A DNA stretch of 64,000 bases, taken from contig NC_092235.1 of NCBI RefSeq assembly GCF_036320965.1, positions 11,980,239 to 12,044,238 of the forward strand, given 5' to 3'. Origin of the DNA: Panulirus ornatus. Lineage: Eukaryota; Arthropoda; Malacostraca; Decapoda; Palinuridae. The position numbers and the translations under genes are program-made. Of the stretch, positions 1 through 64,000 are shown in pieces (within the stretch, counting starts at the first letter, position 1; each line of letters starts with the position of its first letter). The notes under the pieces were generated by a model. The model ran no database searches and had not been told where the DNA came from. It worked only from the letters and a program-made list of their open reading frames with translations.

Positions 1-519
1 TCACCACACACATGTTACTTACCACGTTGGTCACCACACACATGTTATTGGCCATGATGGTCACCACACACATGTTACTGACCACGATGGTTACCACACA
101 CATGTTTCTGGCCACGATGGTGACCACACTCATATTACTGGCCATTTTGGTCAACACACACATGTTACTTGCCAGGATGGTCACCACACACGTTACTGCC
201 AACGATGGTCACCACACACATGTTTCTGGCCATGATGGTCACTTCACACTTGTTAGTGACCATGATGTTCATCAAACACATGTTACTGACCACGATGGTC
301 ACCAGACACATGTTATTGACCACGATGGTCACCACACACATGTTATTGCCCCTGGTGGTCACCACACACATGTTACTAGCCACCATGATCACCACACACA
401 TGTTACTAGCCATGATGGTCACCACCCACATGTTACTGACCACGATGGTAACCACACACATTTTACTGGCCACGATGGTCACCACACACATGTTATTGGC
501 TACGATGGTTACCACACAC
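1..519. repeat. Minisatellite C, 30-bp monomer
   Basis: About 17 tandem copies of a 30-bp unit (for example 31-60), built around ACACACATGTTACTG and CCACGATGGTCACC. It enters from the left window edge, so its full length is unknown. The period is a multiple of three and stops are rare, so both strands stay open for well over 100 codons. These low-complexity His/Thr/Val-rich frames are by-products of the repeat, not genes. No transposon parent was recognised. Confidence 0.95.
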
Positions 520-665
520 TGGCCACGATAGTCACCACACACTGGCCATGATGGTCACCACACACTGACCATGATGGTCACCACACACTGACCCCGATGA
601 TCAACACACACTGACCACGATGATCAACACACACTGACCACGATGGTCACCACACACTGGCCATG
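520..665. repeat. 23-bp derivative of minisatellite C
   Basis: The array changes period at about 520. Units become 23 bp (520-542, 543-565, 566-588 and on) because the seven bases ATGTTAC are missing, while the rest of the monomer is kept. About six copies follow before the array ends near 665. Confidence 0.85.
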
Positions 666-791
666 ATGGTCATGTGGTGGCCCATGACATGACGAGGCTA
701 TGTATGACGTACCGTGACGGTGGTACGACTTCAAGTGTAGATGTAGAGGCAACGTACTGGAGTCAATTCTTGTGTTGCTGGTACGATAAGT

Positions 792-945
792 GTTGACCCA
801 ACTTGCACTTTCAACGTTATCTTGGACAACATTATAATGATAATCACTATCATGGATGAAACTAACAAAAACAAAGCTGGAAATTACTGACCCTTGATGA
901 ATATGTACAAGCTTGTGTATTGTGAGATGTAAACAATAGGAAAAA
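792..945 (+). pseudogene. piggyBac-type transposase, N-terminal fragment
   Basis: Conceptual translation gives DPTCTFNVILDNII, then DETNKNKAGNY, and after a frameshift PLTLDEYVQAC. This matches the usual start of the piggyBac transposase domain, where a helix with a conserved T-N pair is followed by W-x-P-L-T-x-D-E. Stops and at least one frameshift break it. It runs straight into minisatellite A, and the next recognisable transposase codons come after that array. The family assignment rests on pattern recognition and on collinearity with the clearer pieces at 3514-3591 and 48731-49560. The 126 bases before it (666-791) show nothing I can name. Confidence 0.55.
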
Positions 946-3494
946 TCAAGTGTTGAGTCTGTGTTACATGTTGTATAACCAAGAGCAAGTGTTGAGTCTG
1001 TGTTTCATGTTGTATAACCAAGATCAAGTGTTGAGACTGTGTTTCATGTTGTATAACCAAGATCAAGTGTTGAGTCTGTGTTTCATGTTGTATAACCAAG
1101 ATCAAGTGTTGAGACTGTGCTACATGTTGTATAACCAAGATCAAGTGTTGAGTCTGTGTTACATGTTGTTTAACCAAGATCAAGTGTTGAGTCTGTGTTT
1201 CATGTTGTATAACCAAGATCAAGTGTTGAAACTGTGTTTCATGTTGTATAACCAAGATCAAGTGTTGAGTCTGTGTTACATGTTGCATAACCAAAATCAA
1301 GTGTTGAGTCTGTGTTACATGTTGTTTAACCAAGATCAAGTGTTGAGTCTGTGTTTCATGTTGTATAACCAAGATCAAGTGCTGAGTCTGTGTTTCATGT
1401 TGTATAACCAAGATCAAGTGTTGAGTCTGTGTTACATGTTGCATAACCAAAATCAAGTGTTGAGTCTCTGTTACATGTTGCATAACCAAGATCAAGTGTT
1501 GAGTCTCTGTTACATGTTGCATAACCAAGATCAAGTGTTGAGTCTGTGTTTCATGTTGTATAACCAAGATCAAGTGTTGAGTCTGTTACATGTTGTATAA
1601 CCAAGATCAAGTGTTGAGTCTGTGTTTCATGTTGTATAACCAAGATCAAGTGTTGAGTCTGTGTTACATGTTGTATAACCAAGATCAAGTGTTGAGTCTG
1701 TGTTACATGTTGCATAACCAAGATCAAGTGTTGAGTCTGTGTTTCATGTTGTATAACCAAGATCAAGTGTTGAGTCTGTTACATGTTGTATAACCAAGAT
1801 CAAGTGTTGAGTCTGTGTTACATGTTGTATAACCAAGATCAAGTGTTGAGTCTGTTACATGTTGCATAACCAAGATCAAGTGCTGAGTCTGTGTTTCATG
1901 CTGTATAACCAAGATCAAGTGTTGAGTCTGTGTTACATGTTGTATAACCAAGATCAAGTGTTGAGTCTGTGTTACATGTTGCATAACCAAGATCAAGTGT
2001 TGAGTCTGTGTTTCATGTTGTATAACCAAGATCAAGTGTTGAGTCTGTTACATGTTGTATAACCAAGATCAAGTGTTGAGTCTGTGTTACATGTTGCATA
2101 ACCAAGATCAAGTGTTGAGTCTGTTACATGTTGTATAACCAAGATCAAGTGTTGAGTCTGTGTTACATGTTGTATAACCAAGATCAAGTGTTGAGTCTGT
2201 GTTACATGTTGCATGACCAAAATCAAGTGTTGAGTCTGTGTTACATGTTGTATAACCAAGATCAAGTGTTGAGTCTGTGTTTCATGTTGTATAACCAAGA
2301 TCAAGTGCTGAGTCTGTGTTTCATGTTGTATAACCAAGATCAAGTGTTGAGTCTGTGTTACATGTTGTATAACCAAAATCAAGTGTTGAGTCTCTGTTAC
2401 ATGTTGTATAACCAAGATCAAGTGTTGAGTCTGTGTTACATGTTGCATAACCAAGATCAAGTGTTGAGTCTGTGTTTCATGTTGCATAACCAAGATCAAG
2501 TGTTGAGTCTGTTACATGTAGTATAACCAAGATCAAGTGTTGAGTCTGTGTTTCATGTTGTATAACCAAGATCAAGTGTTGAGTCTGTGTTTCATGTTGT
2601 ATAACCAAGATCAAGTGTTGAGACTGTGTTTCATGTTGTATAACCAAGATCAAGTGTTGAGTCTGTTACATGTTGTATAACCAAGATCAAGTGTTGAGTC
2701 TGTGTTACATGTTGTATAACCAAGATCAAGTGTTGAGTCTGTGTTTCATGTTGTATAACCAAGATCAAATGTTGAGACTGTGTTTCATGTATAACCAAGA
2801 TCAAGTGTCGAGTCTGTGTTACATGTTGCATAACCAAGATCAAGTGTTGAGTCTGTGTTTCATGTTGTATAACCAAGATCAAGTGTTGAGTCTGTGTTAC
2901 ATGTTGTATAACCAAGATCAAGTGTTGAGTCTGTGTTACATGTTGTATAACCAAGATCAAGTGTTGAGTCTGTGTTACATGTTGTATAACCAAGATCAAG
3001 TGTTGAGTCTGTGTTACATGTTGCATAACCAAGATCAAGTGTTGAGTCTGTTACATGTTGTATAACCAAGATCAAGTGTTGAGTCTGTGTTACATGTTGT
3101 ATAACCAAGATCAAGTGTTGAGTCTGTGTTACATGTTGTATAACCAAGATCAAGTGTTGAGTCTGTTACATGTTGTATAACCAAGATCAAGTGTTGAGTC
3201 TGTGTTACATGTTGTATAACCAAGATCAAGTGTTGAGTCTGTGTTACATGTTGTATAACCAAGATCAAGTGTTGAGTCTGTGTTACATGTTGTATAACCA
3301 AAATCAAGTGTTGAGTCTGTGTTACATGCTGTATAACCAAGATCAAGTGTTGAGTCTGTGTTACATGTTGTATAACCAAGATCAAGTGTTGAGTCTGTGT
3401 TACATGTTGTATAACCAAGATCAAGTGTTGAGTCTGTGTTACATGTTGTATAACCAAGATCAAGTGTTGAGTCTGTGTTACATGTTGTATAACC
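946..3494. repeat. Minisatellite A, 39-bp monomer
   Basis: About 65 tandem copies of a 39-bp unit (for example 1055-1093) built around AACCAAGATCAAGTGTTGAG and TCTGTGTTACATGTTG. Scattered 37-bp variants lack GT in TCTGTGTTAC. Common substitutions are TTACATG/TTTCATG and GTATAAC/GCATAAC. On the + strand the unit reads NQDQVLSLCYMLY. Position between two piggyBac transposase fragments, and likeness to the family's NRF...LHF.D segment, suggest it grew from that gene, less surely than for array B. Frames open on both strands are repeat artefacts. Confidence 0.95.
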
Positions 3495-3513
3495 ATGCTA
3501 CATGACACTGTGT

Positions 3514-3591
3514 AGTGATAAACTGACAGCTGTTCACTTACTGTTAGATGAAGTTGTAGAACATTATTAACCATACGAGCCGCATAGAGTG
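3514..3591 (+). pseudogene. piggyBac-type transposase, middle fragment
   Basis: The frame starting at 3514 reads S then DKLTAVHLLLDEVVEHY, a stop, then PYE. piggyBac transposases carry a D-K-L-x-x-x-R-x-L-x-D segment just before the TIDE motif that holds the first catalytic Asp. Here the segment stops at a gypsy LTR (3592). The following TIDE codons appear about 25 kb away, at the start of array B. It is short, but its order and orientation agree with the other two pieces. Confidence 0.65.
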
Positions 3592-3770
3592 TGTGACAAG
3601 TGCCAGGTCAAGGTGGCAGAGGGAGGGAGAGAAACAGCGTCTCCATAAGTGGTAAAATGACAAGTCCTTGTAAGATAGATATGTTATAACTGTGTGCAAC
3701 AACAGCAAATAATACAATGCCATGTAATAATGAAAATATTTCCATATAAACTAAAATAGTTATCATTATA
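3592..3770 (-). repeat. Ty3/gypsy 3' LTR
   Basis: About 179 bp, collinear with 28265-28511. Shared blocks include GAAACAGCGTCTCCATAA, ATGACAAGTCCTT and AATGATACAATG-like text. It lacks about 60 bp present in the other LTR between GTCTCCATAA and ATGACAAG. On the - strand it begins TATAATGATAAC (the partner begins TGTAATGATAAT) and ends GTCACA, so its first dinucleotide has decayed from TG to TA. A purine-rich tract directly precedes it on the - strand. Confidence 0.8.
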
Positions 3771-3772
3771 TA

Positions 3773-3804
3773 TCCCCCCAACCCCCCCACCCCCCACCCA
3801 ACCT
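3773..3804 (-). other. Polypurine tract of the gypsy element
   Basis: The - strand reads as runs of G broken by T and A, ending two or three bases before the 3' LTR. That is the expected place and composition of the plus-strand primer of an LTR retrotransposon. Confidence 0.65.
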
Positions 3805-4638
3805 TTAAAATAATAACACCAAATAAACTACACAACATTACCGGTACATATACAAGCTTATCATTACAATATATATTTATAGATCTAACATCTCAGGTGG
3901 TTGTAGTAGCCTACCTGTAGATGTTGTAACCTCACTGGATCATGTTGACTCCTCTCTGGTTGTGTCCACTATACTGATCTCTGTTTTATTGTTGGCTGCT
4001 GCTCGTGCCACACAACCTCCTCCGTCATAACATACATCAGTTAGTTGGTCATCACAACTACTGCAATGTTTTAGACAACTTGGGTTTTGTGTTGCATTCT
4101 GCAGTTGTTGCTTATTTCTCCAGCAAATCTGACCATCACTATTCTTGACCAAATATGATCTAGGAATAACCAACCACTACACCCTTGTTTAAGTCTTTAC
4201 TTGTTCAAGCAGTAACTTAGAACTTCTATCATGATAAAGTTTCTGTCAGTCTTGTGCGTCTTGAAGTAGGTATATGGGAATCCGTGGGTCGTGTGTGTCT
4301 GGTCATAACAAGGCTTCACTAGTCGTGTTCACCTTCCAACAGGAACTGACTGGGGCTTGGCTGTCCCCACAACAGGAGTATATCTAATGATACAACACAC
4401 ATAGATAAGGATCCTCGCCCTCTTTGTATTCCTTCTTCATCATCTGTACTGTTTGTACAACTTCTTCTGCCAAGTCATCACTTACTTTGTGGATAACAGG
4501 AGGATGCGTGGTCTGTTGCATATGACTTACACAAGTCTTTAAATTCTACAGTTGTGAATTGTGGGCCATTGTCACTGAGGTATTCCATTCTAGCAAAATG
4601 ATACAGTATTTCACAATAATACTGGAATGAGCATTTTC
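3805..4638 (-). pseudogene. Ty3/gypsy integrase, C-terminal half (decayed)
   Basis: Reading from 4638 downward on the - strand, the second catalytic-Asp motif of a retroviral-type integrase is visible as YLSDNGPQFT followed by VEFKDLCKSYAT near 4590-4530. A YPQSK remnant of the Glu-motif neighbourhood and EGEDPYLCVL follow. Around 4173-4080 the C-terminal PRSYLVKNSDGQICWRNKQQ matches the SYxVxxxDGxxxRRNRxxL segment of K02A2.6-like gypsy elements. Stops and frameshifts are frequent. The integrase N-terminal half lies beyond the LINE inserted at 4658-7396. From 3940 to the polypurine tract only stop-rich 3' sequence is seen. Confidence 0.75.
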
Positions 4639-4657
4639 TAACAAGCCAAACTTAAAT
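4639..4657. repeat. Target-site duplication, copy 1 (TAACAAGCCAAACTTAAAT)
   Basis: This 19-bp word recurs at 7394-7412 with one mismatch (C to T). The two copies bracket the minus-strand RTE-like LINE. Removing the LINE and one copy rejoins the gypsy integrase reading. Confidence 0.85.
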
Positions 4658-7396
4658 TATTTTTCTTTCTATTATCTTTGTCGCTGTCTCCCGCGTTAGC
4701 GAGGTAGCGCAAGGAAACAGACGAAAGAATGGCCCAACCCATCCACATACCCATGTATATACATACACGTCCACACACACACATATACATACCTATACAT
4801 TTCAACGTATACATATATATACATACACAGACATATACATATATACACATGTACATAATTCATACTGTCTACCCTTATTCATTCCCGTCGCCACCCCGCC
4901 ACACATGAAATGACAACCCCCTCCCTCCGCATGCGCGCGAAGCAGTGCTAGGAAAAGACAACAAAGGCCACATTCGTTCACACTCAGTCTCTAGCTGTTA
5001 TGTATAATGCACCGAAACCACAGCTCCCTTTCCACATCCAGGCCCCACAAAACTTTCCATGGTTCACCCCAGACGCTTCATACACCCTGGTTCAATCCAT
5101 TGACAGCACGTCGACCCCGGTATACCACTTCGTTCCAATTCACTCTATTCCTTGCACGCATTTCACCCCCCCCCCCCCCCCCTGCATGTTTAGGCCCCGA
5201 TCGCTCTAAATCTTTTTCACTTTATCTTTCCACCTCCAATTTGGTCTCCCATTTGTCGTTCCCTCCACCTCTGACACATATATCCTCTTTGTCAATCTTT
5301 CTTCCTTCATCCTCTCCATGTGACCAAGCCATTTCAAAACACCCTTTTCTGCTCTCTCAACCACACTCATTTTATTACCACAAATCTTTGTTACCCTTTC
5401 ATTACTTACCCGATCAAACCACCTCACACCACATATTGTCCTCAAAATCTCATTTCCAACACGTCCACCCTCCTCCGCACAGCTCTATAGCCCACGCCTT
5501 TCAACCATATAACATTGTTGGCACCACCATTCCTTCAAACATACCCATCTTTGCTTTCCGAGATAATGTTCTCGACTTCCACACATTCTTCAAGGCTCCA
5601 AGAACTTTCGGCCCCTCCCCCACCCTGTGACTCACTCCCACTTCCATGGTTCCATCCGCTGCCAGATCCACTCCCAGATATCTAAAACACTTCACTTCCT
5701 CCAGTTTTTCTCCGTTCAAACTTACCTCCCAATTTACTTATCCCTCAACCCTACAGTGCCTAATAACCTTGCTCTTATTCACATTTACTCTCAGCTTTCT
5801 TCTTTCACACACTACCAAACTCAGTCACCAGCTTCTACAGTTTTTCACCCGAATCAGCAACCACTGTATCATCAGCGAACAACAACTGACTCACTTCCCA
5901 AGCTCTCTCATCCACAACAGACTGCATACTTGCCCCTCTTTCCAAAACTCTTGCATTCACCTCCCTAACAACCCCATCCATAAATTAATTAAACAACCAT
6001 GGAGACATCACACACCCCTGCCGCAAACCTACATTCATTGGGAACCAATCACTTTCCTCTCTTCCTACGCGTACACATGCCTTACATCCTCGATAAAAAC
6101 TTTTCACTGCTTCTAGCAACTTACCTCCCACACCATATATTCTTAATACCTTCCACAGACCTCTATCAACTTTACCATATGCCTTCTCCAGATCCATAGA
6201 TGCTACATACAAATCCATTTGCTTTTCTAAGTATTTCTCACATACATTCCTCAAAGCAAACACCTGATCCACACATCCTCTACCACTTCTGAAACCACAC
6301 TGCTCTTCCCCAATCTGATGTTTTGTACATGCCTTCACCCTCTCAATCAATACCCTCCCATATAACTTCCCAGGAATACTCAACAAACTTATACCTCTGA
6401 AATTTGAGCACTCACCTTTATCCCCTCTGCCTTTGTATAATGGCACTATGCAAGCATTTCGCCAATCCTCAGGCACCTCGCCATGAGTCATACATACATT
6501 AAATATCCTTACCAACCAGTCAACAACACAGTAACCCCCTTTCTAAATAAATTCCACTGCAATGCCATCGAAACCCGCTGCCTTTTACTACCTCTTCTCT
6601 GTTTACCAAATCATTCTCCCTAACCTCCTCACTTCGCACACCGCCTCGACCAAAACACCCTATATCTGCCACTCTATCATCTAACACATTCAACAAACCT
6701 CCAAAATACTCACTCCATCTCCTCACATCACCACTACTTGTTAATACCTCCCCTGAGCCCCTTTCACCGATGTTCCCATTTGTTCTCTTGTCTTACGTAC
6801 TTTATTTACCTCCTTCCAAAACATCTTTGTTCGTTCTCCCTAAAATTTAATGATACTCTCTCACCCCAACTCTCATTCGCCCTCTTTTTCATCTCTTCCA
6901 CCTTTCTCTTGACCTCCTGCCTTTTTCTTTTATACGTCTTCCAGTCATTTGCACTATTTCCCTGCAAAAATCGTCCAATTGCCTCTCTCTTCTCTTTCAC
7001 TAATAATCTTACTTCTTCATCCCACCACACACTACCCTTTCTAATCTGCCCACCTCCCACGCTTCTCATGCCACAAGCATCTTTTGCGCAAGCCATCACT
7101 GCTTCCCTAAATGCATCTCATTCCTCCCCCCCTCCCCTTACGTCCTTTGTTCTCATCTTTTTCCATTCTGTATTCAGTCCCTCCTGGTACTTCCTCACAC
7201 AAGTCTCCTTCCCAAGCTCACTTACTCTCACCACTCTCTTCACCCCAACATTCTCTCTTCTTTTCTGAAAACCTTTACAAATCTTCACCTTCGCCTCCAC
7301 AAGATAATGAGACATCCCTCCAGTTGAACCTCTCAGCACATTAACATCCAAAAGTCTCTCTTTCGCGCGCCTATCAATTAACACGTAATCCAATAA
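4658..7396 (-). mobile_element. 5'-truncated RTE-like LINE inside the gypsy integrase
   Basis: A minus-strand LINE copy. From its 5' side (high coordinates) it starts in the endonuclease domain at LLDYVLIDRR (about codon 229 of the full element). It continues through the reverse transcriptase (QCGFRSGRGCVDQVF, DLYVASMDLEKAYGKVDR, GLRQGCVMSPWLF) and the C-terminal domain (GVRWFDRVSNERV). The tail is of the long 3' UTR type and ends in the CTACCTCGC-type hairpin plus an A-rich end near 4660. Frameshifts and stops break it into at least six open pieces (7399-7118, 7099-6806, 6726-6520, 6515-5985, 5719-5501, 5445-5206). A 19-bp target duplication flanks it. Confidence 0.9.
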
Positions 7397-7412
7397 CAAG
7401 TCAAACTTAAAT
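7394..7412. repeat. Target-site duplication, copy 2
   Basis: TAACAAGTCAAACTTAAAT, 18/19 identical to 4639-4657. Its first three bases overlap TTA of the LINE, so the exact edge has a 3-bp microhomology ambiguity. Confidence 0.85.
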
Positions 7413-9194
<1,782 letters not shown>

Positions 9195-9316
9195 TATCCC
9201 TGGGGATAGGGGTGAAAGAATACTTCCCACGTATTCGTCGCGTGTCGTAGAAAGCGACTAGAGGGGACGGGAGCGGGGGGCCAGAAATCCTCCCCTCCTT
9301 GTATTAACTTTCTAAA

Positions 9317-12313
9317 ATGGGAAACAGAAGAAGGAGTCACGCGGGGAGTGATCATCCTCCTCGAAGGCTCAGAGTGGGATGCCTAAATGTGTGTGGATGT
9401 AACCAAGATGTGAAAAAAGGAGAGATAGGTAGTATGTTTGAGGAAAGGAACCTGGATGTTTTGGCTCTGAGTGAAACGAAGCTCAAGGGTAAAGGAGAAG
9501 AGTGGTTTGGGAATGTCTGGGGAGTAAAGTCAGGGGTTAGTGAGAGGACAAGAGCAAGGGAAGGAGTAGCAATACTCCTGAGACAGGAGTTGTGGGAGTA
9601 TGTGATAGAGTGTAAGAAAGTAAATTCTCGATTGATATGGGTAAAACTGAAAGTTGATGGAGAGAGGTGGGTGATTATTGGTGCATATGCATCTGGGCAT
9701 GAGAAGAAAGATCAAGAGAGGCAAGTGTTTTGGGAGCAGCTGAATGAGTGTGTTAGTGGTTTTGATGCACGAGACCGGGTCATAGTGATGGGTGATTTGA
9801 ATGCAAAGGTGAGTAATGTGGCAGTTGAGGGAATAATTGGTATACATGGGGTGTTCAGTGTTGTAAATGGAAATGGTGAAGAGCTTGTAGATTTATGTGC
9901 TGAAAAAGGACTGATGATTGGGAATACCTGGTTTAAAAAGCGAGATATACATAAGTATACTTATGTAAGTAGGAGAGATGGCCAGAGAGCGTTATTGGAT
10001 TACGTGTTAATTGACAGGCGTGCGAAAGAGAGACTTTTGGATGTTAATGTGCTGAGAGGTGCAACTGGAGGGATGTCTGATCATTATCTTGTGGAGGCTA
10101 AGGTGAAGATTTGTATGGGTTTTCAGAAAAGAAGAGTGAATGTTGGGGTGAAGAGGGTGGTGAGAGTAAGTGAGCTTGGGAAGGAGACCTGTGTGAGGAA
10201 GTACCAGGAGAGACTGAGTACAGAATGGAAAAAGGTGAGAACAATGGAAGTAAGGGGAGTGGGGGAGGAATGGAATGTATTTAGGGAATCAGTGATGGAT
10301 TGCGCAAAAGATGCTTGTGGCATGAGAAGAGTGGGAGGTGGGTTGATTAGAAAGGGTAGTGAGTGGTGGGATGAAGAAGTAAGAGTATTAGTGAAAGAGA
10401 AGAGAGAGGCATTTGGACGATTTTTGCAGGGAAAAAATGCAATTGAGTGGGAGATGTATAAAAGAAAGAGACAGGAGGTCAAGAGAAAGGTGCAAGAGGT
10501 GAAAAAAAGGGCAAATGAGAGTTGGGGTGAGAGAGTATCATTAAATTTTAGGGAGAATAAAAAGATGTTCTGGAAGGAGGTAAATAAAGTGCGTAAGACA
10601 AGGGAGCAAATGGGAACTTCAGTGAAGGGCACAAATGGGGAGGTGATAACAAGTAGTGGTGATGTGAGAAGGAGATGGAGTGAGTATTTTGAAGGTTTGT
10701 TGAATGTGTTTGATGATAGAGTGGCAGATATAGGGTGTTTTGGTCGAGGTGGTGTGCAAAGTGAGAGGGTTAGGGAAAATGATTTGGTAAACAGAGAAGA
10801 GGTAGTGAAAGCTTTGCGGAAGATGAAAGCCGGCAAGGCAGCAGGTTTGGATGGTATTGCAGTGGAATCTATTAAAAAAGGGGGTGACTGTATTGTTGAC
10901 TGGTTGGTAAGGTTATTTAATGTATATATGACTCATGGTGAGGTGCCTGAGGATTGGCGGAATGCGTGCATAGTGCCATTGTACAAAGGCAAAGGGGATA
11001 AGAGTGAGTGCTCAAATTACAGAGGTATAAGTCTGTTGAGTATTCCTGGTAAATTATATGGGAGGGTATTGATTGAGAGGGTGAAGGCATGTACAGAGCA
11101 TCAGATTGGGGAAGAGCAGTGTGGTTTCAGAAGTGGTAGAGGATGTGTGGATCAGGTGTTTGCTTTGAAGAATGTATGTGAGAAATACTTAGAAAAGCAA
11201 ATGGATTTGTATGTAGCATTTATGGATCTGGAGAAGGCATATGATAGAGTTGATAGAGATGCTCTGTGGAAGGTATTAAGAATATATGGTGTGGGAGGAA
11301 AGTTGTCAGAAGCAGTGAAAAGTTCTTATCGAGGATGTAAGGCATGTGTACGTGTAGGAAGAGAGGAGAGTGATTGGTTCTCAGTGAATGTAGGTTTGCG
11401 GCAGGGGTGTGTGATGTCTCCATGGTTGTTTAATTTGTTTATGGATGGGGTTGTTAGGGAGGTAAATGCAAGAGTTTTGGAAAGAGGGGCAAGTATGAAG
11501 TCTGTTGGGGATGAGAGAGCTTGGGAAGTGAGTCAGTTGTTGTTCGCTGATGATACAGCGCTGGTGGCTGATTCATGTGAGAAACTGCAGAAGCTGGTGA
11601 CTGAGTCTGGTAAAGTGTGTGGAAGAAGAAAGTTAAGAGTAAATGTGAATAAGAGCAAGGTTATTAGGTACAGTAGGGTTGAGGGTCAAGTCAATTGGGA
11701 GGTGAGTTTGAATGGAGAAAAACTGGAGGAAGTGAAGTGTTTTAGATATCTGGGAGTGGATCTGGCAGCGGATGGAACCATGGAAGCGGAAGTGGATCAT
11801 AGGGTGGGGGAGGGGGCGAAAATTCTGGGGGCCTTGAAGAATGTGTGGAAGTCGAGAACATTATCTCGGAAAGCAAAAATGGGTATGTTTGAAGGAATAG
11901 TGGTTCCAACAATGTTGTATGGTTGCGAGGCGTGGGCTATGGATAGAGCTGTGCGCAGGAGGATGGATGTGCTGGAAATGAGATGTTTGAGGACAATGTG
12001 TGGTGTGAGGTGGTTTGATCGAGTGAGTAACGTAAGGGTAAGAGAGATGTGTGGAAATAAAAAGAGCGTGGTTGAGAGAGCAGAAGAGGGTGTTTTGAAG
12101 TGGTTTGGGCACATGGAGAGGATGAGTGAGGAAAGATTGACCAAGAGGATATATGTGTCGGAGGTGGAGGGAACGAGGAGAAGAGGGAGACCAAATTGGA
12201 GGTGGAAAGATGGAGTGAAAAAGATTTTGTGTGATCGGGGCCTGAACATGCAGGAGGGTGAAAGTAGGGCAAGGAATAGAGTGAATTGGAGCGATGTGGT
12301 ATACCGGGGTTGA
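9317..12313 (+). CDS. LINE ORF: APE endonuclease plus reverse transcriptase (998 aa)
   Basis: Drives target-primed reverse transcription: nick DNA, then copy the element RNA at the nick. Endonuclease (about residues 18-260): RVGCLNVCGCN, LALSETKLKG with the metal-binding Glu, VMGDLNAKVSN, LLDYVLIDRR and GMSDHYLVEAK, the APE/exonuclease III series. Reverse transcriptase (about 490-790): KAAGLDGI; WRNACIVPLYKGKGD; QCGFRSGRGCVDQVF; motif A with catalytic Asp in FMDLEKAYDRVDR (near 634); motif B GLRQGCVMSPWLF; catalytic FADD near 742; then FRYLGVDLAADG. The C-terminal region has RCLRTMCGVRWFDR, WFGHMERM and GRPNWRWKDG, common to RTE-like ORFs. The first ATG after the structured leader was taken as start. 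No broken motif is seen, so the protein may be active. Confidence 0.92.
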   Translation: MGNRRRSHAGSDHPPRRLRVGCLNVCGCNQDVKKGEIGSMFEERNLDVLALSETKLKGKGEEWFGNVWGVKSGVSERTRAREGVAILLRQELWEYVIECKKVNSRLIWVKLKVDGERWVIIGAYASGHEKKDQERQVFWEQLNECVSGFDARDRVIVMGDLNAKVSNVAVEGIIGIHGVFSVVNGNGEELVDLCAEKGLMIGNTWFKKRDIHKYTYVSRRDGQRALLDYVLIDRRAKERLLDVNVLRGATGGMSDHYLVEAKVKICMGFQKRRVNVGVKRVVRVSELGKETCVRKYQERLSTEWKKVRTMEVRGVGEEWNVFRESVMDCAKDACGMRRVGGGLIRKGSEWWDEEVRVLVKEKREAFGRFLQGKNAIEWEMYKRKRQEVKRKVQEVKKRANESWGERVSLNFRENKKMFWKEVNKVRKTREQMGTSVKGTNGEVITSSGDVRRRWSEYFEGLLNVFDDRVADIGCFGRGGVQSERVRENDLVNREEVVKALRKMKAGKAAGLDGIAVESIKKGGDCIVDWLVRLFNVYMTHGEVPEDWRNACIVPLYKGKGDKSECSNYRGISLLSIPGKLYGRVLIERVKACTEHQIGEEQCGFRSGRGCVDQVFALKNVCEKYLEKQMDLYVAFMDLEKAYDRVDRDALWKVLRIYGVGGKLSEAVKSSYRGCKACVRVGREESDWFSVNVGLRQGCVMSPWLFNLFMDGVVREVNARVLERGASMKSVGDERAWEVSQLLFADDTALVADSCEKLQKLVTESGKVCGRRKLRVNVNKSKVIRYSRVEGQVNWEVSLNGEKLEEVKCFRYLGVDLAADGTMEAEVDHRVGEGAKILGALKNVWKSRTLSRKAKMGMFEGIVVPTMLYGCEAWAMDRAVRRRMDVLEMRCLRTMCGVRWFDRVSNVRVREMCGNKKSVVERAEEGVLKWFGHMERMSEERLTKRIYVSEVEGTRRRGRPNWRWKDGVKKILCDRGLNMQEGESRARNRVNWSDVVYRG

Positions 12314-12452
12314 CGTGCTGTCAGTGGATTGAATCAAGGCATGTGAAGCGTCTGGGGTAAACCATGGAAAGCTGTGTAGGTATGTATATTTGCGTGTGTG
12401 GACGTATGTATATACATGTGTATGGGGGGGGTTGGGCCATTTCTTTCGTCTG

Positions 12453-12483
12453 TTTCCTTGCGCTACCTCGCAAACGCGGGAGA
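12453..12483 (+). other. Conserved 3'-terminal hairpin of the LINE RNA
   Basis: TTTCCT-(T)-GCG pairs with CGC-GGGAGA around a CTACCTCGCAAA loop. The same stem-loop recurs at the 3' end of every LINE subtype and short derivative here, with wobble changes that keep pairing. In LINE/SINE pairs of this kind such a stem-loop is the tag bound by the reverse transcriptase. That role is inferred. Confidence 0.6.
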
Positions 12484-12509
12484 CAGCGACAAAGTATAAT
12501 AGAAAAAAA

Positions 12510-12513
<4 letters not shown>

Positions 12514-12583
<70 letters not shown>
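12514..12583. repeat. (TA)n, about 70 bp
   Basis: Joins the A-rich tail of the full-length LINE to the next, 5'-truncated copy. Frames that read through it encode (IY)n and are not genes. Confidence 0.97.
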
Positions 12584-12586
<3 letters not shown>

Positions 12587-15500
12587 GGGAGTATGTGATA
12601 GAATGTAAGAAAGTAAATTCTCGATTGATATGGGTAAAACTGAAAGTTGATGGAGAGAGATGGGTGATTATTGGTGCATATGCACCTGGGCATGAGAAGA
12701 AAGATCATGAGAGGCAAGTGTTTTGGGAGCAGCTGAATGAGTGTGTTAGTGGTTTTGATGCACAAGACCGGGTTATAGTCATGGGTGATTTGAATGCAAA
12801 GGTGAGTAATGCGGCAGTTGAGGGAATAATTGGTATACATGGGGTGTTCAGTGTTGTAAATGGAAATGGTGAAGAGCTTGTGGATTTATGTGCTGAAAAA
12901 GGACTGGTGATTGGGAATACCTGGTTTAAAAAGCGAGATATACATAAGTATACGTATGTAAGTAGGAGAGATGGCCAGAGAGCGTTATTGGATTACGTGT
13001 TAATTGACAGGCGAGCGAAAGAGAGACTTTTGGATGTAAATGTGCTAAGAGGTGCAACTGGAGGATTGTCTGATCATTATCTTGTGGAGGCTAAGGTGAA
13101 GATTTGTATGGGTTTTCAGAAAAGAGTGAATGTTGGGGTGAAGAGGGTGGTGAGAGTGAGTGAGCTTGGGAAGGAGACTTGTGTGAGGAAGTACCAGGAG
13201 AGACTGAGTACAGAATGGAAAAAGGTGAGAACAATGGAAGTAAGGGGAGTGGGGGAGGAATGGGATGTATTTAGGGAATCAGTGATGGATTGCGCAAAGG
13301 ATGCTTGTGGCATGAGAAGCGTGGGAGGTGGGTTGATTAGAAAGGGTAGTGAGTGGTGGGATGAAGAAGTAAGATGATTAGTGAAAGAGAAGAGAGAGGC
13401 ATTTGGACGATTTTTGCAGGGAAAAAATGCAATTGAGTGGGAGATGTATAAAAGGAAGAGACAGGAGGTCAAGAGAAAGGTGCAAGAGGTGAAAAAGAGG
13501 GCAAATGAGAGTTGGGGTGAGAGAGTATCATTAAATTTTAGGGTGAATAAAAAGATGTTCTGGAAGGAGGTAAATAAAGTGTGTAAGACAAGGGAGCAAA
13601 TGGGAACTTCAGTGAAGGGCGCAAATGGGGAGGTGATAACAAGTAGTGGTGATGTGAGAAGGAGATGGAATGAGTATTTTGAAGGTTTGTTGAATGTGTT
13701 TGATGATAGAGTGGCAGATATAGGGTGTCTTGGTCGAGGTGGTGTACAAAGTGAGAGGGTTAGGGAAAATGATTTGGTAAACAGAGAAGAGGCAGTAAAA
13801 GCTTTGCGGAAGATGAAAGCCGGCAAGGCAGCAGGTTTGGATGGTATTGCAGTGGAATTTATAAAAAAAAAAAAAGGGGGGTGACTGTATTGTTGGCTGG
13901 TTGGTAAGGTTATTTAATGTATGCATGACTCATGGTGAGGTGCCTGAGGATTGGCGGAATGCTTGCATAGTGCCATTGTACAAAGGCAAAGGGGATAAGA
14001 GTGAGTGCTCAAATTACAGAGGTATAAGTTTGTTGAGTATTCCTGGTAAATTATATGGGAGGGTATTGATTGAGAGGATGAAGGCATGTACAGAGCATCA
14101 GATTGGGGAAGAGCAGTGTGGTTTCAGAAGTGGTAGAGGATGTGTGGATCAGGTGTTTGCTTTGAAGAATGTATGTGAGAAATACTTAGAACAGCAAATG
14201 GATTTGTATGTAACATTTATGGATCTGGAGAAAGCATATGATAGAGTTGATAGAGATGCTCTGTGGAAGGTATTAAGAATATATGGTGTGGGAGGCAAGT
14301 TGTTAGAAGCAGTGAAATGTTTTTATCGAGGATGTAAGACATGTGTACGTGTAGGAAGAGAGGAAAGTGATTGGTTCTCAGTGAATGTAGGTTTGCGGCA
14401 GGGGTGTGTGATGTCTCCATGGTTGTTTAATTTGTTTATGGATGGTGTTGTTAGGGAGGTGAATGCAAGAGTTTTGGAAAGAGGGGCAAGTATGAAGTCT
14501 GTTGGGGATGAGAGAGCTTGGGAAGTGAGTCAGTTGTTGTTCGCTGATGATACAGCGCTGGTGGCTGATTCATGTGAGAAACTGCAGAAGCTGGTGACTG
14601 AGTTTGGTAAAGTGTGTGAAAGAAGAAAGTTAAGAGTAAATGTGAATAAGAGCAAGGTTATTAGGTACAGTAGGGTTGAGGGTCAAGTCAATTAGGAGGT
14701 GAGTTTGAATGGAAGAAAACTGGAGGAAGTAAAGTGTTTTAGATATCTGGGAGTGGATCTGGCAGCGGATGGAACCATGGAAGCGGAAGTGAATCATAGG
14801 GTGGGGGAGGGGGCGAAAATCCTGGGAGCATTGAAGAATGTGTGGAAGTCGAGAACATTATCTCGGAAAGCAGAAATGGGTATGTTTGAAGGAATAGTGG
14901 TTCCAACAATGTTGTATGGTTGCGAGGCGTGGGCTATGGATAGAGTTGTGCGCAGGAGGGTGGATGTGCTGGAAATGAGATGTTTGAGGAATATGTGTGG
15001 TGTGAGGTGGTTTGATCGAGTAAGTAATGTAAGGGTAAGAGAGATGTGTGGAAATAAAAAGAGCGTGGTTGAGAGAGCAGAAGAGGGTGTTTTGAAATGG
15101 TTTGGGCACATGGAGAGAATGAGTGAGGAAAGATTGACCAAGAGGATATATGTGTCGGAGGTGGAGGGAACGAGGAGAAGTGGAAGACCAAATTGGAGGT
15201 GGAAAGATGGAGTGAAAAAGATTTTGAGTGATCGGGGCATGAACATGCAGGAGGGTGAAAGGCGGGCAAGGAATAGAGTGAATTGGATCGATGTGGTATA
15301 CCGGGGTTGACGTGCTGTCAGTGGATTGAATCAGGGCATGTGGAGCGTCTGGGGTAAACCATGGAAAGCTGTGTGGGGCCTGGATGTGGAAAGGGAGCTG
15401 TGGTTTTGGGCATTATTGCATGACAGCTGGAGACTGAGTGTGAACGAATGGGGCCCTTGTTATCTTTTCCTAGCGCTACCTCGCACACATGAGGGGGGAG

Positions 15501-15762
15501 GGGGATAGTATTCCATGTGTGGCGAGGTGGCGATGGGAATGAATAAAGGCAGACAGTGTGAATTGTGTGCATGGGTATATATGTATGTGTCTGTGTGTGT
15601 ATATATATGTGTACATTGAGATGTATAGGTATGTATATTTGCGTGTGTGGACGTGTGTGTATATACATGTGTATGGGGGTGGGTTGGGCCATTTCTTTCT
15701 TCTGTTTCCTTGCGCTACCTCGCAAATGCGGGAGACAGCGACAAAGCAAAATGAATAAATAA
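12584..15762 (+). mobile_element. 5'-truncated RTE-like LINE, long 3' UTR type
   Basis: Starts at TTGTGGGAGTATGTG (position 9588 of the full copy) and is collinear to the end of the ORF (15310). Three lesions separate it from an intact frame: a stop near 13375, where GTAAGAGTATT became GTAAGATGATT; an A-tract expansion at about 13862-13875; and a TGG-to-TAG change near 14693. The RT motifs (FMDLEKAYDRVDR, FADD) survive. The 3' UTR (15311-15762) is about 250 bp longer than in the full copy and contains a second TAGCGCTACCTCGC block before the terminal hairpin. Confidence 0.9.
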
Positions 15763-15767
15763 AGGAT

Positions 15768-17885
15768 ATATATACCTGAGAATAGGGGAAAAAGAATACT
15801 TCCCACGCATTCCTCACGTGTCATAGAAAGCGACTAAAGTGGACGGAAGCGAGGGGCTAGAAACCCTCCCCTCCTTGTATTTACTTTCTATAAGGGGAAA
15901 CACAAGAAGGAGTCACGCATGGAGTGCTCATCCTCCTCGAAGGCTCAGACTGGAGTGTCTAAATGTGTGTGGATGTAGCCAAGATGAGAAAAAAAGAAGA
16001 AATAGGTAGCATGTTAGAGGAAACGAACCTGGATGTTTTGGCTCTGAGTGAAGCTAAGCTAAAGGGTAAAGGGCAAGGGTGGTTTGGGAAAGTTTTGGGA
16101 GTAAAGTCAGTTGTTGGTGAAAGGACAAGAGCAAGGGAAGGAGTAGCACTACTCCTGAAACAGGAGTGGTGGGAGTATGTGATAGAGTGTAAGAAAGTAA
16201 GCTCTAGATTGATATGGGTAAAACTAAAAGTGGATGGAGAGAGATGGGTGATTACTGGTGCATATGCACCTAGGCATGAGAAGAAAGATCATGAGAGGCA
16301 TGTGTGAGTGTGTTTGTAGTTTTGATGTACGAGAGCGGGTTATAGTGACGGGTGATTTGAATGCAAAGGTGAGTAATGTGGTAGTTGAGGGCATAATTGG
16401 TGTGCATGGGGTGTTCAGTATTATAAATGGAAATGGCGAAGAGTTTGTACATTTATGTGCTGAAAAAAGACTTGTGATTGGGAATACCTGGTTTAAAAAG
16501 AGAGATATACATAAGTATACCTGTGTAAGTAGAAGAGATGGCCAGAGAGCGTTATTGGATTATGTGTTAATTGATAGCCGCACGAAAGAGAGACTTTTGG
16601 ATGTTAATGTGCTGAGAGGTGCAACTGGAGGGATGTCTGATCATTATCTTGTGGAGGCGAAGGTGAAGATTTGTAGAGGTTTTCAGAAAAGAGGAGAGAA
16701 TGTTGGGGTGAAGAGAGTGATGAGAGTAAGTGAGCTTAGGAAGGAGACTTGTGTGAGAAAGTACCAGGAGAGGTTGGGTGCAGAATGAAAAAAGATGAGA
16801 GCAAAGGATGTAAGAAGAAAGAAGAAGGAATGGCACGTGTTTAGGGAAGCAATGATAACTTGCGCAAAAGATGCTTGTGGCATGAGAAGCGTGGTAGGTG
16901 GGCAGATTAGAAGGGGTAGTGAGTGGTGAGAAGAAGAAGTAATATTATTAGCGAAAGAGAATAGAGAGGCATTTGGACGATGTTTGGAGGGAAATAATGA
17001 AAATGACTGGGAGATCCATAAAAGAAAGAGGCAGGAGGCCAAGAGAAAGGTGCAAGAGGTGAAAAAGAGAGAAAATGAGAGTTGAGGTGAGAGAGTTTCA
17101 TAAATTTTAGGGAGAATAAAAAGATGTTTTGGAAGGAGGTAAATAAAGTGCGTAAGACAAGAGAACAAATGTGAACATCGGTGAAGGGAAGTTGATAACA
17201 AGTAGTGGTGATGTTAGATGGAGTGAGTATTTTGAAGTTTTGTTGAATGTGTTAAATGATAGATTGGCAGATATAGGGTGCTTAGGTCGAGGTGGTGTGC
17301 AAAGTGAGAGGATTAGGGAGAATGATTTGCTAACAGAGGAGAGGTAGTAAAAGCTTTGCGGAAGATGAAAGCCGGCAAGGCAGCGGGTTTGGATGGTATC
17401 GCAATAGAATTTATCAAAAAAAGGGGTGACTGTGTTGTTGACTGGTTGGTAAGGATATTTGATGTATATATGACTCATGGTGAGTTGCCTGAGGATTGGC
17501 GGAATGAATGCATAGTGCCATTGTACAAAGGCAAAGGGGATAAACGTGAGTGCTCAAATTACAGAGGTATAAGTTTGTTGAGTATTCCTGGGAAATTAAA
17601 TGGAAAGGTATTGATTGAGAGGGTGAAGGCATGTACAGAGCATCGGCTTGGGGAAGAGCAGTGTGGTTTCAGAAGTGGTAGAGGATGTGTGGATCAGGTG
17701 TTTGCTTTGAAGAATGTGAGAAATACTTAGAAAAACAAATGGATTTGTATGTAGCATTTATGGATCTGGAGAAGGCATATGATAGAGTTGATAGAGATGG
17801 TATGTGGAAGGTATTAAGAATATATGGTGTGGGAGGCAAATTGCTAGAAGCAGTGAAAAGTCTTTATCGTGGATGTAAGCCATGT
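15768..17885 (+). mobile_element. Decayed RTE-like LINE, 5' end present, 3' end lost
   Basis: Begins with the family 5' leader (GAGAATAGGGGAAAAAGAATACTTCCCACG). Endonuclease and RT sequence follow, with many stops, small deletions and frameshifts (open pieces 15963-16307, 16258-16788, 17356-17730, 17685 onward). It ends abruptly in the RT between motifs A and B (GGATGTAAGCCATGTGTA), where an inverted LINE tail is joined. The remaining 3' part was not found nearby. Confidence 0.85.
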
Positions 17886-18024
17886 GTATTTTGCTTTGTC
17901 GCTGTCTCCCGCGTTAGCGAGGTAGCGCAAGGAAACAGACGAAAGAATGGCCCAACCCACCCACATACACATGTATATACATACAGGTCCACACACGCAA
18001 ATATATATACCTATACATCTCAAC

Positions 18025-18025
<1 letters not shown>
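17886..18025 (-). mobile_element. LINE 3' UTR fragment (inverted)
   Basis: Only the distal tail of a LINE: hairpin (CTCCCGCGTTAGCGAGGTAGC on the + strand side) and the CATACA-rich stretch, ending at CTCAACGTATATA where (TA)n takes over. Confidence 0.85.

Positions 18026-18092
<67 letters not shown>
18026..18092. repeat. (TA)n, about 67 bp
   Basis: Sits between two inverted LINE tail fragments. Confidence 0.97.
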
Positions 18093-18094
<2 letters not shown>

Positions 18095-18357
18095 TATACT
18101 TTGCCGCTGTCTCCCGCGTTTGCGAGGTAGCGCAAGGAAACAGACGAAAGAAATGGCCCAACCCCCCCCATACACATGTATATACATACGTTCACACACG
18201 CAAATATACATACCTACACAGCATTCCATGGCTTACCCCAGACGCTTCACATGCCTTGATTCAATCCACTGACAGCACGTCAACCCCGGTATACCACATC
18301 GCTCCAATTCACTCTATTCCTTGCCCTCCTTTCACCCTCCTGCATGTTCAGGCCCCG

Positions 18358-18360
<3 letters not shown>
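18093..18360 (-). mobile_element. LINE 3' fragment, short 3' UTR type (inverted)
   Basis: On the - strand it carries the last codons of the ORF (from near the CTGAACATGCAGGAGG segment), the stop, the short-type 3' UTR and the hairpin. It is cut at GGCCCCGATC by a (TA)n tract. Confidence 0.85.

Positions 18361-18402
<42 letters not shown>
18361..18402. repeat. (TA)n, 42 bp
   Basis: Replaces the distal hairpin end of the next inverted LINE copy. Confidence 0.97.
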
Positions 18403-18408
<6 letters not shown>

Positions 18409-21400
18409 CCATATATTCACATGTACATAATTCATACTGTCTGTCTTTATTCATTCCCATCGCCACCTCGCCACACATGAAATAACAACCCCCTCCCTCC
18501 TCATGTGTGCGAGGTAGCGCTAGGAAAAGACAACAAAGGCCCCATTCGTTCACACTCAGTCTCTAGCTGTCATGTAATAATGCACCGAAACCACAGCTCC
18601 CTTTCCACATCCCGGCCCCACACAACTTTCCATGGTTTACCCCAGACGCTTCACATGCCCTGGTTCAATCCATTGACAGCACGTCGACTGCGGTATACCA
18701 CATCGTTCCAATTCACTCTATTCCTTGCACGCCTTTCACCCTCCTGCATGTTCAGGCCCCGATCACTCAAAATCTTTTTCACTCCATCTTTCCACCTCCA
18801 ATTTAGTCTGCCACTTCTCGTTCCCTCCGCCTCTGACACATATATCCTCTTGGTCAATCTTTCCTCACTCATTCTCTCCATGTGACCAAAACCATTTCAA
18901 AACACCTTCTTCTGCTCTCTCAACCACACTCTATTTATTACCACACATCTCTCTTACCCTTACATTACTTACTCGATCAAACCACCTCACACCACATATT
19001 GTCCTCAAACATCTCATTTCCAGCACATCCACCCTCCTAGGCACAACTCTATCCATAGCCCACGCCTCGCAACCATACAACATTGTTGGAACCACTATTC
19101 CTTCAAACATATCCATTTTTGCTTTACGAGATAATGTTCTCGACTTCAACACATTTTTCAAGGCTCCCAGAACTTTCGTCCCCTTCACCACCCTATGATT
19201 CACTTCCGCTTCCATGGTTCATCTGCTGCCAAATCCACTCCCAGATATCTAAAACACTTCACTTCCTCCAGTTTTCTTCCATTCAAACTTACTTCCCAAT
19301 TCACTTGACCCTCAACCCTACTGTACCTAATAACCTTGCTCTTATTCACATTTAATCTTAACTTTCTTCTTTCACACACTTTACCAAACTCAGTCACCAG
19401 CTTCTGCAGTTTCTCACATGAATCAGCCACCAGCGCTGTATCATCAGCGAACAACAACTGACTCACTTCCCAAGCTCTCTCATCCACAACAGACTTCATA
19501 CTTGCCCCTCTTTCCAAAACTCTTGCATTCACCTCCCTAACAACACCATCCATAAACAAATCAAAAAACCATGGAGACATAACACACCCCTGCCGCAAAC
19601 CTACATTCACTGAGAACCAATCACTTTCCTCTCTTCCTACATGTACACATGCCTTACATCCTCGATAAAACCTTTTCACTGCTTCTAACAACTTGCCTCC
19701 TATACCATATATTCTTAATACCTTCCTCAGAGCATCTCTATCAACTCTATCATATGCCTTCTCAAGATCCATAAATGCTACATATAAATCCATTTGTTTT
19801 TCTAAGTATTTCTCACATACATTCCTCAGAGCAAACACCTGATCCACACATCCTCTACCACTTCTGAAACCACACTGCTCTTCCCCAATCTGATGTTCTG
19901 TACACTCATATAATTTACCAGGAATACTCAAAAAACTTATACCTCTGTAATTTGAGCACTCACCTTTGTCCCCTTTGCCTTAGTACAATGGCACTATGCA
20001 AGCATTCCGCCAATCCTCAGGCACCTCACCATGAATCATACGTACAGTAAATAACCTTACCAACCAGTCAACAATACAGTCACCGCCTTTTTTTTTTTTT
20101 TATAAATTCCACTGCAATACCATCCAAATCCGCTGCCTTGCCGGCTTTCATCTTCCGCAAAGCTTTTACTACCCCTTCTCTCTTTACCAAATCATTTTCG
20201 CTAACCCTCTCACTTTGCACACCACCTCGACCAAAACACCCTAAAACACATTCAACAAACCTTCAAAATACTCACTCCATCTCCTTCTCACATCACCACT
20301 ACTTGTTATCACCTCCCCATTAGCCCCCTTCACTGAAGTTCCCATTTGTTCCCTTGTCGTACGCACTTTATTTACCTCCTTCCAAAACATCTTTTTATTC
20401 TCCCTAATATTTAATGATGCTCTCTCACCCCAACTCTTATTTGCCCTCTTTTTCACCTCTTGCACCTTTCTCTTGACCTCCTGCCTCTTTCTTTTATACA
20501 TCTCCCGCTCATTTGCATTATTTCCCTGCAAAAATCGTCCAAATGCCTCTCTCTTCTCTTTCACTAACAATCTTACTTCTTCATCCCATCACTCACTACC
20601 CTTTCTAATCTGCCCACCTCCCACGCTTCTCATGCCACAAGCATCTTTTGCGCAAGCCATCACTGCTTCCCTAAATGCATCTCATTCCTCCCCACTCTCC
20701 TTAGCTCCTTTCTTCTCACCTTTTTCCGTTCTGTACTCAGTCTCTCCTGGTACTTCTTCACACAAGTCTCCTTCCCAAGCTCACTTACTCTCACCACTCT
20801 CTTCACCCCAACATTCTCTCTTCTTTTCTGAAAACCTCTACATATCTTCACCTTAGCCTCCACAAGATAATGATCAGACATCCCTCCAGTTGCACCTCTC
20901 AGCACATTAACATCCAAAAGTCTCTCTTTTGCGCGCCTATCAATTAACATGTAATCCAATAACGCTCTCTGGCCATCTCTCCTACTTACATAGGTATACT
21001 TATGCATATCTCTCTTTTTAAACCAGGTATTCCCAATCACTAGTCCTTTTTCAGCACATAAATCTACAAGCTCTTCACCATTTTCCTTTAAAACACTGAA
21101 CACCCCACGTATACCAATATTCCCTCAACTGCCACATTACTCACCTTTGCAATCAAATCACCAATCACTATAACCCGGTCTCGTGCATCAAAACCACTAA
21201 CATACTCATTCAGCTGCTCCCAAAACACTTGCACTTCACGATCTTTCTTCTCATGCCCAGATGCATATGCACCAATAATCACCCACCTCTTTCCATCAAC
21301 TTTCAGTTTTACCTATATCAATCTAGAGTTTACTTTCTTACACTCTATCACATACTCCCACCACTCCTGTTTCAGGAGTAGTGCTACTCCTTCCCTTGCT

Positions 21401-21757
21401 CTTGTCCTCTCACTAACCCCTGACTTTACTCCCAAGACATTCCCAAACCACTCTTCCCCTTTACCCTTGAGCTTCGTTTCACTCAGAGCCAAAACATCCA
21501 CGTTCCTTTCCTCAAACATACTACCTATCTCTCCTTTTTTCACATCTTGGTTACATCCACACACATTTAGACACCCCAATCTGAGCCTTCGAGGAGGATG
21601 AGCACTCCCCGCGTGACTCCTTCCTCTGTTTCCCCTTTTGGAAAGTTAAAATACAAGGAGGGGAGGGTTTCTAGCCCCCGCTCCTGTCCCTTTTAGTCGC
21701 TTTCTACAACACGTGAGGAATGTGTGGGAAGTATTCTTTCTCCCCTATCCCCAGGGA
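18403..21757 (-). mobile_element. Near full-length RTE-like LINE, frameshifted
   Basis: A minus-strand copy with the family leader at its 5' end (21757 downward: ATCCCTGGGGATAGGGGAGAAAG) and a long-type 3' UTR that has lost its terminal hairpin. The ORF runs about 21640 to 18690 but is broken into pieces: endonuclease 21579-21313, 21282-21088 and 21103-20660; linker 20570-20241; RT 19931-19200; C-terminal 19215-18931 and 18881-18651. Small deletions are visible near 20243 and 19905, and a T-tract near 20090. FADD and GLRQGCVMSPW are still present. Confidence 0.9.
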
Positions 21758-21794
21758 TATATATATACATATATATATATACATATATATATAT

Positions 21795-21879
<85 letters not shown>
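21758..21879. repeat. (TA)n, about 120 bp, with TACA interruptions at its left end
   Basis: Separates the 5' end of one minus-strand LINE from the 3' end of a minus-strand short derivative. Confidence 0.97.
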
Positions 21880-21881
<2 letters not shown>

Positions 21882-22120
21882 TATCTTTCTTTCTTTTAAA
21901 GTATTCGCCATTTCCCGCGTTAGCGAGGTAGCGTTAGGAACAGAGGACTGGGCCTTTTTTGGAATATCCTCACCTGGCCCCCTCTGTTCCTTCTTTTGGA
22001 AAATTAAAAAAAAACGAGAGGGGAGGATTTCCAGCCACCCGCTCCCTCCCCTTTTAGTCGCCTTCTACGACACGCAGGGAATACGTGGGAAGTATTCTTA
22101 ATCCCCTATCCCCAGGGATA
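21880..22120 (-). mobile_element. Short non-autonomous RTE derivative, complete
   Basis: About 240 bp. On the - strand it starts TATCCCTGGGGATAGGGG like the LINE leader, continues through the GGGAGG/CCTCCCC stem region and a text that loosely follows the first LINE codons. It then jumps to the 3' hairpin (GCTACCTCGCTAACGCGGGAAATGGCGAATA) and an A-rich tail. Its 5' end is fused directly to the next LINE fragment. Confidence 0.85.
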
Positions 22121-23639
22121 TGTACAAAGGCAAAGGGGATAAGAGTGAGTGCTCAAATTACAGAGGTATAAGTTTGTTGAGTATTCCTGGTAAATTATAT
22201 GGGAGGATATTGATTGAGAGGGTGAAGGCATGTACAGAGCATCAGATTGGGGAAGAGCAGTGTGGTTTCAGAAGTGGTAGAGGATGTGTGGATCAGGTGT
22301 TTGCTTTGAAGAATGTATGTGAGAAATACTTAGAAAAGCAAATGGATTTGTATGTAGCATTTATGGATCTGGAGAAGGCATATGATAGAGTTGATAGAGA
22401 TGCTCTGTGGAAGGTATTAAGAATATATGGTGAGGGAGGCAAGTTGTTAGAAGCAGTGAAAAGTTTTTATCGAGGATGTAAGGCATGTGTACGCGTAGGA
22501 AGAGAGGAAAGTGATTGGTTCTCAGTGAATGTAGGTTTGCGGCAGGGGTGTGTGATGTCTCCATGGTTGTTTAATTTGTTTATGGATGGGGTTGTTAGGG
22601 AGGTGAATGCAAGAGTTTTGGAAAGAGGGGCAAGTATGAAGTCTGTTGGGGATGAGAGAGCTTGGGAAGTGAGTCAGTTGTTCGCTGATGATACAACGCT
22701 GGTGGCTGATTCATGTGAGAAACTGCAGAAGCTGGTGACTGAGTTTGGTAAAGTGTGTGAAAGAAGAAAGTTAAGAGTAAATGTGAATAAGAGCAAGGTT
22801 ATTAGGTACAGTAGGGTTGAGGGTCAAGTCAATTGGGAGGTGAGTTTGAATGGAGAAAAACTGGAGGAAGTGAAGTGTTTTAGATATCTGGGAGTGGATC
22901 TGGCAGCGGATGGAACCATGGAAGCGGAAGTGGATCATAGGGTGGGGAAGGGGGCGAAAATTATGGGAGCCTTGAAGAATGTGTGGAAGTCGAGAACATT
23001 ATCTCGGAAAGCAAAAATGGGTATGTTTGAAGGAATAGTGGTTCCAACAATGTTGTATGGTTGCGAGACGTGGGCTATGGATAGAGTTGTGCGCAGGAGG
23101 ATGGATGTGCTGGAAATGAGATGTTTGAGGACAATGTGTGGTGTGAGGTGGTTTGATCGAGTAAGTAACGTAAGGGTAAGAGAGATGTGTGGAAATAAAA
23201 AGAGCGTGGTTGAGGGAGCAGAAGAGGGTGTTTTGAAATGGTTCGGGCACATGGAGAGAATGAGTGAGGAAAGATTGACCAAGAGAATATATGTGTCGGA
23301 GGTGGAGGGAACGAGGAGAAGAGGGAGACCAAATTGGAGGTGGAAAGATGGAGTGAAAAAGATTTTGTGTGATCGGGGCCTGAACATGCAGGAGGGTGAA
23401 AGGAGGGCAAGGAACAGAGTGAATTGGAGCGATGTGGTATACCGGGGTTGACGTGCTGTCAGTGGATTGAATCAAGGCATGTGAAGCGTCTGGGGTAAAC
23501 CATGGAAAGCTGTGTAGGTATGTATATTTGCGTGTGTGGACGTATGTATATACATGTGTATGGGGGTGGGTTGGGCCATTTCTTTCGTCTGTTTCCTTGC
23601 GCTACCTCGCAAACGCGGGAGACAGCGACAAAGCAAAAA

Positions 23640-23656
<17 letters not shown>
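22121..23656 (+). mobile_element. 5'-truncated RTE-like LINE with open RT frame
   Basis: Starts at TGTACAAAGGCAAAGG (the LYKGKGD codons of the RT) fused to the short element at 22120. The frame stays open to the ORF stop at 23451, about 443 codons covering RT motifs A to E and the C-terminal domain. One in-frame 3-bp deletion gives QLFADDT in place of QLLFADDT. Short-type 3' UTR, terminal hairpin, then an A-tract (23635-23656). Confidence 0.9.

Positions 23657-23728
<72 letters not shown>
23657..23728. repeat. (TA)n, 72 bp
   Basis: Follows the A-tract of the preceding LINE and abuts the tail of an inverted short element. Confidence 0.97.
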
Positions 23729-23730
<2 letters not shown>

Positions 23731-23963
23731 TTTCTTTTAAACTATTTGCCATTTCCCGCGTTAGCGAGGTAGCGTTGAGAACAGAGGACTGAGCCTTTTT
23801 TTCGAATATCCTCACCTGGCCTCCTCTGTTCCTTCTTTTGGAAAATTAAAAAAAAAAAGAGAGGGGAGGATTTCCAGCCCCCCGCTCCCTCCCCTTTTAG
23901 TCGCCTTCTACGTCACGCAGGGAATACGTGGGAAGTATTCTTAATCCCCTATCCCCAGGGATA
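23729..23963 (-). mobile_element. Short non-autonomous RTE derivative, complete (inverted)
   Basis: Same structure as 21880-22120: tail and hairpin at the low-coordinate end, leader TATCCCTGGGGATAGGGG at 23945-23963. It is followed head-to-head by a plus-strand truncated copy. Confidence 0.85.
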
Positions 23964-24112
23964 GGAAATCCTCCCCTCTCGTTTTTTTTTTTTTAATTTT
24001 CCAAAAGAAGGAACAGAGAATTCGGCCAGGTGGGGGGATTCCCTCAAAGGCCCAGTCCTCTGTTCTTAACGCTACCTCGCTAATGCGGGAAATGGCGAAT
24101 AGTTTGAAAGAA

Positions 24113-24114
<2 letters not shown>
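23964..24114 (+). mobile_element. Short RTE derivative, 5'-truncated
   Basis: Begins at GGAAATCCTCCCCTC, lacking the leader, then T-tract, CCAAAAGAAGGAACAGAG, the hairpin CGCTACCTCGCTAATGCGGGAAA and the GAAAGAAAG tail. Confidence 0.85.

Positions 24115-24192
<78 letters not shown>
24115..24192. repeat. (TA)n, 78 bp
   Basis: Lies between two short derivatives in opposite orientation (tail to tail). Confidence 0.97.
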
Positions 24193-24206
<14 letters not shown>

Positions 24207-24340
24207 CATACTATTCGCCATTTCCCGCATTAGCGAAGTAGCGTTAAGAACAGAGGACTGGGCCTTTGAGGGAATATCCTCATATGGCCCCCTTCTCTGT
24301 TCCTTCTTTTGGAAAATTTAAAAAAAAAATGAGAGGGGAG
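24193..24340 (-). mobile_element. Short RTE derivative, 5' end replaced by LINE sequence
   Basis: Tail and hairpin at 24205-24250, body to GAGAGGGGAGG at about 24340. There it switches to plus-strand LINE sequence (GTGAATGCAAGAG) across a shared GGGAGG. Confidence 0.8.
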
Positions 24341-25374
24341 GTGAATGCAAGAGTTTTGGAAAGAGGGGCAAGTATGAAGTCTGTTGGGGATGAGAGAGCT
24401 TGGGAAGTGAGTCAGTTGTTGTTCGCTGATGATACAGCGCTGGTGGCTGATTCATGTGAGAAACTGCAGAAGCTGGTGACTGAGTTTGGTAAAGTGTGTG
24501 AAAGAAGAAAGTTAAGAGTAAATGTAAATAAGAGCAAGGTTATTAGGTACAGTAGGGTTGAGGGTCAAGTCAATTGGGAGGTACGTTTGAATGGAGAAAA
24601 ACTGGAGGAAGTAAAGTGTTTTAGATATCTGGGAGTGGATCTGGCAGCGGATGGAACCATGGAAGCGGAAGTGGATCACAGGGTGGGGGAGGGGGCGAAA
24701 ATTCTGGGAGCCTTGAAGAATGTGTGGAAGTCGAGAACATTATCTCGGAAAGCAAAAATGGGTATGTTTGAAGGAATAGTGGTTCCAACAATGTTGTATG
24801 GTTGCGAGGCGTGGGCTATGGATAGAGTTGTGCTCAGGAGGATGGATGTGCTGGAAATGAGATGTTTGAGGGCAATATGTGGTGTGAGGTGGTTTGATCG
24901 AGTAAGTGACGTAAGGGTAAGAGAGATGTGTGGAAATAAATAGAGCATGGTTGAGAGAGCAGAAGAGGGTGTTTTGAAATGGTCTGGGCACATGGAGAGA
25001 ATGAGTGAGGAAATATTGACCAAGAGGATATATGTGTCGGAGGTGGAGGGAACGAGAAGTGGGAGACCAAATTGGAGGTGGAAAGATGGAGTGAAAAAGA
25101 TTTTGTGTGATCGGGGCCTGAACATGCAGGAGGGTGAAAGGCGGGCAAGGAATAGAGTGAATTGGATCGATGTGGTATACCGGGGTTGACGTGCTGTCAG
25201 TGGATTGAATCAGGGCATGTGAAGCGTCTGGGGTAAACCATGGAAAGCTGTGTAGGTATGTATATTTGCGTGTGTGGACGTATGTATATACATGTGTATG
25301 GGGGTGGGTTGGGCCATTTCTTTCGTCTGTTTCCTTGCCCTACCTCGCAAACGCGGGAGACAGCGACAAAGCAA

Positions 25375-25391
<17 letters not shown>
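24341..25391 (+). mobile_element. 5'-truncated RTE-like LINE
   Basis: Starts just before the FADD motif (GTGAATGCAAGAGTTTTGG). The frame is open to 24943, where AAA became TAG, then continues to the ORF end near 25189. The short-type 3' UTR, hairpin and A-tract (25373-25391) follow. Confidence 0.88.

Positions 25392-25459
<68 letters not shown>
25392..25459. repeat. (TA)n, 68 bp
   Basis: Between a LINE A-tract and a stub of the family 5' leader. Confidence 0.97.
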
Positions 25460-25461
<2 letters not shown>

Positions 25462-25510
25462 TCCCTAGGGATAGGGGATTAAGAATAATTCCCACGTATT
25501 CCCACGTATT
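25460..25510 (+). mobile_element. Stub of the family 5' leader
   Basis: ATCCCTAGGGATAGGGG and a doubled CCCACGTATT. It ends where LINE coding sequence (AGGGTGTTTTGGTCG) begins, skipping the whole endonuclease region. This could be a template-switch product or an internal deletion. Confidence 0.75.
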
Positions 25511-27490
<1,980 letters not shown>

Positions 27491-27494
<4 letters not shown>

Positions 27495-27559
27495 CCAGTC
27501 CTCTGTTCTTAACGCTACCTCGCTAATGCGGGAAATGGCGAATAGTTTGAAAGAAAAAG

Positions 27560-27563
<4 letters not shown>
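27491..27563 (+). mobile_element. Short RTE derivative fragment
   Basis: AGGCCCAGTCCTCTGTTC, hairpin CGCTACCTCGCTAATGCGGGAAA and the GAAAGAAAAAGAAAA tail. Only the last 75 bp of the element are present. Confidence 0.8.

Positions 27564-27650
<87 letters not shown>
27564..27650. repeat. (TA)n, 87 bp
   Basis: Pure TA between two plus-strand short derivatives. Confidence 0.97.
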
Positions 27651-27652
<2 letters not shown>

Positions 27653-27904
27653 TCCCTGGGGATAGGGGAGAAAGAATACTCCCCACGTATTCCCTGCGTG
27701 TTGTAGAAGGCGACTAAAAGGGGAGGGAGCGGGGGGCTGGAAATCCTCCCCTCTATTTTTTTTTTTTCTTTTTTTTTTTTTCCAAAAGAAGGAACAGAGA
27801 AGGGGGCCAGGTGAGGATATTCCCTCAAAGGCCCAGTTCTCTGTTCTTAACGCTACCTCGCTAACGCGGGAAATGGCGAATAGTTTGAAAGAAGAAGAAA
27901 AGAA
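27651..27904 (+). mobile_element. Short non-autonomous RTE derivative, best complete copy
   Basis: Useful type copy. Leader 27653-27752 holds three possible stems: GAATAC/GTATTC (27674-27679 with 27687-27692), GTTG/CGAC (27700-27703 with 27711-27714) and AGGGGAGG/CCTCCCCT (27719-27726 with 27745-27752). A T-rich spacer and a body resembling the first LINE codons follow, then the 3' hairpin at 27844-27872 and the tail GAATAGTTTGAAAGAAG. No A/B boxes of a tRNA-derived SINE were recognised. Confidence 0.85.
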
Positions 27905-27909
27905 TATAT

Positions 27910-27985
<76 letters not shown>
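27905..27985. repeat. (TA)n, about 80 bp
   Basis: Right edge of the LINE nest. Gypsy gag codons resume immediately after it on the - strand. Confidence 0.97.
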
Positions 27986-27988
<3 letters not shown>

Positions 27989-28247
27989 TTCTTCTCCACC
28001 CCAGTTTAGCATTAAGGTAATTATCACCTCATCCCTATTGTCATCTTTCTCAGAACTCAGTAGATATATCTTAAACTCTAGGTGGAATCTTCTCCAGTTC
28101 TTTGCTGTATTGCCTGATAATATCAGAGTTCACGATGTCGACCTTGGACGCTCATCCTGAACGTTGTAGGTGACCACAAAAATGGCACCTCAGTTCTTCC
28201 CTCCCACACAAGTGGTTTATCTTTATAGCCAGAAGCAAGTGAGACAA
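27986..28247 (-). pseudogene. Ty3/gypsy leader and gag, upstream half
   Basis: Read downward from 28247. After the primer-binding site comes a leader, then NTAKNWRRFHLEFKIYLL and RDEVITLMLNWGGEEL, the N-terminal gag pattern of Ty3/gypsy elements (N-W-x-x-F ... GEEAL-like). It breaks at a (TA)n tract. The next gag codons ([10 protein letters not shown]) are at 9000, so about 19 kb separate the two halves. Confidence 0.75.
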
Positions 28248-28264
28248 CCCCACATGTGACACCA
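28248..28264 (-). other. Primer-binding site of the gypsy element
   Basis: The - strand reads TGGTGTCACATGTGGGG directly after the 5' LTR end. It starts TGG, as expected for pairing with the CCA end of a tRNA, and resembles the TGGTGTCAgaagTGGG type of many gypsy elements. Confidence 0.7.
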
Positions 28265-28511
28265 TGTAATATGTGCCAAGTCAATGTGGCTGTAAGGTGA
28301 AGAAGTCAGAGGGAATGAAACAGCGTCTCCATAAATGGCGCCAAGCTATCGTTATTGTTTCAACAATACAGAATCGCACCTTAATCCCGTGCATCATGAC
28401 AAGTCCTTATAAAATTAATATGATATAAATGCCGAATACAAAACAACAAATGATACAATGTCATATGATGAAAATATATCTTCTATACAAACTGAAGTAA
28501 TTATCATTACA
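28265..28511 (-). repeat. Ty3/gypsy 5' LTR
   Basis: 247 bp. On the - strand it starts TGTAATGATAATTAC and ends CATATTACA, so it has TG...CA ends in a short inverted TGTAAT/ATTACA. It is collinear with 3592-3770 and about 60 bp longer. The outer end abuts minisatellite B with no spacer. Confidence 0.85.
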
Positions 28512-31500
28512 GTGAGTGTGTTACCATTGATGAGCGGTTGTATCCATACAGTGAGTGTGTTACCATTGATGAGTGATTGTATCCATACAGTGAGTGTGTT
28601 ACCATTGATGAGCGGTTGTATCCATACAGTGAGTGTGTTACCATTGATGAGTGATTGTATCCATACAGTGAGTGTGTTACCATTGATGAGTGATTGTATC
28701 CATACAGTGAGTGTGTTACCATTGATGAGCGGTTGTATCCATACAGTGAGTGTGTTACCATTGATGAGCGGTTGTATCCATACAGTGAGTGTGTTACCAT
28801 TGATGAGTGATTGTATCCATACAGTGAGTGTGTTACCATTGATGAGCGGTTGTATCCATACAGTGAGTGTGTTACCATTGATGAGCGGTTGTATCCATAC
28901 AGTGAGTGTGTTACCATTGATGAGTGATTGTATCCATACAGTGAGTGTGTTACCATTGATGAGTGATTGTATCCATACAGTGAGTGTGTTACCATTGATG
29001 AGCGGTTGTATCCATACAGTGAGTGTGTCACCACTTATGAGTGATTGTATCCATACAGTGAGTGTGTTACCATTGATGAGCGGTTGTATCCATACAGTGA
29101 GTGTGTTACCATTGATGAGTGATTGTATCCATACAGTGAGTGTGTTACCATTGATGAGCGGTTGTATCCATACAGTGAGTGTGTTACCATTGATGAGTGA
29201 TTGTATCCATACAGTGAGTGTGTTACCATTGATGAACGGTTGTATCCATACAGTGAGCGTGTTACCATTGATGAGCGGTTGTATCCATGCAGTGAGTGTG
29301 TTACCACTGATGAGCGGTTGTATCCATACAGTGAGCGTGTTACCATTGATGAGCGGTTGTATCCATGCAGTGAGTGTGTTACCACTGATGAGCGGTTGTA
29401 TCCATACAGTGAGTGTGTTACCATTGATGAGTGATTGTATCCATACAGTGAGTGTGTTACCACTGATGAGTGATTGTATCCATACAGTGAGTGTGTTACC
29501 ATTGATGAGCGTTTGTATCCATACAGTGAGTGTGTTGCCATTGATGAGTGATTGTATCCATACAGTGAGTGTGTTACCATTGATGAGTGATTGTATCCAT
29601 ACAGTGAGCGTGTTACCATTGATGAGTGATTGTATCCATACAGTGAGTGTGTTACCATTGATGAGCGGTTGTATCCATACAGTGAGCGTGTTACCATTGA
29701 TGAGCGGTTGTATCCATACAGTGAGTGTGTTACCATTGATGAGCGACTGTATCCATACAGTGAGCGTGTTACCACTGATGAGTGATTGTATCCATAAAGT
29801 GAGTGTGTTACCATTGATGAACGGTTGTATCCATACAGTGAGTGTGTTACCATTGATGAACGGTTGTATCCATACAGTGAGCGTGTTACCACTGATGAGC
29901 GGTTGTATCCATACAGTGAGTGTGTTACCATTGATGAACGATTGTATCCATACAGTGAGCGTGTTACCATGAGCAGTTGTATCCATACAGTGAGTGTTTT
30001 TCCATTAATGAGAGGTTGTATCCATAAAGTGAGTGTGTTAGAATTGATGAGCGGTTGTATCCATACAGGGAGCGTGTTACCATCGATGAGTGATTGTATC
30101 CATACAGTGATTGTGTTACCATTGATGAGCGTTTGTATCCATACAGTGAATGTTACCAATGATGAGTAATTGTATCCATACAGCGAGTGTGTTACCATTG
30201 ATGAGCGTTTGTATCCATACAGTGAATGTTACCATTGATGAGTGATTGTATCCATACAGTGAGTGTGTTAGAATTGATGAGCGGATGTATCCATACAGTG
30301 AGCTTGTTACCACTGATGAGCGGTTGTATCCATACAGTGATTGTGTTACCGTTGATGAGCGACTGTATCCATACAGTGAGCGTGTTGCCATGAGCGGTTG
30401 TATCCATACATTGATTGTGTTACCATTGATGAGCGATTGTATCCATACGGTGAGCGTGTTACCATTGATGAGCGATTGTATCCGTAAAATGATTGTGTTA
30501 CCATTGATGAGCGTTTGTATCCACACAGTGTGTTACCACTGATGAGCGTTTGTATCCATACAGTAAATGTTACCATTGATGAGTGATTGTATCCATACAG
30601 TGAGTGTGTTACCATTGATGCGCGTTTGCATCCATACAGTGAATGTTACCATTAATGAGTGATTGCATCCATACAGTGACTGTGTAACCACTGATGAGCG
30701 TTTGTACCTATACAGTGTGTTACCGTTGATGAGCGGTTGTATCCATACAGAGATTGTTTTACCATTGATGAGCGATTGTATCCATACAGTGAGCGTGTTA
30801 CCATTGATGAGCGATTGTATCCGTACAGTGAATGTGCTACCATTGATGAGCGGTTGTATCCATACAGTGTGCTACAATTGATGAGCGGTAGTAATCATAC
30901 AGTAAGTGTGTTACCACTGATGAGCGGTTGTATCTATACAGTGAGTGTGTTACCACTGATGAGTGATTGTATCCATACAGTGATTGTGTTACCACTGATG
31001 AGTGATTGTATCCATACAGTGATTGTGTTACCATTGATGAGCAGTTGTATCAATACAGAGACTATGTTACTAATGATGAGCGATTGTATCCATACAGTTT
31101 GTTACCAGTGATGAGCGGTTGTATCCATACAGTGAGCGTGTTACCATTGATGAGTGATTGTATCCATACAGTGAGTGTGTTACCACTGATGAGAGGTTGT
31201 ATCCATACAGTGAGTATTTCTCCATTGATGAGCGGTTGTATCCATACAGTGATTGTGTTAGAACTGATGAGCGGTTGTATCCATACACAGAGTGCGTTAC
31301 CATTGATGAGTGATTGTATCCATACAGTGATTGTGTTACCATTGATGGGCAGTTGTATCAATACAGAGAGTATGTTACTAGTGATGAGCGATTGTATCCA
31401 TACAGTTTGTTACCAGTGATGAGCGGTTGTATCCATACAGTGAGCGTGTTACCATTGATGAGTGATTGTATCCATACAATGAGTGTGTTACCACTGATGA

Positions 31501-34500
31501 GAGGTTGTATCCATACAGTGAGTGTGTTACCATTGATAAGCGGTTGTATCCATACAGTGAGTGTTTTACCATTGATGAGCAGTTGTATCCATAAAGTGAG
31601 TGTGTTACATTGATGAGTGGTTGTATCCATACAGTGAGTGTGTTACCACTGATGAGCCATTGTAATCATACAGTGAGCGTGTTACCATTGATGAGCGGTT
31701 GTATCCATACAGTGAGCGTATTACCATTGATGAGCAGTTGTATCCATACAGTGAGTGTGTTACTAATGATGAGTGATTGTATCCATACAGTGAGTGTGTT
31801 ACCATTGATGAGAGGTTGTAATCATACAGCGAGCGTGTTCCCAATGATGGGCGGTTGTATCCATACAGTGAGCGTGTTACCAGTGATGAGCGGTTGTATC
31901 CATACAGTGAGTGTGTTACCATTGATGAGCGGTTGTATCCACAGAGTGAGTGTGTTACCACTGATGAGCGATTGTATCCACACAGTGAGTCTGTTATCGC
32001 TGATGAGTGAATGTATCCATACAGTGAGTGTGTTACCACTGATGAGCGGTTGTATCCATACGGTGAGTGTGCTACCATTGATGAGCGATTGTATCTATAC
32101 AGTGAGTGTGTTACCATTGATGAGTGATTGTATCCATACAGTGAGTGTGTTACCAGTGATGAGCGGTTGTAATCATACTGTGAGTGTGTTACCATCGATG
32201 AGCAGTTGTATCCATACAGTGAGTGTGTTATCATTGATGAGCAGTTGTATCCATACGGTGAGTGTGTTACCACTGATGCGCGGTTGTAGTCATACAGTGA
32301 GCGTGTTACCATTGATGAGCTGTTGTATCCATACAGTGAGTGTGTTACCATTGACGTGCGGTCGTATCCATACAGTGAGTGTGTTATCAATGATGAGTGA
32401 TTGTATCCATACGATGAGTGTGTTACCATTGATGAGTGGTTGTATCGATACAGTGAGTATGTTACCATTGATGAACGGTTGTATCCATACAGTGAATGTG
32501 TTACCATTGATGAGTGATTGTATCCATACAGTGAGTGTGTTACCATTGACGAGCGGTTGTATCCATACAGTGAGTGTGTTACCATTGATGAGTGATTGTA
32601 TCCATACAGTGATTGTGTTAGAACTGATGAGCGGTTGTATCCATACACAGAGTGCGTTACCACTGATGAGTGATTGTATCCAGACAGTGATTGTGTTACC
32701 ATTGATGAGCAGTTGTATCAATACAGAGGGTATGTTACTAATGATGAGCGATTGTATCCATACAGTTTGTTACCAGTGATGAGCGGTTGTATCCATACAG
32801 TGAGTGTGTTACTAATGATGAGTGATTGTATCCATACAGTGAGTATGTTACCATTGATGAGAGGTTGTAATCATACAGTGAGCGTGTTACCAATGATCAG
32901 TGATTGTATCCATACAGGGAGTGTGTTACTAATGATGAGCGATTGTATCCATACAGTGTGTTACCATTGATAAGCGGCTGTATCCATAAAGTGAGCGTGT
33001 TACCATTGATGAGTGATTGTATCCATACAGTGTGTTACCATTGATGAGCGGTTGTATCCATACAGTGAGCGTGTTACCACTGATGAGTGATTGTATCCAT
33101 ACAGTGAGTGTGTTACCATTGATGAGCGGTTGTATCCATACAGTGAGTGTGTTACCATTGATGAGTGATTGTATCCATACAGTGAGTGTGTTACTAATGA
33201 TGAGCGATTGTATCCATACAGTGTGTTACCACTGATGAGCGGTTGTATCCATAAAGTGAGCGTGTTACCATTGATGAGTGATTGTATCCATACAGTGTGT
33301 TACCATTGATGAGCGGTTGTATCCATAGTGAGTGTGTTACCATTGATGAGTGATTGTATCCATACAGTGAGTGTGTTACCATTGATGAGTGGTTGTATCC
33401 ATACAGTGAGTGTGTTACCAGTGATGAGCGATTGTGTCCATACAGTGAGTGTGTTATCACTGATGAGTGTTTGTATCCATACAGTGTGTTACTAATGATG
33501 AGCGATTGTATCCATACAGAGTGTTACCATTGATGAGTGATTGTATCCATACAGTGAGTGTGTTACTAATAATGAGCGATTGTATCCATACAGTGTGTTA
33601 CCATTCATGAGCGGTTGTATCCATAAAGTGAGCGTGTTACCATTGATGAGCGATTGTATCCATACAGTAAGCGTGTTTCCATTGATGAGCGGTTGTATCC
33701 ATACAGTCAGTGCTTTTTCCATAGATAAGCGATTGTATCCACACAGTGTGTTACCACTGATGAGCGGTTGTATCCATACAGTGAGGGTGTTGCCATTGAT
33801 GAGCGGTTGTATCCATACAGTGAGTGTGTTACCATTGATGAGTGGTTGTACCCATACAGTGAGTGTATTACCATTGATGAGCGATTGTATCGATACAGTG
33901 AGTATGTTACCATTGATGAACGGTTGTATCCATACAGTGAATGTGTTACCATTGATGAGTGATTGTATCCATACAGTGAGTGTGTTACCATTGATGAGCG
34001 ATTGTATCCATACAGTTAGCGTGTTACCATTGATGAGTGATTGTATCCATACAGTGATTGCGCCACCAATGATGAGCTGTTGCATCCATACAGTGACTGT
34101 GTTACCATTGATGAGCGGTTGTATCCATACAGTGAGCTTGTTGCCATTGATGAGCGGTTGTATTCATACAGTGAGTGTGTTACCATTGATGAGCGATTGT
34201 GTCCATACAGTGAGTATGTTATCATTGATGAGTGTTTGTATCCATACAGTGAGTGTGTTACTAATGATGAGCGATTGTATCCATACAGTGTGTTACCATT
34301 CATGAGCGGTTGTATCCATAAAGAGAGCGTGTTACCATTGATGAGCGATTGTATCCATACAGTAAGCGTGTTTCCATTGATCAGCGGTTGTATCCATACA
34401 GTGAGTGTTTTTTCCATAGATAAGCGATTGTATCCACACAGTGTGTTACCACTGATGAGCGGTTGTATCCATACAGTGAGGGTGTTGCCATTGATGAGCG

Positions 34501-35088
34501 GTTGTATCCATACAGTGAGTGTGTTACCATTGATGAGTGGTTGTACCCATACAGTGAGTGTATTACCATAGATGAGCGATTGTATCGATACAGTGAGTAT
34601 GTCACCATTGATGAACGGTTGTATCCATACAGTGAATGTGTTACCATTGATGAGTGATTGTATCCATACAGTGAGTGTGTTACCATTGATGAGCGATTGT
34701 ATCCATACAGTTAGCGTGTTACCATTGATGAGTGATTGTATCCATACAGTGATTGCGCCACCAATGATGAGCGGTTGTATCCATACAGTGATTGTGTTAC
34801 CATTGATGAGCGGTTGTATCCATACAGTGAGCTTGTTACCATTGATGAGCGGTTGTATCCATACAGTGAGTGTGTTACCAATGATGAGTGATTGTATTCA
34901 TACAGTGAGTGTGTTACCAATGATGAGTGATTGTATTCATACAGTGAGTGTTACCATTGATGCGTAGCGATTGTATCCATACACTCAGTGTTTTACCATT
35001 GACGAGCGATTGTATCCATACAATGAGAGTGTTACAATTGATGACCGGTTTTAATCATACAGTAAGTGTGCTACAATTGATGAGTGGT

Positions 35089-35090
<2 letters not shown>

Positions 35091-35184
<94 letters not shown>
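35091..35184. repeat. (TA)n expansion inside minisatellite B, copy 1
   Basis: About 94 bp of TA following GAGTGGTTG within an array unit. The same unit at 39705-39715 has only about 11 bp of TA, so the tract expanded in place. Confidence 0.95.
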
Positions 35185-35187
<3 letters not shown>

Positions 35188-37283
35188 AGCGTGTTGCCAT
35201 TGATGAGCGGTTGTATTCATACAGTGAGTGTTACTATTGATGCGCAGCGATTGTATCCATACAGTGAGTGTGTTACCATTGATGAGCAGTTGTATCAATA
35301 CAGAGAGTATGTTTCTAATGATGAGCGATTGTATCCATACAGTTTGTTACCAGTGATGAGCGGTTGTATCCATACAGTGAGTGTGTTACTAATGATGAGC
35401 GATTGTATCCATACAGTGTGTTACCACTGATGAGCGGTTGTATCCATAAAGTGAGCGTGTTACCATTGATGAGTGATTGTATCCATACAGTGTGTTACCA
35501 TTGATGAGCGGTTGTATCCATAGTGAGTGTGTTACCATTGATGAGTGATTGTATCCATACAGTGAGTGTGTTACCATTGATGAGTGGTTGTATCCATACA
35601 GTGAGTGTGTTACCAGTGATGAGCGATTGTGTCCATACAGTGAGTGTGTTATCACTGATGAGTGTTTGTATCCATACAGTGTGTTACTAATGATGAGCGA
35701 TTGTATCCATACAGAGTGTTACCATTGATGAGTGATTGTATCCATACAGTGAGTGTGTTACTAATAATGAGCGATTGTATCCATACAGTGTGTTACCATT
35801 CATGAGCGGTTGTATCCATAAAGTGAGCGTGTTACCATTGATGAGCGATTGTATCCATACAGTAAGCGTGTTTCCATTGATGAGCGGTTGTATCCATACA
35901 GTCAGTGCTTTTTCCATAGATAAGCGATTGTATCCACACAGTGTGTTACCACTGATGAGCGGTTGTATCCATACAGTGAGGGTGTTGCCATTGATGAGCG
36001 GTTGTATCCATACAGTGAGTGTGTTACCATTGATGAGTGGTTGTACCCATACAGTGAGTGTATTACCATTGATGAGCGATTGTATCGATACAGTGAGTAT
36101 GTTACCATTGATGAACGGTTGTATCCATACAGTGAATGTGTTACCATTGATGAGTGATTGTATCCATACAGTGAGTGTGTTACCATTGATGAGCGATTGT
36201 ATCCATACAGTTAGCGTGTTACCATTGATGAGTGATTGTATCCATACAGTGATTGCGCCACCAATGATGAGCTGTTGCATCCATACAGTGACTGTGTTAC
36301 CATTGATGAGCGGTTGTATCCATACAGTGAGCTTGTTGCCATTGATGAGCGGTTGTATTCATACAGTGAGTGTGTTACCATTGATGAGCGATTGTGTCCA
36401 TACAGTGAGTATGTTATCATTGATGAGTGTTTGTATCCATACAGTGAGTGTGTTACTAATGATGAGCGATTGTATCCATACAGTGTGTTACCATTCATGA
36501 GCGGTTGTATCCATAAAGAGAGCGTGTTACCATTGATGAGCGATTGTATCCATACAGTAAGCGTGTTTCCATTGATCAGCGGTTGTATCCATACAGTGAG
36601 TGTTTTTTCCATAGATAAGCGATTGTATCCACACAGTGTGTTACCACTGATGAGCGGTTGTATCCATACAGTGAGGGTGTTGCCATTGATGAGCGGTTGT
36701 ATCCATACAGTGAGTGTGTTACCATTGATGAGTGGTTGTACCCATACAGTGAGTGTATTACCATAGATGAGCGATTGTATCGATACAGTGAGTATGTCAC
36801 CATTGATGAACGGTTGTATCCATACAGTGAATGTGTTACCATTGATGAGTGATTGTATCCATACAGTGAGTGTGTTACCATTGATGAGCGATTGTATCCA
36901 TACAGTTAGCGTGTTACCATTGATGAGTGATTGTATCCATACAGTGATTGCGCCACCAATGATGAGCGGTTGTATCCATACAGTGATTGTGTTACCATTG
37001 ATGAGCGGTTGTATCCATACAGTGAGCTTGTTGCCATTGATGAGCGGTTGTATCCATACAGTGAGTGTGTTACCAATGATGAGTGATTGTATTCATACAG
37101 TGAGTGTGTTACCAATGATGAGTGATTGTATTCATACAGTGAGTGTTACCATTGATGCGTAGCGATTGTATCCATACACTCAGTGTTTTACCATTGACGA
37201 GCGATTGTATCCATACAATGAGAGTGTTACAATTGATGACCGGTTTTAATCATACAGTAAGTGTGCTACAATTGATGAGTGGT

Positions 37284-37285
<2 letters not shown>

Positions 37286-37370
<85 letters not shown>
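37286..37370. repeat. (TA)n expansion inside minisatellite B, copy 2
   Basis: About 85 bp of TA at the position corresponding to 35091 in the 2.2-kb duplicate. It is 10 bp shorter than copy 1. Confidence 0.95.
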
Positions 37371-37372
<2 letters not shown>

Positions 37373-40300
37373 AGCGTGTTGCCATTGATGAGCGGTTGTA
37401 TTCATACAGTGAGTGTTACTATTGATGCGCAGCGATTGTATCCATACAGTGAGTGTGTTACCATTGATGAGCAGTTGTATCAATACAGAGAGTATGTTTC
37501 TAATGATGAGCGATTGTATCCATACAGTTTGTTACCAGTGATGAGCGGTTGTATCCATACAGTGAGTGTGTTACTAATGATGAGTGATTGTATCCATACA
37601 GTGAGTATGTTACCATTGATGAGAGGTTGTAATCATACAGTGAGCGTGTTACCAATGATCAGTGATTGTATCCATACATGGAGTGTGTTACTAATGATGA
37701 GCGATTGTATCCATACAGTGTGTTACCATTGATAAGCGGCTGTATCCATAAAGTGAGCGTGTTAACATTGATGAGTGATTGTATCCATACAGTGTGTTAC
37801 CATTGATGAGCGGTTGTATCCATACAGTGAGCGTATTACCACTGATGAGTGATTGTATCCATACAGTGAGTGTGTTACCATTGATGAGCGGTTGTATCCA
37901 TACAGTGAGTGTGTTACCATTGATGAGTGATTGTATCCATACAGTGAGTGTGTTACTAATGATGAGCGATTGTATCAATACAGTGTGTTACCACTGATGA
38001 GCGGTTGTATCCATAAAGTGAGCGTGTTACCATTGATGAGTGATTGTATCCATACAGTGTGTTACCATTGATGAGCGGTTGTATCCATAGTGAGCGTGTT
38101 ACCATTGATGAGTGATTGTATCCATACCGTGAGTGTGTTACCATTGATGAGTGGTTGTATCCATACAGTGAGTGTGTTACCAGTGATGAGCGATTGTGTC
38201 CATACAGTGAGTGTGTTATCATTGATGAGTGTTTGTATCCATACAGTGAGTGTGTTACTAATGATGAGCGATTATATCCATACAGAGTGTTACCATTGAT
38301 GAGTGACTGTATCCACACAGTGAGTGTGTTACTAATGATGAGCGATTGTATCCATACAGTGTGTTACCATTCATGAGCGGTTGTATCCATAAAGTGAGCG
38401 TGTTACCATTGATGAGCAATTGTATCCATACAGTAAGCGTGTTTCCATTGATGAGCGGTTGTATCCATACAGTGAGTGTGTTACCATTGATGAGTGGTTG
38501 TACCCATACAGTGAGTGTATTACCAATTGATGAGCGATTGTATCGATACAGTGAGTATGTTACCATTGATGAACGGTTGTATCCATACAGTGAATGTGTT
38601 GCCATTGATGAGTGATTGTATCCATACAGTGAGTGTGTTACCATTGATGAGCGATTGTATCCATACAGTTAGCGTGTTACCGTTGATGAGTGATTGTATC
38701 CATACAGTGATTGCGCCACCAATGATGAGCTGTTGTATCCATACAGTGATTGTGTTACCATTGATGAGCGGTTGCATCCATACAGTGAGCTTGTTGCCAT
38801 TGATGAGCGGTTGTATCCATACAGTGAGTGTGTTACCATTGATGAGCGATTGTGTCCATACAGTGAGTGTGTTATCATTGATGAGTGTTTGTATCCATAC
38901 AGTGAGTGTGTTACTAATGATGAGCGATTGTATCCATACAGTGTGTTACCATTCATGAGCGGCTGTATCCATAAAGTGAGCGTGTTACCATTGATGAGCG
39001 ATTGTATCCATACAGTAAGCGTGTTTCCATTGATGAGCGGTTGTATCCATACAGTCAGTGTTTTTTCCATAGATAAGCGATTGTATCCACACAGTGTGTT
39101 ACCACTGATGAGCGGTTGTATCCATACAGTGAGGGTGTTGCCAATGATGAGCGGTTGTATCCATACAGTGAGTGTGTTTCCATTGATGAGTGGTTGTACC
39201 CATACAGTGAGTGTATTACCAGTGATGAGCGATTGTATCGATACAGTGAGTATGTTACCACTGATGAACGGTTGTATCCATACAGTGAATGTGTTACCAT
39301 TGATGAGTGATTGTATCCATATAGTGAGTGTGTTACCATTGATGAGCGATTGTATCCATACAGTTAGCGTGTTACCATTGATGAGTGATTGTATCCATAC
39401 AGTGATTGCGCCACCAATGATGAGCTGTTGTATCCATACAGTGATTGTGTTACCATTGATGAGCGGTTGTATCCATACAGTGAGCTTGTTGCCATTGATG
39501 AGCGGTTGTATCCATACAGTGAGTGTGTTACCAATGATGAGTGATTGTATTCATACAGTGAGTGTTACCATTGATGCGTAGCGATTGTATCCATACACTC
39601 AGTGTGTTACCATTGACGAGCGATTGTATCCATACAATGAGAGTGTTACAATTGATGACCGGTTTTAATCATACAGTAAATGTGCTACAATTGATGAGCG
39701 GTTGTATATATATATTGAGCTTGTTGCCATTGATGAGCGGTTGTATTTATACAGTGAGTGTTACTATTGATGCGCAGCGATTGTATCCATACAGTGAGTG
39801 TGTTACCATTGATGAACGGTTGTATCAATACAGTGATTGTGTTACTATTGTTGACCGTTTGTATTCATAGGGTGAGTGTTACCATTAATGCGCAACGATT
39901 GTATCCATACAGTAAATGTGTTACCACTGGTGAGCGATAGTATCCATACAGTGTGTTACCATTGATGAGTGGTTTTATCCATACAGTGAATGTGTTACCA
40001 CTGATGAGTGATTGTATTCATTGAGTGTGTTACCATTGATAAGTGATTGTATCCATACAGTGAGTGTGTTACCAGTGATGAGTGATTGTACTCATACAGT
40101 GTGTTACCATTGATGAGTGGCTTTATCAATACAGTGAATGTGTTACCACTGATGAGTGATTGTATTCATAGAGTGTGTTACCATTGATGAGCGGTTGTAT
40201 CCATACAGAGAATGTGTTACCACTGATGAGTGATTGTATCCATACAGTGAGTGTGTTACCATTGATGAGCGATTGTATATAACCAGTGAATGTTACCATT

Positions 40301-43300
40301 GATGAGTGATTGTATTCATACAGTGAGTGTGTTACCATTGATGAGCGATTGTATCCATACCGTGTGTTACCACTGATGAACGGTTGTATCCATACAGGGA
40401 ATGTGTTACCATTGATGAGCGATTGTATCCATACAGTGTGTTACCATTGATGAACGGTTGTATCCATACAGTGAGTGTGTTACCATTGATGAGTGATTGT
40501 ATCCATGGAGTGAGTGTGTTACCACCGATGAGCGATTGTATCCATACATTGAATGTTACCATTGATGAGTGATTGTATCCATACAGTGAATGTGTTACCA
40601 TTGATGAGCGATTGTATCCATACAGTGAATGTTACCAGTGATGAGTGATTGTATCCATAAAGTGAATGTTACCATTGATGAGTGATTGTATCCATACAGT
40701 GAGTGTGTTACCATTGATGAGCGATTGTATCCATACAGTGATTGTTACCATTGATGAGTGATTGTATCAATACAGTGAGTGTGTTACCATTTATGAGCGA
40801 TTGTATTCATACAATGAGCGTGTTACCATTGATGAGCGATTGTATTCATACAATGAGCGTGTTACCATTAATGAGCGATTGTATTCATACAATGAGCGTG
40901 TTAACATTGATGAGCGATTGTATTCATACAGTGTCTTACCAATGATGAGCGGTTGTATCCATACAGTGAGCGTGTTACCGTTGATGAGCGGTTGTATCCA
41001 TACAGTGAATGAGTTACCATTGATGAGCGATTGTATCCATACAATGAGCGTGTTACCATTGATGAGCGATTGTATTCATACAGTGTGTTACCACTGATGA
41101 GTGGTTGTATCCATCCATACAGTAAATGTGTTACCACTGATGAGTGGTTGTATCCATACAGTGAGTGTGTTACCACTGATGAGCCGTTGTAATCATACAG
41201 TGAGCGTGTTACCATTGATGAGCGGTTGTATCCATACAGTGAGCGTTTTACCATTGATGAGCGGTTGTATCCATAAAGTGAGTGTGTTACTAATGATGAG
41301 TGATTGTATCCATACAGTGAGTGTGTTACTATTGATGAGAGGTTGTAATCATACAGTGAGCGTGTTACCATTGATGAGTGATTGTATCCATACAGTGAGT
41401 GTGTTACCATTGATGAGTGATTGTATCCATACAGTGTGTTACCATTGATGAGTGGTTGTATCCATACAGTGAAAGTGTTACCACTGATGAGTGATTGTAT
41501 CCATACAGTGTGTTACCATTGATGAGCGGTTGTATCCATACAGTGAATGTGTTACCACTGATGAGTGATTGTATCCATACAGTGAGTGTGTTACCATTGA
41601 TGAGCGATTGTATCCATACAGTGAATGTTACCATTGATGAGTGATTGTATCCATACAGTGAGTGTGTTACCATTGATGAGCGATTGTATCCATACCGTGT
41701 GTTACCATTGATGAACGGTTGTATCCATGCAGGGAATGTGTTACCATTGATGAGCGATTGTATCCATACAGTGTGTTACCATTGATGAACGGTTGTATCC
41801 ATACAGTGAGTGTGTTACCACTGATGAACGGTTGTATCCATACAGGGAATGTGTTACCATTGATGAGCGATTGTATCCATGCAGTGTGTTACCATTGATG
41901 AACGGTTGTATCCATACAGTGAGTGTGTTACCATTGATGAGCGATTGTATCCATGCAGTGTGTTACCATTGATGAACGGTTGTATCCATACAGTGAGTGT
42001 GTTACCAGTGATGAGTGATTGTGTCCATACAGTGAGTGTGTTACCACTGATGAGCGATTGTATCCATACAGTGAATGTTACCATTGATGAGTGATTGTAT
42101 CCATACAGTGAATGTGTTACCATTGATGAGCGATTGTATCCATACAGTGAATGTTACCATTGATGAGTGATTGTATCCATACAGTGAATGTTACCATTGA
42201 TGAGTGATTGTATCCATACAGTGAATGTGTTACCATTGATGAGCGATTGTATCCATACAGTGATTGTTAACATTGATGAGTGATTGTATCCATACAGTGA
42301 GTGTGTTACCATTGATGAGCGATTGTATCCATGCAGTGTGTTACCATTGATGAACGGTTGTATCCATACAGTGAGTGTGTTACCACTGATGAGCGATTGT
42401 ATCCATACAGTGAGTGTTACCATTGATGAGTGACTGTATCCATACAGTGAATGTGTTACCATTGATGAGCGATTGTATCCATACAGTGAATGTTACCATT
42501 GATGAGTGATTGTATCCATACAGTGAATGTGTTACCATTGATGAGCGATTGTATCCATACAGTGATTGTTAACATTGATGAGTGATTGTATCCATACAGT
42601 GAATGTTACCATTGATAAACGATTGTATCCATACAGTGAATGTTTTACCATTGATGAGCGGTTGTATCCATACAGTGAGTGTTACCAATGATGAGCGGTT
42701 GTATCCATACAGTGAGTGTGTTATAATTGATGAGTGATTGTATCCTTACAGTGAATGTGTTACCATTGATGAGTGATTGTATGCATAGTGAATGTGTTAC
42801 CATTGATGAGCGATTGTATCCATACAGTGAATGTTACCATTGATGAGCGATTGTATCCATACAGTGAATGTTACCATTGACAAACGATTGTATCCATACA
42901 GTGAATGTTTTACCATTGATGAGCGGTTGTATCCATACAGTGAGTGTGTTACCATTGATGAGCGGTTGTACCCATACAGTGAGTGTGTTTCCAATGATGA
43001 GCGGTTGTATCCATACAGTGAGTGTGTTATCATTGATGAGTGATTGTATCCATACAGTGAATGTGTTACCATTGATGGGTGATTGTATCCATACAGTGAG
43101 TGTGTTATCATTGATGAGTGATTGTATCCATACAGTGAATGTGTTACCATTGATGAGTGATTGTATCCATGATCAATGTGTTACCATTGATGGGTGATTG
43201 TATCCATACAGTGAGTGTGTTATCATTGATGAGTGATTGTATCCATACAGTGAATGTGTTACCATTGATGAGTGATTGTATCCATACAGTGAATGTTTTA

Positions 43301-46300
43301 CCATTGATGAGCAGTTCTAATCCATAAAGTGAGTGTGTTACATTGATGAGTGGTTGTATCCATACAGTGAGTGTGTTACCACTGATGAGCCATTGTAATC
43401 ATACAGTGAGCGTGTTACCATTGATGAGCGTTGTATCCATACAGTGAGCGTATTACCATTGATGAGCAGTTGTATCCATACAGTGAGTGTGTTACTAATG
43501 ATGAGTGATTGTATCCATACAGTGAGTGTGTTACCATTGATGAGAGGTTGTAATCATACAGCGAGCGTGTTACCAATGATGGGCGGTTGTATCCATACAG
43601 TGAGCGTGTTACCATTGATGAGCGGTTGTATCCATACAGTGAGTGTGTTACCATTGATGAGCGGTTGTATCCACAGAGTGAGTGTGTTACCACTGATGAG
43701 CGATTGTATCCACACAGTGAGTCTCTTATCGCTGATGAGTGAATGTATCCATACAGTGAGTGTGTTACCACTGATGAGCGGTTGTATCCATACGGTGAGT
43801 GTGCTACCATTGATGAGCGATTGTATCTATACAGTGAGTGTGTTACCATTGATGAGTGATTGTATCCATACAGTGAGTGTGTTACCACTGATGAGCGGTT
43901 GTATCCATACGGTAAGTGTACTACCATTGATGAGCGGTTGTATCTATACAGTGAGTGTGTTACCATTGATGAGTGATTGTATCCATACAGTGAGTGTGTT
44001 ACCAGTGATGAGCGGTTGTAATCATACTGTGAGTGTGTTACCATCGATGAGCAGTTGTATCCATACAGTGAGTGTGTTATCATTGATGAGCAGTTGTATC
44101 CATACGGTGAGTGTGTTACCATTGATGCGCGGTTGTAATCATACAGTGAGCGTGTTACCATTGATGAGCTGTTGTATCCATACAGTGAGTGTGTTACCAT
44201 TGACGTGCGGTCGTATCCATACAGTGAGTGTGTTATCAATGATGAGTGATTGTATCCATACGATGAGTGTGTTACCATTGATGAGTGGTTGTATCGATAC
44301 AGTGAGTATGTTACCATTGATGAACGGTTGTATCCATACAGTGAATGTGTTACCATTGATGAGTGATTGTATCCATACAGTGAGTGTGTTACCATTGACG
44401 AGCGGTTGTATCCATACAGTGAGTGTGTTACCATTGATGAGTGATTGTATCCATACAGTGATTGTGTAGAACTGATGAGCGGTTGTATCCATACACAGAG
44501 TGCGTTACCACTGATGAGTGATTGTATCCATACAGTGATTGTGTTACCATTGAGAGCAGTTGTATCAATACAGAGGGTATGTTACTAATGATGAGCGATT
44601 GTATCCATACAGTTTGTTACCAGTGATGAGCGGTTGTATCCATACAGTGAGTGTGTTACTAATGATGAGTGATTGTATCCATACAGTGAGTATGTTACCA
44701 TTGATGAGAGGTTGTAATCATACAGTGAGCGTGTTACCAATGATCAGTGATTGTATCCATACAGGGAGTGTGTTACTAATGATGAGCGATTGTATCCATA
44801 CAGTGTGTTACCATTGATAAGCGGCTGTATCCATAAAGTGAGCGTGTTACCATGATGAGTGATGTATCCATACAGTGTGTTACCATTGATGAGCGGTTGT
44901 ATCCATACAGTGAGCGTGTTACCACTGATGAGTGATTGTATCCATACAGTGAGTGTGTTACCATTGATGAGCGGTTGTATCCATACAGTGAGTGTGTTAC
45001 CATTGATGAGTGATTGTATCCATACAGTGAGTGTGTTACTAATGATGAGCGATTGTATCCATACAGTGTGTTACCACTGATGAGCGGTTGTATCCATAAA
45101 GTGAGCGTGTTACCATTGATGAGTGATTGTATCCATACAGTGTGTTACCATTGATGAGCGTTGTTATCCATAGTGAGCGTGTTACCACTGATGAGTGATT
45201 GTATCCATACAGTGAGTGTGTTACCATTGATGAGTGGTTGTATCCATACAGTGAGTGTCTTACCAGTGATGAGCGATTGTGTCCATACAGTGAGTGTGTT
45301 ATCACTGATGAGTGTTTGCATCCATACAGTAAGTGTGTTACTAATGATGAGCGATTGTATCCATACAGAGTGTTACCACTGATGAGTGATTGTATCCATA
45401 CAGTGAGTGTGTTACTAATAATGAGCGATTGTATCCATACAGTGTGTTACCATTCATGAGCGGTTGTATCCATAAGTGAGCGTGTTACCATTGATGAGCG
45501 ATTGTATCCATAACAGTAAGCGTGTTTCCATTGATGAGCGGTTGTATCCATACAGTCAGTGTTTTTTTCCATAGATAAGCGATTGTATCCACACAGTGTG
45601 TTACCACTGATGAGCGGTTGTATCCATACAGTGAGGGTGTTGCCATTGATGAGCGGTTGTATCCATACAGTGAGTGTGTTACCATTGATGAGTGGTTGTA
45701 CCCATACAGTGAGTGTATTACCATTGATGAGCGATTGTATCGATACAGTGAGTATGTTACCATTGATGAACGGTTGTATCCATACAGTGAATGTGTTGCC
45801 ATTGATGAGTGATTGTATCCATACAGTGAGTGTGTTACCATTGATGAGCGATTGTATCCATACAGTTAGCGTGTTACCGTTGATGAGTGATTGTATCCAT
45901 ACAGTGATTGCGCCAACAATGAAGAGCTGTTGTATCCATACAGTGATTGTGTTACCATTGATGAGCGGTTGTATCCATACAGAGAATGTGTTACCGCTGA
46001 TGAGTGATTGTATCTATACAGTGAGTGTGTTACCATTGATGAGCGATTGTATATAACCAGTGAATGTTACCATTGATGAGTGATTGTATTCATACAGTGA
46101 GTGTGTTACCATTGATGAGCGATTGTATCCATACCGTGTGTTACCACTGATGAACGGTTGTATCCATACAGGAATGTGTTTACCATTGATGAGTGATTGT
46201 ATCCATGGAAGTGAGTGTGTTACCACTGATGAGCGATTGTATCCCACATGTTTCATTGATAGTGTTTACCATAAGTGAAGTTTGAGATGATTGTATCCAT

Positions 46301-48730
46301 ACAGTGATTGTTACCATGATGAGTGATTGTATCCATACAGTGAATGTTACCATTGATGAGGTGATTACTGAGTATTACCATTGATGAAGATTGATATACA
46401 TGATGTTACCATTGATGATGATTGTATCCATACAGTGAGTGTGTTACCATTGATGAGCGATTGTATCCATACAAGATGTTGTTACCATTGATGAGGATTG
46501 TATCCATACATGAGTGTGTTACCATTTATGAGCGATTGTATTCATACAATGAAACGTGTTACCATTGATGAGCGATTGTATTCATACAATGAGGTTACCA
46601 TTGATGAGCGGTTGTATCCATACAGTGAGCGTGTTACCGTTGATGAGCGGTTGTATCCATACAGTGAATGAGTTACCATTGATGAGCGATTGTATCCATA
46701 CAATGAGCGTGTTACCATTGATGAGCGATTGTATTCATACAGTGTGTTACCACTGATGAGTGGTTGTATCCATCCATACAGTAAATGTGTTACCACTGAT
46801 GAGTGGTTGTATCCATACAGTGAGTGTGTTACCATTGATGAGCCGTTGTAATCATACAGTGAGCGTGTTACCATTGATGAGCGGTTGTATCCATACAGTG
46901 AGCGTGTTACCACTGATGAGCGGTTGTATCCATAAAGTGAGTGTGTTACTAATGATGAGTGATTGTATCCATACAGTGAGTGTGTTACTATTGATGAGAG
47001 GTTGTAATCATACAGTGAGCGTGTTACCATTGATGAGTGATTGTATCCATACAGTGAGTGTGTTACCATTGATGAGCGATTGTATCCATACAGTGAATGT
47101 TACCATTGATGAGTGATTGTATCCATACAGTGAGTGTGTTACCATTGATGAGCGATTGTATCCATACCGTGTGTTACCATTGATGAACGGTTGTATCCAT
47201 GCAGGGAATGTGTTACCATTGATGAGCGATTGTATCCATACAGTGTGTTACCATTGATGAACGGTTGTATCCATACAGTGAGTGTGTTACCACTGATGAA
47301 CGGTTGTATCCATACAGGGAATGTGTTACCATTGATGAGCGATTGTATCCATGCAGTGTGTTACCATTGATGAACGGTTGTATCCATACAGTGAGTGTGT
47401 TACCATTGATGAGCGATTGTATCCATGCAGTGTGTTACCATTGATGAACGGTTGTATCCATACAGTGAGTGTGTTACCAGTGATGAGTGATTGTGTCCAT
47501 ACAGTGAGTGTGTTACCACTGATGAGCGATTGTATCCATACAGTGAATGTTACCATTGATGAGTGATTGTATCCATACAGTGAATGTGTTACCATTGATG
47601 AGCGATTGTATCCATACAGTGAATGTTACCATTGATGAGTGATTGTATCCATACAGTGAATGTTACCATTGATGAGTGATTGTATCCATACAGTGAATGT
47701 GTTACCATTGATGAGCGATTGTATCCATACAGTAATTGTTAACATTGATGAGTGATTGTATCCATACAGTGAGTGTGTTACCATTGATGAGCGATTGTAT
47801 CCATGCAGTGTGTTACCATTGATGAACGGTTGTATCCATACAGTGAGTGTGTTACCATTGATGAGCGATTGTATCCATACAGTGAATGTTACCATTGATG
47901 AGTGATTGTATCCATACAGTGAATGTGTTACCATTGATGAGCGATTGTATCCATACAGTGAATGTTACCATTGATGAGTGATTGTATCCATACAGTGAAT
48001 GTGTTACCACTGATGAGCGATTGTATCCATACAGTGATTGTTAACATTGATGAGTGATTGTATCCATACAGTGAATGTTACCATTGATAAACGATTGTAT
48101 CCATACAGTGAATGTTTTACCATTGATGAGCGGTTGTATCCATACAGTGAGTGTGTTACCAATGATGAGCGGTTGTATCCATACAGTGAGTGTGTTATAA
48201 TTGATGAGTGATTGTATCCTTACAGTGAATGTGTTACCATTGATGAGCGATTGTATCCATACAGTGAATGTTACCATTGATGAGCGATTGTATCCATACA
48301 GTGAATGTTACCATTGACAAACGATTGTATCCATACAGTGAATGTTTTACCATTGATGAGCGGTTGTATCCATACAGTGAGTGTGTTACCATTGATGAGC
48401 GGTTGTACCCATACAGTGAGTGTGTTTCCAATGATGAGCGGTTGTATCCATACAGTGAGTGTGTTATCATTGATGAGTGATTGTATCCATACAGTGAATG
48501 TGTTACCATTGATGGGTGATTGTATCCATACAGTGAGTGTGTTATCATTGATGAGTGATTGTATCCATACAGTGAATGTGTTACCATTGATGAGTGATTG
48601 TATCCATACAGTGAATGTGTTACCATTGATGGGTGATTGTATCCATACAGTGAGTGTGTTATCAATGATGAGTGATTGTATCCATACAGTGAATGTGTTA
48701 CCATTGATGAGTGATTGTATCCATATAGTA

Positions 48731-49560
48731 GACGTTGTAGGTACATTCAGTATATGCCATCATATCCTGCCAGATATGATCTGAAATCCTGGGTTGTGGC
48801 ACCTGCTGACACATATGAAGTGTTGAATACTGAAATGTATACAGGTGAAGATGAAGAGAGAACTCATGAATGACGAATGCATTTGTACAAACAACTCGCA
48901 TGGAACGGGAAGAAATGTCACGTGTGACAATTTTTTCACCGTCTTGAAATGAGGTACAAAACCTGTATGAAAAAACCTGTCGTTAGTTGTAAGCGTTCAT
49001 GGTAACAGAAGATAAGTCCTGAAGGAACTGCTGGTGGTAAACCAGAATTTGTTTGAAATATAAGAATGTGTTTTTACTGTCGAGCCAGAAAGAGATAAGA
49101 AATTGAGTGATGGTAACAAAAAGAAACCAGAAGTGATACTGTGTCATAATTCAACTAAAGGATGTTGTTGACTGCGTAGATGAGATTTAAAGATTTAAAT
49201 ACAGGAGTACAAGATGGCATGTTCCCGTGTGGTGTATCATGGTTCATCTGGCACAAGCTAGAAAGTTCTCCACACATATGAGCTTCGCGGTTAAGAGCCA
49301 CAGCAGAAGAGTTTTCCTTCGTGAACTGGTCGCATGCGGCTCTGAGTCACAAGACTAGGGAGGCCACAGATGCTGGTACTGCTTCATGCAGTTCAGGAGA
49401 GAACCGACGTACTGCATCTGTTTCTTCAAATCTATGTTCAAGATGTTCATTGTGGCCAAGGAATAAAGATATCAAACTAGTGCAAAATGCAAGTTGTGTT
49501 GTGAATTCGTATGTTGTGAACATTATTGTGTAACATGTGGTGAAGTAGTCCTCACATTTC
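48731..49560 (+). pseudogene. piggyBac-type transposase, catalytic and C-terminal part
   Basis: piggyBac enzymes excise and insert DNA at TTAA using three Asp residues. Visible here: RRCRYIQYMPSYPARYDLK, then LKSWVVA and EVLNTEMYTG; GRNVTCDNFFT with the second catalytic Asp (codon near 48925); KKPEVILCHNSTKG followed after a frameshift by VDCVDE with the third Asp (near 49170). At the end is the cysteine-rich C-terminal finger (KCKLCCEFVCCEHYCVTC, about 49490-49550). The first Asp lies in the last unit of minisatellite B (48706-48708). Several stops and frameshifts make it a pseudogene. About 280 residues are recognisable, roughly half a normal transposase. Terminal repeats and TTAA target copies were not identified. 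Confidence 0.85.
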
Positions 49561-49807
49561 ATACTGATTTAAAGAACACGCGTTTCATTTTAATAAGTTC
49601 CTGTATTTTTCGTTAAATTTCTATAATCTTCTTTCAAAAGGATTTTAGTTTTCGCATCAATTATGAGTTATCGCGTATAATACAGTTTCATGCAACACAC
49701 TTGGTTTATATCATTCCTTCAGATATTATACTGAAAAAATTGGATGGGGTCAAATTGAGCCGTCATACACCGATGTAAAGTGGAAATGTCATGCATCCTC
49801 AGGTTAA

Positions 49808-50790
49808 GTAATCTTTACATGAAATTCTTTGAAACAAAATTACTAAGGATATCTTACCTTCTATCAGGTTTAGGTATGTAAATGAAGTTCTTTGTGTTTG
49901 GTCAACAAATAAAAATTCACAAACATTTCTCCCCTTACTTAAAGATTTAGTACCTTCCATCAAATTTACTGTACGAAATGAAAAAAATGGTGTTACCATT
50001 TCTAGATTGCATGATCCATAGGGACAGAAACTAGTTTAAGTTTAACATATACAGATAACTTACCAATGTTTGCTCATATATCCATTATTACTCATCTCAA
50101 CATGACAGAGTTAAATCATCATTCCAGACATTGTTCCTTAGGGCATTACGTATTTGCAGTCTAGAGTATATTAATGACTTTGAGAAGATATATTCTACTG
50201 GATCCAAGTTAAAGTATCGTATATCTTTCATTGATATATCACTTAAGTTAGCAAAGAAATAATTTTGAAGTTAAAACCAAACCTTCCTTTGACACCAAGA
50301 ATCTTTTAGTTCTCCCTTTTAGTGATAATTTTACATTACTTCCCATGTTAATTAAGTCCTTTAATGTAAATATTGCCTTCAACAATAACAGTACTATGAA
50401 GAATACCTTAATAAGAAAAAATTCTGCAGGCTGTGTTTACGCAATCCCTTGTAAAAGCTGTAATAGATTTTATATTGGACAAACTGGTAAGGATCTTTAC
50501 GTTAGACTTAAACAACATAAGCATAGTATAAGAACAGGACAAGAATAAAATATTTTGTTTAATCATGTTAAAAACTATGATCATTGTACTGACTGGAGTA
50601 ATGCCATCTCAGTTATTAACTCTTAAGTCCAGTACCACGAGAAATATCACTGAATATTCTATTATCAAGTAAACAAAGAATTGTAAAATAAACATTAGTA
50701 AAGGTCTCTACAAATTGGACAGGTTTGTCGTAGGCAAAATTTGTAAACAGTTCCCTTTCCTGTCCGCATAACAAAAATCTTATGACAGGC
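49808..50790 (+). pseudogene. Penelope-like element: RT and GIY-YIG endonuclease (decayed)
   Basis: Penelope-like elements use a telomerase-like RT joined to a GIY-YIG nuclease. From 49808: NLYMKFFETKLL, then RYVNEVLCVW (the RYVDD-type catalytic motif, Asp decayed to Asn/Glu), LVPSIKFTVRNEKNG, FLDCMIHRDRN, YSSQHDRVKSSFQTLF, LRALRICSLEYINDF and KLKYRISFIDISLKLAKK. The GIY-YIG domain is at 50430-50545: GCVYAIPCKSCNRFYIGQTG and KDLYVRLKQHKHSIRTGQE. It ends with SKGLYKLDRFVVGKICK. Frameshifts separate these blocks. The N-terminal half of the RT is absent. Bases 49561-49807 show no recognisable feature. Confidence 0.85.
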
Positions 50791-51088
50791 ATGATGCTAG
50801 ACCTGAACACTACCATCCGGTAACACTTGTTTACCAATGGTGCATCAGCTACATCTCTAGCTTCTATATCAACTGACTATTCTCACTTCTATTTCATTCT
50901 TGTCTCCCCTGTCGATGTGATCAATACACAAAAGTGCACATGGGAACTTATGAATGTTACATTTTCCTATTTCTATTACACTTGATCACCGTTTCACGCA
51001 TAAGCGAGGTAGCGCCAGGAAAAAGATGGAACACGTCCAATCCATTCATATACATAAACGCCCATACTCACATATATACACATTTATC

Positions 51089-51130
<42 letters not shown>

Positions 51131-51304
51131 GGCGACGGAAATGAATAAAGGCAGCATGTATGAATTATGAACATGTCTGTGTATGTATATATATGTATGT
51201 GATGATGTGATTATTACACAAAAGTGCATTTGGGAACTTATCGTGTTTCATTTTCCCCGAGGACTCATAGGAATATCTTGAGCACGCGCAAAATCGTGAT
51301 CCTT

Positions 51305-51308
<4 letters not shown>
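50791..51308 (+). mobile_element. Penelope-like 3' region interrupted by a LINE tail
   Basis: A 54-bp block (50914-50967: GATGTGATCAATACACAAAA, then GTGCACATGGGAACTTAT and CATTTTCC) recurs at 51204-51257. After the second copy comes CCCCGAGGACTCATAGGAAT and ATCGTGATCCTTTCC, which I recognise as the end of decapod Penelope-like elements. Between the copies lie an inverted LINE tail and a CA tract. Confidence 0.6.
50968..51203 (-). mobile_element. LINE 3' tail fragment (diverged)
   Basis: On the - strand it holds the family hairpin (TTTCCTGGCGCTACCTCGCT, about 51000-51025), with one stem mismatch, and parts of the long 3' UTR (GAATAAAGGCAGC on the + strand side). A (CA)n tract of about 48 bp (51081-51128) has grown inside it. 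Confidence 0.65.

Positions 51309-51400
<92 letters not shown>
51309..51400. repeat. (TA)n running into the assembly gap
   Basis: About 90 bp of TA with TATTATA interruptions, up to the first N. Confidence 0.97.
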
Positions 51401-51500
51401 NNNNNNNNNNNNNNNNNNNNNNNNNNNNNNNNNNNNNNNNNNNNNNNNNNNNNNNNNNNNNNNNNNNNNNNNNNNNNNNNNNNNNNNNNNNNNNNNNNNN
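51401..51500. other. Assembly gap (100 N)
   Basis: Exactly 100 unknown bases between a (TA)n tract and the middle of a LINE endonuclease domain. The true length is unknown. Confidence 0.99.
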
Positions 51501-53887
51501 GATCATTATCTTGTGGAGGCGAAGGTGAAGATTTGTAGGGGTGTTCATAAAAGAAGAGAGAATGTTGGGGTGAAGAGAGTGGTGATAGTGAGTGAGCTTG
51601 CGAAGGAGACTTGTTTGAGGAAGTACCAGGAGAGACTGATTCCAGAATGGAGAAAGGCGGGAGCGAAGGACGTAGGGGGAGTGGGGGAGGAATGGGATGT
51701 ATTCAGTGAAGCAGTGATGGCTTGCGCAAAAGATGCTTGTGGCATGAGAAGCGTGGGAGGTGGGCAGATCAGAAAGGATAGTGAATAGTGGGATTAAGAA
51801 GTAAGATTATTAGTGAAAGAGAAGAGAGAGGCATTTGGACGATTTTTGCGAGGAAATAGTGCATACGACTGGGAGATGTATTAAAGAAAGAGGCAGGAGT
51901 TCAAGAGAAAGGTGCAAGTGGTGAGAAAGAGGGCAAATGAGAGTTGGGGGTTAGAGTATCATTAAATTCTAGGGAGAATAAAATGATGTTTTGGAAGGAG
52001 GTGAATAAATTGCGTAAGACAAGAAAACAAATTGGAGCATCGGTGAAGGGGGCTAATGGGAAGGTAATAACAAGTAGTGGTGATGTGATAAGGAGATGGA
52101 GTGAGTGTTTTATGGGAGGGTACTGATTGATAGGGTGAAGGCATGTACAGAGCATCAGATTGGGGAAGATCAGTGTGGTTTCAGAAGTGGTAGAGGATGT
52201 GTGGATCAGGTGTTTTGCTTTGAAGAATGTATGTGAGAAATACTTAGAAAAGCAAATGGATTTGTATGTAGCATTCATGGATCAGGAGAAGGAATAAGAT
52301 AGAGTTGATAGAGATAGGTATTAGATAGGTATAGATAGGTATTAAGAGTTTATGGTGTGGGAGGTAAGTTGCTAGAAGCAGTGAAAAGTTTTTATCGAAG
52401 ATGTAAGGCATGTGTACGAGTAGGAAGAGAGGAAAGTGATTGGTTCCCAGTGAATGTCGGTTTGTGGCAGGGGTGCGTGATGTCCCCATGGTTCTTTAAT
52501 TTGTTTATGGATGGGGTTGTTAGGGAGGTGAATGCAAGGTTTTTGGAGAGATGGGCAATGGAGGGGCAAGTATGCAGTTTGTTGTGCATGAGAGGGCTTG
52601 GGAAGTGGGTAAGTTGTTGTTCGATGATGATACAGACTTGGTGGCTGATTCGGGAGAGAAACTGCAGAAGCTGGTGACTGAGTTTGGTAGAGTGTGTGAA
52701 AGAAGAAAGCTGAGAGTACATGTGAATAAGAGCAAGGTCATTAGATACAGCAGGGTTGAAGGACAAGTCAATTGGGACGTAAGTTTAAATGGAGTAAAAA
52801 ACTGGAGGAAGGGAAGCGTTTTAGATATCTGGGAGTGGATTTGGCAGCGGAAGGAACCATGGAAGCGAAAGCGAGACACAGGGTGGGGGAGGGGGCGAAG
52901 GTTGTGGGAGCGTTGAAGAATGTGTGGAAGGCGATAAGATTATCTCCGAAAGCATGGGAGCGTTGAAGACTATGTGGAAGGCGATAACATTATCTCGGAA
53001 AGCAAAATTGGGTATGTTTGAAGGAATAGTGGTTCCAACAATGTTATATGGTTGTGAGGCATGGGCTATACAAGGGGTTGTTCGGAGGAGGGTGGATGTG
53101 TTGGAAATGAGATGTTTGAGGACAATATGTGGTGTGAGGTGGTTTGATCGAGTAAGTAATGAAAGGTTGAGAGAGATGTGTGATAATAAAAAGAGTGTTG
53201 TTGAGAGATTAGAAGGTGTGTGGAAATTGTTTGGTCACATAGAAAGAATGAGTGAGGAAAGATTGACCAAGAGGATATATGTGTCAGAGGTGGAGGGAAC
53301 GAGGAAAAGTGGGAGAACAAATTGGAGGTGGAAGAATGGAGTGAAAAGATTTTGAGGCATTGGGGCCTGAACATTCAGGAGGGTGAAAGGCGTGCAAGGA
53401 ATAGAGTGAATTGGGACGATGTGGTATACTAGGGTCGACGTGCTGTCAATGGATTTAACCAGGGTATATGAAGCGTCAGGGGTAAACAATGCAAAGTTTT
53501 GTGTGGCATGGATGTGTAAAGGGAGCTGTGGTTTCGGTGCATCATACATGACAGCTAGAGACCGAGTGTAAACGAATGTGGCCTTTGTTATCTTTTCCTA
53601 GCGCTACCTCGCGCGCAAGCGGGGGGGAAGGGATGTCATTTCACGTGTGGCGGGGTGGCGACGGTAATGAATATAGGGAGCAAGTATGAATTATGTACAT
53701 GTGTATATATGTATATGTCTGTGTATGCATATATATGTATACGTTGAAATGTATAGGTATGTACTTGTGCGTGTGTGGACGTGTATGTATATACATGTGC
53801 ATGTGGGTGGGTTGGGCCATTCTTTCGCGTGTCCTTGCGGTACTTCGCTAACGCGGGAGACAGCAACAAAATATAAAATATAAATAT

Positions 53888-53891
<4 letters not shown>
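51501..53891 (+). mobile_element. Decayed RTE-like LINE, long 3' UTR type
   Basis: Enters from the gap at DHYLVEAKVKICRG in the endonuclease domain. It is more diverged than its neighbours. About 180 codons around RT motif 1 are deleted near 52113, the RT is frameshifted at several points, and the catalytic FADD reads FDDD (near 52621). About 50 bp around GCGTTGAAGA are tandemly duplicated at 52910-52980. The ORF ends near 53430; a long-type 3' UTR with TTAGCGAAGT-type hairpin text and an A-rich end runs to 53891. Confidence 0.85.

Positions 53892-53974
<83 letters not shown>
53892..53974. repeat. (TA)n, 83 bp
   Basis: Follows the A-rich tail of the LINE at 51501-53891. Confidence 0.97.
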
Positions 53975-53976
<2 letters not shown>

Positions 53977-54077
53977 GTGCGTGTGTGAGTGGATGGGCCA
54001 TTTTTCGCGTTTGTGGTGTTTCCTGGCGCTACCTCGCTGACGCGGGAAAAAGCTATTGTGTGTAACAAAGAAAAAAA
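53975..54077 (+). mobile_element. LINE tail fragment, variant subfamily
   Basis: Only the last 100 bp of an element: GTGTGTGAGTGGATGGGCC, the hairpin at 54019-54049 (TTTCCTGGCGCTACCTCGCT with CGCGGGAAA, a nearly perfect stem) and an A-rich end. The loop is the same, the surrounding text differs from the main family. Confidence 0.75.
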
Positions 54078-54427
54078 ATACCGGGGTCGACGTACTGTCA
54101 GTGGATTAAACCAGGGCATATGAAACGTCTGGGGTAAATCATGGAAAGGTCTGTGGGGCCTGGATGTGGAAAGGGAGCTGTGGTTTCGGTGCATTATACA
54201 TTACAGATAGAGACTGTGAACGAATGTGGTCTTTTTTGTCTGTTTTCCTGGCGCAGCCTCGCTGAAGCAGGAGGTGGCGATGATGTTGCCTGTGGAGCGG
54301 GATAGTGCCTAGAATGGATGAAGGCAAGCAAGTATGAATATGTACATGTGTGTATAAGTGCATGTTTAAGTATTTGTATGTATACGTGTAAATGTTGATA
54401 TGTATTTGTTTGTGTATGGGCGTTTAA
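54078..54427 (+). mobile_element. LINE 3' UTR fragment, variant subfamily
   Basis: Starts ACCGGGGTCGACGTACTGTC, the sequence at the end of the LINE ORF, and continues through a long-type 3' UTR with a hairpin relative (CTGGCGCAGCCTCGCTGAAG). It joins coding sequence of another copy at GGTGAAAAAAAGGGC. Confidence 0.75.
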
Positions 54428-55100
54428 GGTGAAAAAAAGGGCAAATGAGAGTTGGGGTGAGAGAGTATCATTAAATTTTAGGGAGAATAAAAAGATGTTC
54501 TGGAAGGAGGTAAATAAAGTGCGTAAGACAAGGGAGCAAATGGGAACTTCAGTGAAGGGCGCAAATGGGGAGGTGATAACAAGTAGTGGTGATGTGAGAA
54601 GGAGATGGAGTGAGTATTTTGAAGGTTTGTTGAATGTGTTTGATGATAGAGTGGCAGATATGGGGTGTTTTGGTCGAGGTGGTGTGCAAAGTGAGAGGGT
54701 TAGGGAAAATGATTTGGTAAACAGAGAAGAGGTAATAAAAGCTTTGCGGAAGATGAAAGCCGGCAAGGCAGCAGGTTTGGATGGTATTGCAGTGGAATTT
54801 CTTAAAAAAGGGGGTGACTGTATTGTTGACTGGTTGGTAAGGTTATTTAATGTATGTATGACTCATGGTGAGGTGCCTGAGGATTGGCGGAATGCGTGCA
54901 TAGTGCCATTGTACAAAGGCAAAGGGGATAAGAGTGAGTGCTCAAATTACAGAGGTATAAGTTTGTTGAGTATTCCTGGTAAATCATATGGGAGGGTATT
55001 GATTGAGAGGGTGAAGGCATGTACAGAGCATCAGATTGGGGAAGAGCAGTGTGGTTTCAGAAGTGGTAGAGGATGTGTGGATCAGGTGTTTGCTTTGAAG

Positions 55101-55103
<3 letters not shown>
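54428..55103 (+). mobile_element. RTE-like LINE, left part of an interrupted copy
   Basis: Open from KKRANESWGERVSLNFREN through the linker and RT motifs 1 and 2 to DQVFALKN. It stops at TGAAGAAT (55096-55103), where an inverted LINE has inserted. The copy resumes at 56747. Confidence 0.88.
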
Positions 55104-55139
<36 letters not shown>

Positions 55140-56746
55140 CTTTGTCGCTGTCTCCCGCGTTTGCGAGGTAGCGCAAGGAAACAGACGAAAGAAATGGCCC
55201 AACCCCCCCCCAAACACATGTACATACACACGTCCACACACGCAAATATACATACCTACACAGCTTTCCATGGTTTACCCCGGACGCTTCACATGCCCTG
55301 GTTCAATCCACTGACAGCACGTCAACCCCTGTATACCACATCACTCCAACTCGCTCTATTTCTTGCCCTCCTTTCACCCTCCTGCATGTTCAGGCCCCGA
55401 TCACACAAAATCCTTTTCACTCCATCTTTCCACCTCCAATTTGGTCTTCCTCTTCTCCTCGTTCCCTCCACCTCCGACACATATATCCTCTTGGTCAATC
55501 TTTCCTCACTCATTCTCTCCATGTGCCCAAACCATTTCAAAACACCCTCTTCTGCTCTCTCAACCACGCTCTTTTTATTTCCACACATCTCTCTTACCCT
55601 TACGTTACTTACTCGATCAAACCACCTCACACCACACATTGTCCTCAAGCATCTCATTTCCAGCACATCCAACCTCCTGCGCACAACTCTATCCATAGCC
55701 CACGCCTCGCAACCATACAACATTGTTGGAACCACTATTCCTTCAAACATACCCATTTTTGCTTTCCGGGATAATGTTCTCGACTTCCACACATTTTTCA
55801 AGGCTCCCAAAATTTTCGCCCCCTCCCCCACCCTATGATCCACTTCCGCTTCCATGGTTCCATCCGCTGCCAGATCCACTCCCAGATATCTAAAACACTT
55901 CACTTCCTCCAGTTTTTCTCCATTCAAACTCACCTCCCAATTGACTTGACCCTCAACCCTACTGTACCTAATAACCTTGCTCTTATTCACATTTACTCTT
56001 AACTTTCTTCTTCCACACACTTTACCAAACTCCGTCACCAGCTTCTGCAGTTTCTCACATGAATCCGCCACCAGCGCTGTATCATCAGCGAACAACAACT
56101 GACTCACTTCCCAAGCTCTCTCATCCCCAACACACTTCATACTTGCCCCTCTTTCCAAAACTCTTGCATTTACCTCCCTAACAACCCCATCCATAAACAA
56201 ATTAAACAACCATGGAGACATCACACACCCCTGCCGCAAACCTACATTCACTGAGAACCAATCACTTTCCTCTCTTCCTACACGTACACATGCCTTACAT
56301 CCTCGATAAAAACTTTTCACTGCTTCTAACAACTTGCCTCCCACACCGTATATTCCCAATACCTTCCACAGAGCATCTCTATCAACTCTATCATATGCCT
56401 TCTCCAGATCCATAAATGCTACATACAAATCCATTTGCTTTTCTAAGTATTTCTCACATACATTCTTCAAAGCAAACACCTGATCCACACATCCTCTACC
56501 ACTTCTGAAACCACACTGCTCTTCCCCAATCTGATGCTCTGTACATGCCTTCACCCTCTCAATCAGTACCCTCCCATACAATTTACCAGGAATACTCAAC
56601 AAACTTATACCTCTGTAATTTGAGCACTCACTCTTATCCCCTTTGCCTTTGTACAATGGCACTATGCACGCATTCCGCCAATCCTCAGGCACCTCACCAT
56701 GAGTCATACATACATTAAATAACCTTACCAACCAGTCAACAATGTA
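55104..56746 (-). mobile_element. 5'-truncated RTE-like LINE inserted into another LINE
   Basis: On the - strand it begins at IVDWLVRLFNVCMTHGEVPE, and the frame stays open to the ORF stop at 55322 (about 475 codons: RT motifs 2 to E and the C-terminal domain). The short-type 3' UTR, hairpin and a 35-base A-tract (T-tract on + at 55101-55135) follow. TGAAGAAT on both sides (55096-55103, 56747-56754) is the likely target duplication. Confidence 0.88.

Positions 56747-60230
<3,484 letters not shown>

Positions 60231-60292
<62 letters not shown>
60231..60292. repeat. (TA)n, 62 bp
   Basis: Between two tail ends in opposite orientation. Confidence 0.97.
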
Positions 60293-60307
<15 letters not shown>

Positions 60308-60524
60308 CATACTATTCGCCATTTCCCGCATTAGCGAGGTAGCGTTAAGAACAGAGGACTGGGCCTTTGAGGGAATATCCTCATATGGCCCCCTTCTCTG
60401 TTCCTTCTTTTGGAAAATTTAAAAAAAAATGAGAGGGGAGGATTTCCAGCCCCCCGCTCCCTTCCCTTTTAGTCGCCTTCTACGACATGCAGGGAATACA
60501 TGGGAAGTATTCTTTCTCCCCTAT
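60293..60524 (-). mobile_element. Short non-autonomous RTE derivative (inverted)
   Basis: T-tract, hairpin (60315-60345), body and leader to about 60524, where CCCCTATATATATTT replaces the first bases of the leader. Confidence 0.82.
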
Positions 60525-61304
60525 ATATATTTATCTATTTATTCACCTTGCCCTGCCACCGTCTCCCGCGCCAGCGAGGTAGTGCAAGGAAACAGACGAA
60601 AGAATGGCCCAACCCACCCACACACACATGCATACACACACACGTCCACACACACCAACATATACACACCTATACATCTCAACGCATACATATATATACA
60701 CACACAGACATATACACATATACCCATGTACATAATTCACACTGTCTGCCTTTATTCATTCCCATCGCCACCCCGCCACACATGGAATAACAACATCCTT
60801 CCCCCTCATGTGTGTGAGGTAGTGCAAGGAAAAGACAACAAAGGCCCTATTCGTTCACACTCAGTCTCTAGCTGTCATGTAATAATGCACCGAAACCACA
60901 GCTCCCTTTCCACATCCAGGCCCCACAGAACTTTCCATGGTTTACCCCAAACGCTTCACATGCCCTGGTTCAATCCATTGACACCATGTCGACCCCAGTA
61001 TACCACATCGTTCCAATTCACTCTATTCCTTGCACGCCTTTCACCCTCCTGCATGTTCAGGCCCCGATCACTCAAAATCTTTTTCACTCCATCTTTCCCC
61101 CTCCAATTTGGTCTCCCACTTCTCCTCGTTCCCTCCATCTTTGACACGTACATCCTCTTTGTTAATCCTCCTTACTCATCCTCACGAGTCCAAATCATTT
61201 CAACAAAGCCACTTCTGCTCTCTCAACCACTCTTTTTATTACCACACATATCTTTTACCCTTTCATTACTTAGTCAATCAAACCACATATATTTTATTTC
61301 ATAT
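60525..61304 (-). mobile_element. RTE-like LINE 3' part, diverged (inverted)
   Basis: Long-type 3' UTR with hairpin at its low-coordinate end. ORF C-terminal text follows on the - strand: GRPNWRGKDGVKKILSDRGL and NRVNWNDVVY, decaying toward 61300. Confidence 0.8.
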
Positions 61305-61440
61305 ATATTTGTCATTTCCCATATTAGTGAGGTAGTGTTAAGAACATGAGGATAGAGGACAAAGAGGATATATGCATCAGAAGTGGAGGGAACAATCACC
61401 CCGCCAATTAATACCAATTTCTCAACTGCCCATATCCCAT
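61305..61440. mobile_element. Patchwork of short LINE and derivative pieces
   Basis: 61305-61350 resembles the inverted hairpin region of a short derivative (CATTTCCCATATTAGTGAGG). 61358-61392 is a plus-strand LINE scrap (AGAGGATATATGCATCAGAA and GTGGAGGGAAC). The rest is unassigned. Confidence 0.5.
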
Positions 61441-61743
61441 ATCTCTTGCACATGCTATCACTGCTTCACTAAATATCTCCCATTCCCCTTGCTTCATTTG
61501 CTTACAACTTTAGCTATTCTATACCCAATCTCTTCTAGTATTTCACACACACACACACACACACACACACCTCTTTTTTCCAAGCTCATTTCTTTCTCAC
61601 CCTCTTCTCATTCATATTAGTTTCCCCTCCCAACACATTAACATCTAGGAGTCTATCTTTTGCACACCTATAAATTTGTACAGAGTCCAACACTTCTCTC
61701 TGACCAGGTTCCCTACTCACTGATGTATATTTATGCATGTCCA

Positions 61744-61778
<35 letters not shown>

Positions 61779-61867
61779 AAAAGTATTCCTAATCACCATA
61801 CCATTTTCTGCACACAACTCCACAAGCTGTTGACTATTCATATTTCACCTCAGTAATAACCAATGTC
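61441..61867 (-). pseudogene. RTE-like LINE endonuclease region, strongly decayed
   Basis: Inverted and diverged but collinear with the full copy: text corresponding to the CAKDACGMR neighbourhood near 61440-61470, ACATTAACATCTAGGAG (LLDVNVL) near 61640, and CTAATCACCATACCATTTTC (the AEKGLVIGN region) near 61790. A CA tract (61547-61570) and an A-tract (61747-61781) interrupt it. It leads directly into minisatellite D at the AKVSNVAVEGII codons. Confidence 0.7.
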
Positions 61868-62877
61868 TCCTAATTCTGCCATCAATGGCCACATTACTTA
61901 CTCTTGCAATTATGACATCAATGGCCACATTACTCACTCTTGCAATTATGACATCAATGGCCACATTACTCACTCTTGCAATTATGCCATCAATGGCCAC
62001 ATTACTCACTCTTGCAATTATGCCATCAATGGCCACATTACTCACTCTTGCAATTATGCCATCAATGGCCCCATTACTCACTCTTGCAATTACGCCATCA
62101 ATGGCCACATCACTCACTCTTGCAATTATGCCATCAATGGCCGCATTACTCACTCTTGCAATTATGTAATCAATGACCACATTGCTCACTTGCAATTATG
62201 CCATCAGTGGCCACATTACTCACTCTTGCAATTATGCCATCAATGGCCATATTACCCACTCTTGCAATTATGTCATCAATGGCCACATTACTCACTCTTG
62301 CAATTATGTCATCAATGGCCCCATTACTCATTCTTGCAATTATGTTATCAATGGCCACATTACTCACTCTTGCAATTATGACATCAATGGCCCCATTACT
62401 CACTCTTGCAATTATGTCATCAATGGCCACATCACTCACTCTTGCAATTATGCCATCAATGGCCACATTACTCACTCTTGCAATTATGTAATCAATGGCC
62501 ACATTGCTCACTTGCAATTATGCCATCAATGGCCACATTGCTCACTCTTGCAATTATGACATCAATGGCCACATTACTCACTCTTGCAATTATGTCATCA
62601 ATGGCCAAATTACTCACTCTTGCAATTATGTCATCAATGGCCACATTACTCACTCTTGCAATTATGCCATCAATGGCCACATTACTCACTCTTGCAATTA
62701 TGCCATCAATGGCCTTATTACTCACTCTTGCAATTATGTAATCAATGGCCATATTACTCACTCATGCAATTGTCATCAATGGCCACATTACTCACTCTTG
62801 CAATTATGCCATCAATGGCCACATTACTCACTCTTGCAATTATGACATCAATGGCCACATTACTCACTCTTGCAATT
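61868..62877 (-). repeat. Minisatellite D: 36-bp units derived from the LINE endonuclease
   Basis: About 28 copies of a 36-bp unit (for example 61982-62017). On the - strand each unit reads ARVSNVAIDGII; the endonuclease of the full LINE reads AKVSNVAVEGII (codons 163-174, bases 9803-9838). The unit matches that 36-bp stretch at 31 of 36 positions. A variant pair (GTAATCAATG and a unit lacking CT in ACTCTTGC) recurs about 322 bp apart, showing a second-order duplication. Frames open on both strands are artefacts. Confidence 0.9.
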
Positions 62878-62904
62878 ATATATATATATAATTATATAAT
62901 TATA

Positions 62905-62987
<83 letters not shown>
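62878..62987. repeat. (TA)n with ATTATATAATTA start
   Basis: About 110 bp growing out of the AATTAT of the last minisatellite D unit. Confidence 0.97.
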
Positions 62988-62990
<3 letters not shown>

Positions 62991-63217
62991 CAAACTATTC
63001 GCCATTTCCCGCGTTAGCGAGGTAGCGTTAAGAACAGAGGACTGGGCCATTGAGGGAATATCCTTACCTGGCCCCCTTCTCTGTTCCTTCTTTTGGAAAA
63101 TTAAAACAAATTGAGAGGGGAGGATTTCCAGCCCCCCCCGCTCCCTCCCCTTTTAGTCGCCTTCTACGACACGCAGGGAATACGTGGGAAGTATTCTTTC
63201 TCCCCTATCCCCAGGGG
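62988..63217 (-). mobile_element. Short non-autonomous RTE derivative, complete (inverted)
   Basis: Hairpin near 63005-63035 at the tail end, leader TACCCCTGGGGATAGGGG-like at 63200-63217 on the - strand. Confidence 0.85.

Positions 63218-63252
<35 letters not shown>
63218..63252. repeat. (TA)n, 35 bp
   Basis: Joins the leader of a short element to LINE coding sequence. Confidence 0.97.
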
Positions 63253-63253
<1 letters not shown>

Positions 63254-64000
63254 CTCACGCCTCGCAACCATACAACATTGTTGGAACCAGTGTTCCTTCA
63301 AACATACCCATTTTTGCTTTCCGAGATAACGTTGTCGACTTCCACACATTCTTCAACACTCCCAGAACTTTCGCCCCCTCCCCCACCCTATGATTCACTT
63401 CCGCTTCCATGGTTCCATCCGCTGCCAGATCCACTCCCAGATATCTAAAACACTTTACTTCCTCCAGTTTTTCTCCATTCAAACTTACCTCCCAATTGAC
63501 TTGACCCTCAACCCTACTGTACCTAATAACCTTCCTCTTATTCACATCTACTCTCAGCTTTTTCCTTTCACACACTTTACCAAACTCAGTCACCAGCTTC
63601 TGCAGTTTCTCACACGAATCAACCACCAGCGATGTATCATCAGCGAACAACAACTGACTCACTTCCCAAGCTCTCTCGTCCACAACAGACTGCATACTCG
63701 CCCCTTTCCAAAACTATTGCATTCACCTCCCTTACAACCCCATCCATAAACAAATTAAACAACCATGGAGACATCACGCACCCCTGCCGCAAACCTACAT
63801 TCACTGAGAACCAATCACTTTCCTCTCTTCCTACACATACACATGCATTACATCCTCGATAAAAACTTTTCACTGCTTCTAACAACTTGCCTCTCACACC
63901 ACATATTCTGAATAACTTCCACAGAGCATCTCTATCCAAACTATCTTATGCCTTCTCCAGATCCATAAATGCTATATACAAATCGATTTGCTTTTCTAAG
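63253..64000 (-). mobile_element. RTE-like LINE, 3'-truncated, continues beyond the window
   Basis: On the - strand it covers RT motif A (decayed), GLRQGCVMSPWLF, FADDTSLVVDS, FRYLGVDLAADG and ends at PTMLYGCEA, where a (TA)n tract cuts off the C-terminal domain and 3' UTR. Broken by a frameshift near 63700 (open pieces 63939-63640 and 63695-63255). Confidence 0.88.

Follow-up and report, generated by a model that had tools for sequence, protein, structure and literature searches.

Results

Organization of the locus

The window analysed here, a stretch of 64,000 nucleotides of lobster DNA, holds at one locus a tandem array of about 20 kb with a 39-bp monomer. An LTR-like sequence borders it on the left and the decayed downstream half of a piggyBac transposase gene on the right (Table 1). 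An earlier note on this DNA had described the repeat as about 500 copies of 39 bp, which agrees with the TRF output (28508-48729, period 39, 527 copies, 84% matches, 4% indels) and with the 528 segments obtained by wrap-around alignment. Because the TACA at 28508-28511 fits both the repeat and the LTR-like end, the start of the array was set at 28512. The array is a minisatellite by virtue of its unit size, a class that spans 10-100 bp in the available part of the source (PMC7859515).

Table 1. Features of the array, its borders and the attached transposase remnant, in window positions.
Feature	Position	Strand	Basis and remarks
LTR-like sequence	28265..28511	-	247 bp, TGTAAT...ATTACA; terminal hexamers and a TGG-initial primer-site-like sequence; outer end abuts the array
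Minisatellite/satellite array	28512..48729	+	526 full units; unit length about 39 bp, or 13 codons; TRF, wrap-around alignment, PSSM
Second-scale duplication	31408..46132	+	31408-34284 vs 43257-46132, 95.1% identical, offset about 11.85 kb
Large internal duplication	32986..37484	+	32986-35299 vs 35180-37484, 98.1% identical, offset about 2.19 kb, with a (TA)n tract
Last unit, ECVTIDE*LYPYS	48691..48729	+	Repeat copy and transposase codons at once; one TGA at the Gln codon
Decayed piggyBac transposase remainder, RRCRYIQYMPS... towards the C-terminus	48730..49538	+	tblastn of P0002, PF13843; stops and frame changes
Putative non-coding 3' end of the piggyBac element	49539..49807	+	Suggested by position and sequence; would close at TTAA 49804-49807 (CCTCAGG, then TTAA)

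The unit peptide on the + strand is SECVTIDE(R/*)LYPY, and the consensus unit translates as SECVTIDERLYPY. Most segments (381 of 528) are exactly 39 bp long, 60 measure 37 bp, 44 measure 35 bp and 43 have other lengths; the 37- and 35-bp segments (104 of 528) are 2 or 4 bp short and break the frame. Among the 378 units lacking any gap or insertion, 246 have no stop in the transposase frame. The longest open frames, of 517 and 529 aa at the left end of the array, use other frames and continue into unrelated flank. The mean divergence of units from the consensus is 9.5%; it is 7.7% in the last bin, on the junction side, and 4.7-11.8% in the bins elsewhere. For a second array of 39-bp units in the window (945-3495) we claim no kinship with this one: the best local alignment covers 14 columns, a score that 41 of 1000 shuffled units equalled or exceeded. 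A search of viral contigs for the monomer gave no matches.

At the codon corresponding to the Gln of related transposases, the 523 units counted have CGG (166), TGA (144), CGA (131), TGG (24), CAG (15), CAA (1) or other codons (42). The majority monomer has Arg or a stop there, not Gln, TGA being the second commonest codon. The earlier note had remarked that some units keep the Gln; they do, and they are rare (16 of 523), and since CAG and CAA may derive from CGG and CGA by CpG decay, they do not clearly prove the ancestral state. In five pairs of these units the members lie 11.7-11.9 kb from each other and in one pair 2.2 kb, as would be expected of copies of one another.

Duplications of several kilobases have probably reshuffled the array. 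Pairwise comparison of seven chosen pairs of blocks gave identities of 98.1% (2319 bp), 95.1% (2885 bp) and 95.3% (1960 bp), with weaker pairs at 28512 and 29800 (88%) and at 31500 and 43233 (89.7% over 4.9 kb). A second copy at >=97% identity exists for 74 of the 101 200-bp windows of the array. The (TA)n tracts at 35091-35185 and 37286-37370 measure 95 and 85 bp.

The last unit and the transposase remnant

The sequence read from 48691 is ECVTIDE*LYPYSRRCRYIQYMPSYPARYDLKSWVVAPADTYEVLNTEMYTGEDEERTHE, followed by a TGA at 48871. The last unit thus runs into the transposase in frame apart from one TGA, as the earlier note had stated, and the gene can be traced to 49538, with more stops and frame changes past 48871. 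Residues 90-415 of P0002, the closest relative among the matches listed (YQHSECVTVDEQLYPFRGRCSYIQYMPS), matched at 48658-48975, 48887-49162 and 49056-49538 in tblastn; at the C-terminal tail the match reaches residue 415 of 420, with 32% identity over 171 columns. P0002 is 48% identical to the remnant. The read-through of the remnant scored 35.6 bits against DDE_Tnp_1_7 (PF13843; cut-off 22.4). The cysteine-rich tail piece (RCSLWPRNKD...) searched alone had no Pfam match, to either DDE_Tnp_1_7 or a zinc family.

Three Asp residues, in TIDE, VTCDNFF and GGVD, are the catalytic ones of piggyBac transposase. The first (GAT at 48706-48708, inside the last unit) and the second are kept here, and the third is lost, the GGVD of relatives being replaced by TKGCC*LRR. 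After LYPY the remnant has Ser-Arg, and close relatives have Arg-Gly or Lys-Gly. This copy is a pseudogene whose descent from the piggyBac family is beyond doubt, and we claim no activity for it. Within the window, the N-terminus of P0002 gave chance tblastn matches only (best E 0.24), and the first 224 residues of P0025 gave none at E up to 10. With neither the N-terminal half nor a 5' terminal repeat found in the window, the upstream junction of gene and array is unseen.

Homology of the monomer to transposase codons

The identification of the monomer as 13 transposase codons, proposed in the earlier note, was upheld by profile and relatives alike. Of 138 relatives, 119 had a segment that could be placed by a pattern and went into a PSSM, and 19 were left out. 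The consensus unit scored 40.1 bits, the best of 2000 shuffles -0.57, and two other arrays in the window, each represented by its consensus unit, about -20 and -23; a chance likeness to the TIDE motif is rejected by these shuffles, none of which came near 40.1 bits. Alignment to DDE_Tnp_1_7 reaches into the last unit, scoring 28.2 bits with that unit and 15.7 bits, under the 22.4 cut-off, from RRC on. Trichoplusia piggyBac (PDB 6x67) aligned at residues 264-380, placing TIDE on TIDEQLLGFRGRC and the GAT codon on Asp268.

In P0002 the segment reads YQHSECVTVDEQLYPFRGRC. As it includes SECV before TIDE, the transposase itself supplies the sequence at either end of the monomer. The same segment appears as YRHTECVTVDEQLYPYRGRC (P0025), YQHSECVTVDEQLYSFKGRC (P0026) and YNHSECTTVDEQLYPFRGRC (P0028), and the consensus with its Arg replaced by the relatives' Gln, SECVTIDEQLYPY, is identical to P0002, P0025, P0004 and P0006 at 11 of 13 residues. 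In these relatives from elsewhere, the 13 codons directly precede RGRCxxIQYMPS-like text, as the monomer precedes RRCRYIQYMPS here. Among the 138 relatives listed, none known from this genome, the motif [ST][IVL]DEQL occurs once in 96, twice in none and is unmatched in 42. A looser motif matches 121 of 138; P0018 alone shows an additional match, and its other TLDE/SVDE strings fall within the first 30 residues. In 27 of 119 relatives the 13-codon interval has Tyr at either end, and these 27 all belong to the 35 with LY[PSA]. From one search the best 120 of 1010 relatives were usable, and one alignment took 11 of the 23 relatives of another set.

The tandem monomer peptide alone matched five other Pfam families and not DDE_Tnp_1_7. 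Quaking_NLS reached 26.7 against a cut-off of 22.9, yet no single stretch passed, and we take this and the other matches of the array peptide as repeat noise. A search for piggyBac relatives in viral contigs gave 49 pattern matches, none of them confirmed.

Edges of the array and the element

The LTR-like sequence probably belongs to a Ty3/gypsy-like element on the minus strand, to judge from its sequence. It is 76% identical over 118 bp to 3657-3768, which adjoins a purine tract. For the candidate element at the left edge, RT_RNaseH (60.4 bits) and Integrase_H2C2 (29.4 bits) pass their Pfam thresholds, these pieces possibly belonging to separate insertions; rve, at 19.1 bits, falls under its cut-off of 32.6, and the gag-like and RT-like pieces had no Pfam match. 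We claim no target-site duplication: the 5 bases to the right of the LTR are GTGAG, and those to the left of the similar piece at 3592 differ. Since the LTR-like end abuts the 5' edge of the array, this edge is probably not the array's original start. On the other side, a search of the window for a second piggyBac end returned a single match, the candidate end itself. The contig has a 100-N gap at 51401-51500.

Discussion

The monomer of this array matches consecutive codons of a transposase end to end, and its last copy still passes in frame into the downstream half of that gene. We conclude that the array was very probably born by tandem duplication of 13 codons within a piggyBac transposase gene, followed by expansion to a minisatellite. 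In a piggyBac copy of a decapod genome, the codon of the first catalytic Asp and its neighbours, exactly 13 codons or 39 bp, would have been duplicated in tandem, and the duplication would then have grown into a long array. The seed could have been a misalignment, by slippage or unequal pairing, of two short and similar stretches that stood exactly 13 codons apart in the gene and read Tyr-x-His-Ser and Tyr-Pro-Tyr/Phe-Arg in the proteins of the closest relatives. Several points count against this origin: the seed direct repeat is known from protein sequence and not from parental or sister DNA, the upstream junction is unseen, the majority monomer has Arg or a stop at the Gln codon, Ser-Arg follows LYPY in the remnant, and the array peptide by itself does not match DDE_Tnp_1_7. 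Because the duplication breaks the catalytic domain, the element would have been dead already or have been killed by it. Free of constraint, the units would later have acquired stops and losses of 2 and 4 bp, near-identical blocks of 2-3 kb may have arisen by unequal exchange or block duplication, and an LTR retrotransposon would have inserted at or within the array afterwards, giving it the left border seen today. On this reading the array is non-coding DNA that evolves passively, and we propose no function for it in host or transposon.

Several other histories could lead to a similar arrangement. First, the segment could have been amplified elsewhere, in another copy of the element or on extrachromosomal circles, and the array later recombined into the single segment of a piggyBac copy. 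If an array recombined with one homologous 39-bp segment, the product would have just such an in-frame junction; the missing N-terminal half fits an exchange of this kind, and the units on the junction side are not clearly older (7.7% against 4.7-11.8% divergence). The account needs an extra event, no second array or element copy is so far known, and we regard it as unlikely. Second, block duplications or array length could be errors of assembly, a suspicion raised by several near-identical blocks (98.1% over 2.3 kb) and by the gap of 100 N in the contig. The large near-identical blocks could indeed be partly an assembly effect, but as a general explanation this is improbable: units that average 9.5% off the consensus allow reads to be placed, the duplicated (TA)n tracts are unequal (95 vs 85 bp), and the gene junction is independent of the length of the array.

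Two further explanations hardly deserve credence. DNA transposons and LTR elements do insert into satellites, and LTR-like sequence lies at the other edge here; a piggyBac remnant might have landed beside an older, unrelated satellite whose likeness to TIDE is fortuitous. However, 13 consecutive codons on both sides of TIDE match far beyond the shuffles, the last unit is itself the in-frame transposase segment, and an insertion would place a terminal repeat at the border, not the middle of a gene; the shuffle test refutes such a landing as far as sequence can. Finally, selection on a coding repeat, for instance a protein domain made of repeated transposase codons, might be suggested by a unit length that is a multiple of three and by the 246 of 378 gapless units that are stop-free, but is next to untenable given TGA at the Gln codon in 144 of 523 units, frame shifts in 104 of 528 segments, and 517- and 529-aa open frames that use other frames and enter unrelated flank.

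Birth from the middle of a transposase gene thus has the strongest claim, and the earlier note had called such a birth unusual. Unusual it is, but its kind has a clear precedent in plants. As described in the available part of the paper, the satellite CficCl-61-40 of Chenopodium goes back to tnp2, the transposase of a CACTA-like element named Jozin (Belyayev et al., 2020; PMC7320549). Its monomer of about 40 bp (39 bp in its contig 22) likewise comes from the transposase coding domain of a Class II parent, and its array runs directly into a broken transposase of like orientation, to which the first monomer belongs. The features that mark the Chenopodium case are found here too: a monomer homologous to a transposase segment, a border monomer that is part of the gene, and a segment that is single-copy in relatives. 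The two differ in host and parent (a plant and a CACTA element as against an animal and a piggyBac element) and in that the parent motif there is reportedly absent from complete tnp2 domains and present only in deletion derivatives, whereas relatives here carry both ends of the monomer. The longest tnp2-attached array in the available part of that paper counts 94.4 monomers (PMC7320549), and the present one 526 full units; several species and loci are involved there, one locus here. The same source, in its available part, also mentions the En/Spm-like transposon Atenspm of Arabidopsis, again a plant case, whose internal region is amplified into tandem satellite arrays (PMC7320549).

Coding parts of mobile elements also lie within the monomers of satellites that resemble retrotransposon ORFs, of which the part available of PMC9659126 names HinfI (CR1 ORF2, chicken), PROsat (L1 ORF2) and E3900 (gag, rye). 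These are Class I cases and, as far as described there, show partial similarity, unlike the present monomer, which matches over all of its 13 codons and is still joined to its parent. The repeats of Tetris reportedly derive from within the element and not from transposase codons. In the accessible text on this foldback transposon of Drosophila virilis, a DNA transposon is likewise the source of the building blocks of an emerging satellite (PMC4079207). The parent of our array is a member of the piggyBac superfamily (PF13843; PDB 6x67/6x68), this copy being a pseudogene without its N-terminal half in the window, and the literature matches listed, as far as their text was available, include no earlier piggyBac-derived satellite. 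The array is an animal, piggyBac case of a transposase-codon satellite, which extends these satellites from plant CACTA to animal piggyBac; the kind itself is not new.

For many satellites no ancestor can be traced. In the present case a single piece of DNA contains the monomer with its 13-codon borders as well as the parent gene's downstream half, and relatives give the unexpanded state. The first step in the birth of a satellite thereby becomes open to testing, and with it the question of whether a short direct repeat in the gene fixed the length of the monomer. It is conceivable, though doubtful, that the codons around the first catalytic Asp are a recurrent birthplace of satellites of about 40 bp and that the lobster monomer is by now a genome-wide family, reseeded from piggyBac copies with a direct repeat spaced at 39 bp. 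The plant CACTA case, as far as its source is available, and the piggyBac case would be independent and share a near-equal monomer length and the same anatomy with the parent attached, the catalytic residue in CACTA being presumed only.

Organization of the array and its junction with the transposase

The earlier note described 39-bp units spread over about 20 kb, and two analyses bear out this description: TRF returned a period of 39 bp with 527 copies and 84% matches over 28508-48729, and unit-by-unit alignment from 28512 gave 528 segments, 526 of them full. These segments measure 39 bp in 381 cases, 37 bp in 60, 35 bp in 44 and some other length in 43. The consensus unit, AGTGAGTGTGTTACCATTGATGAGCGATTGTATCCATAC, is translated as SECVTIDERLYPY, the most frequent peptide (49) among the 378 units free of gaps and insertions, followed by SECVTIDE*LYPY (31); mean divergence from the consensus is 9.5%. 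At the ninth codon, scorable in 523 units, CGG (166), TGA (144), CGA (131), TGG (24) and others (42) occur alongside the Gln codons (CAG 15, CAA 1) that had been noticed in some units.

It had also been proposed that the final unit runs in frame into a transposase and that an alignment to DDE_Tnp_1_7 would reach into that unit, and both points held. From 48691 the frame reads ECVTIDE*LYPYSRRCRYIQYMPSYPARYDLKSWVVAPADTYEVLNTEMYTGEDEERTHE up to a further TGA, past which stops and frame changes pile up in the remnant. A piece comprising the last unit, the tail of the preceding unit and the remnant scored 28.2 bits against DDE_Tnp_1_7; a piece beginning at RRC, with 15.7 bits, fell short of the cut-off (22.4), and a longer read-through reached 35.6 bits. 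Speaking against the match, five monomer peptides in tandem, without the remnant, found five other Pfam families and not DDE_Tnp_1_7, among them Quaking_NLS at 26.7 bits (cut-off 22.9) with no individual stretch above threshold, and the cysteine-rich tail piece of the remnant matched nothing.

The sole solved structure matching was the piggyBac transposase of Trichoplusia (6x67/6x68). The TIDE of the last unit aligns with its TIDEQLLGFRGRC, residues 264 onward, placing the Asp at residue 268, the first catalytic Asp. With P0002, the relative closest to the remnant among those listed (48% identical), tblastn traced the remnant as far as 49538, or residue 415 of 420. The second Asp (VTCDNFF) is retained, and the third (GGVD in relatives) is lost.

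Features of the window outside and within the array
Feature	Position	Strand	Remarks
30-bp and 23-bp arrays, left end	1-672		based on TCACCACACACA...GATGG
Second 39-bp array	945-3495		ATCAAGTGTTGAGTCTGTGTTACATGTTGTATAACCAAG, 66 copies, 94% matches (TRF)
Ty3/gypsy-like pieces	3590-9000; 27980-28511	-	
Integrase core, weak	4481-4651	-	19.1 bits, below cut-off
Integrase zinc	7492-7668	-	29.4 bits
RNase H	7937-8230	-	60.4 bits
LINE-like open frames	9308-27100; 51500-59600		many; several adjoin (AT)n tracts
LTR-like piece	28265-28511 (247 bases)	-	begins TGTAAT, ends ATTACA
(TA)n tracts in array	35091-35185 (95 bp); 37286-37370 (85 bp)		
GIY-YIG nuclease piece	50429-50623		32.1 bits, one stop
Gap of 100 N	51401-51500		right after (AT)n tract
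36-bp array	61872-62879		28 copies, 92% matches, higher-order period 322 bp, then (TA)n

Origin of the monomer and growth of the array

Protein searches returned sets of 23 and 1010 relatives, of which 138 distinct sequences were readable, the second set being represented by the best 120 of 1010. In this region P0002 reads CYQHSECVTVDEQLYPFRGRCSYIQYMPSKPAKYGLKFW; YRHTECVTVDEQLYPYRGRC, YQHSECVTVDEQLYSFKGRC and YNHSECTTVDEQLYPFRGRC are seen elsewhere in its group. Because this group carries the segment, the SECV ahead of TIDE, easily mistaken for a junk linker, is native transposase sequence, and the monomer represents 13 consecutive codons of the transposase. A position matrix built from 119 relatives gave the consensus monomer 40.1 bits and the best of 2000 shuffled monomers -0.57; two further arrays in the window, each represented by its consensus unit, scored about -20 and -23. 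The single copy anticipated in unexpanded relatives was found in relatives that are not known to come from this genome: [ST][IVL]DEQL occurs once in 96 of 138, twice in none and is unmatched in 42, and a looser motif, present in 121 of 138, has an extra match only in P0018, another of these relatives.

Judging from protein sequence, the initial duplication could have arisen by slippage between two similar stretches already 13 codons apart in the gene. Tyr-x-His-Ser and Tyr-Pro-Phe/Tyr-Arg lie at this spacing in the closest relatives, and Tyr occupies both positions in 27 of 119, all within the 35 that have LY[PSA]. Since the 37- and 35-bp lengths are each common to many units, length variants were probably themselves amplified. 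Near-identical blocks recur (32986-35299 with 35180-37484, 98.1%; 31408-34284 with 43257-46132, 95.1%; 41308-43251 with 46772-48729, 95.3%), and 74 of 101 200-bp windows of the array have another copy at at least 97%; this is the trace expected of unequal exchange or block duplication. The two (TA)n tracts were copied along with their surroundings and differ in length.

The present start of the array is probably not its historical start. Queried with P0002 and with P0025, a further relative, tblastn recovered no N-terminal transposase sequence from the window above chance level (best E 0.24). The LTR-like piece at this edge adjoins a primer-site-like TGG on the minus strand and is 76% identical over 118 bp to 3657-3768, which has a purine tract beside it. 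Together with the other minus-strand pieces, it suggests a Ty3/gypsy-like LTR element whose end borders the array, possibly a single insertion whose parts now stand about 19 kb apart, with LINE-rich DNA between them. One gag-like and one RT-like piece had no match in Pfam, and a search for a target-site duplication found none.

Precedents

Satellites derived from LTRs, UTRs, terminal repeats and some ORFs are reviewed in PMC9659126, whose table, in the portion covered, holds a single transposase-derived satellite, CficCl-61-40 of Chenopodium. According to the passages available of PMC7320549, an array of 94.4 monomers of 39 bp is there joined to a broken tnp2 transposase, the start monomer being a 41-bp fragment of tnp2; the same passages describe arrays formed by an internal region of the En/Spm-like Atenspm of Arabidopsis. 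The lobster array and CficCl-61-40, each attached to a broken transposase, are objects of one kind. The lobster case differs in its animal host and piggyBac parent (plant and tnp2 in Chenopodium), in its 526 full units against the 94.4 monomers reported in those passages and, as far as they go, in having both monomer ends traced to relatives. No earlier piggyBac-born satellite appeared among the matches listed in full-text searches (satellite with piggyBac, coding-region or transposase origins, decapod satellites), a scope mostly outside the subscription literature, nor in the passages retrieved from PMC12628747, PMC10742464, PMC13130569, PMC7859515, PMC12694884, PMC12732532, PMC10454600, PMC6947457, PMC12324416, PMC12405879 and PMC8909793.

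Neighbouring repeats and elements

Comparison of the second 39-bp array with the piggyBac-derived one showed no kinship, and their identical period may be coincidence; roughly 100 bases separate the end of the second array from an LTR-like piece (about 3592-3770). The GIY-YIG piece suggests that a Penelope-like element directly follows the piggyBac remnant on its right. Judging by one mobile element, the window probably comes from a spiny lobster or close kin: across 56% of its length, the longest LINE frame (9311-12310) shares 97% identity with a protein of Panulirus ornatus (Decapoda, Palinuridae). This frame encodes an endonuclease as well as a reverse transcriptase (RVT_1, 125.7 bits).
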